NCBI RefSeq assembly: GCF_004151275.2
Contig: NZ_CP130821.1
Span: 2,666,001 to 2,730,000, forward strand
Reading direction: 5' to 3'
Length of the DNA: 64,000 bases
Origin: Flavobacterium dauae
Lineage (GTDB): Bacteria; Bacteroidota; Bacteroidia; Flavobacteriales; Flavobacteriaceae
Positions 1-64,000 of this stretch are shown here, one piece after another. The position numbers were made by a program, and so were the translations under genes. Positions within the stretch are counted from its first letter, which is position 1, and each line of letters starts with the position of its first letter. The notes beneath the pieces are model-generated. The model was not told the DNA's origin. It made no database searches and saw only the letters and a program-made list of their open reading frames with translations.

Positions 1-293
1 TCGGCGTCTTGATTAGGGTTTAATTCTACCGCTTTGGCATACCATTTTGCAGATTCTACCGTATTGAATAAATGATAGTAACTTTCTGCGAGCTGCAATG
101 CCACATAATCATCTGTTTTTTCACCGCGTACTAATTTCTTATAATGCTCAACAGCTTCAACAAATTCATATCTTTTGAATAGTTGATCCGCATGTTTTAA
201 GCGTTCTTGCGGAGTGCTGATAAAAGCAGTATTCTGAGCTTGTGCAGTGTATAAAGAGGCTACTAATAAAAGTGATAAGTATATTTTTTTCAT
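1..293 (-). CDS. TPR-containing OmpA-family-like protein, N-terminal part (runs off the window)
   Basis: Only the first 97 codons are present; the frame is open to base 1. The ATG at 293 is followed by a signal peptide (MKKIYLSLLLVASLYTAQAQ) and a helical region with alternating aromatic and alanine residues typical of TPR units (AVEHYKKLV, ALQLAESYYHL, SAKWYAKAVELNPN). The N-terminus resembles the complete 651-residue OmpA/TPR protein at 8717-10672. As there, it directly follows a porP/sprF gene on the same strand, here with a 17-base gap. By analogy I infer a periplasmic or outer-membrane-associated protein that ends in an OmpA peptidoglycan-binding domain beyond the window. That C-terminal part cannot be seen. 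Confidence 0.75.
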   Translation of the reverse strand, partial: MKKIYLSLLLVASLYTAQAQNTAFISTPQERLKHADQLFKRYEFVEAVEHYKKLVRGEKTDDYVALQLAESYYHLFNTVESAKWYAKAVELNPNQDA

Positions 294-310
294 AATATAT
301 ATTTAGCAGA

Positions 311-1237
311 TTAGAAGAAACGTGGTGAACTTGAAACTTTTTTCTTGTAGAAAATGTCAAATAAAACAATCACTTCGTGCGATCCACTTGTTGAATAATT
401 AAGGTCTGAAGTTATATGATCATATGCATATCCGATTCTTAATTTTGGACTAACTCTATAATTTACCATCGCTCCAAACGAATCTTGTAAACGGTATGTT
501 ATACCAAATTCCAGTTTTTCATCGTATAATGAATTAAGAGAAAAATCCACAGAAACCGGTGATTCAACAGCCATTTTCAACATAGTAGATGGTTTTAACT
601 TCCATTCTCTGTTTAAATCAAATACATATCCACCTGTTAAGAACATATGTGCTACATCGGTACCATAAACTCGGTTATCTTTTTCATAATAGGCATTTTG
701 CAACAAGTTAGCAACACTAAAACCTGCGTAATACTTGTTAGTAAAATAAAATGCCCCTACACCCGCATTAAATAAAGTGCTGCTGCTATCTTCGGCAAAA
801 ACGGGGTCTGTTTTATCAGGTAGTGTTCCGTTAATATCACTATAAAGGCCAATGTTCATCATACTAACGCTTCCTTTAACACCCAATGCTAAACTGTGTC
901 CTTGTCCTAAACGAATGGTATAAGAAACATCAAGATTTGCAGTATTTTCTGATACCGGACCAATATTATCATTGATAAACGATACACCAAGTCCTAAATT
1001 TTTAGCAACCGGCGTATGTAAAAATACGGTTCCGGTTTTTGGAGAGTCTTCCATCCCCACCCATTGTGCCCGGTACAAAACACCTGTTGATAAATACTCA
1101 TTAATACCAGCATATGCAGGGTTTATTATACTTTGATTATACATATACTGCGTGTACTGCGGATCTTGTTGTGCCAACCCCTTTAAACTTCCCAGGAGAA
1201 TACAAACTACCGCAACAATACTTTTATTTATTTTCAT
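311..1237 (-). CDS. PorP/SprF family type IX secretion outer-membrane protein
   Basis: This 308-residue protein has a signal peptide (about residues 1-23) followed by the family signature QDPQYTQYMYN and then INPAYAG near residues 24-44. The rest alternates polar and hydrophobic residues, as expected of an outer-membrane beta-barrel of the PorP/SprF family. Family members are linked to T9SS and typically pair with one large type B cargo protein; SprF is needed for SprB display in Flavobacterium johnsoniae. It heads an operon with the TPR/OmpA-like gene that begins 17 bases downstream. A second porP/sprF copy lies at 10685-11623. No large adhesin is visible upstream of this copy, since hflX is divergent, so its cargo is unknown. 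Confidence 0.9.
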   Translation of the reverse strand: MKINKSIVAVVCILLGSLKGLAQQDPQYTQYMYNQSIINPAYAGINEYLSTGVLYRAQWVGMEDSPKTGTVFLHTPVAKNLGLGVSFINDNIGPVSENTANLDVSYTIRLGQGHSLALGVKGSVSMMNIGLYSDINGTLPDKTDPVFAEDSSSTLFNAGVGAFYFTNKYYAGFSVANLLQNAYYEKDNRVYGTDVAHMFLTGGYVFDLNREWKLKPSTMLKMAVESPVSVDFSLNSLYDEKLEFGITYRLQDSFGAMVNYRVSPKLRIGYAYDHITSDLNYSTSGSHEVIVLFDIFYKKKVSSSPRFF

Positions 1238-1265
1238 AAGGACAAATTTATGTTTTCAATTTTTA

Positions 1266-1273
1266 CAAAGATA
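1266..1273 (-). promoter_or_regulatory. -7 promoter box for porP/sprF
   Basis: The minus strand reads TATCTTTG, matching the Bacteroidota -7 consensus TAnnTTTG, 29-36 bases before the ATG. I see no convincing -33 TTG at the usual spacing. Confidence 0.45.
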
Positions 1274-1441
1274 ATTTTAATTTTTTTTCATCATAACTAA
1301 AGTTCTATTTTCTAAAAAATTACCCTCTGTTAAGAAATTACTAAAATAACAATATTAATTTAATATAATCAAGATTTTTTTCATTTTTTAAAAAAAACAA
1401 TTCTCGTGGCAATTTACAACAATCTATTAAAAGCTATTTAA

Positions 1442-1449
1442 TAAATTTG
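1442..1449 (+). promoter_or_regulatory. -7 promoter box for hflX
   Basis: TAAATTTG matches TAnnTTTG and ends 25 bases before the hflX ATG. No clear -33 element is seen in the AT-rich upstream sequence. Confidence 0.45.
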
Positions 1450-1474
1450 CTTATACGAATTTAATCGATTTTAC

Positions 1475-2701
1475 ATGATAGAAAAAGAAGAAATAATATA
1501 CGAAAAAGCCATTTTGGTAGGAATAATCACTCAACAACAATCAGAAGAGAAATTACAAGAGTACTTAGATGAGTTAGAGTTTTTAACGCAAACCGCAGGT
1601 GGTGAAGTCATAAAAAGATTCACACAAAAAATGGACAAACCAAATCCTAAAACATTTGTAGGTACCGGAAAATTAGAAGAAATTGAACTTTATATTACAG
1701 AAAATAAAATTGACACGGTTATTTTTGACGATGAGCTTTCACCTGCCCAACAAAAAAATTTAGCCCGACAACTTGATTGCAAGGTTTTAGACCGAACCAA
1801 TTTAATTTTAGACATTTTTGCTCAACGGGCACAGACCTCGTATGCACGTACGCAAGTTGAACTGGCTCAATTTCAATATTTATTACCTAGATTAACCGGT
1901 ATGTGGACACACTTAGAACGCCAACGCGGAGGTATTGGTATGCGTGGTCCCGGGGAAACAGAAATTGAAACCGACCGCCGTATTGTACGTGACCGTATTG
2001 CTTTACTGAAAGAAAAAATACGCACCATTGATAAACAAATGGCAGTGCAACGCAGTAACCGCGGGGCAATGGTACGTGTTGCCTTAGTAGGATATACCAA
2101 TGTAGGGAAATCTACCTTAATGAATGCCCTTGGCAAAAGCGAGGCTTTTGTTGAAAATAAATTATTTGCCACATTAGACACCACCGTTCGCAAGGTAGTA
2201 ATTAAGAATCTGCCTTTTTTATTATCGGATACTGTTGGTTTTATCAGAAAATTGCCTACGCAGTTGGTTGAATCATTTAAATCTACGTTAGATGAAGTTC
2301 GAGAAGCAGATTTATTGTTACATATTGTTGACCTTTCTCATTCTGAATTTGAAGATCATATAGAATCTGTTAACCAAATCCTTAAGGATATTAAAAGCGA
2401 CAACAAACCCACCATTATGATTTTTAATAAGATTGATGCCTACAAAGCTGAAAATTTTGATGAAGAAGATTTAATGATTGAACGAACTTCAAAACACTAT
2501 TCCATTAACGAATGGAAAAAAACTTGGATGAGTAAAGTAGGTGAAAACAACAGTGTATTTATTTCTGCAACCGAGAAGAAAAATTTTGAAGAATTACGTC
2601 AGAAGGTGTACGAGGCTGTAAGAAAAATTCATATAAGCCGTTTTCCATACAATAATTTTCTATATCCGGAATACAATGAAAATAATGCAAATGAAGAATA
2701 A
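1475..2701 (+). CDS. hflX: GTPase HflX
   Basis: This 408-residue protein is a ribosome-associated GTPase that in other bacteria splits stalled or stressed 70S ribosomes. The N-terminal HflX domain (about 10-190) contains the hallmark run GGIGMRGPGETEIETDRR near 152-169. The G domain follows with the P-loop GYTNVGKST at 206-214, DTVGF at 252-256 and NKID as the G4 motif. Length is normal for the family. It is monocistronic, divergent from porP/sprF, and ends in a bidirectional hairpin shared with the convergent gene at 2735. The start has a -7 box 25 bases upstream. Confidence 0.97.
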   Translation: MIEKEEIIYEKAILVGIITQQQSEEKLQEYLDELEFLTQTAGGEVIKRFTQKMDKPNPKTFVGTGKLEEIELYITENKIDTVIFDDELSPAQQKNLARQLDCKVLDRTNLILDIFAQRAQTSYARTQVELAQFQYLLPRLTGMWTHLERQRGGIGMRGPGETEIETDRRIVRDRIALLKEKIRTIDKQMAVQRSNRGAMVRVALVGYTNVGKSTLMNALGKSEAFVENKLFATLDTTVRKVVIKNLPFLLSDTVGFIRKLPTQLVESFKSTLDEVREADLLLHIVDLSHSEFEDHIESVNQILKDIKSDNKPTIMIFNKIDAYKAENFDEEDLMIERTSKHYSINEWKKTWMSKVGENNSVFISATEKKNFEELRQKVYEAVRKIHISRFPYNNFLYPEYNENNANEE

Positions 2702-2729
2702 AAAAGAGGAACTAAAGTTCCTCTTTTTT
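2701..2729. terminator. Bidirectional rho-independent terminator between hflX and the 2735 gene
   Basis: The arms aaaaagaggaac and gttcctctttttt form a 12-bp stem with a TAAA loop. A- and T-runs on either side allow termination in both directions between two convergent genes. Confidence 0.9.
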
Positions 2730-2734
2730 ATATT

Positions 2735-3160
2735 TTACTTTTTAGCTTTAAGCCTTGTTTTCAATGTTTCCCATATAAGAGTTTCATCATATTTCTTCAA
2801 AAGCTCATTTCGAATTTCCTGAATGGCATTATTTCTCTCTCTAAGAGATTTTTCAAAATTAACCATATCCTTATAGGCTTGTAATGCTTCGGTTGCAGAA
2901 CCAAATTCAGTTTTAGAAAAATTCTTATTTAACCAACGTTCTTTATCCTTGCTTTTTTGAAATTTATTCCTTTGTTTATAATCATTAAACTTAGAATTAA
3001 AATTCTTATTGGCAAGTTCATAATTGCGTCCGTCTTCAGAATTACCTGCTTTCAAGTATTCTTGTTCATATTTTAAAAATAATTCATCTGTTTCTATAGC
3101 ATTTTGAGCATATATATTTGCAGAAGCTATTAAAATAATTATATATATAAGCTTTTTCAT
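2735..3160 (-). CDS. Secreted or periplasmic hypothetical protein, 141 aa
   Basis: I do not recognise the family. There is a signal peptide (MKKLIYIIILIASANIYAQ). The mature part is short, lysine- and glutamate-rich and predicted mostly helical, with possible coiled-coil character (NKNFNSKFNDYKQRNKF, RERNNAIQEIRNELLKKYDE). It starts 17 bases after the T9SS type B protein at 3178-5097 on the same strand, so the two are probably cotranscribed. The bidirectional terminator lies right after its stop. It has no T9SS sorting domain and no lipobox, so a periplasmic location is likeliest. Confidence 0.7.
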   Translation of the reverse strand: MKKLIYIIILIASANIYAQNAIETDELFLKYEQEYLKAGNSEDGRNYELANKNFNSKFNDYKQRNKFQKSKDKERWLNKNFSKTEFGSATEALQAYKDMVNFEKSLRERNNAIQEIRNELLKKYDETLIWETLKTRLKAKK

Positions 3161-3177
3161 CGTTTTGTAAGTTTAGA

Positions 3178-5097
3178 TTATTTTACTTCGTACATTAACT
3201 GAATCCAATCTTGATATTCGTTATTTTTAGTTTTAACATACAAGAAATAGGTTCCGCTTGGTAATTGTTTTCCGCTTGAGTCTTGACCCGCCCATTCTCT
3301 TTTATATCCTTTTCCTGCTTCATATACTAATTTCCCATATCGGTTATAAACTTTAAGCTCGTAAACATTATTATATGTTAAGTCTAAATAATCATTTTCG
3401 CCATCGGCATTTGGAGATATTCCTTTTGGATAGCTACAATTTTCAACCATAAGTAAATAGGTCTTCACATCTTCACATCCGTATTTATTTGTTTTCTTGA
3501 CGTAAACTCTATAATAACCATGCTTATTAATCACCTGATTTGCTTTTATCTCAGGTATTGTTTCTACAACATATTTTGCATCTTCATCTAAACGTTCCAT
3601 TTTATAATAGAATTCATCGTTGGTTAAAACCGGTAACGTATATTCCTCACATATATAAACATCTGTTTTAGGCATTACTTCAACAGGAGCCTTTATAATC
3701 ATTACTTCTATAATTTCAAAGCATTCTGCTATATCCAAGTACTCAATTCTTACATATAATGGATTTTCTATCTCTTTAATTGGATATTCCCTTACATCTT
3801 TTATCTCGTTCACTCTATTCAAAGCATCATCTTCCGTCTCATAATAATGAAAACGCAATTTTTTTATTTCCTCTTCAGAAGCTGATTGTCTGTCTTTTAT
3901 TTCTTGCGTTATAAGATTTAAATCATACGTATTTTGATTCTTGTCACACACTATTGGTTGTATATCATCTACCTGATCTATTTCTATAGCTTGTTTTATT
4001 CTTATCTTATATGTTTCAACATACTCAGCTCCTGGATCTCCTGGTGTGCCCTCATCTATTGTTGTATTTACAACCAAAGAGGCCGTAACTTCTTTCACTT
4101 CATCTATTATATCTAAATATAATGAACCTTCACATAAATCCGTTTCTGTATAAGTACCACTATCTCCGGTAACAGTCCACTCTGTTTTGTACATACATTC
4201 ACCAGCAGGTCCAAAACGCCAAGATTCTTTTGTTGCATTAAAAATAGCATAATTTCTACCCGGCGCTGAATAAGCATTTGTATCATCAGCATTTACTATA
4301 CCTACTACCGTACGAGCTTCCTCTGGTTGAGTTGCAGGACAATCATCGTGCTGAAATATATTTATGTCGATAACATTTGTTAATTCATGCAATACAATTT
4401 GATGGCTTTGAAATGGCACAGGAGGTGCACATAGCCCACTAAGCCCCGCAGCAGGCAATCCTTCAAAGCTAATTACAAATTTTCTACAAGGCGCTTCACC
4501 ATAAACCTGATAATTTATACTCCCGTTGGGATAAGTATTTTTATCCCAATGAGTATGCTGATAGGTACCAAAAATAGCATTTAAAAATTGATTATTTACA
4601 ACACTTCCAGGTATAGGTCCACTAAAAACTTCGTCTATAAATGAAGTACGAACCCAAGGAGAACATTCTGTTTCTGTATCAGTTGTAAAAATCACTGCAC
4701 CATTACTCCAAACGTTAATATACTCATATGTTTGATTGAAAAAAGAAAATTTAAACGGCAACTTTATAGGACAATCCGTTCTTCCATCATCCCACGAAGC
4801 ACCAGGGTTAATTTCTGTACCTCCGGTAAGTGGAAAAGAATTAGCATCAAAGTCTATAGGTTCTACCTCATAAACATCGGTTCTACGAAGATATTGTGTT
4901 TGGAAATTTGGCACCACATTAACAGGTATGCCTTCACACACAATATACAAATCCGGATCATTTTGATCTCTCACAAATTCTGTATCAACACCTATCTCGC
5001 TAATATTGATATCAAAGCATTCGTAATCAGGTGCTATTTTCTGTGCATATACACTCATATTTGCGAAGAGCAAAAAGAAAAGTATTTTTTTAAGCAT
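3178..5097 (-). CDS. T9SS type B cargo protein (gliding-motility-associated C-terminal domain)
   Basis: This 639-residue protein has a signal peptide (1-18). Its last ~90 residues form a type B sorting domain with the signature ISPNADGENDYLDL, then a YNRYGKLVYE segment, and a WAGQDSSGKQLPSGTYFLYV segment. This domain marks proteins exported by the type IX secretion system and usually tethered to or released from the surface. The N-terminal half has a beta-rich region containing ITGGTEINPGASWDDG-like and WSNGAVIF motifs that are common in flavobacterial type B proteins of unknown ligand. The middle holds Ig-like repeats. It probably forms an operon with the 141-residue gene 17 bases downstream. 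The ligand is unknown. Confidence 0.88.
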   Translation of the reverse strand: MLKKILFFLLFANMSVYAQKIAPDYECFDINISEIGVDTEFVRDQNDPDLYIVCEGIPVNVVPNFQTQYLRRTDVYEVEPIDFDANSFPLTGGTEINPGASWDDGRTDCPIKLPFKFSFFNQTYEYINVWSNGAVIFTTDTETECSPWVRTSFIDEVFSGPIPGSVVNNQFLNAIFGTYQHTHWDKNTYPNGSINYQVYGEAPCRKFVISFEGLPAAGLSGLCAPPVPFQSHQIVLHELTNVIDINIFQHDDCPATQPEEARTVVGIVNADDTNAYSAPGRNYAIFNATKESWRFGPAGECMYKTEWTVTGDSGTYTETDLCEGSLYLDIIDEVKEVTASLVVNTTIDEGTPGDPGAEYVETYKIRIKQAIEIDQVDDIQPIVCDKNQNTYDLNLITQEIKDRQSASEEEIKKLRFHYYETEDDALNRVNEIKDVREYPIKEIENPLYVRIEYLDIAECFEIIEVMIIKAPVEVMPKTDVYICEEYTLPVLTNDEFYYKMERLDEDAKYVVETIPEIKANQVINKHGYYRVYVKKTNKYGCEDVKTYLLMVENCSYPKGISPNADGENDYLDLTYNNVYELKVYNRYGKLVYEAGKGYKREWAGQDSSGKQLPSGTYFLYVKTKNNEYQDWIQLMYEVK

Positions 5098-5157
5098 AAT
5101 TAATTAAATTAATAATAATTTGTTAAACTTAAAACAAAAAAATAAAACAACCAAATT

Positions 5158-6003
5158 TTAAAACAAATAATTTAACCCAACGCCTAAAGTATGGCGTGTT
5201 TGAAAGCCTTTATAGGCGTTGTCATCATACAATGCCTGGAATGTTAAATTTGTTGAAATGTACTTGTTTACCTTTAAAACAGCGTTTAATTGATAATCAA
5301 TATCTACGTTTTTAGGATCTTCTAAGTAGTTGCTATAAAGATTTAAAATATTTTCAATGGTAAAGTTTTCCATTATTTGTACTTTGTAATACGCATTTAT
5401 CGCTGCACCTAATTCAAAACGTACATCTTTACCTTGTTCTACACCAAACGATTCGCCGAAGTCTGTAAAATGTTTGTGCACAAAAATAAAACGCGAAGTT
5501 GCCGGTGCAATGTTTACTTTTAAGTTATCGTTTTTTTTCCAAAGCATACCCAAACCGGTTTGCCAATAAGCCGGTGACATAAAATGTGAAATCTTTTGGT
5601 CTAAGCTATCGGGATTTAAGCCGGTATCAAATTGTGTTTTAAAATTGGTAAAAGCAGAGTAGTACCATTCGCCTTTTGCTTTTTTTCCTAAAATGGAATT
5701 AATTTCTAAACGATCATCGGTTTTTTTCTGATCTTCGCCTTTAATTTTATTGATACCGTATGAAGCAATCAACTTATTATCCCAAACCCAATCGCCTTTT
5801 TTATAGTTAATGTCATAATTTAACGCTCCGTTTATTGCCAGGTTGTTAGATCCGCCTGCCTGCCACTGCGAAAAACTTGACTGGCTTCCTAAAACAGCAA
5901 TATTTCCTTTCATAACCCAGGTGCTGTCTGTTTTTACCTCAGTATCCTGAGCGTAGAAAAACTGCGTGGATAAAACCGCACATAAAAGTAAAATCTTTTT
6001 CAT
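5158..6003 (-). CDS. DUF3078 family protein, probable outer-membrane beta-barrel
   Basis: This 281-residue protein has a signal peptide (MKKILLLCAVLSTQFFYAQ). Its body is rich in alternating beta strands and aromatic residues (SSFSQWQAGGSNNLAINGALNY, ending in LGVGLNYLF), which fits a small outer-membrane barrel. The motif SQWQAGG and the C-terminal aromatic residue are typical of DUF3078 proteins. It is the last gene of the sufS-sufE-DUF59-DUF2480-DUF3078 run, 21 bases after DUF2480. This is a conserved flavobacterial arrangement, but no iron-sulfur role is demonstrated by the sequence. Confidence 0.85.
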   Translation of the reverse strand: MKKILLLCAVLSTQFFYAQDTEVKTDSTWVMKGNIAVLGSQSSFSQWQAGGSNNLAINGALNYDINYKKGDWVWDNKLIASYGINKIKGEDQKKTDDRLEINSILGKKAKGEWYYSAFTNFKTQFDTGLNPDSLDQKISHFMSPAYWQTGLGMLWKKNDNLKVNIAPATSRFIFVHKHFTDFGESFGVEQGKDVRFELGAAINAYYKVQIMENFTIENILNLYSNYLEDPKNVDIDYQLNAVLKVNKYISTNLTFQALYDDNAYKGFQTRHTLGVGLNYLF

Positions 6004-6024
6004 AGTCTATTTTTTATTTCTTTT

Positions 6025-6534
6025 CTATTTTTTTTGTTTGAAAATGGGAACTGCCGAACACGCTTCGCCAAACATTATCGATCGTGCATAGTTCATCATT
6101 TTTTGGGTTGCCATTACATAAGCTTCTTCCGGAATTGGTTTTTTAGAACATCCTTTTATGATTACAGGTTGGTTTTGATAATCCGAAAAATTTAATGTAT
6201 CTATTAACTGTTGATAATAAGCTACAATTAAATTGTGTGCAGACCCCTGAACAATTGTTTTTGCAAATGGCTGCACGTATGATGTTACCAACATAAACGC
6301 CCACGATGGCAAAATAGCATCGGTTAAACAGCTTATTGCTACTAATTTATTTTGATAAATTGAAAAATCAAAATTTTTCAACGAATTTCTAAAATCTTTT
6401 TCTTTTAGAATAAAACCCTCAAACAACCATTGCGAAATATCTAAAACAACTAATTCTTCGGCAGGATAATAATCTTCTAAATCAAAAATCACCAAACTGC
6501 TTTGTGCTACTTTATTTACAATTTCTTCTTCCAT
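6025..6534 (-). CDS. DUF2480 family protein
   Basis: This 169-residue cytoplasmic protein has no signal peptide. It contains the family-like segments VIFDLEDYYP near the N-terminus, FILKEKDFR, and a conserved middle with AISCLTDAILPSWAFM. The C-terminus has VIIKGCSKKPIPEEAYV. DUF2480 has no known activity. It regularly sits downstream of the suf genes in flavobacteria, as it does here, one base after the DUF59 gene stop. An accessory role in iron-sulfur assembly is an inference from that linkage. The paired cysteines C64 and around C130 could bind metal, but this is speculative. Confidence 0.85.
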   Translation of the reverse strand: MEEEIVNKVAQSSLVIFDLEDYYPAEELVVLDISQWLFEGFILKEKDFRNSLKNFDFSIYQNKLVAISCLTDAILPSWAFMLVTSYVQPFAKTIVQGSAHNLIVAYYQQLIDTLNFSDYQNQPVIIKGCSKKPIPEEAYVMATQKMMNYARSIMFGEACSAVPIFKQKK

Positions 6535-6535
6535 C

Positions 6536-6859
6536 TTAAAGCATTCCCAATTCTAATTTAGCTTCTTCGCTCATCATATCTTTATCCCAAGGTGGATCAA
6601 AAGTCAATTCAATTTCAACATCATTTACCATATTTATCGAACTCACTTTTTCTTTTACTTCCATTGGCAATGTTTCTGCCACAGGACAATTGGGCGATGT
6701 AAGTGTCATTAAAATTTTTACATCGCGGTTTTCATTTACAAAAACGTCGTAAATCAATCCCAGTTCGTAAATATCTACCGGTATTTCCGGGTCAAAAATC
6801 GTTTTTAGAACTTTAACGATATTTTCTCCTAAATCGTTCATATCTATTTGTTCTTCCAT
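6536..6859 (-). CDS. DUF59 / MIP18-family iron-sulfur assembly protein (SufT-like)
   Basis: I place the start at 6859 (MEEQIDMNDLG), giving 107 residues. A longer frame from 6889 would overlap sufE by 26 bases, whereas 6859 leaves a 4-base gap. The protein has the DUF59 core: DPEIPVDIYELGLIYDV, then LTSPNCPVAETLP with the conserved cysteine, and ELTFDPPWDKDMMS near the end. Members act late in Fe-S cluster maturation or transfer. It sits between sufE and DUF2480 in a tightly packed operon, which supports that role. Confidence 0.92.
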   Translation of the reverse strand: MEEQIDMNDLGENIVKVLKTIFDPEIPVDIYELGLIYDVFVNENRDVKILMTLTSPNCPVAETLPMEVKEKVSSINMVNDVEIELTFDPPWDKDMMSEEAKLELGML

Positions 6860-6863
6860 ATCA

Positions 6864-7280
6864 TTAGTTGGCTTGAAGGGCGATTGCATATAATTTTATT
6901 TGTTTTAACATTGATACCAATCCGTTGGCACGCGTGGGCGACAAATGTTCTTTTAGTCCGATTTCATCAATGAATGATGTATCGGCATTCATAACATCGA
7001 CCGCCTTTTGGTCTGAAAATGTTCTTATTAAAATAGCAATGATTCCTTTGGTGAGAATGGCATCGCTATCGGCAGTAAAAACAATTTTATCGGCGTTTTT
7101 TTCGGCGTGTAACCACACTTTAGACTGACATCCGCGAATTAAATTTTCTTCTACTTTGTATTGATCTTCTATTAAAGGAAGTGATTTTCCCAGTTCAATG
7201 ATGTATTCGTAACGCTGCATCCAATCATCGAACAGTGCAAATTCATCTACTATTTCTTCCTGTATTTCTTTAATTGTCAT
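6864..7280 (-). CDS. sufE: SufE, sulfur acceptor for SufS
   Basis: This 138-residue protein matches SufE in length and pattern. The active cysteine is C51 in LIRGCQSKVWL, which takes the persulfide from SufS and passes it to the SufBCD scaffold. The C-terminal part contains the usual GLKEHLSPTRANGL segment. It follows sufS after 80 bases that contain a TTTAAGG repeat tract, and precedes the DUF59 gene by 4 bases. It is cytoplasmic. Confidence 0.96.
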   Translation of the reverse strand: MTIKEIQEEIVDEFALFDDWMQRYEYIIELGKSLPLIEDQYKVEENLIRGCQSKVWLHAEKNADKIVFTADSDAILTKGIIAILIRTFSDQKAVDVMNADTSFIDEIGLKEHLSPTRANGLVSMLKQIKLYAIALQAN

Positions 7281-7360
7281 TTGTTCTTGTTTAACGTTTT
7301 TTTTTGTTTAAGGTTTAAGGTTTTTGAGACTTTTGACATTTGACGTTAAGACTTTCTATG

Positions 7361-8578
7361 CTATTGTAACATCATCTGGGCTTTTTTCAACGCTTCAATC
7401 ATTGCATCGATTTCTTCTTTGCTGTTGTAAAATGCGAACGATGCACGAATGGTTCCCGGAATATCGAAATAATTCATAATGGGTTGTGCACAGTGATGAC
7501 CTGTACGAACCGCAATGCCCAGTTTATCGATAATCGCACCTACATCGTACGGATGAATTCCTTTAAAATTAAACGAAATTACCGATGCTTTTTCTGCGGT
7601 TGTTCCGTAAAATTCAATTCCGTTTAACTTACTTAACTGTTCTGTTCCGTATGTCAGTAATTCTTGTTCGTAAGCTGCAATGTTATCAAAACCAATTTCG
7701 TTTAAATAATCAATTGCAACGCCTAATACAATACCGCCGGCAATGTTTGGTGTACCAGCTTCAAACTTATGCGGCAAACAGGCATAAGTAGTTTTTTCAA
7801 ACGTAACTTCCTTGATCATTTCTCCTCCACCTTGATACGGAGGTAGTTTATTTAACCACGCTTCTTTACCATAAAGAACCCCGGTACCTGTTGGCCCACA
7901 AATTTTATGACCAGAGAAAACGTAGAAATCACAATCTAAATCCTGAACATCGGGTTTTAGGTGTGGTGTTGCCTGAGCTCCGTCAATTAAAACGGCCGCA
8001 CCAACTTGATGTGCTTTTTCAACAATGAATTTTACCGGATTTACTACACCCAACGCGTTAGATATATGATTAACGGCAACTATTTTAGTATTTTCTGTCA
8101 ACAGGTTTTGATACGCTTCCATATCCAAAGATCCATCTTTCAACATTGGAATTACTTTTAAAACCGCACCCGAATACTCGCAAGCAAACTGCCAAGGCAC
8201 AATATTAGAATGATGTTCTAAATATGACACAATAATTTCATCGCCGGGTTTTAAAATTTGACCAAATCCGTTTGCTACCAGATTGATTCCAAAAGTGGTT
8301 CCGGCGGTAAACAACACCTCGAAACTGTTTTTTGCATTGATATGCTTTTGTATTTTTATGCGTGCTTCTTCGTAGGCATCGGTTGCAACTTGACTTAAAT
8401 GATGCACCCCACGGTGAATGTTTGCATTGATTTCGTTATAGTATTTTACCTCGGCATCGATCACTTTTTTAGGTTTTTGCGAGGTGGCTGCATTGTCAAA
8501 ATACACCAAAGGCTTTCCGTTAACCTGTTGGCTAAGTATAGGAAAATCTTTACGTATTTTAGTTATATCGAACTTCAT
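7361..8578 (-). CDS. sufS: Cysteine desulfurase SufS
   Basis: This 405-residue class II cysteine desulfurase is PLP-dependent. The Schiff-base lysine is K225 in FSGHKICGPTG and the catalytic cysteine is C363 in RTGHHCAQP. The HHSNIVPWQ segment (122-130) and the FDNAATSQKP N-terminal motif are typical. It supplies sulfur to SufE. In flavobacteria sufS usually follows sufD directly, but here sufD lies 33 kb away at 41974, and this gene has its own -7 box instead. Confidence 0.97.
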   Translation of the reverse strand: MKFDITKIRKDFPILSQQVNGKPLVYFDNAATSQKPKKVIDAEVKYYNEINANIHRGVHHLSQVATDAYEEARIKIQKHINAKNSFEVLFTAGTTFGINLVANGFGQILKPGDEIIVSYLEHHSNIVPWQFACEYSGAVLKVIPMLKDGSLDMEAYQNLLTENTKIVAVNHISNALGVVNPVKFIVEKAHQVGAAVLIDGAQATPHLKPDVQDLDCDFYVFSGHKICGPTGTGVLYGKEAWLNKLPPYQGGGEMIKEVTFEKTTYACLPHKFEAGTPNIAGGIVLGVAIDYLNEIGFDNIAAYEQELLTYGTEQLSKLNGIEFYGTTAEKASVISFNFKGIHPYDVGAIIDKLGIAVRTGHHCAQPIMNYFDIPGTIRASFAFYNSKEEIDAMIEALKKAQMMLQ

Positions 8579-8601
8579 AGGAATTTCAAAAAAAATTTAT
8601 A

Positions 8602-8609
8602 CAAAGGTA
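8602..8609 (-). promoter_or_regulatory. -7 promoter box for the sufS block
   Basis: The minus strand reads TACCTTTG (TAnnTTTG), 24-31 bases before the sufS ATG. It would let the split downstream half of the suf operon be transcribed on its own. No good -33 element was found. Confidence 0.45.
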
Positions 8610-8665
8610 CAACTATTAAATTATTTGACCGGTATTTTGGTTTTTGAATTTAGAATGATTGTAAA

Positions 8666-8700
8666 TAAAAAGAGCCGTACAAAACTGTACAGCTCTTTTA
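8666..8700 (-). terminator. Terminator of the adhesin-porP-ompA operon
   Basis: The hairpin aaaagagc...gtac / gtac...gctctttt follows the OmpA-family stop at 8717 when read on the minus strand and runs into a T-run. It separates the adhesin operon from sufS. Confidence 0.85.
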
Positions 8701-8716
8701 TATTTAACCAAAAACA

Positions 8717-10672
8717 TTACATTTCTACAATAATAAACTCTGATCTTCGGTTCATTTGGTGTTCTGCTTCAGAACAATCAACACCATCTGCACAACCGTT
8801 TACCAGTTGTGTTTCACCGTAACCTTTCCAGGTTAATCGGTTACGGTTGATTCCATTTGAAATTAACCATTCTGCTGTTGATTTTGCTCGGTTTGACGAT
8901 AATGTTTCGTTGTATTTATGCGTTTGGCGACTATCGGTATGCGAACGGATATCGATCTTCATTGTTGGATATTCTTCCAGTACCGCATATACTTTTGCTA
9001 ACTCTAAAGCCGCATCAGGACGGATATAGTATTTATCTAAATCAAAATAAATCGGATTCAGATTCAATGCTTTAAACAAATCGTCGCCCGGTTTTAAAGG
9101 TATTTTTGCAGGTTCCAATATAATCTCCGCTTCGGTTATACCGCTTTCGTTTGGTAAAGTAACTTTTATTTCCTGTGTTACATATCCTTCTTTCTCTGCT
9201 TTAATATGGTAAATATCGCCACATTCATAACCGTGGTTGAAATTGTACGTTGGTGCAACATATATGTAGCTTGTTCCGTTTACGTTGTAAAAACCGTCTG
9301 CTAATGTTACCTTTGCATCAGAAATCAATTCTCCTGTTTTGGCATCTCTAACTTTTACGTGAAGTTGCTGGTTACAATCTAACACCAACGGACGAAGTTC
9401 TGTGAACGAGTAAATATCGTCGTTTCCTTTTCCGCCGTCTCTGTTAGAGCTGAAGAAACCGTTTTTAGTATTTCCGTCGATATAATACGCAAAATCATCA
9501 AATTCTGAATTGATTGGTGTGCCAATGTTCTGTACTTCTCCAAACGTTTCGTTGTCTTTGATATTTGCCGCAAAAACGTCTAATCCACCAAGTCCTACTC
9601 GCCCGTTGCTTGAAAAATACAATTCATTGTTCACAACAAAAGGAAATGTTTCTCTGCCTTCGGTATTAATACCTTCGCCTAGATTTTCAGGCGTGCCGTA
9701 TTGATCTCCATTCACTGTAACTTTCCACAAATCTGCTTCGCCAAAGCCATTGGGGCGGTCTGATGAAAAATACAAAGTTCTTTCATCGGCACTCAACGTT
9801 GGGTGTGTGGTATTGAACTGATCGCTGTTAAAAGGCAATTCGGTAATATTTGCCCATTTACCATCTATTAGCTCAGCACGGAAAATTTTAAGTTTTGTAT
9901 TTTTATTTGCATCATATCTGCGTTTTCCTTTCACGATATTATTGCGGGTAAAATACATCGTTTGTCTATCTTTAGTAATAATGGCAGACGATTCGTTTAA
10001 ACGGGTTTTAACACTTTTAATTAAATTTACGTTATCTTGTTCGCCCACTTCGTTTACGTTTGCTTCATACAGGTTTGTAAAAGCATCTCCTGTCCATGTA
10101 TGGCGTTTTTTAGCAAAATTACCCGTATCTCTGGCACTTGTATAATAAAACGTTTCGTTGTTTACAAAGCTTCCATAATCTGCATAAGGGGTATTAATTG
10201 CAAGATTAGCAATGTTTGAAATACGCCCAGAATTTTCTTTTATCTGTTTTTGAAGACTCTCTTCGTTTTTACGGATTTTAGAAATCTGTGCTTCACTACC
10301 TGCTTTTTTTACAAATGCATCGTAATATTTCTTTGCTTCTTTTTCATCGCCCACATTTTGAAGGGTGTGTGCATAACGGTATAAATACTCTGTTGATACA
10401 TCACTCGAATTGTATTCAGAAAACAGTTTTTGATAGTATTTTTGAGCTTCGCTGTAACGTGCATTAAAATAATAAGCGTTTCCTAATTTTTCAACCAGTT
10501 GCTGATTAGAAAAACCTCTGTTAAACACTTTTTCGTACATTTTAATTGCGTCCATATACGCCCAACGGTCGTATCTTTTTTCAGCCGTGTTTAATCCTGC
10601 TTGTGCAAAACTGCTTGTGTTCCCTAAAAACAAAGAAAACACTAAAGCAATTACTGATAATCCTTTTTTCAT
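8717..10672 (-). CDS. OmpA-family protein with TPR, beta-propeller-like and peptidoglycan-binding domains
   Basis: This 651-residue exported protein has a signal peptide (1-23) and TPR-like helices (about 28-145). PD40-like beta-propeller repeats follow (about 150-440; for example TLYFSSDRPNGFGEADLW and ELYFSSNGRVGLGGLDVF), then a carboxypeptidase-regulatory-like beta domain (445-525). An OmpA C-terminal domain (about 535-651) has the peptidoglycan-binding SHTDSRQ...RAKSTAEWL pattern. Proteins of this build accompany porP/sprF genes and T9SS adhesins and probably anchor the machinery to the cell wall. It is the last gene of the operon, 12 bases after porP/sprF, and ends before a terminator. 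Confidence 0.92.
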   Translation of the reverse strand: MKKGLSVIALVFSLFLGNTSSFAQAGLNTAEKRYDRWAYMDAIKMYEKVFNRGFSNQQLVEKLGNAYYFNARYSEAQKYYQKLFSEYNSSDVSTEYLYRYAHTLQNVGDEKEAKKYYDAFVKKAGSEAQISKIRKNEESLQKQIKENSGRISNIANLAINTPYADYGSFVNNETFYYTSARDTGNFAKKRHTWTGDAFTNLYEANVNEVGEQDNVNLIKSVKTRLNESSAIITKDRQTMYFTRNNIVKGKRRYDANKNTKLKIFRAELIDGKWANITELPFNSDQFNTTHPTLSADERTLYFSSDRPNGFGEADLWKVTVNGDQYGTPENLGEGINTEGRETFPFVVNNELYFSSNGRVGLGGLDVFAANIKDNETFGEVQNIGTPINSEFDDFAYYIDGNTKNGFFSSNRDGGKGNDDIYSFTELRPLVLDCNQQLHVKVRDAKTGELISDAKVTLADGFYNVNGTSYIYVAPTYNFNHGYECGDIYHIKAEKEGYVTQEIKVTLPNESGITEAEIILEPAKIPLKPGDDLFKALNLNPIYFDLDKYYIRPDAALELAKVYAVLEEYPTMKIDIRSHTDSRQTHKYNETLSSNRAKSTAEWLISNGINRNRLTWKGYGETQLVNGCADGVDCSEAEHQMNRRSEFIIVEM

Positions 10673-10684
10673 TTCTTTAAATTT

Positions 10685-11623
10685 TTAGTAGAATCGCGGC
10701 GAATTAACGCGACTGTATCTGTTAAACAATTCAAAACGCATAAACACTTCGTGAGAACCGTTGTTATAACGTCCTAACTTGGTTGTTTCAGCATCATAGC
10801 TGTAGCCAATAAATAGTCCGTCGGTAATTTGATAACCAATTAATCCGCTCCACGCTGCATCCCAACGGTAAGCTGCCCCAAGGGTTAACTTGTCGTGAAT
10901 CAAGAAATTTACTGTAACGTCTGCTTGCAAAGGTGCTCCTTCTGTTACCTTTAACAATGCTGCAGGTTTAAATTTCAAGGTTGGGTTCAACTCAAACACA
11001 TGACCTCCCATTAAGTAAAAATTCATTCGTTGGTTCATTGAACTGTAAATGCTGCCGTTGTCAAACCTTTTGTTTTCTAAAAAGTTTGGTACAGATAATC
11101 CGGCGTAACTTTTTCCGTTATGCCAATAAATACCTGCCCCGATATTTGGAGAAAACTGGTTGTCGATATCTACCGCCAATAATGGATCTCCGGGGGTTGA
11201 TTGTTTTAAACGAGAATATTCAACGTTTAACATATTAGCTGATCCCTTTACCCCAAAGCTTAATTTGCTGCCTTGGCGGTTTAAATCTATCGTATAAGAT
11301 AAATCTACACTTATGGTATTTTCTTCGGTAACGCCTAAACGATCATTTACAAAGCTAACGCCCAAGCCCAATTTACTGTTACGAAGAGGGGTGTTTATTG
11401 AAAAAGAGTTGGTTCTTGGAGCTCCTTCTAAGCCTACCCACTGCGTACGGTGTAAGCCAAAAATACTTAAAGCTCCCCTACTACCTGCATACGCGGGGTT
11501 AATATTTATAGTATTGTACATATAATGCGTGTACTGGGGGTCTTGCTGGGCGTGCATTTTTGTACACCCTAAACTTAACAAGACTCCTGCTAATACTTTA
11601 TTGAAAATATGTGAAAATTTCAT
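10685..11623 (-). CDS. PorP/SprF family type IX secretion outer-membrane protein, adhesin partner
   Basis: This 312-residue protein has a signal peptide (1-26), then QDPQYTHYMYN and INPAYAGSRG, the same opening as the porP copy at 311-1237, and a barrel-like remainder. It begins 8 bases after the giant adhesin and ends 12 bases before the OmpA gene, so all three are one operon. This mirrors sprB-sprF, where SprF is needed for delivery of the SprB adhesin. The likely role is surface display of the 3,828-residue protein. I leave the symbol blank because orthology to SprF cannot be settled by reading. Confidence 0.93.
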   Translation of the reverse strand: MKFSHIFNKVLAGVLLSLGCTKMHAQQDPQYTHYMYNTININPAYAGSRGALSIFGLHRTQWVGLEGAPRTNSFSINTPLRNSKLGLGVSFVNDRLGVTEENTISVDLSYTIDLNRQGSKLSFGVKGSANMLNVEYSRLKQSTPGDPLLAVDIDNQFSPNIGAGIYWHNGKSYAGLSVPNFLENKRFDNGSIYSSMNQRMNFYLMGGHVFELNPTLKFKPAALLKVTEGAPLQADVTVNFLIHDKLTLGAAYRWDAAWSGLIGYQITDGLFIGYSYDAETTKLGRYNNGSHEVFMRFELFNRYSRVNSPRFY

Positions 11624-11631
11624 AATCAGTA

Positions 11632-14600
11632 TTATTTAGTTGTTTCTAAATGTAGATAACCTGCTTGCTCAATAGGATAAACGCTACCGCTACCTAAGTC
11701 GTAATTGTATTTAATTACATACCAGTACGTTCCTGTTGGTAACATTGAGCTTTTACTAATCGTTACACGACCATTGGCAAATCCTTTGAACGTGTTGCCA
11801 TTTGAGTTATAATCTTTGGTTTCATAAACCAATACACCCCAACGGTTAAAAATCTCTACTGTGTTGCCTGGATAACATTCGATACCTTTTAATACCAATT
11901 CATCGTTATAACCATCTCCATTTGGCGTTACGGCATTGAAAACTTCAATTTTACATGATAAATGAATTGTTTGGGTATAGCTTGTGTTGTTTCCACAACC
12001 GTCGGCTGCTGTCCAGGTTCTCAAGATGGTGTATTTTGTATCGCCACACTCGCTTGGAACTACTTCGTCACTTACCGTTACCGTTGCCACTCCACAATTA
12101 TCTGTAGCTTTTAATACTTCTGCATCTTTTAGATCTTCACATTTTATGAAAATTTCTTTAGCTGGAAGTTCGCTTACAAATTCTGGTGCTGTGGTATCCT
12201 GAACAGTAATTGTTTGAATATGTTCAGTAGTATTACCGCAAGCATCTGTTGCTATCCAAGTTCTAACCAGTTCGTAGTTATTAGGACAGTTACCATCTAT
12301 ACGCTTTTCTGTGAATGACACAGTAGCTTTACTACACAAATCATCGGCGGTTAATGATTCTACTTCAGGCATTGGATCAGAACATTCAATAGTTCTGTCT
12401 TGTGGTAAATTCATATTAAATACCGGCGCCGTAGTATCTACAATGGTAAAGGTTGCCGTTGTTTCGCTTGTATTGCCACAAGCATCGGTTGCCGTGAAAA
12501 TTACTATTGCACTCCCTGTTTGTCCGCAATCTTTTGATAATCCGGTAAAGTTATTTGTCCAAGTTAATCCTGCGGAACAACTATCTGTTGCAGTTGCTCC
12601 GGCACGGTTGTTTAACCAAGCTGATAAATCACTGTTATTTCCGGTTCCATCACATTCTACTACTAAATCTTGAGCTTCTGTAATAAAATCAGGTGCTGTA
12701 GTATCTTGAATTGTAAATGTTGCTTGTTTGCTTACATTGTTTCCACAAGCATCGGTCGCGGTAAACTCAACGGTAGTTTTACTTGTGCTTCCACACAATA
12801 CCGCGGTATCAATTACAGAATAACTGTAAGTTACTGTTCCGCAAATATCGGTTGCTACGCTGTTTCCGTAAGATGCTAACCAAGCGTTGTACGCTGTGGT
12901 ATTGCCCGATCCGTCACATTCTACTACTTCGTTTTGAGGCTCAGTAGTGAATACTGGTTTTGTTGTATCTGCAATTGTAAATGTTGCAACTGCTGATACA
13001 TTATTTCCACAAGCATCGGTTGCTGTGAACGTTACTGTTACGCTGCCTGTTGCACCGCATAATGCTGCGAAGTTGGCAGGATCGTAATCGTTTGTCCAGG
13101 TTAAGTTGGCATCACACGTATCGGTTGCGGTTGCTCCGGCATTACTTGTTAACCATGCTTGTAATTCTGCTGAATTTCCTGAACCGTCACACTCAACTGT
13201 TTTGTTTTGTGCCGCTTTTACTAGTGTTGGTGCAGTAGTATCTTCGATTGTGAATGTTGCTGTTGTTGTTACAACGTTTCCGCAAGCATCACTGCCTGTA
13301 AAGATTACTTCTACACTGCCTGTGTTTCCGCAAGCTGCTACAAAATTAGCCGCATTGTAGTTGTTGGTCCAAGTTACTGTTGAACAACTATCACTTGCTT
13401 CTGCTCCGGCATGGTTTGCCAACCAGTTGTTTAAAGCTTGCGTAGTGTTTGCACCACACTGAACTGTTAAACCTTGTGCTGGTTTTGTTAATATTGGTAA
13501 CGTGGTATCTACTACACTTACAGTTGCCTGAGTTGTACTTATGTTTCCACAAGCATCGGTTGCTGTAAAGGTTACCAACGCACTACCTGTGTTGCCACAA
13601 GCCGTTGTTGTTAAACCATTATAGTTATGCGACCAAGTTACTGCTCCACAAATATCGGTTGCAGTTGCCCCACCCTGGTTGTTTAACCACGTATTGATTT
13701 GATTTGAGGCATCGGTACCACATTCAATTGTTAACGCTACTGCTTCTGTTGTAATTACAGGAACGGTAGTATCTTGAATAGTGAATGTTGCTTGTTTGCT
13801 TACATTGTTTCCACAAGCATCGGTCGCGGTAAACTCAACGGTAGTTTTACTTGTGCTTCCACACAATACCGCTGTATCAATTACAGAATAACTGTAAGTT
13901 ACCGTTCCGCAAATATCGGTTGCTACGCTGTTTCCGTAAGAAGTTAACCAAGTATTGTATGCTGTGGTATTGCCCGATCCGTCACATTCTACTATTTCGT
14001 TTTGAGGCTCAGTAGTGAATACTGGTTTTGTTGTATCTGCAATTGTAAATGTTGCAACTGTTGATACATTATTTCCACAAGCATCGGTTGCTGTGAACGT
14101 TACTGTTACGCTGCCTGTTGCACCGCATAATGCTGCGAAGTTGGCAGGATCGTAATCGTTTGTCCAGGTTAAGTCGGCATCACACGTATCGGTTGCTGTT
14201 GCTCCGGCATTACTTGTTAACCATGCTTGTAATTCTGCTGAATTTCCTGAACCGTCACACTCAACTGTTTTGTTTTGTGCCGCTTTTACTAATGTTGGTG
14301 CAGTAGTATCTTCGATTGTAAATGTTGCTGTTGTTGTTACAACGTTTCCGCAAGCATCACTTCCTGTAAAGATTACTTCTACACTGCCTGTTGTTCCGCA
14401 AGCTGCTACAAAATTAGCCGCATTGTAGTTGTTAGTCCAACTTACTGTTGAACAACTATCGGTTGCTTCTGCTCCGGCATGGTTTGCCAACCAGTTGTTT
14501 AAAGCTTGCGTAGTGTTTGCACCACACTGAACTGTTAAACCTTGTGCTGGTTTTGTTAATATTGGTAACGTGGTATCTACTAAACTAACTTCTACTTCGT

Positions 14601-17600
14601 TAGATCCTGTGAAGTTTCCACAAGCGTCTGTTACAGTAAAAATTACTTTGATTGGAGCTCCACAAACAGACAATTGACCTGTATAATTGTGTTTCCAAGT
14701 CATTAATCCGCAAATGTCGTTTGCTTTTGCACCTCCATTATTAGACAACCAAGCATTTAACTCGTCTTCGATGTTTTTTCCACATTCTATCACTAAATCA
14801 ACAGGTTGAGTAGTTAAAGTTGGTGGAGTTCTATCGAAAATTGCATACGTTGCTTGTTTTATGGTAATATTACCACATTCATCTTTTGCAATAAAATCTA
14901 CAATAATGGTTCCTGATCCTCCACAAATCGTGTTGGTATCTTCAATTAAATGTGTAATGGTTACAGTACCACAATTATCGGTTGCTACTGCACCGGCATT
15001 AGCTGCCAACCATGCATGGAATCCTTCTGGTCCGTCTAAGTTTCCTTTACCATCACATTCTACTACTTTATTTTGAGGTTCCGTTGTAAATACCGGCTTA
15101 ATGGTATCTTCTACTGTAATAACTTGTGTATGCGTTGTTGTATTACCACAGGCATCGGTTGCTGTCCATGTTCTGGTTAACACATAGTTGTTAGCACATG
15201 ATCCGCTATCTACTCTTGTTTCTACTAAAGTTGCAGTTATAGCTGTTGCTGAACAACTATCTTTTGCTGTTAACGTTGGTGCTGCTGGTACGGCTGCATC
15301 ACAAGAATACGTTACATTCTCTGGTAAAGCTTCAACAAAAACAGGTTTTGTAGTATCAGAGATTGTAATTATTTGTACGTAATCAGTACTGTTACCACAA
15401 GCATCGGTTGCGGTGTACGTACGCGTTAATGTATAATTATTTGTACAAATAGAACTTACATTAGATTTAACATCGTTTACAGTAATTGTTACTGTTCCGC
15501 CGCAATTATCGGTTGCTGTTAATGTACCTTCAACCGTTGCAGGTATTTCTGATTCGCATGATACTGTTACATCTGTTGGTAATGCACTGGTAAATACAGG
15601 TTTTGTTGTATCTTCTATTGTGAATGTTGCATTAGTAGTTGATGCATTTCCACAAGCATCGGTTGCCGTAAAAGTTACCGTTATACTTCCTGCATTTCCA
15701 CAAGTAGATACAAATGGAGCAGTCGCACCATTGTTTGACCAAGTTACCGCCCCACAATTATCGGTTGCTATTGCACCTCCGTTACTTGCTAACCAAGCAT
15801 TAAACTCGGCTTGATAACCTGTAGAGCTACATTGAACCGTTTTGTTTTGAGCATTTGTAGAAATTAACGGAGCTGTTTTATCATCTACTATAATAGTTTG
15901 TGTATATGTTGTTGCGTTTCCACAAACATCTGTTGCTGTCCAAACTCTTGTTAATGTGAAGTTATTTGCACAACTTCCAGGAGTAGTTGTCTCAGCTAAA
16001 GTTACCGTTGCTGTACCACAATTATCGGTTGCCGTTAATGTTGCTGCCGCAGGTATGTCTGCCGAACAAGATACCGTTACTGTTGCTGCAGGTAATGCCC
16101 CTACAAATGTTGGTTTCACATCATCATTTACCGTAATAATCTGTGTATGTGTTGCTGTGTTACCGCAAGTATCAGTTGCTGTCCAAGTTCTTGTAATGGT
16201 ATATTTGTTTGCACAAGTTCCTGCTGTGGTTACTTCTGCAAAAGTTACTACCGCGTTGCCACAGTTATCAGTAGCCGTTAACGTTGCCGCTGCTGGTACT
16301 GCTGATGCACATTTTAATGTGATGTTTGCCGGTAACGCACCGTTGAATACAGGAGCTGTATGATCGGTAAAGATAATATCTGCAGTAACCGTATCGAAAT
16401 TTCCGCAAGAATCGGTCGCTGTGAAAGTTACCGTTGTGGTTCTTCCACAGGTCAAAGCTCCGCCCTGATAATCGTTCGTCCAAGTTATTGTTCCACAAAC
16501 ATCGGTTGCTGTTGCACCACCGTGGTTGCTTAACCAAGCGTTTAATTCATCTTGACTTGTGCTGCTGCAATTAAGACTTAAATCGGCTAAATTAGCTGTA
16601 TTGACAGCAGGCGCAGTGGTATCACGGTACTCAAATATAGCCTGTCTTACCGAAGTATTTCCGCAAGCATCAGTTACCTTAAAGTTTACTATTACCGTTG
16701 AGGCATTGCCGCAAGTGGTATTGGTATCTTCGATTTCATAGCTCCATGTAACGGCTCCGCAATTATCTGTCGCGTCTAAACCGCCGTTGTCTGCCAACCA
16801 AGCGTTATAATCTGCCGTAGCAGTAGCCCCACCACATTCTGTGAATGAAGGTATAGGATTTGGCTTGGTTGTAATAACAGGTGCTGTTTCATCTTTTATT
16901 GTGATGATTTGTGTATGTGTTGTCGCATTTCCGCATTCATCGGTTGCCGTATAAGTACGGGTAATGGTATAATTATTTGTACAGGTAGGATTTACATTTG
17001 ATATTACGTCATTTACCGTAATAACAATATCCCCTGCTGCCGTACAGTTGTCGGTTGCTGTTAAAGTTCCTTCAACTGTTGCCGATACCGGTGCTTCACA
17101 AGAGATAGTTACATCTGTTGGAAGTGTGCCTGTAAATACCGGTGCAACCGTGTCAGCCACTGTGATGGTTTGTGTATGCGTTTCCGTATTGCCACAAGCA
17201 TCGGTTGCTGTCCACGTTCTGGTTACAACATAATTGTTTACACAAGTTCCTGCTGTGGTGGTTTCTACAAAAGTTACTGTTGCTGTACCGCAATTATCGA
17301 TAGCTGTTACCGTTGGTACCGCAGGTACATTTGCCGAACAAGATAGGGTTATATCTGTTGGTAAAACACTTGTAAATACCGGTTTAACCGTATCGGTTAC
17401 CGTGATAACCTGTGTATGTGAAACACTATTACCACAAACATCTGCTGCCGTGTAAACTCTGGTTAATGTGTAACTGTTTGGACAAGAACCGTTCGTTCTT
17501 GTTTCGATCATTGTTACCGTTGGTGTTCCGCAATTATCTGTTGCCGTTAATGTTGCTGCTTCAGGTACGTTATCGCACGAAACTGTTGCGTTTGCCGGTA

Positions 17601-20600
17601 ATGTTCCTACAAATACAGGAGCAATATCATCGTTAACTGTAATTACCTGTGTATAAGTCGCCGTGTTTCCACAAGCATCGGTTGCTGTCCAAACTCTGGT
17701 TAACGTGAAGTTGTTTGCACAAGTTCCCGCAGTGGTTGTTTCAACCAAAGTTACCGTTGCTATACCGCAATTATCCGTAGCGGTTAACGTTGCCGCTGCA
17801 GGTACATTTGCCGAGCAAGATACCGTTACTGCCGCTGCAGGTAATGCCCCTACGAATGTTGGTGCTATATTATCATTTACCGTGATGGTTTGCGTATGTA
17901 CTGTTGTGTTTCCACAATCATCGGTTGCTGTCCAAATTCTGGTTACTGTGAAATTGTTTGCACAAGCTCCTGCTGTGGTATTTTGTACAAAAGTTACAAC
18001 TGCATTTCCACAATTATCGGTCGCTGTTAAAGAAACAGCAGTAGGAACTTCGGATGCACATGAAACGGTAGTATCTTGTGGTAATGCTTCATTAAATACT
18101 GGATCTATTAAATCGGTAATATTAATGATTTGTTCACATTCTGCTGTGTTACCTTGTTCATCGGTTACCGTAAAGGTTCTTGTGAATGTTTTTACTCCGT
18201 TAACACAAGAAGATATTGCAGAATCATTGTAAACAAACGATGTGTTTCCACATGCTTTATCTACTACAGGCATACCTGTAACCGATGGATCGATACTTGT
18301 TCCGCAAGCAATTGTTACTACGGCAGGACAAGTAATTTCCAAAGTACAACACATTGGTGCTGCTCCTGTTAAATTTAACGGCGTACAATTATTAGCGTCG
18401 GTAAAAGTTACATCATAAGATGTACCTGCTCCATAAGGTGTTGTAGCCGGAAGAGGATCCGATGTCCATACATTTCCTGCTAAAATTCCCGGGTATCCTG
18501 TTGATGCAGAATCAACAGCAAAAGGAGCCTCGCCTGTTAATGTTACCTGAACCTGATATTCTTGGTTATCGGTAGAACAAAGTGTAGTTACAGTTCCTGT
18601 AAGATTGTTATTTTTTAGGGTTACTAATATGGTTCCAATATTACTTTTACACACTCCATCTACAATAAAGCGGTTGATGACATAATATGTTCTGCCATCT
18701 ACTAATGGTGTGCTATAAGGTAAACGATCTGCCGGTAAATCGGTAGTAGCTTCCTGTAAATTTTCGTACCAATCTAAATGGTAAACGGTTGTTGTTCCTT
18801 CAAAAGGTACATCAGCCAAAGTAGGTATTCCACCGTTTACGGTAGGGTTACAAACTTTTGGTGTTTGGTAAGGTGGCTCAATTGTTAACAACGTATTTAC
18901 CGGTAATTCCATTGGTAAAATATTTTCATACAATACCTGATCGATACCTGAACCTGCACAAGCTGGTGCCGGTACACAATTGGCTACCTTTATGTTTTGG
19001 AAAACGGTTAACTTAATATCTCCAAAATTATAGTTACAACCTAAAGTTGTTATGTCTGTTCCCGTATATTTTAAAGGAACATCTACAAATTTAAAAGTTT
19101 GCCCAACCGGTAAAGACCCTGTAATTGTGAAAACATATCCACGATCTGGATCTGGGTTAAGTGCCGGATCACCCGGGTTTACAGGCGGCACAAGATTTGG
19201 CGTGTAGGTTGCAAAACCTGCTGGTTGCAAATATGCATTAGGATCACCTACAATGCTCCAATCTGCTGGTAATTTAAGTGCTATTTGGTATGGCGCACTA
19301 AGAACATGATTTACACCAAATTCGCCCGAATTTTTAACTTCGGCATTATAAACTGCTCTTAAAATACCACCTGTACTTAAAACAGGATCTAAATCAACAT
19401 CGGTTGTTCCTTCCTCTCTTAATTCAGGGAATGCATCGGCACCACCAGAGATAATAAGACGTTTTGTTGTAGCAGATGTAATGTTTGTTACTGCTGTTCC
19501 ACACGTATTTAATGCACTTGGAGTAACGGTGTGTTTTGCACCACTTCTAAAATCGCAATTATTTACTTTGAAATATACCCTAACCTGAACTCTTTCTAAA
19601 GTATTCAACGCTGTTGAAGCTGGTAAGGTAATTTCTAAATTTGGACCATTAACCACTGCATCAGCTGGGTTTCCAAGTGTCCAAGTTGTTGCACTTCCAC
19701 CTACTGCCGGGAATATGTTACTAATCTCAAACTTATTGTTATAAGCCAAGCCCGGAGCTGAATTTAAAGGAATGGTAATTTTTAAATTATTTAACTGAGA
19801 ATCACCTGCATTGTGTAATTGGGCACCATACCAGATTTCAGAACATAAATCAGGTTTTGCTGACGAACCATTAAACTGATCTACAATTGTGGTTTGCAAT
19901 ATGCTTGTAATTGTTTTATGTGTTAACGTTTTATCGGCTAATCTACAACCATCGTTAATTGTTCCAGGGTAATCGTTACTTGTACAGCTGTAGCCTAATC
20001 GTATTTTTAACGATTCTACAGAACAATTAATAACATCGGCTTTTATTAAATAATATTTAGTTGTACCAGAAGTAAAATCGTCTAATTGATACATATTACC
20101 TGTTGGAAGAACTGTAGTTAAAACGGTGTCTCCGTTGTAATTAGTAACTTCTTCTACCGAGTTTATTATTAAATTGTTATTCGCAGCATTATCACTTTTC
20201 GCCAACCACACACTGTTAAAGGTTCGGCTTCCTGTACTTTCTACTTTTACAACCCAAGAAACTTTGGTACCATCAGGACTTAATCTTCCTAAATTACTGT
20301 TGTTTGCCGTATCTAAAGTTAACGAACCAATACCTGTATTGTAAACAAGGTTTTTAGTGTTACTATATGCGGTTGTTAAACCTTCGCCATCTATAACGTT
20401 TCCATTTAAGGTAACTGCTATGGTTTGGTTTTTCGCATTTGTAATTGGTTCGCATTCAGAAATGGTTACAATAGGTGTAATTTCTAATTCAAAACCTTCG
20501 TCTAAATAATCAATTCCGTTTACTGCTCCACCTAAACTGCTACCTGTGATTGTTTTTAACGCAGCTGATACATCTAAAGTATAAGCCGCATTATTAACAT

Positions 20601-23118
20601 TTAGTCCCGTTATTGTTTTTGTAGGGTTTGTAATCCAAGGTTGATTTTTAACGGTAACCTTAACTCCTGTCAATGTAATATAATGCGGTACTTGAAGCAC
20701 AGCTGTTGTAGGAACGAATAATTTACGGTATTCATTGTTAAAAATAACATCTTGCTTTTTAAAGCCTAAAATATTTGCCGAGAATGTTGCCGTATTAGTG
20801 CTCTCTTCACAATCTACAAAATTTTTAGATCCACCTGTAAAATCAAATCCGTAAGTAACATAGAATCCTGTTGCGGTATAAGTTCTACCACAAAGTACCG
20901 GTTCGTTGTTTGAATCTAAAATGATATATGATTTTGCAGGGAATTCTTTTAATCCTGTTGATGAGCTTCCCGCTTTTAACTCTATTGATAAACGTACCTT
21001 ATCAGCATCAGCCAATGGTGTTGGTAAGGTATAATTCAACACATAGGTTGATGACGTTTCTGTTACAGTTGCATTAGAAATAATGGTAACTCCATTAACA
21101 ATTACTTTACCCGAAGCAGTTCTTAACGTTGCATTAGCACTTGGATCTTTTTCAACCACTAAACGTACGCTGCTTGAAGTATCGGTTGTAAGATGTACGG
21201 TATTATCCTGATAAATTTCTAAAATATCACCTGTGATAAATGTTCTTACATCGGCATTTGTAGAAGGTGTTCCTACTGTTGGTACACCGCTACCGTTTAC
21301 CTCATATCCTAAAGAAACTCTGTTTACACCTGCAGGACCGTTTTCTAAGCCATTGGCACAAGGTCCTGTTGGGCAAAAACCTTTAAGTTTTGTTTCGGTA
21401 CATTTAAATACCACAGAAGTGCAGGGTGTTCCGCCGTTCATTTTTCTTAACTCACCACCTACCCTGTACCACAAGTTATCTAAATCAGGGTTGCTTGAAC
21501 AATCAAGTGTTATATCAAACAATAAACGCTCAAACGAGAAGTCTAAATCACCAGTTGCCCAAGGAGCTGTTCCGTAAGTAAAAGTAAGTTCGTATTTATT
21601 ACCAACAACGTTTACTGCATTTACACCTCCGAAACTAATTGTCGAAGCAGCCAATTCCGGAGATAGTTCTACCGTAATTACAAATTTATCGCCTACATTT
21701 AAATCTTTTGACGGAATATTAAAATTGGTAAATAAATGATCTGCCTGTAAAGCAGTTCCGCCAATAATATCTACTTCGCCAATGTGCATTCCTGCATAAT
21801 TGTACGTTGTTTCTCCACTAACGTTTCCGCCACTATTAACCGGTGCACACGCGTTAAGGTATTCATAAGTTGCAGCGAACGCATTTTGTCCGTTGCTAAA
21901 CTGCGTTGGTGCCGAAGCACAATTTGCTGCTGTACCGTTTGGTGCAGGGTACATTTGATCGAACTCAACTGTTACCGAAGCTCCTGCTGCTAAAGCCGGA
22001 ATAGTGATAATTGCAGATGTTGCTGTTGAACTTACTACGGTAGCCGGGGTTCCGTTTACCATAATAGTAGTAGCATTTATACCGTCTTGTGTTTTAATTT
22101 CAAAGGTAATTGCATCGGTAGCAACACTTCCGTTATTTTTAACTGTCCACGTATTTGTTCCGTAATTATTGAAACAATTTAGTACAGGCGATGCTGCGGA
22201 TGCTGTTACCGAAAGACTTGGAGCACCTGACACCTCTAAATTAATGATATGTGTTGCTGTTCCGTTAACTCCCGAAACGGTACATTTGGTTGAACAACCA
22301 TAATACACTTCATAGTTTGTGGCTGTAAGTGCACAATTAGCTATTTGTACTTTTTCTTTAAGAGTAACACTTTCTCCGGTTTTTAAACTAACTCCGGAAA
22401 AATGAATTTGGTTAGGGTTTGATGCATCAACGACCCAACCTAACGCTGTTAAGTTTGCATAATCATAAGAAATGTGAGAAAGACCGCTACCTAATGTACG
22501 GTCTAAGGTAAATTCTGAAATTTCGCCGTTACCTTGGTTTTTAATGGTAATGGTTCTTTCGGGCTGATCGCCTATATTACCAACAATGGGATCAGGAGTA
22601 ACCGAAACCCTTAAAACTGCATAACGGATATTAATTGTTTCGCTGCTTCCTGTTTGTGGAACACCATTACAACCGCTTAGCGTGTAAGTTACCGTAGAAT
22701 CTGTAGTAGATCCAATAATGTTGCATAAAGCTTTTGCATTAAAGGTAACTTCAATTTCTTGTGAAGACGATCCGGCAGGAATGTTTACACTTACCGTAAC
22801 CTCTTGACCTGTTTGGTTAGTAACCGTTGCCGGAATACCATCTACAAATACAGAATTTGTCTGTAATTCAAATCCGCTTGGGAGTTCTATTTTTAGCTCG
22901 CCATTTGGACAAGACTGACTCCCTTTTGCAATTTTAACCGTGAATTGCTGGTAATCGGCACATACATCAAGTACAGGAACACTACTATCTGTTTTAAGTG
23001 TTTGTGCCTGAACCGCACCTGCCGATAACAATAAAAAAGAAAATAGCACCAACAGTGAAACCGGGTTCCATTTTCTTAAAATTGCCGTAATTTTTGTTAA
23101 CGTAGTTTTATAATCCAT
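11632..23118 (-). CDS. Giant T9SS type B adhesin with about 25 HYR-like repeats (SprB-like)
   Basis: This 3,828-residue protein has a signal region (MDYKTTLTKITAILRK... then a hydrophobic stretch ending AGAVQAQ at 39). About residues 40-1580 are DUF11/Ig-like beta domains with many asparagines and paired cysteines. From about 1590 to 3720 there are about 25 tandem units of 78-92 residues, each with a conserved cysteine near the start (VSC or VEC), ATDNCG or ATDICG, and TATDACGN before the final strand, as in HYR domains. The last ~100 residues are a type B sorting domain (VTPNGDGYNDELVLKG; FNRWGVLVYETKDYN; LPTGTYWYVIKYNY). It is exported by T9SS and is probably a gliding or attachment adhesin. 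It is the first gene of an operon with porP/sprF and ompA. Repeats 16-18 and 20-22 are nearly identical. Confidence 0.93.
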   Translation of the reverse strand: MDYKTTLTKITAILRKWNPVSLLVLFSFLLLSAGAVQAQTLKTDSSVPVLDVCADYQQFTVKIAKGSQSCPNGELKIELPSGFELQTNSVFVDGIPATVTNQTGQEVTVSVNIPAGSSSQEIEVTFNAKALCNIIGSTTDSTVTYTLSGCNGVPQTGSSETINIRYAVLRVSVTPDPIVGNIGDQPERTITIKNQGNGEISEFTLDRTLGSGLSHISYDYANLTALGWVVDASNPNQIHFSGVSLKTGESVTLKEKVQIANCALTATNYEVYYGCSTKCTVSGVNGTATHIINLEVSGAPSLSVTASAASPVLNCFNNYGTNTWTVKNNGSVATDAITFEIKTQDGINATTIMVNGTPATVVSSTATSAIITIPALAAGASVTVEFDQMYPAPNGTAANCASAPTQFSNGQNAFAATYEYLNACAPVNSGGNVSGETTYNYAGMHIGEVDIIGGTALQADHLFTNFNIPSKDLNVGDKFVITVELSPELAASTISFGGVNAVNVVGNKYELTFTYGTAPWATGDLDFSFERLLFDITLDCSSNPDLDNLWYRVGGELRKMNGGTPCTSVVFKCTETKLKGFCPTGPCANGLENGPAGVNRVSLGYEVNGSGVPTVGTPSTNADVRTFITGDILEIYQDNTVHLTTDTSSSVRLVVEKDPSANATLRTASGKVIVNGVTIISNATVTETSSTYVLNYTLPTPLADADKVRLSIELKAGSSSTGLKEFPAKSYIILDSNNEPVLCGRTYTATGFYVTYGFDFTGGSKNFVDCEESTNTATFSANILGFKKQDVIFNNEYRKLFVPTTAVLQVPHYITLTGVKVTVKNQPWITNPTKTITGLNVNNAAYTLDVSAALKTITGSSLGGAVNGIDYLDEGFELEITPIVTISECEPITNAKNQTIAVTLNGNVIDGEGLTTAYSNTKNLVYNTGIGSLTLDTANNSNLGRLSPDGTKVSWVVKVESTGSRTFNSVWLAKSDNAANNNLIINSVEEVTNYNGDTVLTTVLPTGNMYQLDDFTSGTTKYYLIKADVINCSVESLKIRLGYSCTSNDYPGTINDGCRLADKTLTHKTITSILQTTIVDQFNGSSAKPDLCSEIWYGAQLHNAGDSQLNNLKITIPLNSAPGLAYNNKFEISNIFPAVGGSATTWTLGNPADAVVNGPNLEITLPASTALNTLERVQVRVYFKVNNCDFRSGAKHTVTPSALNTCGTAVTNITSATTKRLIISGGADAFPELREEGTTDVDLDPVLSTGGILRAVYNAEVKNSGEFGVNHVLSAPYQIALKLPADWSIVGDPNAYLQPAGFATYTPNLVPPVNPGDPALNPDPDRGYVFTITGSLPVGQTFKFVDVPLKYTGTDITTLGCNYNFGDIKLTVFQNIKVANCVPAPACAGSGIDQVLYENILPMELPVNTLLTIEPPYQTPKVCNPTVNGGIPTLADVPFEGTTTVYHLDWYENLQEATTDLPADRLPYSTPLVDGRTYYVINRFIVDGVCKSNIGTILVTLKNNNLTGTVTTLCSTDNQEYQVQVTLTGEAPFAVDSASTGYPGILAGNVWTSDPLPATTPYGAGTSYDVTFTDANNCTPLNLTGAAPMCCTLEITCPAVVTIACGTSIDPSVTGMPVVDKACGNTSFVYNDSAISSCVNGVKTFTRTFTVTDEQGNTAECEQIINITDLIDPVFNEALPQDTTVSCASEVPTAVSLTATDNCGNAVVTFVQNTTAGACANNFTVTRIWTATDDCGNTTVHTQTITVNDNIAPTFVGALPAAAVTVSCSANVPAAATLTATDNCGIATVTLVETTTAGTCANNFTLTRVWTATDACGNTATYTQVITVNDDIAPVFVGTLPANATVSCDNVPEAATLTATDNCGTPTVTMIETRTNGSCPNSYTLTRVYTAADVCGNSVSHTQVITVTDTVKPVFTSVLPTDITLSCSANVPAVPTVTAIDNCGTATVTFVETTTAGTCVNNYVVTRTWTATDACGNTETHTQTITVADTVAPVFTGTLPTDVTISCEAPVSATVEGTLTATDNCTAAGDIVITVNDVISNVNPTCTNNYTITRTYTATDECGNATTHTQIITIKDETAPVITTKPNPIPSFTECGGATATADYNAWLADNGGLDATDNCGAVTWSYEIEDTNTTCGNASTVIVNFKVTDACGNTSVRQAIFEYRDTTAPAVNTANLADLSLNCSSTSQDELNAWLSNHGGATATDVCGTITWTNDYQGGALTCGRTTTVTFTATDSCGNFDTVTADIIFTDHTAPVFNGALPANITLKCASAVPAAATLTATDNCGNAVVTFAEVTTAGTCANKYTITRTWTATDTCGNTATHTQIITVNDDVKPTFVGALPAATVTVSCSADIPAAATLTATDNCGTATVTLAETTTPGSCANNFTLTRVWTATDVCGNATTYTQTIIVDDKTAPLISTNAQNKTVQCSSTGYQAEFNAWLASNGGAIATDNCGAVTWSNNGATAPFVSTCGNAGSITVTFTATDACGNASTTNATFTIEDTTKPVFTSALPTDVTVSCESEIPATVEGTLTATDNCGGTVTITVNDVKSNVSSICTNNYTLTRTYTATDACGNSTDYVQIITISDTTKPVFVEALPENVTYSCDAAVPAAPTLTAKDSCSATAITATLVETRVDSGSCANNYVLTRTWTATDACGNTTTHTQVITVEDTIKPVFTTEPQNKVVECDGKGNLDGPEGFHAWLAANAGAVATDNCGTVTITHLIEDTNTICGGSGTIIVDFIAKDECGNITIKQATYAIFDRTPPTLTTQPVDLVIECGKNIEDELNAWLSNNGGAKANDICGLMTWKHNYTGQLSVCGAPIKVIFTVTDACGNFTGSNEVEVSLVDTTLPILTKPAQGLTVQCGANTTQALNNWLANHAGAEATDSCSTVSWTNNYNAANFVAACGTTGSVEVIFTGSDACGNVVTTTATFTIEDTTAPTLVKAAQNKTVECDGSGNSAELQAWLTSNAGATATDTCDADLTWTNDYDPANFAALCGATGSVTVTFTATDACGNNVSTVATFTIADTTKPVFTTEPQNEIVECDGSGNTTAYNTWLTSYGNSVATDICGTVTYSYSVIDTAVLCGSTSKTTVEFTATDACGNNVSKQATFTIQDTTVPVITTEAVALTIECGTDASNQINTWLNNQGGATATDICGAVTWSHNYNGLTTTACGNTGSALVTFTATDACGNISTTQATVSVVDTTLPILTKPAQGLTVQCGANTTQALNNWLANHAGAEASDSCSTVTWTNNYNAANFVAACGNTGSVEVIFTGSDACGNVVTTTATFTIEDTTAPTLVKAAQNKTVECDGSGNSAELQAWLTSNAGATATDTCDANLTWTNDYDPANFAALCGATGSVTVTFTATDACGNNVSAVATFTIADTTKPVFTTEPQNEVVECDGSGNTTAYNAWLASYGNSVATDICGTVTYSYSVIDTAVLCGSTSKTTVEFTATDACGNNVSKQATFTIQDTTAPDFITEAQDLVVECDGTGNNSDLSAWLNNRAGATATDSCSAGLTWTNNFTGLSKDCGQTGSAIVIFTATDACGNTSETTATFTIVDTTAPVFNMNLPQDRTIECSDPMPEVESLTADDLCSKATVSFTEKRIDGNCPNNYELVRTWIATDACGNTTEHIQTITVQDTTAPEFVSELPAKEIFIKCEDLKDAEVLKATDNCGVATVTVSDEVVPSECGDTKYTILRTWTAADGCGNNTSYTQTIHLSCKIEVFNAVTPNGDGYNDELVLKGIECYPGNTVEIFNRWGVLVYETKDYNSNGNTFKGFANGRVTISKSSMLPTGTYWYVIKYNYDLGSGSVYPIEQAGYLHLETTK
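12710..14580. repeat. Tandem duplication inside the adhesin, 1,068-bp period
   Basis: The segment at about 12710-13510 recurs at about 13778-14580 with only scattered differences. Matched landmarks at 12721 and 13789, and at 13471 and 14539, are both exactly 1,068 bases apart. That is 356 codons, or four HYR units. Units 20-22 duplicate units 16-18 almost residue for residue, whereas units 19 and 23 differ. This is a recent in-frame expansion, or a site of ongoing homologous exchange. Confidence 0.9.
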
Positions 23119-23506
23119 AATTTATGTTTTACTAAATAAGTAAATGTTTTTAAAAATTGAAAAATAAGGTTGGCTTATGTCATACTTATATATTTAAAAG
23201 GTTAAACATTATTTAATTATTAAATGTTATAACCGAACTAACATTCGTTAGTTCGGTTTTTTTTATAAAAAAAACATTTTTACGATATTTATATTTGCTT
23301 ATTAAGCACTGAAAAATACCTTTTTTATAAATTTGTTAAATTTGTGGCAGAATTGCACAAAACATTAATCTTTTAGTTTTCATCTATTTATCTAATTCTT
23401 TTTTTGCATTGATTACATAATGAAAAGACAAATATCACTTTTAACAATTAGACCATAGTATGTTAAAAAAGTCACATCTTTTTTAACTTTATTGCACAAC
23501 GAATAT
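23119..23506. other. Non-coding region upstream of the adhesin operon
   Basis: This 388-bp AT-rich region should hold the adhesin promoter, but I find no TAnnTTTG box on the minus strand. It does hold a 12-bp perfect hairpin at 23231-23264 and three plus-strand TAnnTTTG boxes (23290-23297, 23328-23335, 23337-23344). No open frame of note is seen. Confidence 0.6.
23231..23264 (+). terminator. Strong hairpin with T-run facing the plus strand
   Basis: AACCGAACTAAC and GTTAGTTCGGTT pair perfectly around an ATTC loop, followed by TTTTTTTT on the plus strand. It has the form of a rho-independent terminator, but no plus-strand gene precedes it. It could stop antisense transcription from within the adhesin gene, or act as a stem in a longer leader. 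Confidence 0.55.
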
Positions 23507-23830
23507 TTATACCGAATATTTCTTTTTCCAACCTGCAACAGTATTTCGGCTTAACTTAAAATGGTTTGCCAGTTGCGTATTGTTAAGCCTATATTGTTTT
23601 TGATAATTTAATATCTTGCTTATAGATAATTCGTCATACGATTTACATTTCGCATTAAATTCTAATTCTTCATTTCTTTTTCTATTAAACAATAGGTCAT
23701 TGACTGTGATTACGTCTAAAGAAGTCCATTCTTCTTTTTCTAAATACATTGTAACCAGATTGTTTTTTTCTTTATGAAAACGCTCGGTGATTTCTTTATA
23801 AAGCTTCTGATAATTAGGTTGTGCATTCAT
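23507..23830 (-). CDS. Small helix-turn-helix protein, 107 aa (transposase-like HTH)
   Basis: This protein has no signal peptide. The N-terminal two thirds is charged and helical. The C-terminus carries a clear helix-turn-helix (YRLNNTQLANHFKLSRNTV followed by AGWKKKY, residues about 77-107) of the kind found in small transposase-like or regulatory proteins of Chryseobacterium and relatives. Its ATG overlaps the stop of the 142-residue gene (ATGA at 23827-23830), so the pair is translationally coupled. No DDE nuclease domain is present, so it probably binds DNA only. Roles as regulator of the adjacent recombinase or as accessory recombination factor are inferences. Confidence 0.75.
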   Translation of the reverse strand: MNAQPNYQKLYKEITERFHKEKNNLVTMYLEKEEWTSLDVITVNDLLFNRKRNEELEFNAKCKSYDELSISKILNYQKQYRLNNTQLANHFKLSRNTVAGWKKKYSV

Positions 23831-24255
23831 TTTTCCGATTTATTTTTATTGATCCATCTGTATAATGTTGTTTTAGGAATGCGATAATCTTTAATGATCT
23901 CCTCAGGTGTTTTTTCCTGGCTTTTAATCAGCATTAATACATAATCTATAATTTCTTTTGTATAAATATTTTTCCTAAATTCAGGTAATGATGTTTGATG
24001 CTGTTTATTAACATTATTAGATGCAACGGGTGCATATAGCAAAAGATGGTGGGAGTACAAGCGAAAAAAATCATATTCTAATAATTTACTCCATTTAAGT
24101 AATTTGTCAGTATCAATCATTTCTTTTAGAAAAGTTTGCTCGATTTCTTCTTTCGGGCAATTAAAAAAAGTACAGATCCTATCTACCGGGCTACCTAATT
24201 CCTGATACCTTTTCTTTATAAAGTCACCGATATGTATTACTTTCAGATACTTCAT
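23827..24255 (-). CDS. Helix-turn-helix protein, 142 aa, partner of the 107-aa protein
   Basis: This protein has two DNA-binding-like regions. The first is an N-terminal helix pattern (IGDFIKKRYQELGSPVDRI, then CTFFNCPKEEIEQTF, about 10-45). The second is a C-terminal helix-turn-helix (TPEEIIKDYRIPKTTLYRW, about 115-134). The middle contains LLKWSKLLEYDFFRLYSHHLLLYAP and LPEFRKNIYTKEIIDYVLMLI, a pattern I recall from Chryseobacterium proteins labelled transposase or HTH. It lacks a catalytic domain. It overlaps the next gene by four bases and is transcribed away from the recombinase, with the inverted-repeat region lying just upstream of its ATG. Confidence 0.75.
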   Translation of the reverse strand: MKYLKVIHIGDFIKKRYQELGSPVDRICTFFNCPKEEIEQTFLKEMIDTDKLLKWSKLLEYDFFRLYSHHLLLYAPVASNNVNKQHQTSLPEFRKNIYTKEIIDYVLMLIKSQEKTPEEIIKDYRIPKTTLYRWINKNKSEK

Positions 24256-24282
24256 TACAAATTTGTTTAATTGAAACCATTG

Positions 24283-24301
24283 TAGTCTTTGTTAGACTAC
24301 T
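24283..24301 (+). repeat. Inverted repeat, left copy (19 bp)
   Basis: TAGTCTTTGTTAGACTACT is repeated perfectly in inverse orientation at 24452-24470, with 150 bp between. Each copy is itself a dyad (TAGTCT, 5-base centre, AGACTA). It starts 28 bases upstream of the 142-residue gene. Confidence 0.9.
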
Positions 24302-24451
24302 TATATAAGGCTAACTTTTTAAGAATTATGCTGATATAGTAATACCTGTATTAACTTTTTTTATACTTTTGTAGATGTACTGAAAAATATTTTCGATTAA
24401 CCCTGTAAAAATCCATCAACAGGTGTTAATATTCTGCGTACAAAACAGCAT
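24302..24451. promoter_or_regulatory. 150-bp segment between inverted repeats, possible invertible promoter
   Basis: This non-coding segment is enclosed by a perfect 19-bp inverted repeat and lies between divergent genes for HTH proteins and a tyrosine recombinase. It contains a TACTTTTG box (TAnnTTTG) at 24364-24371 that points at the recombinase. Inversion would point it at the HTH pair. It also holds a second, imperfect dyad: ATTAACCCTGT at 24396-24406 and ACAGGTGTTAAT at 24419-24430. The alternative is that the 19-bp copies are operators or arm sites and nothing inverts. Confidence 0.5.
24364..24371 (+). promoter_or_regulatory. -7 promoter box inside the inverted-repeat segment
   Basis: TACTTTTG matches TAnnTTTG, about 150 bases before the recombinase start. 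No matching -33 TTG is seen at 17-20 bases upstream. Confidence 0.4.
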
Positions 24452-24470
24452 AGTAGTCTAACAAAGACTA
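24452..24470 (-). repeat. Inverted repeat, right copy (19 bp)
   Basis: AGTAGTCTAACAAAGACTA is the exact reverse complement of 24283-24301. It lies 52 bases before the recombinase ATG. Confidence 0.9.
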
Positions 24471-24522
24471 ATTCTGCATTTTGACATACATTAGCTGAAA
24501 TTTCGATAAAAAACTTTGCCTA

Positions 24523-25748
24523 ATGTTTACAATAAATTTTTCTATTAGTTCTCCCGATTCTACAGGATATTCACAAATCATTACCACTATTACCTCTGAG
24601 AAAAAACAAGATTATATTTTTTATACAACGCTTCGTATTATTAAAAATGATTGGAATATTGAAAGGCAAAGACCAAAAAATATCTATACAAAGAAGCACA
24701 AGCTTATTTATTCTTTTTTAAACAAGATAAAGATTGAAGTATCTGCCCTTTTACATGAATACCACACTAAAAAAGAAAAAATCTGTACACAAAAACTAAA
24801 AGAATGTATTAAAAAGTGTACTGCTATAAAATACATCCATTCCATTAAAAAAAATAGCTTTTTGTATTTTGTAAATCTTTATATTGAATCAAGAAGTCAT
24901 TTAATCACTCATTCTACTTATAAACGTTATATGTTTTTTTAAGAATGTTCCGCGTATTTGAAGGATACAGCAAAAAATATTTTAACGTATCTGATATAAA
25001 CATACATTTTGTAAATGAATTTATGTTATTTGGCAAAATGGAACAATATAGCCCTAGTACATTGAGAAGAACCATAAATTTTATAAAAACCATATTGAAT
25101 TTTATAGAACGCAGAGGCATACGAACGGCTGTATATGAAATTGCTTTACCAAAAGAAATAAAAGATGAAAACAGCGTAACCTTATCTATAGAAGAGCTAA
25201 ACAAAATTAAGAATACTGTTGTTGATAATTACGTACAAACCGCTAAACAATGGTTGCTTATAAGTTGTTATACCGTGCAAAGAATTTCAGATTTTATGAA
25301 TTTTTCGCAAAGTCAGATTACAAGTATTGAAGGAAATAAATGCCTTACTTTTCAACAAAAGACAGGAAAGAAAATAACCCTACCCTTACATAAAGAAGTT
25401 TTAGATATTTTAAAAGCAATTGACGGTTTTCCTAAAAAGATGAATTTTCAGGAGTATAATAAAAAAATCAAAAACATTGTAAAACAAGCCGGAATTTGTG
25501 AAAAAATTCTTATTTCAAAAAGAAAAGGGTTTAGAAAAACAACCGCACAATTCTTTAAATACGAAACCGTTAGCAGCCATATAGGCAGACGGAGCTTTGC
25601 TACAAATTTTTATGGAAAAATCCCTACCCCACTGCTTATGGAAGCAACAGGGCACAGTTCTGAAAAAATGTTTCTAAAATATATTCATATTGCAGACAAG
25701 CAAAAAATACTGCTTCTTAATCAATATTTTAATGAATTAGTAGTATAA
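24523..25748 (+). pseudogene. Tyrosine recombinase (phage integrase family), split by a frameshift
   Basis: The reading frame is broken in a run of seven T at 24934-24940. The first part (24523-24942, 139 codons) is the arm-binding and start of the SAM-like core-binding region. The second part (24945-25748, 267 codons) continues core binding and holds the whole catalytic domain. One extra T would join them. In the second part the catalytic set is complete: R113 (YTVQRISD), K139, H212 and R215 (SHIGRRSF), H237 (ATGHSSEK) and the nucleophile Y246. Joined length of about 407 is normal for Bacteroidota integrases. It could be a true mutation, a sequencing error in a homopolymer, a phase-variable tract or programmed -1 frameshifting. 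It is divergent from the HTH pair across the inverted-repeat segment. Confidence 0.85.
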
Positions 25749-25778
25749 GAGACCTTATCTCAATGTTTCTAAATTCTT

Positions 25779-26624
25779 TTATTGATTCAATATCTCAATT
25801 TTAAGAACAACAAACTTTTTTATGGGGTATAATATAACATTGCCGTTTGCTGTGAGAATTTTCACATTAATGTTATCAATCGCAATTAACGTTCCTTCAA
25901 CCTTTTCATCATTGATTCTAATTTTATCGCCTATTTGAATGTTTTTTCGCAAATAATAACTGTACAGGATTTCTCTAACAATATCTTTTGACCCTAACCC
26001 GAAAGAAAGTGCAATAGCAGCAAAAGTAACACCCAAAATTATACTTATATTATTTGTTATCAACGAAGTGTCTATTCCTGCCTGGTTTAATCCCATTAAA
26101 GAGAAAAATAAAATAATACCAAAAACCAATACGTTGGATATTACTACCGATCCGCTATTGTTTCCTAATAAATTCAGTATATTACTCAACCATTGTTTAA
26201 CTTTATTTGCCAAATAAAAACCAAGCAGAATGATACCAATGGCACTGATTAATTTTGGCAGGTAGTCAATAATATCGTTTACCACCCGGGTTACACCTGG
26301 AAAACTAAATATATCTGCACCAATTACCACAAAAATCAAAATTAAAAAAAGCTTTATAATAGCAAGAAACAGTTTTTGAAAATCGATTTTCAGGTTTAAT
26401 TTTTTAAGTACTTCTATTTTTTCATACAATACATTTAGCTGGTTAATCTTTGCCGCTTTTAACAACCGTTGGGCTATATTTATTGTAATCTTATAAATAA
26501 TCCAGCAAACAAGCACATACAATATCAGCATAAAAAAATCGTACAGCATTGCCTTTATACCGTTAAACCAACTGTCTAAAACAACAGAGGATGTGCCTAA
26601 ATATGTATCATAAAAATCATTCAT
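25779..26624 (-). CDS. MscS-family mechanosensitive ion channel
   Basis: This 281-residue protein has four or five predicted membrane helices (about 25-52, 85-108, 125-145, 162-182, 190-212). The last contains the glycine- and alanine-rich pore-lining pattern GVTFAAIALSFGLGSKDIVREIL. A short beta domain follows (GDKIRINDEKVEGTLIAIDNINVKI). It opens to release solutes under membrane tension. It is the third gene of the sigma factor operon, 21 bases after the 65-residue gene. An extended N-terminal helix region distinguishes it from minimal MscS. Confidence 0.9.
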   Translation of the reverse strand: MNDFYDTYLGTSSVVLDSWFNGIKAMLYDFFMLILYVLVCWIIYKITINIAQRLLKAAKINQLNVLYEKIEVLKKLNLKIDFQKLFLAIIKLFLILIFVVIGADIFSFPGVTRVVNDIIDYLPKLISAIGIILLGFYLANKVKQWLSNILNLLGNNSGSVVISNVLVFGIILFFSLMGLNQAGIDTSLITNNISIILGVTFAAIALSFGLGSKDIVREILYSYYLRKNIQIGDKIRINDEKVEGTLIAIDNINVKILTANGNVILYPIKKFVVLKIEILNQ

Positions 26625-26645
26625 AAATTAAATAGTTTATTATGT

Positions 26646-26843
26646 TTATTTTTTATCGGAATCTTTTTTGTCGCTGTTTTTTTCTGTTTCAAAGAATTTG
26701 AAAGCGACTTCGGGCAGGCTCACTAAAAAAAGTTCTGAAAGCTCTAAAGACAATTTTATAAGGTTAATATCATTTATTACCTTTTCTTTAATTGTTTCCG
26801 GAAGCTCTTTTTCTTCTAATATTTTCTTAAAAGGATTTTCCAT
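26646..26843 (-). CDS. Small conserved-looking protein, 65 aa
   Basis: This short cytoplasmic protein begins MENPFKKILEEKELPETI, has a helical middle (VINDINLIKLSLELSELFLV) and ends in a lysine- and aspartate-rich tail (NSDKKDSDKK). It sits 3 bases after the ECF sigma factor and 21 bases before the MscS gene, with good coding character. I do not recognise a family. Its position directly after a sigma factor suggests a regulatory partner, but it has no membrane segment or zinc motif of a typical anti-sigma factor. Confidence 0.7.
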   Translation of the reverse strand: MENPFKKILEEKELPETIKEKVINDINLIKLSLELSELFLVSLPEVAFKFFETEKNSDKKDSDKK

Positions 26844-26846
26844 ACT

Positions 26847-27419
26847 TTATTGCTTATGAAGTTCCATAACGCGTTTCTTTGCCCGAAGTAAACGCATTTT
26901 AATTGCACTTTCTTTTAATCCTAAGAGTTCTGAAATCTCTTTAATTGTCAAATCATCCTGATATTTCATTAAAAGGATTATACGGTCGTTGTCGGATAAT
27001 TTTTGAAGAATTTCCTGAAGATTATTATAGCTTATTTCAAATAAATCTTCATCGTCAATGTCGTCTATAAGATCAAGATTTTCCGTATCAGCATTTACAT
27101 CATCAGAAACTTCGTAAAAAACAATTTTTTGTGATTTTTTCTTATTAATATAATTAATACAAAAATGATGAACTACAGAATAAATCCAGGTTGATAACTT
27201 GGATTTGCCTTTAAAAGTGTTTAAACTAACGTAGATTTTAATAAAGATATCGTGTGTTAAATCTTGTGCTTCGGCTTCTGAATTTACAAAACTATAACAC
27301 TTATTATAAACAAATTTCGCATACCTGTCATACAATATGGAAAAATAATACGAATCTTTAGTATCAACAATCAATTTTACCAATTCTTCATCAGTATAAT
27401 TTACCTTATGCCCTAACAA
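26847..27419 (-). CDS. ECF-type RNA polymerase sigma factor
   Basis: This 190-residue sigma-70 family protein has region 2 (about 25-95, including AEAQDLTHDIFIKIYVSL and STWIYSVVHHFCINY) and region 4 (about 130-185, LSDNDRIILLMKYQDDLTIKEISELLGL with the HTH KESAIKMRLLRAKKRVME). An acidic linker (NADTENLDLIDDIDDEDL) joins them. It is the first gene of an operon with a 65-residue protein and MscS. No classical anti-sigma gene is adjacent. A TATTTTTG box (minus strand, 27447-27454) lies 28-35 bases upstream. Confidence 0.95.
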   Translation of the reverse strand: MLGHKVNYTDEELVKLIVDTKDSYYFSILYDRYAKFVYNKCYSFVNSEAEAQDLTHDIFIKIYVSLNTFKGKSKLSTWIYSVVHHFCINYINKKKSQKIVFYEVSDDVNADTENLDLIDDIDDEDLFEISYNNLQEILQKLSDNDRIILLMKYQDDLTIKEISELLGLKESAIKMRLLRAKKRVMELHKQ

Positions 27420-27775
27420 AACTTCATCTAATAAAAGATTATTTTACAAAAATATTAAAATTTATTTACTTAATTTAATAACATCGCACATTTTATCAAT
27501 AATTTAAATTTAATAAAGTGCTTTTCACACTAATTTAAACAATTTATCTAAATCTTATCTATCAAAATAACCGTTATATTATTATCAACACACAATTAAT
27601 AAATATTTTATCCATTTCTTATTTATGCTTTATCTTTATTTAAAAATAATAATTTTTATGACACCATAAATGATTTATTCTTATTTTTACATAAATATTG
27701 CTTATCAGCATTTTGATTACCACCAAAATACAGGTAGGCATAGAAACAGTTTAAACTTAATACACACTATTTATC
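27420..27775. other. AT-rich divergent intergenic region
   Basis: This 356-bp region lies between the divergent sigma factor and major subunit-like gene. The only promoter-like element I support is the minus-strand box TATTTTTG at 27447-27454 for the sigma factor. No TAnnTTTG faces the 27776 gene, which would fit control by an alternative sigma factor, but this is not proof. Confidence 0.6.
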
Positions 27776-28339
27776 ATGAAAAAAATGAAACTTTTTACAG
27801 CTTTATGCTTTACGTTAGCTTTTGCAAATGCAAATGCGCAAGCAGACTCTAATCAAGAAACCCACACAATTGGTATTACCATACCGGCTGTAGCCTTGGT
27901 AGATGTTGAAGGAGGAACAAATATTGATTTAACTTTTGCAGCACCTACAGAAGCCGGTTTACCAATAGCAGCACCCACAGACAACAATAGCTTATGGCTA
28001 AACTACTCCTATATCCCTTCAATAGGAAAAACAACTTCAAAAATTACAGTAAGTATTGATCCTGTTATTCCGGGAATAGACCTCAAAGTAATTGCAGCCG
28101 CAGATAGCGGAAACGGAGGAGGAACAACAGGAACACCTGCGAGTATTGTTACACTTACCGGCGCTCCCGGAACAGACTTTATCACTGGAATTGGAGCTTC
28201 TTACACAGGTACAGGAAATGTTGGGCATAATTTAACATATTCTGCAGTTGCTGCAGGTAGCGCTACTTATGATGAACTTATAGAAGTTGCCGCAGCATCT
28301 AATCAAACAACTGTTACTTACACTATCGTTGAGAATTAA
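27776..28339 (+). CDS. Secreted fimbrial-subunit-like protein, 187 aa (putative major subunit)
   Basis: A signal peptide (MKKMKLFTALCFTLAFANANA) leads into a glycine-, alanine- and threonine-rich beta protein. Shared with the 181-residue protein at 32271 are VALVDVEGGTN, FAAPTEAGLPIAAPT, a WLNY segment, an IPGIDLKV segment, a GIGASYTGTGNVGHNLTYSA segment and a C-terminal strand VTYTIVEN. The two are clear paralogs. A terminator-like hairpin follows (28374-28411), so this gene can be expressed above the genes downstream, as for major pilins. Size, signal peptide, end strand and the chaperone- and usher-like neighbours suggest a fimbrial subunit. No known family is recognised with certainty. 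Confidence 0.7.
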   Translation: MKKMKLFTALCFTLAFANANAQADSNQETHTIGITIPAVALVDVEGGTNIDLTFAAPTEAGLPIAAPTDNNSLWLNYSYIPSIGKTTSKITVSIDPVIPGIDLKVIAAADSGNGGGTTGTPASIVTLTGAPGTDFITGIGASYTGTGNVGHNLTYSAVAAGSATYDELIEVAAASNQTTVTYTIVEN

Positions 28340-28373
28340 CAGTTTCTATAAATAAGTCATTTCAAACAACAGC

Positions 28374-28411
28374 AAGTAGTGTTCTTTTTATCAAAACAAA
28401 AAACACTACTT
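28374..28411 (+). terminator. Hairpin after the major subunit-like gene
   Basis: AAGTAGTGTT and AACACTACTT form a 10-bp stem with an 18-base loop, followed by TTGTTACTTTTTATT. It is a likely full or partial terminator. Confidence 0.65.
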
Positions 28412-28455
28412 TGTTACTTTTTATTAATAAATGATTTTTAAACCTTCATTTAACT

Positions 28456-29253
28456 ATGTGTGTAAAAAAAATATTCTTTTTTATAAGTGTTTTCTTTGCT
28501 TGTAACTGTGCTTTTGCCAGTATTGTAATTACCAATGGTTTAACGCATACCCATAACGTAAAAGAAGGTACGGTTTATAAAGGTATTATTACGATTGAAA
28601 ATACAGCTGAAACCTCGCAAAATGTAAAATTATACCAAAAAGATTACAGTTATAAAGCAGACGGCACATCGTATTACAACGACCCGGGGTCAAACGAACG
28701 CAGCAACTTGCAATGGATAAAACTAAATACCAATTTATTAAAATTAGAAGCTAAAGGTAAGGTTGATGTTGCGTATGAAATTGTAGTACCCACAAATATA
28801 GACGCCGGTAGTTATTGGAGTGTGATTATGGTTGAACCTGTTGATGAAATTAAACCGAGTAATGACAAACCGGGCGTGCAGATTAAATCGGTTATTCGTT
28901 ATTCTATACAAATTATTACCACAAATGATCAGCCTGCCGAAGCGTTGCTTACATTTGATGCCATAAACCTTACCAAACAAGACGGTAAACGAGTATTACA
29001 ATTAGATATTGCCAATAACGGACAATTGTATCATACGGTAGAAGCATCTATTGAAATTTTTGACAATAAAACCGGAAGTAATAAAGGTACTTATTTAAGT
29101 AGCAAATTAAGTTTACTGCCCAACAATTCAAAACGTTTTACAATTGATCTTAGCACTGTTGCACCAGGAAAATACAGCGCTGCCATTCTTGCCGCCACTC
29201 ATGACGAGCAAATTTTTGGCATCAATATAGAATTAGATATTCCTAATGAATAA
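28456..29253 (+). CDS. Periplasmic two-Ig-domain protein, chaperone-like, 265 aa
   Basis: A signal peptide ends at CAFA (about residue 21). The mature part looks like two Ig-type beta domains. The first (about 22-140) includes HNVKEGTVYKGIITIENT, NVKLYQKDYSY and IDAGSYWSVIMVEPVDE. The second (about 145-265) includes IRYSIQIITTN, LQLDIANNGQLYHTVEA and FTIDLSTVAPGKYSAAIL. This is close in length and architecture to PapD-type fimbrial chaperones, and the SYWSVIMVEP strand resembles the chaperone edge strand. It also recalls the DUF916-like domains of Gram-positive WxL systems. It lies between a subunit-like gene and an usher-like gene. The chaperone function is an inference. Confidence 0.65.
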   Translation: MCVKKIFFFISVFFACNCAFASIVITNGLTHTHNVKEGTVYKGIITIENTAETSQNVKLYQKDYSYKADGTSYYNDPGSNERSNLQWIKLNTNLLKLEAKGKVDVAYEIVVPTNIDAGSYWSVIMVEPVDEIKPSNDKPGVQIKSVIRYSIQIITTNDQPAEALLTFDAINLTKQDGKRVLQLDIANNGQLYHTVEASIEIFDNKTGSNKGTYLSSKLSLLPNNSKRFTIDLSTVAPGKYSAAILAATHDEQIFGINIELDIPNE

Positions 29254-29289
29254 AACAATAATTGTATCGCGTAGTTTATTATAGAATTC

Positions 29290-29546
29290 CCACAGACGCA
29301 CAGATTTTTATGCTTTGCTTAAATAAAGAGGCTGTCTAAAAAGTGTCATTTTGAACGAAACGAAGTGAAGTTGAAAAATCTTAAGTATTAATTATTAGAG
29401 ATTTCTCCTTCGTCGAAATGACAACTAAACTCAATTTCCTGACTTTTTAGACAACCTCAATTTATTGAATGCAACGCATTCAAAAATCTGTGAAAATTTA
29501 ATTATTATAAACTTTAATCTATAAAATTATATCTGTGTATCTGTGG
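29290..29546. repeat. Outer inverted repeat pair
   Basis: CCACAGACGCACAGAT (29290-29305) and ATCTGTGTATCTGTGG (29531-29546) are inverted copies with two mismatches. An additional AAAAATCTGTG lies between. Such CACAGA-type palindromes are common interspersed repeats in flavobacterial genomes, as I recall. The inner element sits within this pair. Confidence 0.7.
29328..29458. repeat. MITE-like palindromic element, 131 bp
   Basis: The ends GAGGCTGTCTAAAAAGT and ACTTTTTAGACAACCTC are inverted repeats with one mismatch. Next inside, GTCATTTTGAACGAA and CTTCGTCGAAATGAC also pair in part. There is no coding capacity. The inner GTCATTTCGACGAAGGAGAAATCT motif is a familiar interspersed flavobacterial repeat. 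I could not identify a target-site duplication. Confidence 0.75.
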
Positions 29547-29595
29547 TAAAAAAAAACAAATAACTGAATATCATATTATTAAATTTCATTAGATA

Positions 29596-32274
29596 ATGCA
29601 CTATAGGTTTGTATTATTCTTTTTTATTTTTCCCTTATTTTTATACGCCCAAGAACTCTCGGTTGAATTTGTAAATCAAAAAGAGCTTCTTAATCCGGGT
29701 AAGGTACATTCTTTGGTATTTAAAATCAGCAATCCGTATCCTTACGAAGTGACAGCAACTCCGGAAATAAAACTTCCTGACGAATGGCTTTTGTCATCTG
29801 TACTTTCGGATATTCATTTAACAGCTAATGATTCAAAAATATATCTAATTTCAGTTCACATACCTTCTTTTTCTTCAAAAGGAGCACACAACTTGCATTT
29901 TACGCTTAACAACAAAACACAAAATCAAACCACAAATTACAATTTTGTTTTAACGGTAAACCAAATACAAAAAGTAACTATAAATACTATCTCTTCAACA
30001 AATTATGTGAAAGCAGGCGATACCATTCGCAGTGTTTTTAGTATAAAAAACGAAGGAAACAACATAGAAGAAATTATATTGGAAACCTCTACAGGTGCTT
30101 TTATTAAGGATGCAGATACGTTGCAAATTCCTGCCGGAAAATCAGCAGAAATTAAGGTTTATCAGCCTACAAATCTTAAACAGCCTCGCCCTTCGCAAAA
30201 CCTTATAAAACTTACCGCTTTTATAAAAAACGATTCGTTACAAAGCGTTTATGCCTATCACAGAACAGATGTTGTTCCTGTTTTTCAGGAAAATGAAGAC
30301 GTGTATTTGCGTTTTCCCGTAAAAGTTTCGGCAACGTATATTGCAAGAGAACGAGCAAACAATTTTCAGGATGCCTTTCAAGGAGAGATTTACGGCAAAG
30401 GAACTTTAGATGAACAACAAACCAAACAACTCGAATTTCGTGCGGTTGGCCCAGACAGGTTTGGACTGACTGCTTTTTCGCAATACGAAGAGTATTTTAT
30501 CAACTATGGTTCAAAAAACTTTTTTATTCATCTGGGCGATAAAGTTTACTCGTCTTCCTATTTAACCGAATTTGCCCGTTACGGACGAGGTTTTGAGGTT
30601 CGTAAAAACTTCAATAAATTAGAAATAGGCGGATTTTACAACAATCCTCGTTTTTTTAAAGATATTAAAGATGAAGTTAATGCGTATGCAAAAATAAATT
30701 TCAATTCAAAAAACAACCTACGTTACGGCTATTTGTTAAAACGAACTAATGAAGGAAATCAAAATCATTTACAATACCTTTCGGGAGAAACCACACTATT
30801 AAAAAAAATAGAGCTTCAGGGCGAATATGCTTTAAGTACAAACGATAATTTTAACGGAAATGCCTGGCAATTACAAGCACAGGCAACTTTAACAAAGTTA
30901 AATGCAAGTGCAAGTTACATTAATACTTCGCCCCATTTTACAGGATATTTTACCAACTCTCGGTTTTTCACATCGCATATCAATTACCGTATTTCATCAA
31001 AATTTTCTGTTCACGGAAATTATCAAAAAGACGCTCGTAATTTTCAACGCGATACACTTTACAGTGCTGCTCCATATAGAGAACGTTTACAATTAGGATT
31101 AAGTTACAACTACTTAAAAAAAGGAACCGTTTCTTTGTTTAGCGGTATTCAAGAGTATGAAGATCGTATGAACGTAAAACAGTTTTTTTATAAAGAAAAA
31201 TTTGCCCGTATTGATCTTAATCAAGAAATAGGTTCTTTTGGTATTAATTTGCAAACATATTTTGCCCAAACAACTAATTTTTTAATAAACAACACGGGGA
31301 ATTCATCTGTGTACACCGCTAATTTTAACTATAACAAAAAAGGCACAACCGTTAATTTATATGGCAGTTATTCGCAGGTAAACAGGTATCAAACAACAAA
31401 TCAAAATTTGTTTCTTTACGGTGGGCGTATCAACAGTTTTTTATCAAATAAATTTAATGTATCAGCTTTTTATCAAAACACTTATTACATTGAAGATTAT
31501 TACACAGATCGAAATCTTTTTGAACTTTCATTGAATTACAAAATTTCGCCTAAACAGGAAATTAATGTCATTTCAAGATACGCTTTAGCACAACAGCAAC
31601 TAGAAGACAAAGATTTTTCGCTCTCGGTAAAATACACCTTGCATATCAATGCACCTGTTAAAAAAATAAAAGAATATGGTACACTTCATGGAACCATTAC
31701 TAATTTAGGTACCACAAATACAAAAGGTATAAAATTATATTTGGGACAACAAACAGCAATTGTTGACGAATACGGAAATTTTATGTTTAAAAATATAAAA
31801 CCCGGCACTTATTTTTTAGAAATAGCTCAAGGAGATTTAAATTTAAAAGACATTACCAACAGTAACTTTCCTGCTAAAATAACAATTGCCGAAGGCGAAA
31901 ATTATTTTAATTTTGGTATTACCCAAGCCGCTAATATTTTAGGACGAATTGTTGTTGAAAATAAAAGTACTTTTACCGAAAAAGAAAGCATTATTGTAGA
32001 AGTTTCGTCAGAAAATGAAGTTTACAGAAAAATATGCGATATAAGCCAACCTTTTGATTTTACCTATTTAAGACCCGGCAAGTGGCAATTAAAAGTATAT
32101 AGAAACGGTTTAAACAAACTGTATAAAATAAATAATGATACATTTGATATTACATTGACTCCCGCAGAAAATAAAGAGGTTTTAATAGAAATATCAAAAC
32201 AGCAAAGAGAAGTAAAATATTTACAAGAGCCAGTAAAAGTAAGTTATAACGTTTCTAAAAAAATAAAAAAATGA
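29596..32274 (+). CDS. Usher-like outer-membrane protein, 892 aa
   Basis: A signal peptide (1-18) is followed by two Ig-like domains (about 20-230; for example HSLVFKISNPYPYEVTATPE and VFSIKNEGNNIEEIILETS). A long stretch of amphipathic strands rich in Tyr, Phe and Asn (about 235-690) looks like a large beta-barrel; it includes FIHLGDKVYSSSYLTEFARY. Two beta-sandwich domains of carboxypeptidase-regulatory type come last (about 694-775, GTLHGTITNLG...DEYGNFMFKNIKPGTYFLEI; and 780-860). This order of N-domain, barrel and two C-domains, and the length, parallel fimbrial ushers. It is not a TonB receptor: there is no plug or TonB box. It overlaps the next gene by four bases (ATGA at 32271-32274). 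Usher function is inferred. Confidence 0.65.
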   Translation: MHYRFVLFFFIFPLFLYAQELSVEFVNQKELLNPGKVHSLVFKISNPYPYEVTATPEIKLPDEWLLSSVLSDIHLTANDSKIYLISVHIPSFSSKGAHNLHFTLNNKTQNQTTNYNFVLTVNQIQKVTINTISSTNYVKAGDTIRSVFSIKNEGNNIEEIILETSTGAFIKDADTLQIPAGKSAEIKVYQPTNLKQPRPSQNLIKLTAFIKNDSLQSVYAYHRTDVVPVFQENEDVYLRFPVKVSATYIARERANNFQDAFQGEIYGKGTLDEQQTKQLEFRAVGPDRFGLTAFSQYEEYFINYGSKNFFIHLGDKVYSSSYLTEFARYGRGFEVRKNFNKLEIGGFYNNPRFFKDIKDEVNAYAKINFNSKNNLRYGYLLKRTNEGNQNHLQYLSGETTLLKKIELQGEYALSTNDNFNGNAWQLQAQATLTKLNASASYINTSPHFTGYFTNSRFFTSHINYRISSKFSVHGNYQKDARNFQRDTLYSAAPYRERLQLGLSYNYLKKGTVSLFSGIQEYEDRMNVKQFFYKEKFARIDLNQEIGSFGINLQTYFAQTTNFLINNTGNSSVYTANFNYNKKGTTVNLYGSYSQVNRYQTTNQNLFLYGGRINSFLSNKFNVSAFYQNTYYIEDYYTDRNLFELSLNYKISPKQEINVISRYALAQQQLEDKDFSLSVKYTLHINAPVKKIKEYGTLHGTITNLGTTNTKGIKLYLGQQTAIVDEYGNFMFKNIKPGTYFLEIAQGDLNLKDITNSNFPAKITIAEGENYFNFGITQAANILGRIVVENKSTFTEKESIIVEVSSENEVYRKICDISQPFDFTYLRPGKWQLKVYRNGLNKLYKINNDTFDITLTPAENKEVLIEISKQQREVKYLQEPVKVSYNVSKKIKK

Positions 32275-32816
32275 ATAATAGTATCGTTTTATTTTGTTGC
32301 TGTTTTTTACTATCTATGTGTAGTACAAGCTTGCTGTATGCACAAACTACAGGCAGCAAAAATGTATCATTAAATCTTTCTGAAGTTGCTTTACTTGATA
32401 TTGAACCTAATACAAATAATATTTCATTTAATTTTACCGCCCCTACAGAAGCAGGAATGCCTATAAGCAACCCAACAGCTAATACCACTAAATGGCTTAA
32501 TTACACATCGGCAAAAGCCACAACTACGGCTAATAGAACAGTATCTGCCCAAATAGATCAAATAATTCCGGGAATTGCCATAAAATTACAAGCAGGTAGC
32601 GCAACCGGTGGTGGTGGTACATTAGGTACAACTACCGGACAGAAAACATTGACCACATCGCCTCAAATCATTGTTAGTGGTATTGGAGGTGCTTTTACCG
32701 GAAACGGAGCAAACCACGGACACCAACTAACTATTTCTGCTACCATTACCAATTACACCCAATTGGTACAAACTAACAATAAAACAATTACCATAACCTA
32801 TACCATAAGCAATTAA
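32271..32816 (+). CDS. Fimbrial-subunit-like protein, 181 aa (paralog of 27776)
   Basis: A signal peptide (about 1-24) is followed by a beta-rich, glycine-rich protein. It matches the 187-residue protein along its length: LSEVALLDIEPNTN, NFTAPTEAGMPISNPT, a KWLNY segment, IIPGIAIKLQAG, GIGGAFTGNGANHGHQLTIS, and the ending ITYTISN. Its ATG overlaps the usher-like stop and it ends one base before the next ATG, so it is coupled to both. The likely role is a minor or tip subunit. Confidence 0.7.
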   Translation: MNNSIVLFCCCFLLSMCSTSLLYAQTTGSKNVSLNLSEVALLDIEPNTNNISFNFTAPTEAGMPISNPTANTTKWLNYTSAKATTTANRTVSAQIDQIIPGIAIKLQAGSATGGGGTLGTTTGQKTLTTSPQIIVSGIGGAFTGNGANHGHQLTISATITNYTQLVQTNNKTITITYTISN

Positions 32817-32817
32817 G

Positions 32818-33339
32818 ATGATAAGATATAATAAGATAGAAGCATTGGTATTGACTATTTTGTTCTTTATAGGCTTTACAATAAATGCACAAACTATAGT
32901 TGTTGGTGGTAGCAATTGGAGTATTCCCATTACCCCGATAACCGAAGCCGGAATGGATTATACAGGAACTTTTGAGAGTGCTACTAATCAATTTTTGATT
33001 TCTGCTACAATTCCAGGACTTTTGGGCTTATTAAGAACTGAAACTGTTCAAGTACATTTCGAAGAAAACCCTCTATGGAACAATAACTTAACATTTGATA
33101 TCCGCAGAACAACTTCTGGCGGCGGCGGCGGAATATGTGTACTATGTAGTGTTAGCGGAGGTACTACCTATCAACCAATAACAAAAAATACTACAAATTT
33201 TTTTAATCTTAACATTCCTATTGGTATAGGAGCTAAAAATTTTACTAATATTCCAATACAATTAAAATTAAGTGGAACTTCTGTTACACTACCTGTGGCT
33301 AATTATAATGCTCGAATTGTTTTCACTATTACAAATTAA
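32818..33339 (+). CDS. Secreted subunit-like protein, 173 aa
   Basis: A signal peptide (about 1-24) leads to a beta-rich protein with ITEAGMDYTG near the start, which resembles the PTEAGxPI motif of the two neighbours. A glycine run (GGGGG) with CVLC follows, and it ends IVFTITN, like the YTI end strand of the others. Overall similarity is weaker, so it may be a specialised tip or adaptor subunit. The two close cysteines could form a disulfide. It starts one base after the 181-residue gene and is the last gene of the cluster. Confidence 0.65.
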   Translation: MIRYNKIEALVLTILFFIGFTINAQTIVVGGSNWSIPITPITEAGMDYTGTFESATNQFLISATIPGLLGLLRTETVQVHFEENPLWNNNLTFDIRRTTSGGGGGICVLCSVSGGTTYQPITKNTTNFFNLNIPIGIGAKNFTNIPIQLKLSGTSVTLPVANYNARIVFTITN

Positions 33340-33383
33340 TACAATACATGGCAATTTAAAACTAAACAAAAACAGTTCTCTTC

Positions 33384-33414
33384 TTTGTCACTAATTTAAA
33401 AATCATTATTATTG
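33384..33414 (+). promoter_or_regulatory. Promoter of tRNA-Ala
   Basis: TTTG (33384-33387) and TATTATTG (33407-33414, one change from TAnnTTTG) are spaced by 19 bases, the usual Bacteroidota spacing. The box ends 11 bases before the tRNA. Confidence 0.6.
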
Positions 33415-33425
33415 CACAACAATTT

Positions 33426-33499
33426 GGGGGATTGGCGCAGTTGGCTAGCGCGTTTGACTGGCAGTCAAAAGGTCACGGGTTCGAATCCCGTATTCTCCA
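33426..33499 (+). tRNA. tRNA-Ala (anticodon GGC)
   Basis: The 74-base sequence folds into a full cloverleaf. The acceptor stem GGGGGAT pairs with ATTCTCC, including the G3-U70 pair that identifies alanine tRNAs. The D arm is GCGC/GCGC. The anticodon stem is TTTGA/TCAAA with loop CTGGCAG (GGC at 34-36), and the T arm ACGGG/CCCGT has TTCGAAT in its loop. The discriminator is A and CCA is not encoded. Confidence 0.93.
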
Positions 33500-33502
33500 C
33501 AA

Positions 33503-33537
33503 AAAACCTTGTAAATATTTAATTTACAAGGTTTTGT
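33503..33537 (+). terminator. Terminator after tRNA-Ala
   Basis: AAACCTTGTAAAT and ATTTACAAGGTTT pair closely and are followed by TGTTTTT on the plus strand. Confidence 0.85.
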
Positions 33538-33571
33538 TTTTACAGGTGCTAATTTAGGTGCTAAAACTTAT

Positions 33572-33800
33572 TTAGTATTTATCGTCTTGGGTACAAGTAT
33601 TGCATTGTTTACAACAATATTGTTGCTTTTTGTTTTTGGTTGTACCGTTTTTAACGGTATCGGCACTTTTGCAAAAGTGGCACAAAATTCCGTCACTAAC
33701 TTTGTAACACGAGGTTTGGTTTGCTTTAATTTTTTTGGTTTTAAACTCGTAAAAATACAACAGACAGGCAAATGCCTGTCTGTTTTTATTGGTTAAAATT
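33572..33800 (-). pseudogene. Remnant of an IS1-like transposase N-terminus (zinc ribbon)
   Basis: The minus-strand frame contains a two-knuckle zinc ribbon with CHFC, then NGTTKNKKQ and CCKQC, as in the N-terminal domain of IS1/IS1595-type transposases. It has no ATG, no catalytic domain and stops within about 60 codons. A 12-bp hairpin (33759-33784) overlaps its upstream end. It is a degraded insertion-sequence fragment beside the tRNA gene. Confidence 0.6.
33759..33788 (+). terminator. 12-bp hairpin with T-run
   Basis: AACAGACAGGCA and TGCCTGTCTGTT are perfect complements around AA and are followed by TTTTATT on the plus strand. No plus-strand gene needs it, so it may belong to the lost mobile element. 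Confidence 0.6.
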
Positions 33801-33869
33801 TACATAAACCTTGTTTTACAGATGTTTAAGATATTTTTTCAGTACATCACTAAATCTGTAACATTACCT

Positions 33870-33911
33870 CATATTTATTAAACCAACACCTTGTAAATGC
33901 TCATGCCCTGT
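33870..33911 (-). pseudogene. Relic of an RHS core (displaced C-terminal tip junction)
   Basis: The minus strand encodes TGHEHLQGVGLINM, identical to part of the core of the RHS protein at 34848-41291, with stops on both sides. The nucleotide sequence differs from the intact copy near 35850-35890, so it is an old copy. It lies just downstream of the 141-residue gene and marks an earlier RHS tip. Confidence 0.8.
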
Positions 33912-33930
33912 TTAAGTATTCAAATAATAA

Positions 33931-34356
33931 TTATTCAATATATAGTAAATTACTTAATTGCTGATATGTATCATGACTTAATTCATATTGATAATTATTT
34001 GTGAGATCTATCAAATAATTATTAGTTATAATAATTTTATAACAATTAATGGAATCACAAAATAAAATTCCTTTCTCTATATTTGAAAGCTTTCTTTGAT
34101 GATGTTTTTCCCCTTTAATATCTTTAAGTAATTTTTTTATTTTATGAACTTGTATATCCGATAAACTATTTTTGTAAATTTCCGAACTTTTTAAATTGCT
34201 AAAAGACTGTTTAAGACTTGCTGTTGTTCCGGCTTTATCAAATGAATCAATAACATAAATATTTTGTGTTTTAGAAATGACCAACTTCTCGTTTCGCAAA
34301 TTACCTATTGAATTACAACAACTTAACACAATACAAATCAATAAAATTCTAAACAT
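33931..34356 (-). CDS. Small lipoprotein-like hypothetical protein, 141 aa (orphan immunity candidate)
   Basis: The N-terminus (MFRILLICIVLSCC) has a lipobox-like LSCC, suggesting a lipoprotein facing the periplasm. The rest is lysine-rich, with segments such as IQVHKIKKLLKDIKGEKHH and ILFCDSINCYKIIITNNYLIDL. I recognise no family. It is the second small exported gene after the RHS gene and lies directly before the relic RHS core. It may be the immunity gene of the displaced tip. This is inference from position. Confidence 0.6.
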   Translation of the reverse strand: MFRILLICIVLSCCNSIGNLRNEKLVISKTQNIYVIDSFDKAGTTASLKQSFSNLKSSEIYKNSLSDIQVHKIKKLLKDIKGEKHHQRKLSNIEKGILFCDSINCYKIIITNNYLIDLTNNYQYELSHDTYQQLSNLLYIE

Positions 34357-34427
34357 AATCTAATTATTTAATACCATTTAAGATTTATAATATCTGTCAA
34401 CTTTATATTAGGTATTCTTAAAAATTC

Positions 34428-34841
34428 CTAATGATTTTGATTTACAATTTTTCTAATAGTCTTGGTTTTTTGTTTATCATTATAGAATTTTACCCAAGAT
34501 AGTACAAAGGCGTCAATTCCTCCTGTTTTTTCTTTTTCTCCTGGTGTTAGTTTTAACATAAAAACCTGCGGAGTCTTATTAGTCTCCACCCATGGGAGAA
34601 TAGATTTTTTAAAATAAAGAGATTTCGACACTATTGTATTACCAGAGCTACCTGTAATAAACACTATTTTTTTTTCATGAAAATTGAATTCTCCTCTTGA
34701 ATCAATTAAAAGACAATTTAACAAATCCGCTTCCTCCTTATTTAGTAAGTTAGAATCATTCTGACCAATATTGTCATAACTTTGTCCAAATGACATTGAT
34801 GTTATTAATATCAATGGTATAATTTTAATAAATTTCAACAT
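34428..34841 (-). CDS. Small exported protein, 137 aa, candidate immunity protein for the RHS tip
   Basis: A signal peptide (MLKFIKIIPLILITSMSFGQ) is followed by about 117 residues of mixed alpha/beta character (IDSRGEFNFHEKKIVFITGSSG, ILPWVETNKTPQVFMLKLTPG). It has no sorting domain, so it probably stays in the periplasm. It begins 6 bases after the RHS stop and is surely cotranscribed. That is the normal place for a cognate immunity gene, and a periplasmic location would fit an enzyme acting outside the cytoplasm. No family is recognised. Confidence 0.65.
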   Translation of the reverse strand: MLKFIKIIPLILITSMSFGQSYDNIGQNDSNLLNKEEADLLNCLLIDSRGEFNFHEKKIVFITGSSGNTIVSKSLYFKKSILPWVETNKTPQVFMLKLTPGEKEKTGGIDAFVLSWVKFYNDKQKTKTIRKIVNQNH

Positions 34842-34847
34842 AATTAA

Positions 34848-37800
34848 TTATTGTAAATAATGACTAAAATACGTTCTAAAACCAATATCTCTTAAATAAG
34901 CTTGACCATGTAGAATATAAGGATGAATACCTATATTAATAAAACCTGATCTTATAAAAGCACTACTAGTGTGAGTAACACAACTGCTTGTGTAGACATT
35001 ATATTTTGGAGTATGATTTGTTAAATCTGAACCATAATTTAATATCTTATTTTTATTAATACCTGAAACTTTGGTTCTCCAGATTGGTGATCCATCATTT
35101 GTATGATTTGACCAGTCATTTCCCCCTCTTACACTTTTAAAAGGATTTAATGAAAAATCTCGATCTGGAGGTCCAAAAGATACAATAGATTGATTATCAT
35201 TAATAACTCCTGGTTCAACTATTGCGGAGTGCCCAATTGTATCAGAATTTTCGGTTACTAATTCTACATCACCTATGTTCGCAAGGTTAGTTCCAATAAT
35301 AATATCATTAATGTTAGCGATAGCTCCCAGTCCATAACCTAAATTCTCTAAAAAGGAATTTCCTTTTTTTCCGAAAAAGCCTATAGTTCCAGAAGAGAAA
35401 TTTATTGATCCTATACCAAAACTAACAACAAAGTCTGTTTCTCCTCCTGTATAAAGGTTCGTTCCAATGCTATTAACGGCAGAAGCTGTAACAATAGCCC
35501 ATGTATTAGCAAATGCAACTCCGGAGCCAGCAACATAACTTCCTAAGCCTCCACTAACCCCGCCAACTATAGCACCTCCTAACATGTATCCCCAAGTCTT
35601 TCCTGAACTATAATCCCATTGAAAAGGGTTATAATTTTGATTAGCCTGTGAACCTCCAATATAAGCCCCCACAACTGCGCCTACTATCACAGCTGCCCAT
35701 ACAATCTCGCCACTCGGATCAGTAAAAATTAACGGATTGTTCCAAGCATAACCGTAGCGGTTATAATTTTGCGAATTTGCAGGATCCTGTACAAAATTAT
35801 CGGGGGCTAAAAAACGGTGTAACTTGGCATCGTACAAACGGGCGTTCATATTTATAAGCCCTACTCCTTGTAAATGTTCGTGCCCCGTGTACCCACGTTC
35901 TAAAAACGTTAATTTACCCAGATTATTGTTTTGTCCGTCTTGTACCAAAAGTACATTACCCCAGGCATCAAAATGGCGTTTTTCTACAATATTTCCGACA
36001 TTATTCGTTATTGCCAAGATACTGCCTAAATAATCGCGGTGCAAATAATAAAATGCCGTAGTGTTGTTTTCTTTACGCTGAATAATACTTGCCGTGTAAG
36101 GGTCTCCATCTACATATATGTTAACAATGTATTTATTGGTGGCTTTATCAAAATCAACTTCTATATCGCCTGCCGGAGAATAGTAGCGTACTTTTGAAGA
36201 AGCAGTTTCATCAGCAGCTTCATTACCATAATACATTGCTACTCGGTTATCAAAACCATCGTATTTAAAATAAATGTTTTCTTTACCTTGCTGTTTTATA
36301 GTCAGCGGTGCTTTATGGGTATTATAGGTAACCTGCTGTAACGGGTTATTTTGGTAATATGCCAGATCATTCAGGTTCTCTACATTTTGCAGTTGGTAAG
36401 CTTTTGCAGAATCATAATTGTAATCGCCCACATTATTGTTTAAAATACGTCCTTTACCATCGTACGTATTGGTTTCTTGTGCAATAATAGCAGATCCTTG
36501 TTTAGTACTATTGTTTGTTAAACGATCAAATGTGTCGTATTGAAATGTTTCATTAATTCCACCTGTAAACAAGGTATTGCTACGTGAGGTTAAATTTCCT
36601 CTTTGCACATCCCAAGTATTATTTAAAGTAAAGGATGCTGCATTGTTTTTATTAACCGTATTCTGTGTTAAATAACCGTATTGGTCATACGTACGGTTAG
36701 TAACCAAACCATTAGCAAGTGTAAAGCTTGTAACTTGCCCTCGTTGGTTAAACGAATTGTAAACCTTTAAATCGGTATTACTTACTGCATTTTGCAATTT
36801 CCATAAATAACCGTTTTTATACACGTTTTTGGTTTTTACGGCATCTGTTCCGCTAGCACCTGTAACTTTCTTTTCTTCTGTTAAAACGCGCCCAAGATTG
36901 TCAAACGTATAAGTATAATTATAAGTAAAACCTAAAGGTGTGGTATATTTCTTAGCTATTATCCGTTTATAATTATCATATGTAAAATTTTCTACATAAG
37001 GACCATCCGCAGAATTAGTAATTATATTTGTTGGTAATTTATCTGCATTGTAATTGTATGCAATATTTTTACCTGAATGGGAAGTTGTGGCAATTTTCCC
37101 TGTTGCATCATAAGTATATACAGTGTTACCATTTGGAGTGGTTTCTTTAAGTAAATCGCCAATACTGTTATACTGGTAAGTATAAGTACCTGCCGACGGA
37201 TCGGTCATTTTTGTTTTTCTACCCCAACCGTCGTACTCAAAACTGATTACTGTTCCGCCGTAATTGGTGTTTTTCAGCGTTCCGTTAAGGTTATAACTAT
37301 AATTAATTGTTTCACCGTTGTCAACTACTTTTTTAGTTTGGTTGTTTGCGTTCTTTGTTTCAGTTTTGGTTTTTACACCGTCGTTTACCGTAGATGACAA
37401 TCCGTTGTAACTTGCTGTAATTTCTCTACCAGTAGGCAAAACAGTTTTAATAACACGTCCGTATTTGTCGTATTCAAAAGTAGTAAATAATGATGCTGTA
37501 GAAGTATATGGTTCACTCTTTTTAATTAAACGGTCTTGCGAATCATAATTATAAGATGTATTAATCCAATTACCCTCTATATCCGTATATCCTTCTGACG
37601 ATTTATTTCCCCAAGCATTCGTTGTAACTTTTTGCTTACGTCCGTCTGCATAATTTGTTTCTTTACGGACAAAAGAAGACCCAAGATCGAACCGGCTATT
37701 TGTTTTATACGCAAAATTAGTCGTGTTACCGAGGTAATCTGTTTCTGAAATAGTCATTCCCAATGCATTAAAACCAGAAGAACTAGTTAATCCATACGGG

Positions 37801-40800
37801 TTGGTTTGAGACAGCAGCCAACCTTTGTTTTTATTATAAACATAAGTGGTTTCCAAACCTTCAACGTCAATTGATTTTTCGATATAACGCCCGGAAGTAT
37901 CATAAATATAACTTGCAATACGTGGTTGGATACCACTTGCAGAAATAGTTTTTTTGATTACGTTTCCAAATATATCAAACTCGTTTGTTTCTGAAAGCTC
38001 TGACGATCCAGCAGCTCCTTGTTTGGTTACATTTGTTAAAAGATGATTTGCATACGTATATACTTCTTTTGAGGTTTGTACGTTATTCATCTTTATTGTC
38101 TTCGATGCCGGACGTCCGATATAATAATTATCGTTTGCTAAACTATGGATATAAGTAAATACAGAATTTAATGTAGAAGTTTCACCACCACCGGTTACTG
38201 TTTCCGTAACTGAAAGCGGATTGGAATAGACATCGTAAGTACTATTTATTGTACGTTGAATACCTGTTAACCCTTCATTAATAACAGATTGGGTATTTTG
38301 TGCTTTAAAAACCTTGTTTGATAAATTGGTAATATTATAGGTGTTAACTTTTTTGGTCAAGAAATTTACCGGAGTAGTAAAGAAGTTTGCCCAATCAGTG
38401 CTATGAGCAACATATTCTTCTTTAACTAAACCGTTATTATCTAAATCAAAAATGGTTATATTTTTAATCTGGTCTTGTAAGTCATAGATCGTTGATCCAC
38501 CTATATAGATATTGGTAACCATACGCCCTTTAAAGCCTAAAAAACCTTTCCCGTTATAGCTTATTGTAGGATCGGCGTAAGAAAAAAGCTGCTTACGTTC
38601 TGTGGTTTCTCCTAAACGCAAACTTTGAGTATCATAGGTAACTTTGGTTACCAGATACATACCGGGTACAATATCTATATCGGCTTTAGGATAAACAGAC
38701 ATTGGTTGACTAAATGAAGTAAAAGGTACTACCGCATCCTCTAATTTATCATAAACGCCTTGTCTTGTGTTTTTTCCTTCGTCATAGACATTATAAGTAA
38801 TTTTTGTTATTATATCAAATTCATTAATAGTGCTTAATGTTTGTGTTTTAACATTGTCTTTATTAGATTTTAATATTTTTAATTTATTATCGGTTAGTAG
38901 GGCTAATTCCGTTTTATAGTTTTTTTGATTAAAATTTGAATTTACGATAATTGGAAAGCGATTTGTATGAGATATTAGCTGGTGAGCTCCACTAGGCATT
39001 TGAAAAGAAATGTCTTGTGATTCCGAATCGAACTTTAAATTTTCAAAAGTATAAACGGCGGTCATATAACTAGATCGCTCATTTCCATAATAATCTACTA
39101 AAGACTTGTCTAAAGTCTTAATAATATCAGTCTTCCCATCATTATTGATATCGGAAAAAATATAATTGTATGAGGTATGCGATTCCTCTTGTGTGCTATA
39201 ATATGATTTTTCATCGATATTATAAGGAATTCCTATGTTTTTCGCAAAATGATTAAAGTCTCCGTTGTCTTTATTAATATAAAATATCCATTGATTAGAT
39301 GAAGTTTCTTTTTTAGCCGGTGATAACGGAGTTATGAAATCTAATTTTCCATCACCATTAAAATCCCCAAGATATACCGCTTTACCATATTTAACATCCG
39401 GCATTCCTTGGTCACTATACAAATCTAATTTTTTAGTAATTAAATTAAATTTATAGATTCTAATATTTTGATGTCTGATTACGATAAATTCATCATATCC
39501 ATCTCCATCAATATCTACTACTTGATAATTAAATCCTATAGGAATATTCGGGGTTGTATATACCGTACTAGTAGTAGTATCAAGAATTTCGACATCTGTA
39601 CTATATTGATTATCTCCTTCATCATCGAAGTTACGCCCATGTTCCATTCTAACAATTTCAGTAATACCGTCTCCGTTAAAATCACCGCTTAAAAATTGCC
39701 TTCTTACATTAGGTTTGCCATACATTGTTAGCGTAATAGGATCGCCCTGTTGATAAACAGTCAGAGCGGTTCCGGGAACATATACGTAACTATTAAAAGT
39801 ATACTTAACTCCTTCTACATTAGAGCTAATTTCAGTAACAGTCGTCCAACCAAGGTTTGGAAGCAAAACGTTGCTATGGTTTAGTCTTTTTGAAGTTACA
39901 ACATCCAAGAATGGTTTTGAAGTGAAGCTCTGTTTAAAAATCAAAGGTTTGTTTTGATCAAAAGGATCTGTTGGATCTGATGGATTATAAACATATAATT
40001 TACTACCATCAATACACTGCATATAATTGTCGTTTACAGAAGTTCCCATCATCAAAAAACCAATATGACCACTCCCGCTAAAATCTCCGGTAAGCACTTT
40101 AGAATTATGTGAAGATAGTTTACTAAATCCTACTCCAAAATCATCTTTTATTACAAAAGACTCTTCTGCAATTATGTTTTCAGTCGTTATATCTGAACCG
40201 TAAGTAAAACTTACTGGTTTTTTAGACAGTGTACCATCACCTGAAGTTTCCGTGATTTTTTGTAGCCTTTCATATCCTAATGAAGTCGTTGTATAAGTTA
40301 ATTGATACGTTCTATAATTTTCTGCAAACCCCTTAACCGTAATTTTATCTAAAATTTTAGTAGATTTTGAAGATTCACCGAAAATATATCCGGTTTCTTC
40401 TCGGTTTCTGTTTTTATAAGTAAAAGAAATAGAATTATATCCATTAAGAACCATTATAGAAGATAACGGATCTGTACTTCTATACCCATATCTAATACTT
40501 GAAACTAATAAGTTTCCATTATCAACAATATAATGGTAATTAATTACAACATTTTGTGGATTTATTAAATATGTAAGTGCATAAACTGTATTTGTTTTTG
40601 TCGGGGCCCCTATAGAACCAACAAGAGTTCCCTTATATCTTCTTCCGTAGTAAGCAATGCTTCCATCAGGATATTGTACTTTAAAATATTCAGGAGCATA
40701 ATTAGACTGCGGATTTCCGTGCGAAGTAATTTTTAAATTACTATAAGTTTCTGTTTGGTATTCTGCACCGTCCATTCCATAAGTTCCAGACTTTAAAAGC

Positions 40801-41291
40801 AAACGTTGACCATCTAACATAAAACGGTCATCTGACGAATAATTTATAATACTATTCTTACCATCAAAAAACTTGTTAGATCCCACTTTGCTAATAGAGC
40901 TTAATCCGGATATATTCCAACCGTAGCCTGCAATTCCGTTACTAGCCTGACTACTATAGGTTAATCCTATTTTTGGAGATACTCCGTTAATTCCGGGTGG
41001 AACTTCAATTGGTAAATTATACGTTGCTGCTCCTGTTAAAGAAACAGAGAATTGTCCTTTTGATGCACCGCCATAATCTGCGTCTTCAATTATAATCGGA
41101 TCAAAAAGAGGGTCTATTTTCATTGTTTCCGATTCGATATCTTCCGGTAAAACCTGTTGTGACGGTAACGTATCTTTCTCCACTTCAATTTTTTCAACTT
41201 CTCCTACCAGAATACCATATTCGCTATTATTTTGCTGAGCAAGAATTGTCTGTGTTCCCAGCAACATTAATAAAAAGTAAAAATATTTCAT
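34848..41291 (-). CDS. RHS-repeat protein with SpvB/FG-GAP N-terminus and a distinct C-terminal tip
   Basis: This 2,147-residue protein has a signal peptide (1-19) and an SpvB/TcB-like region (about 75-300, with PPGINGVSPKIGLTYSS and GIAGYGWNISG). FG-GAP/VCBS repeats follow (about 385-730; GDFNGDGITEIV, DIDGDGYDEFIV, GDFNGDGKLDFI), then YD/RHS repeats (about 1010-1740). An RHS core (about 1745-1861) contains GHEHLQGVGLINMNARLYD and NRYGYAWNNPLIFTDPSGE. The last ~286 residues are a different module: a glycine-rich hydrophobic segment, then GHSAIV (H2021) and SSCVTHTSSAF (C2104), a His-before-Cys pattern suggestive of a permuted NlpC/P60 or papain-like fold. RHS shells enclose and release such tips. 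Two small exported genes follow. Toxin activity is inferred. Confidence 0.88.
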   Translation of the reverse strand: MKYFYFLLMLLGTQTILAQQNNSEYGILVGEVEKIEVEKDTLPSQQVLPEDIESETMKIDPLFDPIIIEDADYGGASKGQFSVSLTGAATYNLPIEVPPGINGVSPKIGLTYSSQASNGIAGYGWNISGLSSISKVGSNKFFDGKNSIINYSSDDRFMLDGQRLLLKSGTYGMDGAEYQTETYSNLKITSHGNPQSNYAPEYFKVQYPDGSIAYYGRRYKGTLVGSIGAPTKTNTVYALTYLINPQNVVINYHYIVDNGNLLVSSIRYGYRSTDPLSSIMVLNGYNSISFTYKNRNREETGYIFGESSKSTKILDKITVKGFAENYRTYQLTYTTTSLGYERLQKITETSGDGTLSKKPVSFTYGSDITTENIIAEESFVIKDDFGVGFSKLSSHNSKVLTGDFSGSGHIGFLMMGTSVNDNYMQCIDGSKLYVYNPSDPTDPFDQNKPLIFKQSFTSKPFLDVVTSKRLNHSNVLLPNLGWTTVTEISSNVEGVKYTFNSYVYVPGTALTVYQQGDPITLTMYGKPNVRRQFLSGDFNGDGITEIVRMEHGRNFDDEGDNQYSTDVEILDTTTSTVYTTPNIPIGFNYQVVDIDGDGYDEFIVIRHQNIRIYKFNLITKKLDLYSDQGMPDVKYGKAVYLGDFNGDGKLDFITPLSPAKKETSSNQWIFYINKDNGDFNHFAKNIGIPYNIDEKSYYSTQEESHTSYNYIFSDINNDGKTDIIKTLDKSLVDYYGNERSSYMTAVYTFENLKFDSESQDISFQMPSGAHQLISHTNRFPIIVNSNFNQKNYKTELALLTDNKLKILKSNKDNVKTQTLSTINEFDIITKITYNVYDEGKNTRQGVYDKLEDAVVPFTSFSQPMSVYPKADIDIVPGMYLVTKVTYDTQSLRLGETTERKQLFSYADPTISYNGKGFLGFKGRMVTNIYIGGSTIYDLQDQIKNITIFDLDNNGLVKEEYVAHSTDWANFFTTPVNFLTKKVNTYNITNLSNKVFKAQNTQSVINEGLTGIQRTINSTYDVYSNPLSVTETVTGGGETSTLNSVFTYIHSLANDNYYIGRPASKTIKMNNVQTSKEVYTYANHLLTNVTKQGAAGSSELSETNEFDIFGNVIKKTISASGIQPRIASYIYDTSGRYIEKSIDVEGLETTYVYNKNKGWLLSQTNPYGLTSSSGFNALGMTISETDYLGNTTNFAYKTNSRFDLGSSFVRKETNYADGRKQKVTTNAWGNKSSEGYTDIEGNWINTSYNYDSQDRLIKKSEPYTSTASLFTTFEYDKYGRVIKTVLPTGREITASYNGLSSTVNDGVKTKTETKNANNQTKKVVDNGETINYSYNLNGTLKNTNYGGTVISFEYDGWGRKTKMTDPSAGTYTYQYNSIGDLLKETTPNGNTVYTYDATGKIATTSHSGKNIAYNYNADKLPTNIITNSADGPYVENFTYDNYKRIIAKKYTTPLGFTYNYTYTFDNLGRVLTEEKKVTGASGTDAVKTKNVYKNGYLWKLQNAVSNTDLKVYNSFNQRGQVTSFTLANGLVTNRTYDQYGYLTQNTVNKNNAASFTLNNTWDVQRGNLTSRSNTLFTGGINETFQYDTFDRLTNNSTKQGSAIIAQETNTYDGKGRILNNNVGDYNYDSAKAYQLQNVENLNDLAYYQNNPLQQVTYNTHKAPLTIKQQGKENIYFKYDGFDNRVAMYYGNEAADETASSKVRYYSPAGDIEVDFDKATNKYIVNIYVDGDPYTASIIQRKENNTTAFYYLHRDYLGSILAITNNVGNIVEKRHFDAWGNVLLVQDGQNNNLGKLTFLERGYTGHEHLQGVGLINMNARLYDAKLHRFLAPDNFVQDPANSQNYNRYGYAWNNPLIFTDPSGEIVWAAVIVGAVVGAYIGGSQANQNYNPFQWDYSSGKTWGYMLGGAIVGGVSGGLGSYVAGSGVAFANTWAIVTASAVNSIGTNLYTGGETDFVVSFGIGSINFSSGTIGFFGKKGNSFLENLGYGLGAIANINDIIIGTNLANIGDVELVTENSDTIGHSAIVEPGVINDNQSIVSFGPPDRDFSLNPFKSVRGGNDWSNHTNDGSPIWRTKVSGINKNKILNYGSDLTNHTPKYNVYTSSCVTHTSSAFIRSGFINIGIHPYILHGQAYLRDIGFRTYFSHYLQ

Positions 41292-41295
41292 TGTG

Positions 41296-41751
41296 TTATT
41301 TTTTTATGATTTTATAAGATTTACTTTGCTGAAAGCTGTCAAAAAGCCTCACGTAATACATTCCGGAAGAATAACTTGATAAATTAAAAGTTTCTCTGGT
41401 TGTACCTTCATATACTTTTTTTAACTGCAACATTTTTCCTGTGCTGTCAAATAGCATTATTTCTGTAATCTGTAAATTACTTTGCCATTCTACATTCAAT
41501 AAATCAACCACGGGGTTTGGGTATAATTCAATTTCGGTTGAATTATCATTGATTGAATTTGATTTAGGCAACATTGTTTCTTCCTCTTGTTCGGTTTCTT
41601 CTTCACTGTTGGTATTTGATAAAGAATTAACAGAAATGGTAACCAATTCTCGCTGGATCTGGTTACCTGCCGAGTCATAAGTGAATTGTAAAGTTTGGGC
41701 ATTTACATTGAAAGCATAGAATGTAAACAGTAAAAGTAGTTTTTTGTGCAT
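41296..41751 (-). CDS. Small T9SS type A cargo protein with one RHS-like strand, 151 aa
   Basis: A signal peptide (1-18) is followed by TLQFTYDSAGNQIQREL, which reads like a single YD/RHS repeat. An acidic linker (SNTNSEEETEQEEET) comes next, then a type A sorting domain (about 75-151; IELYPNPVVDLLNVEW, MLFDSTGKMLQLKKVYEG, LSSYSSGMYYVRLFDS, SYKIIKK). It ends 4 bases before the RHS ATG, so the two are cotranscribed. The RHS protein has no sorting domain of its own; this small protein may pair with its RHS shell and carry it through T9SS, or be the remnant of a fused gene. Confidence 0.85.
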   Translation of the reverse strand: MHKKLLLLFTFYAFNVNAQTLQFTYDSAGNQIQRELVTISVNSLSNTNSEEETEQEEETMLPKSNSINDNSTEIELYPNPVVDLLNVEWQSNLQITEIMLFDSTGKMLQLKKVYEGTTRETFNLSSYSSGMYYVRLFDSFQQSKSYKIIKK

Positions 41752-41942
41752 TTCTCTGATTTTAAAAAAATTCGATGCAAAATTATTAAAAAACCAACAA
41801 ACAAAAGCAAGAGAATTATCATATTTTTATTTTTGTTCAAAAGACAATATAAACTAAAAGCAATTATATTATCAAAATTTAATAACCTCCTCAATCCTCT
41901 TCTTTTCTCAGGTTCTTGAGGTTCAGTTTGATTATTCTCCAC

Positions 41943-41975
41943 AAAAAATCCACTTCGTTTGAAGTGGATTTTTTT
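41943..41975 (-). terminator. Terminator after sufD
   Basis: AAAAAATCCACTTC and GAAGTGGATTTTTT form a long stem at the end of sufD. It works in either direction. It closes the upstream half of the suf operon exactly where sufS would be expected. Confidence 0.88.
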
Positions 41976-43284
41976 ATATATCAAAACCAATGTTAACACC
42001 TAATTTCATCGAAATCAGCTTTTGTAATTTCAGCTGTAAATCCGGAATGGCTACTGACGATAAAACCTCATCGGTAAAGGCATACATCAATAATGCTTTT
42101 GCTTCTTTTTTAGGGATTCCACGCTGTTGCATATAAAACATTGCCGTTTCGTCTAACTGACCAATAGTACAACCGTGTGAACATTTTACATCATCGGCAA
42201 AAATCTCTAATTGCGGTTTGGTGTTCAAGGTAGCTTTATCTGTCAATAAAATATTGTTGTTTTGCTGAAAAGCATCGGTTTTCTGCGCAATTTTATCTAC
42301 ATAAATCTTTCCGTTAAAAACTCCGGTAGATCGATCATCATAAATTCCTTTATAATTTTGATGCGATTCACAGTTTGGTTCTTCGTGATTTACCAGCGTG
42401 TAATGATCTACGTGCTGTTTATCGCCAATAATAGTAATTCCTTTTAAAGTAGAATCGATACGTTCGCCTTTTTGATAGAAATTCAAATTATTTCTTGTGA
42501 TGTTTCCACCAAAAGAAAAGGTGTGAACTGATACACGACTTTCCTGTTTTTGTTCGATATACGTATTATCAACCAAATCGGCAGTTAGTAAATCGTTTTG
42601 TAACTTATAATAATCAACAATGGCACGTTTTGCAGCATAAATTTCGGTTACACTGTTTGTAAGCATTGGCAATTCTGACAAAGACTGATGACGTTCAATA
42701 ATCTGAACATGTGCATTTTCGCCTACAATGACCAAGTTTCTTGGCTGAACAAAGTTCGATGCTCCGGTTGTAAAATACAAAATCTCGATTGGTTTTTGAA
42801 CAACCGTTGATTTAGGAATGTTGATATACGCACCTTCAAAAGCATAAGCCGTATTTAAATTCGTTAAGCTGTCTTCTTTGTTTGCAATCTGGTTAAAATA
42901 AGTATCAATAACCATTTTGTATTTAGGCTTTGTTAATGCCGACGACATTAAGCAAACATCTAAACCATCGTGCGTAGTTGATGATAAATGCGATGAAAAA
43001 ACACCGTTGATAAACACTACTTTGTAGGTATCAACATCGTTTAAAAAATATTTTTTTACGTCTTTCCACTCAACAGCACTATCGTTTTTTGGAAGAATAT
43101 TGAAATCGTTTGCCAATACAGCATTTAACGACGTATATTTCCAGGCTTCTTCTTTTTTTGTAGGAAATCCTTTATTTTCGAACACCTTTAAAGCATTGGT
43201 ACGCACATCGTGCAAGGTTGAGTTTATATCTACCTTTTGTTCAAATGCTAAAAATGATGATAATAATTTTTCTTTTAAATCCAT
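41974..43284 (-). CDS. sufD: SufD, Fe-S scaffold complex subunit
   Basis: This 436-residue protein has the SufBD beta-helix core. Recognisable parts are an N-terminal KKEEAWKYTSL segment, NHEEPNCESHQNYKGIYDDRSTGVFNGKI and the C-terminal DDVKCSHGCTIGQLDE, with the conserved cysteine and histidine at the SufB-SufD interface. It ends RGIPKKEAKALLMYAF, the usual SufD tail. With SufB and SufC2 it forms the scaffold on which clusters are built. It follows sufC after 84 bases of GTTTAAA-type repeats and ends in a terminator instead of running into sufS. Confidence 0.96.
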   Translation of the reverse strand: MDLKEKLLSSFLAFEQKVDINSTLHDVRTNALKVFENKGFPTKKEEAWKYTSLNAVLANDFNILPKNDSAVEWKDVKKYFLNDVDTYKVVFINGVFSSHLSSTTHDGLDVCLMSSALTKPKYKMVIDTYFNQIANKEDSLTNLNTAYAFEGAYINIPKSTVVQKPIEILYFTTGASNFVQPRNLVIVGENAHVQIIERHQSLSELPMLTNSVTEIYAAKRAIVDYYKLQNDLLTADLVDNTYIEQKQESRVSVHTFSFGGNITRNNLNFYQKGERIDSTLKGITIIGDKQHVDHYTLVNHEEPNCESHQNYKGIYDDRSTGVFNGKIYVDKIAQKTDAFQQNNNILLTDKATLNTKPQLEIFADDVKCSHGCTIGQLDETAMFYMQQRGIPKKEAKALLMYAFTDEVLSSVAIPDLQLKLQKLISMKLGVNIGFDI

Positions 43285-43289
43285 TATTT

Positions 43290-43368
43290 GTTTTGTTTAA
43301 AGTTTAAAGTTTGTTTTGTTTAAAGTTGCGTAACCTTAAACATGGAACTTTAAACCATTTAAACTAAA
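43290..43368. repeat. TTTAAAG-type repeat tract between sufC and sufD
   Basis: Several copies of TTTAAAGTT in both orientations (gtttaaagtttaaagtttg... and ...aactttaaaccatttaaac) form the spacer. Similar tracts lie at 44108-44140 and 44570-44640. Confidence 0.7.
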
Positions 43369-44106
43369 TTATTTCAACCAATCGTATCCTTTTTCTTCTA
43401 ATTCAAGTGCTAATTCTTTACCACCTGTTTTAACGATTTTTCCATCGTGTAAAACGTGAACAAAATCAGGAACGATATAATCTAACAAGCGCTGGTAGTG
43501 CGTAATTACAACTACGGCATTGTTTTCATTTTTCAGTTTGTTTACTCCGTTTGATACAATTCTTAAAGCATCAATATCCAAACCAGAATCTGTTTCATCT
43601 AAAATCGCAATTTTAGGATTTAACATTGCCATTTGAAAAATCTCGTTACGTTTTTTCTCTCCACCCGAAAAACCTTCGTTTAAAGATCGAGATAAAAATT
43701 TACGGTCGATTTCCAACAATTCTGCTTTTTCTTTAATCAACTTCAACATTTCGTTTGCAGGCATATCTTCCAAACCGTTTGCTTTACGCGATTCGTTGAT
43801 TGCCGTTTTCATAAAGTTGGTTACAGAAACCCCAGGAATTTCAACCGGATATTGAAACGACAAGAAAATTCCTTTGTGTGCACGCTCTTCCGGAGCTAAA
43901 TCAGCTAAATCTTCTCCTTCTAAAATGATTTCACCTTCAGTTACTTCAAAATTCTCGTTACCTGCAATTACTGATGATAAGGTTGATTTTCCGGCACCGT
44001 TTGGTCCCATGATTGCGTGAACCTCTCCGGCTTTAACTTCCAGATTAATTCCTTTTAATATTTCTTTGTCCTCTACAGAGGCATGTAAGTTTTTTATTTG
44101 TAACAT
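43369..44106 (-). CDS. sufC: SufC, ATPase of the SufBCD complex
   Basis: This 245-residue ABC-type ATPase has Walker A GPNGAGKST (34-42), the signature SGGEKKRNEI, Walker B KIAILDETDSGLDIDAL and a conserved H-loop in VVITHYQRLLDY. SufC binds SufB and SufD and powers scaffold rearrangement. Length is normal. It lies between a frameshifted four-helix-bundle gene and sufD, with repeat-rich spacers on both sides. Confidence 0.97.
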   Translation of the reverse strand: MLQIKNLHASVEDKEILKGINLEVKAGEVHAIMGPNGAGKSTLSSVIAGNENFEVTEGEIILEGEDLADLAPEERAHKGIFLSFQYPVEIPGVSVTNFMKTAINESRKANGLEDMPANEMLKLIKEKAELLEIDRKFLSRSLNEGFSGGEKKRNEIFQMAMLNPKIAILDETDSGLDIDALRIVSNGVNKLKNENNAVVVITHYQRLLDYIVPDFVHVLHDGKIVKTGGKELALELEEKGYDWLK

Positions 44107-44107
44107 T

Positions 44108-44140
44108 TGATTAAAGTTTAAAGTTTAAAGTTTAAAGTTT
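44108..44140. repeat. TTTAAAG heptamer tract
   Basis: Four head-to-tail TTTAAAG units (ttaaag tttaaag tttaaag tttaaag) precede sufC. The run is followed by TTTTGAGGCTTTAGACTT, similar to the spacer before sufE at 7310-7350. Confidence 0.75.
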
Positions 44141-44173
44141 TGAGGCTTTAGACTTACTACCTTATTTATATTA

Positions 44174-44562
44174 TTATTGAAACTTTGTTCCTTTAAAATC
44201 GTTTTTATTTAAGTACGCAATAAAATTATTTATTTTACCGCTCAATTTTTCATATTCTGAAACTAAAAAATCTAACTTTTCTTTATTTATATATTCATTA
44301 TCATATAAACGATAAATTTGAGATCTTGTTTCTCCTGCCGAGCCTTTTGCTATAGAAAGAAATTGCCTAAATTCCATATTTCCATTTCTCTCAAAACCTT
44401 CAGCGATATTATCCATTACCGACCCTGATGCTGATTTTATTTGCTCTTTAAGCCTATAATCTGTCTTAATTCTGTATGCTTGGCAATACCTATTATTTCT
44501 TTAGAAAGATCCCTTGCTTCTTGCCAAATTTCTAAATCTTCAAATCTTTTTATTGTAGCCAT
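44174..44562 (-). pseudogene. Four-helix-bundle (S23/IVS-type) protein gene, frameshifted
   Basis: From the ATG at 44562 the frame reads MATIKRFEDLEIWQEARDL, then SKEIIGIAKHTELRQ, and goes off frame near 44461-44468. The other frame resumes DYRLKEQIKSASGSV, MDNIAEGFERNGNM and continues to the stop at 44174. Together they form a complete four-helix-bundle protein of about 130 residues, like the intact copy at 46145-46534. One base is missing near AGACAG. The remaining 80-codon frame is unlikely to be functional alone. The location, between sufB and sufC, is odd. Confidence 0.8.
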
Positions 44563-44569
44563 TATCTTT

Positions 44570-44640
44570 AGTTTAAAGTTTGTTCTGTTCAAGGTTTAAA
44601 GTTTTACATAATCTTGTAACATTGAACTTTAAACATTAAA
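44570..44640. repeat. TTTAAAG-type repeats between sufB and the four-helix gene
   Basis: The spacer holds TTTAAAGTTTG, GTTTAAAGTTT and the inverse AACTTTAAAC. It is related to the tracts beside sufC and sufD. Confidence 0.65.
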
Positions 44641-44647
44641 CAAAAAA

Positions 44648-46096
44648 TTACCCCACCGATCCTTCTAACGAAATTTCTAATAGTTTTTTAGCTTCTACAG
44701 CAAATTCCATTGGTAGTTTGTCTAAAACCTCGCGTGAAAATCCGTTTACGATTAAGGCAATTGCCGTTTCGGTTGGAATTCCGCGTTGGTTGCAGTAGAA
44801 AATCTGATCCTCTCCAATTTTACTCGTGGTAGCTTCGTGCTCTAACTTGGCTGTTGAGTTTTTTGATTCGATATAAGGAAAAGTATGTGCACCACATTCG
44901 TTACCCATTAACAATGAATCACATTGTGAAAAGTTACGGGCATTTTCTGCACGCGAACCAATCTGCACCAAGCCACGGTATGAATTCTGCGATTTACCTG
45001 CCGAAATTCCTTTTGAAATAATGGTTGATTTGGTATTTTTTCCTAAATGAATCATTTTTGTTCCGGTATCTGCCTGCTGGAAATTGTTGGTTACAGCAAT
45101 TGAGTAAAACTCGCCCACCGAATTATCGCCTTTTAAAATACACGACGGATATTTCCAAGTAACTGCCGATCCTGTTTCAACCTGTGTCCAAGAAACCTTC
45201 GCATTTTTCTCTGCCAAAGCACGTTTTGTTACAAAGTTGAATACACCACCTTTACCGTCTTTATCGCCCGGGAACCAGTTTTGAACCGTTGAATATTTAA
45301 TTTCGGCATCGTTCATTGCGATTAACTCCACAACTGCGGCGTGCAATTGATTTTCATCGCGACTTGGAGCCGTACATCCTTCTAAATAAGACACATACGA
45401 ACCTTCGTCGGCAATTAACAAGGTACGTTCAAACTGACCTGTACCCGCCTGATTGATACGGAAATAAGTTGATAATTCCATTGGGCAACGAACGCCTTTT
45501 GGTATGTAACAGAACGATCCGTCTGAGAAAACAGCCGAATTTAATGCCGCATAATAATTATCGGTTTTAGGAACAACAGATCCAATGTATTTTTTTACAA
45601 GTTCCGGGTGCTCTTTAATAGCTTCGGAAATCGAACAGAAAATAATTCCTTTTTCGTTCAAGGTTTCTTTAAAAGTAGTAGCAACCGAGATTGAATCAAC
45701 TACAATATCCATTGCAATGTTGTTCATACGTTTTTGCTCTTCTATAGAAATGCCCAATTTTTTGTACATAGCCAAAAGTTCCGGATCTACATCGTCTAAC
45801 GTTTTGTTTGGATCTACATCTTTTGGTGCCGAATAATACGAAATTGCCTGAAAATCGGGTTTTTCATATGTTACGTTTGCCCAATTAGGCTCGGTCATTT
45901 CTTGCCAAATTCTATAAGCATCTAAACGCCATTCGGTCATCCATTCGGGCTCGTTCTTTTTCATCGAAATCGCTCGAACTATATCTTCATTCAGACCCAC
46001 AGGAAACGTTTCAGATTCTAATTCAGTATAAAATCCGTATTCGTATTCCTTTGTTTCTAATTCTTTTTTTAATTCTTCTTCTGTGTATTTGCTCAT
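44648..46096 (-). CDS. sufB: SufB, Fe-S scaffold complex subunit
   Basis: This 482-residue protein is typical of SufB. It contains the segments [66 protein letters not shown] and [18 protein letters not shown], which carry the conserved cysteines used in cluster assembly. It ends with [16 protein letters not shown]. It is the scaffold on which [4Fe-4S] clusters form with SufC and SufD. A four-helix-bundle gene lies on each side: 46145 upstream and the broken copy 44174 downstream. Confidence 0.98.
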
Positions 46097-46144
46097 ACTT
46101 TCTATTCAAAAAATCTAAAAATCTAAAAAATCAAAAATATGCCG

Positions 46145-46534
46145 TTACGACTTTTTATTTTGCATTTCCAAGTTTTTTAAATATTTAATGTAATTTCCTA
46201 ATTGTTTTGAAATTTCTAAAACATCATTTCTGTGATTATAGAAATTTTCTTCATTAATATAATCTAGTAATTGTAAAAAATTAAACATATTTCTACATTC
46301 GCCTGCAGAACCTTTAGAAAAATACAAAAATCTAATTAATTCTTTTTTTGTTTCTCTTTCAAATCCTTCCGCAATATTATTTGATATAGATAATGCTGCT
46401 CTTTGTAATTGATCTTTTAAACCGTAATCTTTGGCTATTTTTTCATTTGTTAGTGTTAACTTATATACTTTAACACCAAATTTCAGGGCTTTTTGATAAA
46501 CCTCCATTTCTTCAAATGAATTGTATTTTGCCAT
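46145..46534 (-). CDS. Four-helix-bundle protein (S23/IVS family), 129 aa
   Basis: This is an intact member of the small four-helix-bundle family first seen inside 23S rRNA intervening sequences. It has FEEMEVYQKALKFGVKVYKL, KDYGLKDQLQRAALSI, SNNIAEGFERETKKE and FLYFSKGSAGECRNMF. The function is unknown. It sits between sufA and sufB with AT-rich spacers, and a related frameshifted copy lies 1.7 kb downstream. In related genomes these genes appear as mobile-looking inserts, as I recall. Confidence 0.9.
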   Translation of the reverse strand: MAKYNSFEEMEVYQKALKFGVKVYKLTLTNEKIAKDYGLKDQLQRAALSISNNIAEGFERETKKELIRFLYFSKGSAGECRNMFNFLQLLDYINEENFYNHRNDVLEISKQLGNYIKYLKNLEMQNKKS

Positions 46535-46650
46535 GTTTTATAATTTAAATGATCTAAACAATTTAAAAAATCTAAATAATGAAATTGATTTTGGTTATTT
46601 AGATGTTTTTCTTTTTTTGATTATTCCTTTCTTTGGGTTTTTTAGATTAT

Positions 46651-46980
46651 TTACAATGAGAATGATTCTCCGCAACCACATGTTCTGGCTGCATTAGGAT
46701 TGTTAAAAACAAATCCTTTACCGTTTAAACCGCCTGAAAATTCTAAAGTTGTACCTACTAAATACAGAAAACTTTTTTTATCTACAGCGATTTTTACACC
46801 GTTGTCTTCAAAAATTTTATCGTTTTCTAAAGCATTTTCATCAAACTTTAGTTCGTATTCCAATCCTGAACAACCACCACTTTTCACTCCCACACGAATG
46901 AAAGCTGTTTCTGGGTTTAATCCGTCATCTTCCATCAACATTTTAGCTCTTCTTGCAGCCGATTCTGATACTTTTATCAT
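46651..46980 (-). CDS. sufA: SufA/IscA-family iron-sulfur carrier
   Basis: I set the start at 46980 (MIKVSESAARRAKML), giving 109 residues; the longer frame from 47052 adds 24 residues unlike the family. The three conserved cysteines are C37 (KSGGCSGLEY) and C101 and C103 (ARTCGCGESFSL), which hold a cluster for transfer to apoproteins. It is first in the suf operon. A TATCTTTG box lies 30-37 bases upstream. Confidence 0.94.
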   Translation of the reverse strand: MIKVSESAARRAKMLMEDDGLNPETAFIRVGVKSGGCSGLEYELKFDENALENDKIFEDNGVKIAVDKKSFLYLVGTTLEFSGGLNGKGFVFNNPNAARTCGCGESFSL

Positions 46981-47009
46981 GATTTTCGGGTTTTTAATTT
47001 TACTAACTG

Positions 47010-47017
47010 CAAAGATA
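47010..47017 (-). promoter_or_regulatory. -7 promoter box for the sufA-sufB-sufC-sufD block
   Basis: The minus strand reads TATCTTTG (TAnnTTTG), 30-37 bases upstream of the reassigned sufA start. This supports the shorter start. No recognisable IscR-type or iron-regulated site was seen. Confidence 0.5.
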
Positions 47018-47088
47018 GTTACAAAATATGATTTTTGTTGTATTAATAACAATATTATAACTTATAGGTTTATAAGTAAAATTTATAT

Positions 47089-47117
47089 AAAAAAACCACT
47101 CCGCAAAAACGGAGTGG
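47089..47117 (-). terminator. Terminator of the TonB receptor gene
   Basis: CCACTCCG and CGGAGTGG pair around CAAAAA, followed on the minus strand by a T-run. Confidence 0.88.
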
Positions 47118-47147
47118 CTAAAAGTAAAATATTTAAAAGCAGATAGA

Positions 47148-49754
47148 TTAGAATGTAAATTTAATTGAAGCATTCCATGTACGACCAAAACCAAAGTAAA
47201 CCTGGTTGGTTGTGTTGATGCCTTTATACGCCGTTTCGCCTTCGGCACCAGTTAACATATTTGCGGTGTTTGATTGGGAAATATATTCGGTATCGAACAA
47301 GTTATTTACGTTAACACGGAAACTTAAACGGTTTTTATCTGTTAAATTAAGTGCGTAAGATACACCTGCATCGATCAACCCAAAAGAAGGTAATTCTAAA
47401 TTTTCTTTTCGCTGTACATTTGCGTACAGATTTTGGTAGTAACGGTAGTCTGTATCAATAGATAAGTTTGGTAAAATTTTGTATTTAGCACCTAAACCAA
47501 ATGATGTTTGTGCTGTGTTACCTACTTTTCCGTTATTGATATCTTTTAAAGTAGTTTCTAAAATTTCACGGTCTTCTGTTCTAACTTTGGATACGGTACT
47601 TCCTTTGTAACGCCAATCCCCGATAGATGCAAAACCTTTTACTTCTAAATTATACAATGGTTTTGCCTGTATATCCAGTTCGATACCTTGGTGGTCTTGT
47701 TTAACACCACGGTTAATGGTAAACAACTGTTGACCTGCCAATTGCGGATAATCTGGATCGTTATCCCCAACAGTTTTCACTTCACTTTCTATACGGTTTG
47801 CCCATGTTGTTTTGTAAGCATTAATGTTGAACGATACAAATTCTGACACAAACTTATAGCCTAATTCTAACCCCAAAATTTCTTCGTTTTCAGAAAAAGG
47901 ATTCACCGTGTTACCAAAACTCATGTAAATATTGTCGTGATATGGCTGACGAGAATAGTAACCTGCATTACCAAAAAAAGTATGTTTGTTGTCGATATTA
48001 TAACTTAAACCTCCTTTTACGTTGTACCCAACATTGTTAACTTTTTCCGATTTTTCTTCTTGCGGCGTGTATTGGTAATAATCCCAACGAACATGGCTTT
48101 GGTTTGATACAGCCCCTTGGAAGAACGCCGAAAAACGATCGTTTGCATATTCTAACTGCGTGAATAATCCACCGTAATTAATGGTTTCAGAATAATCGTA
48201 TCCGTATTTATCTTCCGGATTCTTTGCAAAACCAGACAATACTTTCCAAGGATTTGTAGAAAATGTATTTGTTAAATGTGCATTTGGGTCACGTAAACGC
48301 GTGGAAGTATTATCAACTAAATAAGATCCACCCATTAAATTGGTTAACTGACGGAAGTGATCACCCTGATAAGAGCGTAAATCAAGACCTAAATTGAAGG
48401 TTAAATTATCATTGAATTTATGCCCGAAGTTAGAAACCACACCATACCAAGCGTGATTGTTTACCGATGAACGAATTGCGTAGTTAGATTCACCTGCTAA
48501 AACGTTGGCATCATACGCAGCTTGAAGGTTTTTTGTACCATCTGGCAATGCTGGACCTGCCGAACCAATTGGTCCTGTTCCGCCGCCACGTCCGAATGAC
48601 GCATATAACACAGTTGACAAGTTAGAAAGTTCGTTAATTTTCCAATCCCAGTTTAAGTTTAAAACCGGTTTGTGGTAGTAGTTTCTTCTGTCGTTAAGTG
48701 CTTCGCCGTTTACAACACCCCAGTTGTTGTTGTATTTTAAACCAAAGGTTTGATAACTGCTGATAGATTTAGCATAATTTTGGTCGTGCCATTGTGGTGC
48801 ACCCGTAATTAAGAAATTGAAATTGTGTTTTTCGTTTGCTTTATATCCAATAGACACAAAATAGTTTTGTCCTTGCCCGGCAGTCATATCGTTATAACCA
48901 TCGCCTTGCCAGTGCGAAAACAAAGCCGTTACGCCCCACCCATTTTCTAACAGGCCTGTGCTGTATCCAGCGGTAGATTTAAAATAATTATCGTTACCCA
49001 AGCCGGCTTTTAAAAATCCGCCCTGACGCATTTCGGTTGCTTTGGTAATAAAGTTAATGGTTCCACCAACCGATGAGATTGCCAGTTTTGAAGATCCTAA
49101 ACCACGTTGAATTTGGATTGCGTTTGCAATATCGCCCATTCCAGACCAGTTAGACCAGTACATGTTACCGTCTTCCATTCCGTTGATTGGCTGCCCGTTT
49201 AAAAGGAAGGCTGTATTTGATTGATCGAAACCACGGGTGTACATCTGCGTATCTCCAAATCCGCTTGATTCACTTGTTACGTAAACCGATGGCGTGTTTA
49301 CCATTACACCGGTAATATCGCGCGAACCGATTTTATCTTCAATATCGGCACCTTTAATGGTTGATACGGCAATTGGTGTTTTGCGTCCTTCGGCAACATC
49401 AATAACTCCGCGAGCCATTACAACTATTTCGTTTAACGATTCTGTGCTTTCATTTAAATAGATGGTTCCCAGATTTAATTCGGCAGTACTATCAAAACTA
49501 AAAGTGATGGTTTTTGATACGTATCCCATTGAATAAACTTCGATTTCACCCTGATTTAAGTTGGTAGTTATGGTAAAAGATCCATCTTGATTGGTTACAA
49601 AACCATCTGAAGTTCCTTTTACATATACTTCAACTCCAGACAAAGCCGTATTGCTTGCCGTATTGTAAACAACACCCGATAATTTGTTTTGTGCATAGGA
49701 AGCCGTACTTGCAAATAATGCAAACAATGCCACTGTGCTTAGACGATTTTTCAT
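47148..49754 (-). CDS. TonB-dependent receptor with carboxypeptidase-regulatory-like N-domain
   Basis: I place the start at 49754 (MKNRLSTVALFALFASTASYAQ), giving 868 residues with a clean signal peptide; the frame from 49799 adds 15 unlikely residues. After the signal there is a CarboxypepD_reg-like domain (NKLSGVVYNTASNTALSGVEV; about 22-105), a plug (SLNEIVVMARGVIDVAEGRKTP; GADIEDKIGSRDITGVM) and a beta-barrel ending in an aromatic residue (WNASIKFTF). It imports a substrate across the outer membrane using TonB energy. No SusD partner is adjacent, so it is probably not a polysaccharide locus. The substrate is unknown; siderophore or cobalamin are possibilities. Confidence 0.93.
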   Translation of the reverse strand: MKNRLSTVALFALFASTASYAQNKLSGVVYNTASNTALSGVEVYVKGTSDGFVTNQDGSFTITTNLNQGEIEVYSMGYVSKTITFSFDSTAELNLGTIYLNESTESLNEIVVMARGVIDVAEGRKTPIAVSTIKGADIEDKIGSRDITGVMVNTPSVYVTSESSGFGDTQMYTRGFDQSNTAFLLNGQPINGMEDGNMYWSNWSGMGDIANAIQIQRGLGSSKLAISSVGGTINFITKATEMRQGGFLKAGLGNDNYFKSTAGYSTGLLENGWGVTALFSHWQGDGYNDMTAGQGQNYFVSIGYKANEKHNFNFLITGAPQWHDQNYAKSISSYQTFGLKYNNNWGVVNGEALNDRRNYYHKPVLNLNWDWKINELSNLSTVLYASFGRGGGTGPIGSAGPALPDGTKNLQAAYDANVLAGESNYAIRSSVNNHAWYGVVSNFGHKFNDNLTFNLGLDLRSYQGDHFRQLTNLMGGSYLVDNTSTRLRDPNAHLTNTFSTNPWKVLSGFAKNPEDKYGYDYSETINYGGLFTQLEYANDRFSAFFQGAVSNQSHVRWDYYQYTPQEEKSEKVNNVGYNVKGGLSYNIDNKHTFFGNAGYYSRQPYHDNIYMSFGNTVNPFSENEEILGLELGYKFVSEFVSFNINAYKTTWANRIESEVKTVGDNDPDYPQLAGQQLFTINRGVKQDHQGIELDIQAKPLYNLEVKGFASIGDWRYKGSTVSKVRTEDREILETTLKDINNGKVGNTAQTSFGLGAKYKILPNLSIDTDYRYYQNLYANVQRKENLELPSFGLIDAGVSYALNLTDKNRLSFRVNVNNLFDTEYISQSNTANMLTGAEGETAYKGINTTNQVYFGFGRTWNASIKFTF

Positions 49755-50009
49755 TGTAATGTAGTTAAATTTTTTGGCAAAAATAACTCCTTTACACATT
49801 CTATTTATATGAAAATCAAAAAGATAACCTTATTTTAATTGTTTCGTAACAATCATTACTTTAGATTAAATATCAAAGAATTTTTAATAGATTTAACAAA
49901 ATTTTATCTCTTATAAAAATAATTCTAAATTTTTACGACAACTGTTCTATATCAATCAATTCCAAATTGCTGACGTTTTCCGGGTTTAACAAAATAAACA
50001 TCACGTCAA
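49755..50009. other. Intergenic region upstream of the TonB receptor
   Basis: This region is AT-rich and has no ORF. It contains a minus-strand TATTTTTG box (49778-49785), 24-31 bases before the reassigned start of the TonB receptor. I see no Fur-like palindrome or riboswitch. Confidence 0.6.
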
Positions 50010-50010
50010 T

Positions 50011-50041
50011 AAAAAAAGCAACTTAAAAAAGTTGCTTTTTT
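50011..50041 (-). terminator. Terminator of the 850-aa type B gene
   Basis: AAAAAAGCAAC and GTTGCTTTTTT form an 11-bp stem with A- and T-runs on both sides, so it works in either direction. Confidence 0.88.
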
Positions 50042-50079
50042 GGGAAAATTAATGATTTTGTTTTTCTTTTTACGTTATG

Positions 50080-52632
50080 TTATTTTACTTGCCACTGTAA
50101 ATAGATATAACCTGTTTTATAATGAGTTTTTAAAACTTTTACTTCATAAAAATAGGTTCCTGTCGGCAATATTTTTCCATTATTATCCTGTCCAAACCAT
50201 TCATTCACATAATCTGATTTTGAATAAACTTTTTTTCCGTATCTATTGTAAATATTTAGTTCATCTACAAAATATCCATCTAAATTTAAAAAATCGTTTT
50301 TACCGTCTCCATTTGGAGAAATTCCTTTAGGCAAATCAAACTCAGGAATATCTGTATCTGCACATCTGCTGCAAACCGGATTGGGATCCTGAATATAGTC
50401 AGAGCTTATATTGACTGTATTGGTAAATGCAGAAAAATGATCAACAGGTACGCGAAGTGTTACGTTATATACAACTTCTTCATTTGGATCTAACAGATGG
50501 ATCACATCAACTAAATCGCCGGTTCCCGATTTACCGTTACCTGACCAGGACATTTCAGTGGTTTCGTGCGGCATTACATCTTTAACCTCAACATCTATTG
50601 CTTTTTGTGGTCCTTTATTTATTACTCTGATTGTATATTCTAACTGTTCACCGTGTACATAAAAATCACGTCCATCGTCTTTAATTGCATCAATATCGGC
50701 AATATAAGGAGCAATTGTTGATGTATCTGAGTTGTTAGATGTTTTTGTATCTTCTAACGTACCTGAAATGCTTGCTTTATTTACATAATCGCCTAAATTT
50801 GTAATACGGCAATCAATTGTTAAGGTTTCTGTTTGATTAGGAACTAAAGCCCCAACATTCCAAATACCTGTATCATTATTATAAGTTCCCACAGATGCGG
50901 AAGACGAAATATACGCAAACCCTTTAGGGAGAATATCGGTTACAACTGCATTGGGCTCTGTAAAGTATGGATTTAAATTTGTTACTGTAATTGTAAAGGT
51001 AACGTCTAAATCTTCTTGTTTTGTGGTTTCTTTAATAATTTCAAGATCTGAACAAGGAATTACTTCAACATCTACCGGTGCAGAAATACCAGACAGTCCG
51101 CAATCTCTCATTACCTGCACAGCATAACTGCCCGATTCTGTAACAATAAGTTTATTAGTGGTTGTGGTTTCGTATTTGGTTCCGTCTAAAAGCCAGACAT
51201 ATTGAGAGTATCCACTTTCTGCTTCTAATGTAATGCTACAATCGGCATTTCGTTTTGCTACAACAGGCATTTCTGCAGCCTCACCAAATGATGAGAAGAA
51301 TGCCGACATAGAAAATCCGCTACCTTGCTGAACCAAGCTTGATGTTAAAGGTAATGCAGATGTTAAAACAATATTTGTGGGATTGTTTACATTGATATTG
51401 TCAAAAGTGATTAAATACAATCCGGTATTACCAATAGGTACACGCAAATTACCTGTAAGAACCTCTATATCCTGACCACCAAGAAATACCGGTACTGTTG
51501 GACTTTCTATAATACAAAAACCAAAATAAGGTAAATCGTTATTATTGTAATTAATAAACTTTCTGGTTTGAATGTTTAACGAACCGGCACATCCGCCTAT
51601 GGGTAATACGGTAGAAATATCTGTTTCGCAATCAACCGCCGTACCAGAGTACACAATAATTGGTTTATCTGACTCTATTAAACTTGTTGAAAACAAATTA
51701 GTACCGTCTCCGTGATAAAAGGTGTAAGTATCGCCTGCACCTATCATATTCTGAGTTATTGGTGTACCAAAAGCGGTTCCATTAGGACTAAAATGGCGAA
51801 TGTTGATTACTGTATTCAGATCCGTAGCAACAATTGTGGTTTGTTCTGACCCATAGCCGGCTGGTTGCTGACCTGCGGTAGCTGGTGTTCCTTCTCCACG
51901 AACAACCATATATTTTGTTCCTAAAGAATTTACTGGTGCAATTTGATCAAAGGTACCATCTTCTCCATTAGCGCCACAAGTTTGCGGTGTATCGCCGTAG
52001 CTTCCCACATTCATAACAACAACTTTGTTACTAACAATTTGTGTACCAGGCACTGCTGTGAATAAATAACTTTGCCCTTTGTTTAAATTAATAACTTGCG
52101 AAAAAAGATCTACTTGTGTGTTATCTTCTGTTGCCATTACAGAATAAACAGGATTACCTCCATTTAACCCAATGGTAGAAGTTCTGTAATACCCTACCCT
52201 AAATTCTAGCCCTAAGCCTTCATACCCAAAACTAACCAAAGAAGCGTTTCCTTTGATATTGGTAGCATTACTGCCCCCTGTGTCTGAGGCAATATTTCTT
52301 AAATTCACCAAAACAGGATGTGAGGCGGTAACAATCAATCCCCGGTCGTCATAAATTGTGTTAATACTATTTTGTGGAGTTGCTGTGAAAGCACCTTGAA
52401 ACCTATAAGAAACCGGATTATTTGCTGTTAATGTTAAGTTGGTAATTAATGTCCCGTCACTTTTTCTTAATTCTACCGAAACGGTTGCTGTTGGTTCTGT
52501 TGTGCCAATTACAATTTCATTTGCATCACTCCAATATTGCCAAGGTGCCGGGGCTATATAATGTTCTTTATAATACTGTGCTTGTACTTGCAATCCTAAA
52601 ATAAGCAGTAATAATAAGTAGTATTTTTTCAT
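50080..52632 (-). CDS. T9SS type B cargo protein with IgGFc-binding-like N-domain and DUF11 repeats
   Basis: This 850-residue protein has a signal peptide (1-18) and an IgGFc-binding-like N-terminal region (about 20-440; for example YSVMATEDNTQVDLF, KPIIVYSGTAVDCETD). An Ig-like domain follows (about 455-545), then two DUF11 domains (about 545-740; TFTITVTNLNPYFTEPNAVVT, EYTIRVINKGPQKAIDVEV). A type B sorting domain ends it (GISPNGDGKNDFLNL; IYNRYGKKVYSKSDYV; ILPTGTYFYEVKVL). It is exported by T9SS. The ligand is unknown, and the IgGFc label is a homology name, not evidence that it binds antibody. It is monocistronic, with a terminator right after the stop. Confidence 0.9.
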   Translation of the reverse strand: MKKYYLLLLLILGLQVQAQYYKEHYIAPAPWQYWSDANEIVIGTTEPTATVSVELRKSDGTLITNLTLTANNPVSYRFQGAFTATPQNSINTIYDDRGLIVTASHPVLVNLRNIASDTGGSNATNIKGNASLVSFGYEGLGLEFRVGYYRTSTIGLNGGNPVYSVMATEDNTQVDLFSQVINLNKGQSYLFTAVPGTQIVSNKVVVMNVGSYGDTPQTCGANGEDGTFDQIAPVNSLGTKYMVVRGEGTPATAGQQPAGYGSEQTTIVATDLNTVINIRHFSPNGTAFGTPITQNMIGAGDTYTFYHGDGTNLFSTSLIESDKPIIVYSGTAVDCETDISTVLPIGGCAGSLNIQTRKFINYNNNDLPYFGFCIIESPTVPVFLGGQDIEVLTGNLRVPIGNTGLYLITFDNINVNNPTNIVLTSALPLTSSLVQQGSGFSMSAFFSSFGEAAEMPVVAKRNADCSITLEAESGYSQYVWLLDGTKYETTTTNKLIVTESGSYAVQVMRDCGLSGISAPVDVEVIPCSDLEIIKETTKQEDLDVTFTITVTNLNPYFTEPNAVVTDILPKGFAYISSSASVGTYNNDTGIWNVGALVPNQTETLTIDCRITNLGDYVNKASISGTLEDTKTSNNSDTSTIAPYIADIDAIKDDGRDFYVHGEQLEYTIRVINKGPQKAIDVEVKDVMPHETTEMSWSGNGKSGTGDLVDVIHLLDPNEEVVYNVTLRVPVDHFSAFTNTVNISSDYIQDPNPVCSRCADTDIPEFDLPKGISPNGDGKNDFLNLDGYFVDELNIYNRYGKKVYSKSDYVNEWFGQDNNGKILPTGTYFYEVKVLKTHYKTGYIYLQWQVK

Positions 52633-52659
52633 TACAATAAGTTTTATTTAAACAAAAAT

Positions 52660-52695
52660 ATAAAAAAGACCTAATTATTTATTAGATCTTTTTTA
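52660..52695 (-). terminator. Terminator of the 443-aa type A gene
   Basis: aaaaaagacctaat and attagatctttttt pair with one mismatch after the stop at 52716 on the minus strand. Confidence 0.75.
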
Positions 52696-52715
52696 AAATA
52701 TTAAAAAAATACAAA

Positions 52716-54047
52716 TTATTTTTTAATCAATTTATAAGAAGCCTGAGCTCCGTTGTTTGTTGTAACAGTTACAAAATATAATCCATTTGCAGCAGTTTGT
52801 AAATTAATCTGTCTGTTAGTGGTTGTTAAAATTTTTTGTCCTAAAGAGTTGTAAACTTCCATTTGTTTAATATCCAAATCAGATTCTACGTTGAAAATTC
52901 CGGTTGTTGGGTTAGGGTAAACAGTTACTTTACTTGTATCAAACGTTGGCGTAGCCGCAGTTGTTGTCCATTTAACGTTGTCAATAGACACTGCTTGGTG
53001 TTGTCCGTTAGAAGTGAATTTAATAGCTACATATTTATGACCTGCATTTGCCGGAATGTAAGCTGATGAATGTGTACCTACTGTTAGGTTAAATGCTGTA
53101 CCAACAGGTACAAATGTAGAAAAATCAGTATTATCGGTCATTGTACCTACTTCGATATTTGATGAAGCTGCATTTGTTGAAACAATGTCAAACTCTAACA
53201 AATGGTTTCCGTCAATAGTTGATAATTCCGGAGTTACAAGATAAATAGGGTCATTTGCACTCATAAAACTATATAAACTAATGAATTGGTTTGCTGATGT
53301 TTTGTCAGCATCTAAATCGGCCATAGGAGTTGATTTATTTGATGTCCAGCAATTTTCCGGGAATGCTGTAAACGTTTCAAAATCTTCATCAATTGTTGCA
53401 ACGGCAGTACATGGATTAGGGGTTGTGCCTGCATTTACAACATTCAAAGTATAATCTTCTACTTGTCCTCTTGGGAAAAACGGATTGGTACAAGGCGAAT
53501 TAGACGGTGCATTCATATTTTTAACAACACGCATTCTTATCGTTCCCAAAACAGCGTCGTTAGGAATAGTAACCGTATGGTTCATTTCTATGTTATCTAT
53601 ACCTGTGCTATTAACAATAGCCGTGGTATGTTGATGTTTTTCTGGTTGATTTGTTAATTGTTGTTGAGCTGCTGCATCGGGCGGTGTTGTATTTGAAAAA
53701 ACACCATCGCCATTCCAATCAAAATAAACCGTTATGTAATTTGTAAAGTTACCGTTTGTAGTTCCTTTAACTTTTAAATCATACGTTTGTCCGCGTTGTA
53801 CATTCATTGAAATAGACGAATAATCTTCGTAACGTGGTGTGGCAGTCGAAACCACATCTGTTGAAGAATTATTGATAGATCCCGTACCTGTACCAAACTG
53901 TACTAAGGTAATAGGCTCTGCAGGTTCATTTACCGCCCACCCACTGTAGGTAGGTACGCAATATGTAGTTTGTGCATTAACTGTTGCTCCAACAAATAAA
54001 GCAAAAACAACTGCTTTTTTAAAAGCTTTAGAATAAAAATTACTCAT
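52716..54047 (-). CDS. T9SS type A cargo protein with GEVED and choice-of-anchor-like domains
   Basis: This 443-residue protein has a signal peptide (1-25) and a GEVED-type domain (about 60-205, with YFDWNGDGVF and GQVEDYTLNV). A cleaved-adhesin or choice-of-anchor-like domain follows (about 215-360; DFETFTAFPENCWTS, YLVTPELSTIDGNHLLEFDI), then a type A sorting domain (about 372-443; VTVYPNPTTGIFNVES, AANGLYFVTVTTNNG, ASYKLIKK). It is a T9SS-exported surface or released protein with probable protein- or glycan-binding function. A TAAATTTG box lies on the minus strand at 54074-54081. Confidence 0.92.
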   Translation of the reverse strand: MSNFYSKAFKKAVVFALFVGATVNAQTTYCVPTYSGWAVNEPAEPITLVQFGTGTGSINNSSTDVVSTATPRYEDYSSISMNVQRGQTYDLKVKGTTNGNFTNYITVYFDWNGDGVFSNTTPPDAAAQQQLTNQPEKHQHTTAIVNSTGIDNIEMNHTVTIPNDAVLGTIRMRVVKNMNAPSNSPCTNPFFPRGQVEDYTLNVVNAGTTPNPCTAVATIDEDFETFTAFPENCWTSNKSTPMADLDADKTSANQFISLYSFMSANDPIYLVTPELSTIDGNHLLEFDIVSTNAASSNIEVGTMTDNTDFSTFVPVGTAFNLTVGTHSSAYIPANAGHKYVAIKFTSNGQHQAVSIDNVKWTTTAATPTFDTSKVTVYPNPTTGIFNVESDLDIKQMEVYNSLGQKILTTTNRQINLQTAANGLYFVTVTTNNGAQASYKLIKK

Positions 54048-54307
54048 ATTTTAGATAGATTAATTTGATGCAACAAATTTATTTGTAATAAATCTAAATA
54101 AAAATTGTTGAGATAATTATTGTGAATATTTCATTTCTATCAATTTAAAATGGTCATTTTTGTAAATAGCCTGCGTAATTTTTATTTATACTAATTATAA
54201 ATAGATAAATTATTGACAATCTTCACTTCTAATTCCCGCGTAAAAGCAAAAATTATCTTCAAAAAATCACTTTTTTACACACAAAAATGCCGTATAAACT
54301 AATAAAA
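54048..54307. other. Intergenic region upstream of the GEVED protein gene
   Basis: This region is AT-rich with no ORF. It holds a minus-strand -7 box TAAATTTG at 54074-54081, 27-34 bases before the ATG at 54047. I see nothing else. Confidence 0.6.
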
Positions 54308-54342
54308 AAGAGGCTGCCTTTTTAAGACAGCCTCTTTTATTT
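54308..54342. terminator. Bidirectional terminator by the M1 peptidase gene
   Basis: GAGGCTGCC/TTTTTAAG/ACAGCCTC forms a hairpin with A- and T-runs outside. It terminates the M1 gene on the minus strand. The GAGGCTG...CAGCCTC ends recall the tips of the 131-bp element at 29328. Confidence 0.85.
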
Positions 54343-54364
54343 ATTCTTCAAAAAAACAAATGTA

Positions 54365-56254
54365 TTATAATTCTTTTGCATTATTTGCCTTATTTACATC
54401 AGCCATTAATTCTGACGGATCAATAACAATAGCTTTTATTTTTTTCCCTTTTGTATCAAATTTAAAACTGTAGGTAGGGTGAGCCCAGCCCCAACCTTCT
54501 AAAACAGTGCGTTTGATTTGAGAATACGGATTGTTTTTTGACCAACGCATTAACACATTAGGAACATAAAAACTTTCTGTTGATTCATCTTCATACACCA
54601 CCAACAAATCAATAGGCATTGGCATTCTGCCAATTCGTTCTAAAGTGATATTTGCTTCATTCGCTTTAACCTCGACATTTTTAATACCGTAATCAATGGT
54701 ATTTGTGGTTTGAGTCCAATCAACCAAATACCAATCTAAAACAGCGCCCGAAACACGTTCTGCGGTACGTTTAAAATCGTTTGGTGTAGGATGCGAAAAA
54801 CGATAATCGTAATAATAACGCTTTAAAGTTTTAAAAGTATTGTCCCAACCAATCACATACGCCAATTGTGTAATAAACACAGCTCCTTTTGTGTAAGCCG
54901 AAATACCATAATTCATATTATCGTCAAAGCGATCGGCGTGCGTAGAAAGAGGTTGTTCGTGCCCTAATTTAACCATATAGTTGTAATTGCCGTACATACT
55001 TTGAAACGGGTTTTCATCTTCCTGATTCTTTTTATCCATTATTTGATTTACTGCAAAATCAGAGATAAAAGAGGTAAAACCTTCGTCCATCCAACCGTGT
55101 TTGCTTTCGTTAGTAGCTAACATATGCTGAAACCACATATGTGCAAACTCGTGAGCGGTAACACCTATTAAACTCGGCAAGCTGCGTTTTCCTGTAATCA
55201 GCGTACACATTGCGTATTCCATTCCGCCATCACCGCCTTGAATAATCGAGTATTGTTTGTAAGGATATTCGCCAATGGTTTTATTGAAAAATTCTAATAA
55301 CTTAACGGTTTCTGGTTGCAATTTTTTCCAATTATCTTTAATATCGGCGTCGTTTTTATAGAAAAAATGCAGCTCTACATTGTTTGGCCCCATTACTTTA
55401 TCGTGGATAAAATCAGGATCGGCACCCCAAGCAAAATCGTGTACATTTGGTGCGATAAAATGCCAGGTAAGTGTTTTTTGTTTTTTAGGAATATCTACTT
55501 TTACACCTTGATCTTCGTAGCCATGACCAATTTCGTTTTTGTTTTGTAAGTAGCCCGATCCACCAACAGTATAGTTTTTATCTAACGTAATTTTTACATC
55601 AAAATCACCCCAAACACCGTGAAATTCACGTCCGATATATGGATCTGGATGCCAGCCTTCAAAGTCGAATTCTGCCATTTTTGGATACCATTGCGTCATT
55701 GATAATGCCACGCCCTCATCAGAATTTCGTCCGGCACGGCGTACCATTACCGGTACTTGTCCGTCAAATTTCATTGTAAATGTCGATTTTGCTTTTGGCA
55801 CTAATGGTTTGGCTAATTCAACCTCTAAAATGGTTCCCACCACTTTGGTTTTTAACAATGTACCGTCTTGTTTTAAATCGTTTACTTTTAAATAACCTAT
55901 TTCGTTTGGTTTTAATTCGGAAATTTTACTTTCTTTTTTCTCAATGCCATTAGGGCCTTTAAACGATTTTACCATACGTTTATCGGGATCAGAAATTGAA
56001 AGCAAACGTGCGTCCATTTCGCTTCCCGGCTGAAATGCGTTAAAATACAAATGGTAAAAAACTTTTGTCAGTGTATCGTTAGAATTGTTGGTATAAACCA
56101 GTTCTTGTGTTCCTGAATATTGAAATTTTTCAACATCCATTGTTACATCCATTTTATAATCAACGTGCTGCTGCCAATAACCCGGATTTGGATTTTTATG
56201 CTGTGCGTATCCGGCGGTTGATACGGTAATCAGTAAAAGTAAAAGCTTTTTCAT
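54365..56254 (-). CDS. M1 family metallopeptidase (aminopeptidase-like)
   Basis: This 629-residue exported protein has a signal peptide (1-17). The zinc site is H368-E-F-A-H372 in VTAHEFAHMWF with E391 in GWMDEGFTSF as third ligand. GDGGMEYAM (341-349) is the GAMEN-like substrate exopeptidase motif. The N-terminal beta domain (about 30-290) is the usual M1 saddle. The mature enzyme is likely periplasmic or surface-exposed and trims peptides from the N-terminus. No T9SS sorting domain is seen at the C-terminus. It is monocistronic with its own terminator. Confidence 0.94.
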   Translation of the reverse strand: MKKLLLLLITVSTAGYAQHKNPNPGYWQQHVDYKMDVTMDVEKFQYSGTQELVYTNNSNDTLTKVFYHLYFNAFQPGSEMDARLLSISDPDKRMVKSFKGPNGIEKKESKISELKPNEIGYLKVNDLKQDGTLLKTKVVGTILEVELAKPLVPKAKSTFTMKFDGQVPVMVRRAGRNSDEGVALSMTQWYPKMAEFDFEGWHPDPYIGREFHGVWGDFDVKITLDKNYTVGGSGYLQNKNEIGHGYEDQGVKVDIPKKQKTLTWHFIAPNVHDFAWGADPDFIHDKVMGPNNVELHFFYKNDADIKDNWKKLQPETVKLLEFFNKTIGEYPYKQYSIIQGGDGGMEYAMCTLITGKRSLPSLIGVTAHEFAHMWFQHMLATNESKHGWMDEGFTSFISDFAVNQIMDKKNQEDENPFQSMYGNYNYMVKLGHEQPLSTHADRFDDNMNYGISAYTKGAVFITQLAYVIGWDNTFKTLKRYYYDYRFSHPTPNDFKRTAERVSGAVLDWYLVDWTQTTNTIDYGIKNVEVKANEANITLERIGRMPMPIDLLVVYEDESTESFYVPNVLMRWSKNNPYSQIKRTVLEGWGWAHPTYSFKFDTKGKKIKAIVIDPSELMADVNKANNAKEL

Positions 56255-56323
56255 ATTTTTTTATTTTGTTCTATTGTTTTTACAAGAGTTGTTTTTTACA
56301 GATAAATCAGATTTTTATCCAAC

Positions 56324-56350
56324 AAAAAAACTGCCCCAAAAGAGGCAGCT
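56324..56350 (-). terminator. Terminator of the S8 peptidase gene
   Basis: CTGCC and GGCAG hairpin flanked by AAAAAAA, which reads as a T-run on the minus strand. Confidence 0.8.
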
Positions 56351-56371
56351 AAAAATACTAATTTATTTTGA

Positions 56372-58003
56372 TTATTTTTTTTCTTTAGAAACTTTATCTG
56401 CTAAAATCAATGCGTTGTAAAGATTCACAAATTTTCCTGATGTAGAAATATCTTTAAAATTGCGTTTATCTTCTTTGTTACCAGAAACGATTACTTCTTG
56501 ATTTACTGCCACACCAGAATCTTTCATAATTTGTTTTACCTGTGCAGCCGATAATTTTGGATAATACGAACGAATCATTGCTGCTACACCTGCCGCATTT
56601 GGCGATGCCATTGATGTTCCTTGTAAATACTCGTATTTTGCGTAAGGAACCGTAGCGTAAATTTTTACACCCGGTGCAAATACATCTACATCTACATTAC
56701 CAAAATTAGAGAAACTTGCGACCATTTTTTCGCCAAATGCCGGGTTTAATGCACCAACAACCAAGAAATTATCAGCTATTTCGGTATTTGTACCTTCAAT
56801 ACGGTCGTTAGGGTAACGTTTTATTTCTTCGCCTTCAGGGTTTAAATCCATAGCGTCGTTACCGGCAGCTACAACAATTAATACGTCTTTCTTTGCTGCA
56901 TATTTAATGGCATCCATTACCCACTGGCTGTTTTGAGCAAAGTATTTACCAAAACTTCCGTTGATTACTTTTGCCCCGTTATCGGCTGCATAGCGAATTG
57001 CCAAAGCGATGTCTTTATCGTACTCATCGCCATCTGGCACGGCACGAACCGACATAATTTCTACGTTGTTTGATGCTACGCCGTCGCCACCAATATTGTT
57101 GTGACGTGTTTGTGCAATGATTCCTGCAACGTGCGTTCCGTGTTTTGCGTGATCGCGGTTACCCATTACGTCGTTGTTTCCGTAATCTTTATCGTTGATG
57201 TCAAAAATATCATCGCCTGTTTTACGTCCTTTAAAATCGGGATTTAAGTTATAATCTAACTGACCATTAACGTAATTTTCAAAATCTTTTAAATAATCGC
57301 TTGCAGCTCCGCCACCGGCAGTTAACATATAACCAATATTTTTAGCTTTTGTTACATCGGCGGGTGCATCAGATGGTATTTTATCTAAATCTGCTTTAGT
57401 AAAACTCTCTTGTTTCAAGTATGCTGCTACTTTTTTGTGTGCGTCTTGTAACATTGTTAAACGTGCTTTATATGGTTCTAACTCTGCACGTTTTTCTTCT
57501 AATTCTTTAACCGCTCGTTTGTATTCTTCCGATCCGTCATCGCCACGAGAAACAATACGGGTTAACTCTAATTGCTCTTCATTGGTTTCTCCTAAAATAT
57601 TCCAACCGTGCATATCGTCAACGTATCCGTTTTTGTCGTCGTCTTTTCCGTTTCCGGCTTTTTCTTTAGGATTGTTCCATATTTGCGGTTTTAAATCGGG
57701 ATGATCTATCTCGATTCCTGAATCAATTACCGCCACGATTACTTTTTTACCTGCTTTATCTTTAATGATTTCTTCGTACGCACGGTCAACAGACATTCCC
57801 GGAACGGTATCTTTTAAAATATCCAAATGACTCCAACGTTGTAATTCATTTTCCGGTAAAGCCGATTTACGAGCCGGAAGATTTACTGTTTCAATTGGTT
57901 TTAAAGCACTTAAATCGCTTAAATACGAAGTTTGTGCCGTTTTACAGCTTGTTAATGCTAATGCTACTAACGCTGATAAATAAATAGGTTTGTTGATTTT
58001 CAT
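56372..58003 (-). CDS. S8 family serine peptidase (subtilisin-like), lipoprotein
   Basis: This 543-residue protein has a lipobox (LALTSC, C20), so it is a lipoprotein. The catalytic triad is D94 (AVIDSGIEIDH), H288 (HGTHVAGI) and S464 (GTSMASPNAAG), with the oxyanion asparagine N382 (AAGNDA). The Asp-His spacing of 194 residues is far longer than in plain subtilisins. The insert (about 140-275) has a lysine- and glutamate-rich coiled-coil-like stretch and AGGGAASDYLKDFENYVNG. It is probably an envelope-associated processing or degrading protease. The N-terminus has no separate long inhibitor propeptide. Confidence 0.93.
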   Translation of the reverse strand: MKINKPIYLSALVALALTSCKTAQTSYLSDLSALKPIETVNLPARKSALPENELQRWSHLDILKDTVPGMSVDRAYEEIIKDKAGKKVIVAVIDSGIEIDHPDLKPQIWNNPKEKAGNGKDDDKNGYVDDMHGWNILGETNEEQLELTRIVSRGDDGSEEYKRAVKELEEKRAELEPYKARLTMLQDAHKKVAAYLKQESFTKADLDKIPSDAPADVTKAKNIGYMLTAGGGAASDYLKDFENYVNGQLDYNLNPDFKGRKTGDDIFDINDKDYGNNDVMGNRDHAKHGTHVAGIIAQTRHNNIGGDGVASNNVEIMSVRAVPDGDEYDKDIALAIRYAADNGAKVINGSFGKYFAQNSQWVMDAIKYAAKKDVLIVVAAGNDAMDLNPEGEEIKRYPNDRIEGTNTEIADNFLVVGALNPAFGEKMVASFSNFGNVDVDVFAPGVKIYATVPYAKYEYLQGTSMASPNAAGVAAMIRSYYPKLSAAQVKQIMKDSGVAVNQEVIVSGNKEDKRNFKDISTSGKFVNLYNALILADKVSKEKK

Positions 58004-58064
58004 ATTTGATAAAACTTATTTTACTAATTTGTATTTAAACTATGGAATGTGTTACACTGTGAAA

Positions 58065-58922
58065 TCATAAAATATCGTTAACAGAAAAAACTTGGTTTAA
58101 ACGGATTCCTTTTTCGGTTTCTTTAACTGTAATGATATGGTTGTGTGCGTCGTGTTCTAAAAACAGATAAAAATTATTGGCTGCCGCCTGCTTTAAAAAC
58201 CGATCTTTTTCTGGTAAAGTAAGCAGCGGACGTGTATCGTATCCCATAACGTAAGGCAACGGAATGTGACCGGCGGTTGGCAATAAATCGGCACAAAAAA
58301 CAATGGTTTTATCTTGATACTTTATATGCGGAATCATTTGTTTTTCGGTATGACCATCTACAAACAAAACACCAAAATTTAATTCGGAATGATTTATTAG
58401 CGGATTATTCGATGTTTCGATAAATTTTAACTGTCCGCTTTCTTGAATTGGCAAGATATTTTCAGACAAAAACGATGCTTTTTCACGTGCGTTTGGTTCG
58501 GTAGCCCAATGCCAATGGTTTTCGTTGCTCCAATACGTTGCATTTTTAAAAGTGGTTTCGTATCCGGTATGCGAATTGTTCCAAGAAACTGCACCACCGC
58601 AATGATCAAAATGCAAATGCGTTAAAAATACATCGGTAATATCGTCTTTGTGAAATCCTTTCTGTTTTAAAGATTGTTCCAAATCAAAATTACCCCACAT
58701 ATTGTAAAAGCCAAAAAACTTATCGCTTTGTTTATTTCCCATACCGGTATCAATCAAAATTAAACGGTTTCCGTCTTCAATCAATAAACAACGAGCTGCC
58801 AGATCAATCTGGTTATTAGCATCGGCAGGATTGGTTTTGTTCCACAATACTTTAGGCACCACGCCAAACATAGCACCGCCGTCTAACTTAAAATTTCCTG
58901 CTTCAATAGCGTGAAGTTTCAT
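58065..58922 (-). CDS. MBL-fold metallo-hydrolase
   Basis: I place the start at 58922 (MKLHAIEAGNFKLDGG), giving 285 residues; the frame from 58961 adds 13 residues without family likeness. The metal motif THLHFDHCGG (H102, H104, D106, H107) and later GHTEKQ, CADLLPTAGH and the FLEHDAHNH end support two-metal binding. It resembles lactonase- and quorum-quenching-type members (AHL lactonase-like size), but the substrate cannot be told from sequence. It is divergent from rnpA and cytoplasmic. Confidence 0.9.
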   Translation of the reverse strand: MKLHAIEAGNFKLDGGAMFGVVPKVLWNKTNPADANNQIDLAARCLLIEDGNRLILIDTGMGNKQSDKFFGFYNMWGNFDLEQSLKQKGFHKDDITDVFLTHLHFDHCGGAVSWNNSHTGYETTFKNATYWSNENHWHWATEPNAREKASFLSENILPIQESGQLKFIETSNNPLINHSELNFGVLFVDGHTEKQMIPHIKYQDKTIVFCADLLPTAGHIPLPYVMGYDTRPLLTLPEKDRFLKQAAANNFYLFLEHDAHNHIITVKETEKGIRLNQVFSVNDIL

Positions 58923-59033
58923 TTTTGTTCTGTTTTTTAAATGAGTTAGTAAAAATAGCAATAAAAATAGTAATTAGCCAATTTGTTAATGAGCGAATTA
59001 AAAAATCTGTATTTTTGCCTGACATTTTATTTT

Positions 59034-59411
59034 ATGAACCAAACCTATCCAAAAACCGAAAAATTAAAAAAGAAAAAGTACATTGATTTGCTTTTCTCTG
59101 AAGGACGTACGGTTACCAAATATCCGTTGCGGTTGGTTTACGTGCCGGTAAAAGATTTGGAAGTGCCTTTGCAAATGGGTGTTTCGGTTTCTAAAAGATA
59201 TTTTAAAAAAGCGATTGACCGCAATTATTTTAAACGGGTTTTGCGCGAATGCTACCGTTTAAACAAACAAATTCTTTTAAATGATTTACAAGAACCTTAC
59301 GTTATAATGTTTTTTTACCAAACCAAAGAACGACTGACTTACACAGAGATTGATGAGAAAACAAAACAGCTTTTTGAGAAGTTTACAGATACCTTACAAA
59401 AAACGCCCTGA
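59034..59411 (+). CDS. rnpA: Ribonuclease P protein component
   Basis: I prefer the start at 59034 (MNQTYPKTEKLKKKKYIDLLF), giving 125 residues; the frame from 58983 adds 17 residues. The RNR-type motif SKRYFKKAIDRNYFKRVLRE and the early KTEKL, then LFSEGR segment are characteristic. It binds the RNase P RNA and helps cleave tRNA leaders. rpmH, often next to it, is not here. It is followed by a shared bidirectional hairpin. Confidence 0.95.
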   Translation: MNQTYPKTEKLKKKKYIDLLFSEGRTVTKYPLRLVYVPVKDLEVPLQMGVSVSKRYFKKAIDRNYFKRVLRECYRLNKQILLNDLQEPYVIMFFYQTKERLTYTEIDEKTKQLFEKFTDTLQKTP

Positions 59412-59432
59412 TCATTTTAATCAGAGCGTTTT
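59401..59432. terminator. Bidirectional terminator between rnpA and the 341-aa gene
   Basis: AAAACGCcCTGAT and ATCAGaGCGTTTT form a stem around CATTTTA with A- and T-runs. It overlaps the rnpA stop. Confidence 0.85.
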
Positions 59433-59483
59433 ATATATTATTTTAGTACAACAATACAATTTACATTATACAAAAAAGTAAGA

Positions 59484-60509
59484 CTATTTCTTAACCAACT
59501 TTTTAACCGCTGTACCTTCTGCGGTTTGTAAATGCAGCATATAGGTACCGCTTGCCAAGTTTTCTACGTTTAACTGTATTTCTGTTTGTTCATTAAAGTT
59601 TTGGGTACTTATTAATTTACCTTTTGTATCGTAAACCGCAACCTCTTTAACAAACATATTTTCGTTGTTGGTAATGTTTACCACATTACTTGCCGGGTTG
59701 GGGTATAAGTTAAATTTTTCTGCCAATTGCTCATTTACACTTAACGTAACAACCTCTGGTGGCACTTCATTTATTGCTGTTAATTTAATATTATCGTACC
59801 TGTTACGGATATAACTTAAAACCGGATTAGTCCCTGTACCTGCATATGAACCTATTAAATTGATTTCTGATATAGGATATTCTTCTATTAAATTAGTGGA
59901 CGTAGGGTGTTTAGGAATATCGGCAGAAAAAGCATCATTCAAATAAGGTATGTGTAAATATTTCTTCTCATTAGGATAATCTAAATAAAAAATAATTTTA
60001 ACCCAGGTATTAAAAGGCAGTTTTCCTAACCCAACATCCCCATTTGATTTATCAAAAGAAAATTGACTCAGAAGATGAGTTTCATTTAAAGGATCGCCAT
60101 CAAAATAGCTCAAAATATTTATTTGACTTCCTACACTATTACCTCCTCTCGGTTGATTTGAACCAGTATAATAGTCAATTTCAAGCATAAACACATCGTT
60201 CCCGGGCAACCGGTTGGCAATTGTAGTGTGTGAAATTTTTTTAATAGCAACAAGATATTCATAGTCTGTTACACCGGTGGTCATATCCAATACCTTGCCT
60301 CTGCCGGTTTCGTTTACAATATTAAAAAAACTATTTGCCTGCGTATATTGCGATACGGTGTACCACCCTCCTTGCCCCGGAATAGCTCCTGAAGGATCGG
60401 TACCTAAATTACCAATGCTTAAATTGTCGAAATTTTCGGTGTACAAAACCTGGCTGTACGTACTATTAAAAATCAGCACAGTTGTTAAAATTAGTAAACA
60501 TTTTTTCAT
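59484..60509 (-). CDS. T9SS type A cargo protein, 341 aa
   Basis: A signal peptide (1-19) is followed by a beta-rich domain (about 22-250; LYTENFDNLSIGNLG, WYTVSQYTQANSFF, IKLTAINEV) like the LamG or concanavalin-type domains of other flavobacterial secreted proteins. A type A sorting domain ends it (about 268-341; FNLYPNPASNVVNITN, VAVYDTKGKLISTQNF, LASGTYMLHLQT, AVKKLVKK). It is exported by T9SS. The ligand is unknown; carbohydrate binding is a guess. It lies 49 bases after the lipoprotein gene, with a terminator between. Confidence 0.9.
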   Translation of the reverse strand: MKKCLLILTTVLIFNSTYSQVLYTENFDNLSIGNLGTDPSGAIPGQGGWYTVSQYTQANSFFNIVNETGRGKVLDMTTGVTDYEYLVAIKKISHTTIANRLPGNDVFMLEIDYYTGSNQPRGGNSVGSQINILSYFDGDPLNETHLLSQFSFDKSNGDVGLGKLPFNTWVKIIFYLDYPNEKKYLHIPYLNDAFSADIPKHPTSTNLIEEYPISEINLIGSYAGTGTNPVLSYIRNRYDNIKLTAINEVPPEVVTLSVNEQLAEKFNLYPNPASNVVNITNNENMFVKEVAVYDTKGKLISTQNFNEQTEIQLNVENLASGTYMLHLQTAEGTAVKKLVKK

Positions 60510-60525
60510 AATTTAAAATTAAGTA

Positions 60526-60547
60526 AAGGCTGTATAAATACAGCCTT
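60526..60547 (-). terminator. Terminator of the lipoprotein gene
   Basis: AAGGCTGTA and TACAGCCTT pair around TAAA, right after the stop at 60559 on the minus strand. Confidence 0.75.
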
Positions 60548-60558
60548 AAATTTATTAA

Positions 60559-61614
60559 TTAATTAACCATTAATATCAAAGCTGAACGTTGCCAAAAAGT
60601 TGGAGTGTGTTGTAAAAAATCCATAGTAAGGGTTTTAGGTATGCTGCCGGTCAACGTATGTTGGTGTTTAATAATACCCGCTGTATCAAAAACCAATTCA
60701 AATGAATTGCAATTTCCAGAACCACTTCCAATATTACTATAAGTAGTAGGATTTGATGTACCGTTAGTATAGTAATGCAAATTAAAACTACCAAAAGGTA
60801 AATTTCCTTGTAGTTGTATTCCTCCACCCGGTGTGTTCATAACCGGATGCCAATTTTTAGCTTTACCAGCTGGTAGTGTTTTTATTTCGGGATGCAGTAT
60901 ATATGTGCCTACAAAAGCATTGGTCGCTGCTTCAAAAACTTCAACTTCGTAAAAGAACACTTTACCGTAATCTCTTAACAAAAGTTCTTCTTGCGGTTGT
61001 AATGTTCCAGCAAAATCAAAACCAGTAGCCCAGAATCCAAACATACCGGTATATCTGGGATCCGTTCCACCCGGCATAGGCAAATGATCTTGTAGATCTT
61101 CAATTCTTGCATCTTGTAAGGGTTGAAAAATTAAAGGATTAGTAGTTCTTACAAGATTACCCACTTCTTGATTAGGCTGATATAAATTAGGGTAATTTCC
61201 AGTATTAAGCACAAATGAATTTCCTGAATTAAAATCATTAAAAGTGCCATCGTTATCGCCATCAAAATATGCCAAACCTATCCAGGCAAATACTTCTAAC
61301 CTATAAGGCGAATAATTTTCCCCAACAGCACCGCCATTACTAAAAGCATACGAAGGTTGTAGCTCATAATGATCAGCTCCTCTGTTATACCAGATATCCC
61401 AGGGCGAAAAATAATTTGTTGCAAAGTTGCTAAAACCTCCTGAACCAAGCCCTCCAGGGTTGCTGTCATCAAAACTGTTAGTTTGCATTCCACCATTGTT
61501 TGCGTTTTGCTCATTTGCCAATTGTTCGTTTTGTTCATCAATTTCCTGATAAACATCTTCGCTACAAGCTGTAAGGGCTACCACCCCGCCTAAAAAAAAT
61601 AAAATTTTCTTCAT
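60559..61614 (-). CDS. Lipoprotein of unknown function, 351 aa
   Basis: The lipobox is LTAC with C17. A low-complexity linker rich in Asn, Gln and Glu follows (EQNEQLANEQNANNGG), then a beta-rich domain (about 60-345) with many aromatic and glycine residues (SNFATNYFSPWDIWYNRG, FGFWATGFDFAGTLQPQEE, YYTNGTSNPTTYSNIGSG). I recognise no family. The serine after the cysteine suggests it may not have the typical surface-export signal. It is divergent from kup and monocistronic. Confidence 0.8.
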   Translation of the reverse strand: MKKILFFLGGVVALTACSEDVYQEIDEQNEQLANEQNANNGGMQTNSFDDSNPGGLGSGGFSNFATNYFSPWDIWYNRGADHYELQPSYAFSNGGAVGENYSPYRLEVFAWIGLAYFDGDNDGTFNDFNSGNSFVLNTGNYPNLYQPNQEVGNLVRTTNPLIFQPLQDARIEDLQDHLPMPGGTDPRYTGMFGFWATGFDFAGTLQPQEELLLRDYGKVFFYEVEVFEAATNAFVGTYILHPEIKTLPAGKAKNWHPVMNTPGGGIQLQGNLPFGSFNLHYYTNGTSNPTTYSNIGSGSGNCNSFELVFDTAGIIKHQHTLTGSIPKTLTMDFLQHTPTFWQRSALILMVN

Positions 61615-61975
61615 GATAAATTAGATTTATGAATACCCACAATTTGTTATCACATAACCCCAAATAAGAAAACAAAAAGTGGATATACTGTTTATATTAT
61701 TGTAAATATAATAAATAAATTAACATAAAATTATGTATCTTATAAAAAAAAGTTTCATTAAAATAAAAAAGCAACGATAAACATTATACCGTTATGTATA
61801 TAAAAAACAACAATTACCTTACATTTAAAAAATTTAATTTTACTACTTTAGTATAACCAAATTTTATACATTTGGCAACTTTTTGCTGGTTTGATAACTG
61901 AATTTGTTTTTAAATAGAATTTCAATAAAAAACCGACAAAAAACAACAATTATTTTAATTAATTCCTATTTTTAA
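61615..61975. other. Divergent promoter region, lipoprotein gene and kup
   Basis: This 361-bp AT-rich region has no ORF. TACATTTG at 61867-61874 (TAnnTTTG) faces kup, about 100 bases before its start. The long leader shows no riboswitch that I can identify, although kup genes elsewhere are often under c-di-AMP control. Confidence 0.5.
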
Positions 61976-63952
61976 GTGGAAGGAAAAAACAGCATTAATA
62001 AGGTTACAGCAGGATCTCTGTTAATTACATTAGGCATTATTTACGGAGACATTGGTACATCGCCTTTATACGTAATGAAAGCCATTTTTGGCGATGCACC
62101 TATTCAAAAAAATTTGGTAATTGGAGCCGTTTCTTGCGTTTTGTGGACACTAACCATACAAACAAGTTTAAAGTATGTTTGGTTAACGTTACAAGCAGAC
62201 AATAATGGCGAAGGAGGAATTTTTTCGTTATATACTTTGGTAAGGAAGCTTAAAAAACGCTGGTTGATTATTCCTGCAATTATTGGAGGTAGTGCTATGT
62301 TAGCCGACGGAATTATTACACCGCCCATTTCTATTTCCTCTGCAATTGAAGGTATAAAGATTTACTATCCCGATTTACAAACCATTCCTATTGTAATAGG
62401 AATTATTATTTCGCTCTTCCTTTTTCAAAGCTATGGAACAAAAACCATTGGAAAGTTTTTTGGACCTATTATGTTGTTATGGTTTTTAATGCTGGCAGCC
62501 GTTGGTATTTCAAAGATTATTGAAATGCCCGAAATCATTAAGGCCTTTAACCCTTATTATGCCTATTTATTACTCACGCAACATCCCGAAGGCTTTTTTG
62601 TATTGGGCTTTGTATTTTTATGTACCACCGGGGCAGAGGCTTTGTATAGCGATTTAGGTCACTGCGGTATTAACAACGTGCGGGTAAGCTGGATTTTTGT
62701 AAAAACCACTTTGGCTTTAAATTATTTGGGACAAGGATCGTTTTTACTTTTACACGATGATATTCAACTAAAAACGTTTGAAAACGGAGTAGAATTTATT
62801 CAAAATCCGTTTTACCTGATGATGCCGCAATGGTTTATACCTATAGGCATTGTTATTGCTACAATGGCTGCTATTATAGCGGCACAAGCTTTAATTACCG
62901 GATCGTTTACTATGATTAACGAAGCTATGCGACTAAATTTATGGCCGCGCGTACTGGTAAAATATCCATCAATCATTAAAGGGCAGCTTTATATACCATC
63001 AACCAACTGGTTATTATGTATTGGGTGCATTTTAATTGTTTTGCATTTTAAAGAATCAAGCAATATGGAAGCCGCTTACGGTTTAGCCATTGTAATGTGT
63101 ATGCTGGCAACCAGCATTTTGCTTACCTATTTTATGATCTTAAAACGTTTTCCGAAGCCGGCTATTATTGGTTTTGTTTTAATTTACAGCATTATAGAAA
63201 TTTCGTTTTTTATTGCGAATATAGAAAAATTTCATCACGGTGGATACGTTTCTATATTAGTTGCCGGTTTGCTGGCCTCTGTTATGACCGTTTGGCTGGT
63301 AGGGAAACAAATTCGTAAAAGCTATACCGAATTTGTAAAACTGAAAGATTATATAGATGTGATAGAAGATTTAAGTAACGATGACAGTATTCCGCAATAT
63401 TCCAATAATTTAATTTACCTGACCAATGCGCAAAATAGAAACGAAATAGAGTCAAAAGTTATTTATTCAATCCTGTACAAACGTCCTAAGCGTGCCAATA
63501 TTTATTGGATGCTTCACGTAAATGTAATTGACGAACCTTATGGTATGGAATATCAGGTTAAGAAATTTTCAGACAAAATCATTCGTGTCGATTTTTATTT
63601 AGGGTTCCGTATCGCACCAAAAATAAGTCCGTTGTTTAAAAAGGTTTTAGAAGATTTAAGTGCCTGCGGCGAATTCAACAAGTTAAGCACTTACCATTCA
63701 CTGCGTAAAAACCAAATAATGGCAGACCATAAATACATTATTATTGAAAAAGTGATTTCATACGACAACGATCTACCTTGGTACGAAAAATTTGTTTTAG
63801 ATTGTTATGCCTTCATCCGCAAACGAAGCCTTTCGGAAGAAAAAGCCTTTGGTTTAGACAACAGCTCGGTTAAAATTGAATATTATCCGCTAATTATCGA
63901 TAAAAGTGTACCTGATTTAGTGCTGAAACGAAGAAAAGATAAAACAGATTAA
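61976..63952 (+). CDS. kup: Kup-type potassium uptake protein
   Basis: This 658-residue protein has about 12 membrane segments in the first ~450 residues and a cytoplasmic C-domain. The hallmark GIIYGDIGTSPLYV is at 20-33, and ADNNGEGGIFSLYTLVRKL follows. It brings in potassium, probably with protons. The start codon is GTG at 61976; no ATG is close enough to preserve the N-terminal motif. It is divergent from the lipoprotein gene and is followed 22 bases later by a gene that runs out of the window. Confidence 0.96.
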   Translation: MEGKNSINKVTAGSLLITLGIIYGDIGTSPLYVMKAIFGDAPIQKNLVIGAVSCVLWTLTIQTSLKYVWLTLQADNNGEGGIFSLYTLVRKLKKRWLIIPAIIGGSAMLADGIITPPISISSAIEGIKIYYPDLQTIPIVIGIIISLFLFQSYGTKTIGKFFGPIMLLWFLMLAAVGISKIIEMPEIIKAFNPYYAYLLLTQHPEGFFVLGFVFLCTTGAEALYSDLGHCGINNVRVSWIFVKTTLALNYLGQGSFLLLHDDIQLKTFENGVEFIQNPFYLMMPQWFIPIGIVIATMAAIIAAQALITGSFTMINEAMRLNLWPRVLVKYPSIIKGQLYIPSTNWLLCIGCILIVLHFKESSNMEAAYGLAIVMCMLATSILLTYFMILKRFPKPAIIGFVLIYSIIEISFFIANIEKFHHGGYVSILVAGLLASVMTVWLVGKQIRKSYTEFVKLKDYIDVIEDLSNDDSIPQYSNNLIYLTNAQNRNEIESKVIYSILYKRPKRANIYWMLHVNVIDEPYGMEYQVKKFSDKIIRVDFYLGFRIAPKISPLFKKVLEDLSACGEFNKLSTYHSLRKNQIMADHKYIIIEKVISYDNDLPWYEKFVLDCYAFIRKRSLSEEKAFGLDNSSVKIEYYPLIIDKSVPDLVLKRRKDKTD

Positions 63953-63973
63953 TATCTATTAAACACACTTATT

Positions 63974-64000
63974 ATGAAAAAGCTATTCACCAGTTTGTTA
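63974..64000 (+). CDS. Start of an exported protein gene (cut by the window end)
   Basis: ATG at 63974 opens MKKLFTSLL, a typical signal-peptide start, 22 bases after kup. Only nine codons are visible, so nothing more can be said. Confidence 0.5.

Follow-up and report, generated by a model that had tools for sequence, protein, structure and literature searches.

The question raised by this locus is whether five consecutive genes of Flavobacterium dauae, a member of the Bacteroidota, encode a pathway analogous to the chaperone-usher systems, as had been proposed in the initial annotation. The window, i.e., the whole stretch of 64,000 nucleotides that was analyzed, belongs to a 2.94-Mb genome assembled as a single contig. 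An ORF check on the window recovered the five genes with the positions and lengths originally proposed (Table 1), including the 4-base overlap of the barrel and sub2 genes (32271-32274) and the 1-base gap between sub2 and sub3 (32817). A hydrophobic leader was read by eye at the N-terminus of all five proteins. The reading that we consider quite probable is that these genes specify a pilus pathway resembling the chaperone-usher one. What is known of it here comes from genes, profiles and models, from which we infer the fibre, the strand donation and the secretion.

Table 1. Features of the cluster and their positions in the window.
Feature	Position	Strand	Description
sub1	27776-28339	+	exported subunit, 187 aa
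Candidate donor strand of sub1	27842-27886	+	residues 23-37, mature N-terminus; alternating hydrophobic residues
Hairpin between sub1 and chaperone genes	28374-28411	+	followed by a T-rich stretch; folding z of the gap -2.8
WxLIP-type two-Ig chaperone	28456-29253	+	265 aa
Repeat with inverted ends in the chaperone-barrel gap	29320-29470		26 genome matches, own copy included
Usher-like outer-membrane barrel (predicted)	29596-32274	+	892 aa
sub2	32271-32816	+	exported subunit, 181 aa
Candidate donor strand of sub2	32346-32378	+	residues 26-36; same alignment as sub1
sub3	32818-33339	+	exported subunit, 173 aa; likely a tip or base part

The possibility that the genes are scattered in relatives, which would speak against a common pathway, was examined in the best 80 of 127 encoding stretches found in a scan of genome contigs, their ORFs being labelled by phmmer. 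The genes were not scattered: the order sub1-chaperone-barrel-sub2-sub3 occurred in 73 of the 80 relatives, and the remaining seven had sub2 and sub3 in one ORF (three loci, L011, L028 and L081), a first subunit nearer to sub2 by score (two), a chaperone ORF split in two (one) or a contig beginning at the chaperone (one). An overlap of exactly 8 bases joins the chaperone gene to the barrel gene in 78/80 relatives, and one of 4 bases joins the barrel gene to sub2 in 67/80. Since the order is kept across these best 80 of 127 relatives, the five-gene layout is not due to chance. The window has, in place of the 8-base overlap, a chaperone-barrel gap of 342 bases that contains the repeat listed in Table 1 and, given the overlap in 78/80 relatives, is probably a derived state.

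Concerning the terminator attributed at first to the sub1 gene, the hairpin itself stood up to comparison: the folding z of the sub1-chaperone gap was below -2 in 49 of 76 relatives, compared to 12 of 79 control stretches taken upstream of sub1. On the other hand, the rule of a hairpin followed by a T run was satisfied in 39/76 relatives versus 45% of shuffles, with no clear excess, and the action of this hairpin as a terminator is plausible. The place of sub1, together with the hairpin after its gene, makes it the likely shaft subunit.

The cluster is flanked by genes for a phage-type integrase (24945-25748), an ECF sigma factor (26847-27419) and a tRNA-Ala (33426-33500). The sigma factor was considered as a dedicated regulator and tentatively rejected: the relatives' loci contained one similar ORF (L054), located several kb off. 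Seven other neighbour genes gave no match in the relatives' loci. Both results are weak evidence because many of those loci stop at contig ends. Two large genes of the window lie on the minus strand: 34848-41291, which adjoins two small exported-protein genes and whose 2147-aa product carries RHS and FG-GAP repeats besides an N-terminal domain of the SpvB type, and 11632-23118, whose product of 3828 aa contains HYR-like domains as well as a type IX secretion signal (CHU_C).

The 265-aa protein, described beforehand as a two-Ig protein of chaperone size, is by its profile matches a WxLIP-family (PF11797/PF06030) chaperone with two Ig domains, having EfmWxLIP1 of Enterococcus faecium as a solved homologue. 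It scored 31.8 bits against PF11797, the WxLIP host-binding domain (cut-off 28.9), and among 32 chaperone relatives PF11797 was matched in 28 and PF06030 in 27 at E<=0.1. A profile of these 32 sequences reached the EfmWxLIP1 chains 9i25 (3.9e-12) and 9i1y (5e-12) with both Ig domains covered. No PF00345 match was obtained in the window chaperone at E<=1, and its direct comparison by hhalign with eight E. coli K-12 chaperones was not significant (0.0087). By eye, it contains neither the Arg nor the Lys of the subunit-binding pair of PapD-like chaperones.

The subunits sub1 and sub2 form one sequence family. None of the three subunits matched a Pfam family, and sub1/sub2 matched none of the PDB sequences. 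In the alignment of 50 sub1/sub2 members, residues 32, 34 and 36 are hydrophobic in 96-100% of the rows, and residues 31, 33 and 35 in 2-6%; this strictly alternating hydrophobic segment at the N-terminus is as expected of a donor strand, for which it is a candidate. A natural sub2-sub3 fusion homologue was taken for modelling, and the alignment used took in no unfused sub3. The model was closest to chaperone-usher pilins, with modest scores: Foldseek placed CupB6 and CfaB first, while the VIA list was headed by chains titled TLP-1a/TLP-1b, ahead of the chaperone-usher pilins. Its first mature residues were disordered. The absence of one Ig strand, looked for in all three subunits, is supported indirectly for sub1 and sub2 and weakly for sub3. 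A direct profile link to the K-12 subunits was also sought and failed, both for sub1/sub2 (5.5e-4 over 48 columns, in an alignment starting in the leader) and for sub3 (0.017 by profile comparison).

The family of the chaperone bears on the alternative already contemplated in the initial annotation, a WxL-like surface system. Half of that idea was borne out, since the chaperone is a WxLIP homologue, and the other half was not, as no PF13731 WxL domain was found among the 50 sub1/sub2 members (E<=1). In its strongest form, this alternative would be a WxL-type coat of a diderm, in which the WxLIP-like protein keeps individual subunits stably attached to the surface or the peptidoglycan, the barrel serves only for export or anchoring, and no fibre is formed. 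Such a coat, suggested by the homology of the chaperone, is unlikely. The own genome contained no PF13731 candidate, while the Lactococcus lactis control was positive. The chaperone is short and its C-terminus showed by eye no hydrophobic membrane helix, as against the 337-365 aa and the TMH given for Gram-positive WxLIP proteins in the relevant passage of PMC10599100. Besides, a large conserved barrel with ushers at the top of its Foldseek list is no component of WxL clusters. Because it has no WxL domain, the cluster is not a WxL cluster; the chaperone-usher and WxL-like ideas as such both fit and are compatible with each other. A published AlphaFold2 model, in the account given of it in PMC10599100, has a WxLIP strand completing WxL.

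The 892-aa protein deserved to be called usher-like. Its model (pLDDT 83.0, pTM 0.58) displayed an N-terminal pair of Ig-like domains, a barrel (about 26 strands, residues 235-693) and two C-terminal beta domains, and when the whole model was run with Foldseek against the PDB, ranks 1 to 11 were all FimD/PapC ushers (E 8e-15 to 9.5e-11). Two expected details had to be given up: the strands are about 26 instead of 24, and there is no plug-sized insertion, the longest stretch between neighbouring strands being 15 residues. In terms of sequence, PF00577 was not matched by the window barrel at E<=1 nor anywhere in its own genome, and the comparison of its family with seven E. coli K-12 ushers was not significant (hhalign 0.055). 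The case for linking the window barrel to ushers is built on structure, neighbourhood and gene order. As PF00577 and the plug were absent when tested, the cluster does not belong by sequence to the classical chaperone-usher family.

A rival view takes the barrel for an ordinary outer-membrane protein, porin-like or MtrB-like, with unrelated surface proteins as neighbours. In the VIA list for the barrel model, MtrB did rank above the ushers, with porins level, and a family missing from a VIA list is not thereby excluded. However, Foldseek on the whole protein favours ushers, the gene order and overlaps are kept in the best 80 of 127 relatives, and in 16 of the 17 genomes, out of 395 of Bacteroidota, that were reached by the barrel profile at E<=1e-13, a chaperone match stands directly beside the barrel on the same strand, as judged from coordinates and across seven families; the seventeenth match is a fragment containing a stop codon. 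This makes the porin-like or MtrB-like reading very unlikely.

The distribution of the cluster is patchy. Barrel relatives occur in Paenimyroides, Flavobacterium, Myroides, Chryseobacterium, Elizabethkingia and Arundinibacter. Within the same genus, the barrel was found at E<=1e-20 in 5 of 249 genomes, own included, three of them with full-length barrels free of stops. Relaxing the threshold to E<=1e-3 extended the barrel matches to 55/395 genomes, many through the C-terminal domain alone. The chaperone profile reached 36/395 genomes, some of them with one of the two sister classes described below. In a single family, f18, five genomes had a chaperone match without a barrel match. Locus L127 of this family (G276:C48:82000-96000) contains a strong chaperone homologue in a 301-aa ORF, in a stretch with no barrel or subunit match.

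With the window cluster taken as class A, two sister classes, B and C, were distinguished. Class B was reached through the chaperone profile in the same genome, outside the window, at 2464383-2470685 on the minus strand (L122:3384-9686), where the genes code for a pair of small exported proteins, a chaperone (265 aa), a further protein (361 aa) and a barrel (931 aa); class B barrels occur in 28/296 genomes of the order. Classes A and B are homologous along the length of their barrels (hhalign 9.3e-22, 831 columns) as well as in their chaperones (7.6e-25, 241 columns). Class C comprises seven loci (L129, L144 and L146-L150) in other Bacteroidota families. Its chaperone is homologous to that of class A (2.1e-16), its barrel measures 949-1455 aa and its subunits are small; one of these subunits was scanned and belongs to DUF4402 (37.7 bits, cut-off 25.2), which may be a pilin family. 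Full-length homology to the class C barrels was unsupported both for the window barrel, where the C-terminal domain region alone aligns, and for class B barrels, where 146 C-terminal columns alone align.

The relationship to classical systems was approached with reference profiles built from E. coli K-12 proteins (seven ushers and eight chaperones), using reversed profiles as controls in hhalign. Class C barrels matched the ushers with 7.9e-10 over 558 columns (reversed control, 0.01), and they also account for the sole PF00577 matches at E<=0.001, in 3/296 Bacteroidota genomes, with 18.7-24.3 bits against a cut-off of 27.1; in 3/3 the class C chaperone gene adjoins the matching barrel. No usher was found when class C barrels were compared with PDB sequences, and the class B barrel did not match the K-12 ushers significantly (0.1). 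Concerning chaperones, the match to those of K-12 was 1.1e-7 for class B (205 columns; reversed, 0.55) and 1.2e-5 for class C (reversed, 0.33), and at the places corresponding to the PapD-like pair, class B has by eye Arg in 10/12 rows and Lys in 5/12. Since the direct comparison is significant for class B and not for class A, the link from WxLIP to PapD is, at the level of profiles, a transitive one through the sister classes. The recent gain of a classical or archaic chaperone-usher operon from Proteobacteria, which the likeness of the barrel and subunit folds to chaperone-usher proteins might suggest, is barely credible, as the cluster gave no PF00577, PF00345 or pilin match at E<=1, the record titles of all 80 kept relatives (the best 80 of 127) are from Bacteroidota, and PF00577 rose above its cut-off in 0/296 Bacteroidota genomes.

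It seems reasonable to interpret the cluster as a chaperone-usher analogue, as was proposed at the outset, on account of the Foldseek ushers, the pilin-like model of the fused subunits, the link to FimC through a sister class and the kept gene order. Its operation could then be pictured as follows. The three Ig-like subunits, of which sub1 and sub2 at least would lack one strand, would be exported by Sec, and in the periplasm the WxLIP-type two-Ig chaperone would lend them a strand and carry them to the 892-aa outer-membrane barrel. At the barrel, the N-terminal extension of the next subunit would displace the chaperone strand, and the growing fibre would leave through the barrel; this presumes polymerisation, passage and a role in adhesion. 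Besides sub1 as the likely shaft, sub2 and sub3 would likely be tip or base parts.

On a wider scale, we lean, with less confidence than for the cluster itself, towards the view that the Bacteroidota carry an uncharted chaperone-usher radiation. It would comprise three or more classes, of which this genome has two; PapD and WxLIP would be one strand-donating superfamily, and one class, whose barrel of about 26 strands has no plug, would gate and assemble pili in a manner foreign to FimD. If true, this radiation would add a major phylum to the chaperone-usher systems, and the genera Chryseobacterium, Elizabethkingia, Myroides and Flavobacterium, in all of which the cluster occurs, would be predicted to bear surface fibres. 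It would also provide the Gram-positive WxL system with a mechanistic parallel, that of a partner lending a strand, and with a testable evolutionary link. A plugless usher would be a test of which usher parts pilus assembly requires.

Type V pili occur in the same phylum (Bacteroidia), and their pilin precursors are lipoproteins. The window cluster differs from them in that no leader column that is invariant or nearly so, in either the sub1/sub2 or the sub3 alignment, is a cysteine, and in having a chaperone and an usher-like barrel. With TLP-1a/TLP-1b (PDB 9ikj and 9ikk, so named by title), the fused-subunit model shares 14% and 13% identity. Compared to the WxL/WxLIP clusters of Gram-positive bacteria, the window chaperone is homologous over both domains, whereas the cluster has an outer-membrane barrel and lacks the WxL domain and, by eye, the C-terminal membrane helix. 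As to chaperone-usher systems, a 2015 paper (PMC4654587) lists, in the passage concerned, archaic ones in Proteobacteria, Cyanobacteria and Deinococcus-Thermus, Bacteroidetes not being named there, and no account of a Bacteroidota branch appeared among the matches listed in the open-licence PubMed Central literature. The window cluster is unlike these systems (FimC/FimD with the type 1 pilins, PapC/PapD and archaic relatives) in the missing PF00577 and PF00345 matches, the number of strands, the absence of a plug, the WxLIP-family chaperone and the Arg/Lys pair, missing by eye. It shares with them the layout of a subunit, a two-Ig chaperone, a large flanked barrel and further subunits, its barrel and fused-subunit models rank ushers and CupB6 and CfaB, respectively, first in Foldseek, and profiles of its sister classes extend to FimC and FimD.
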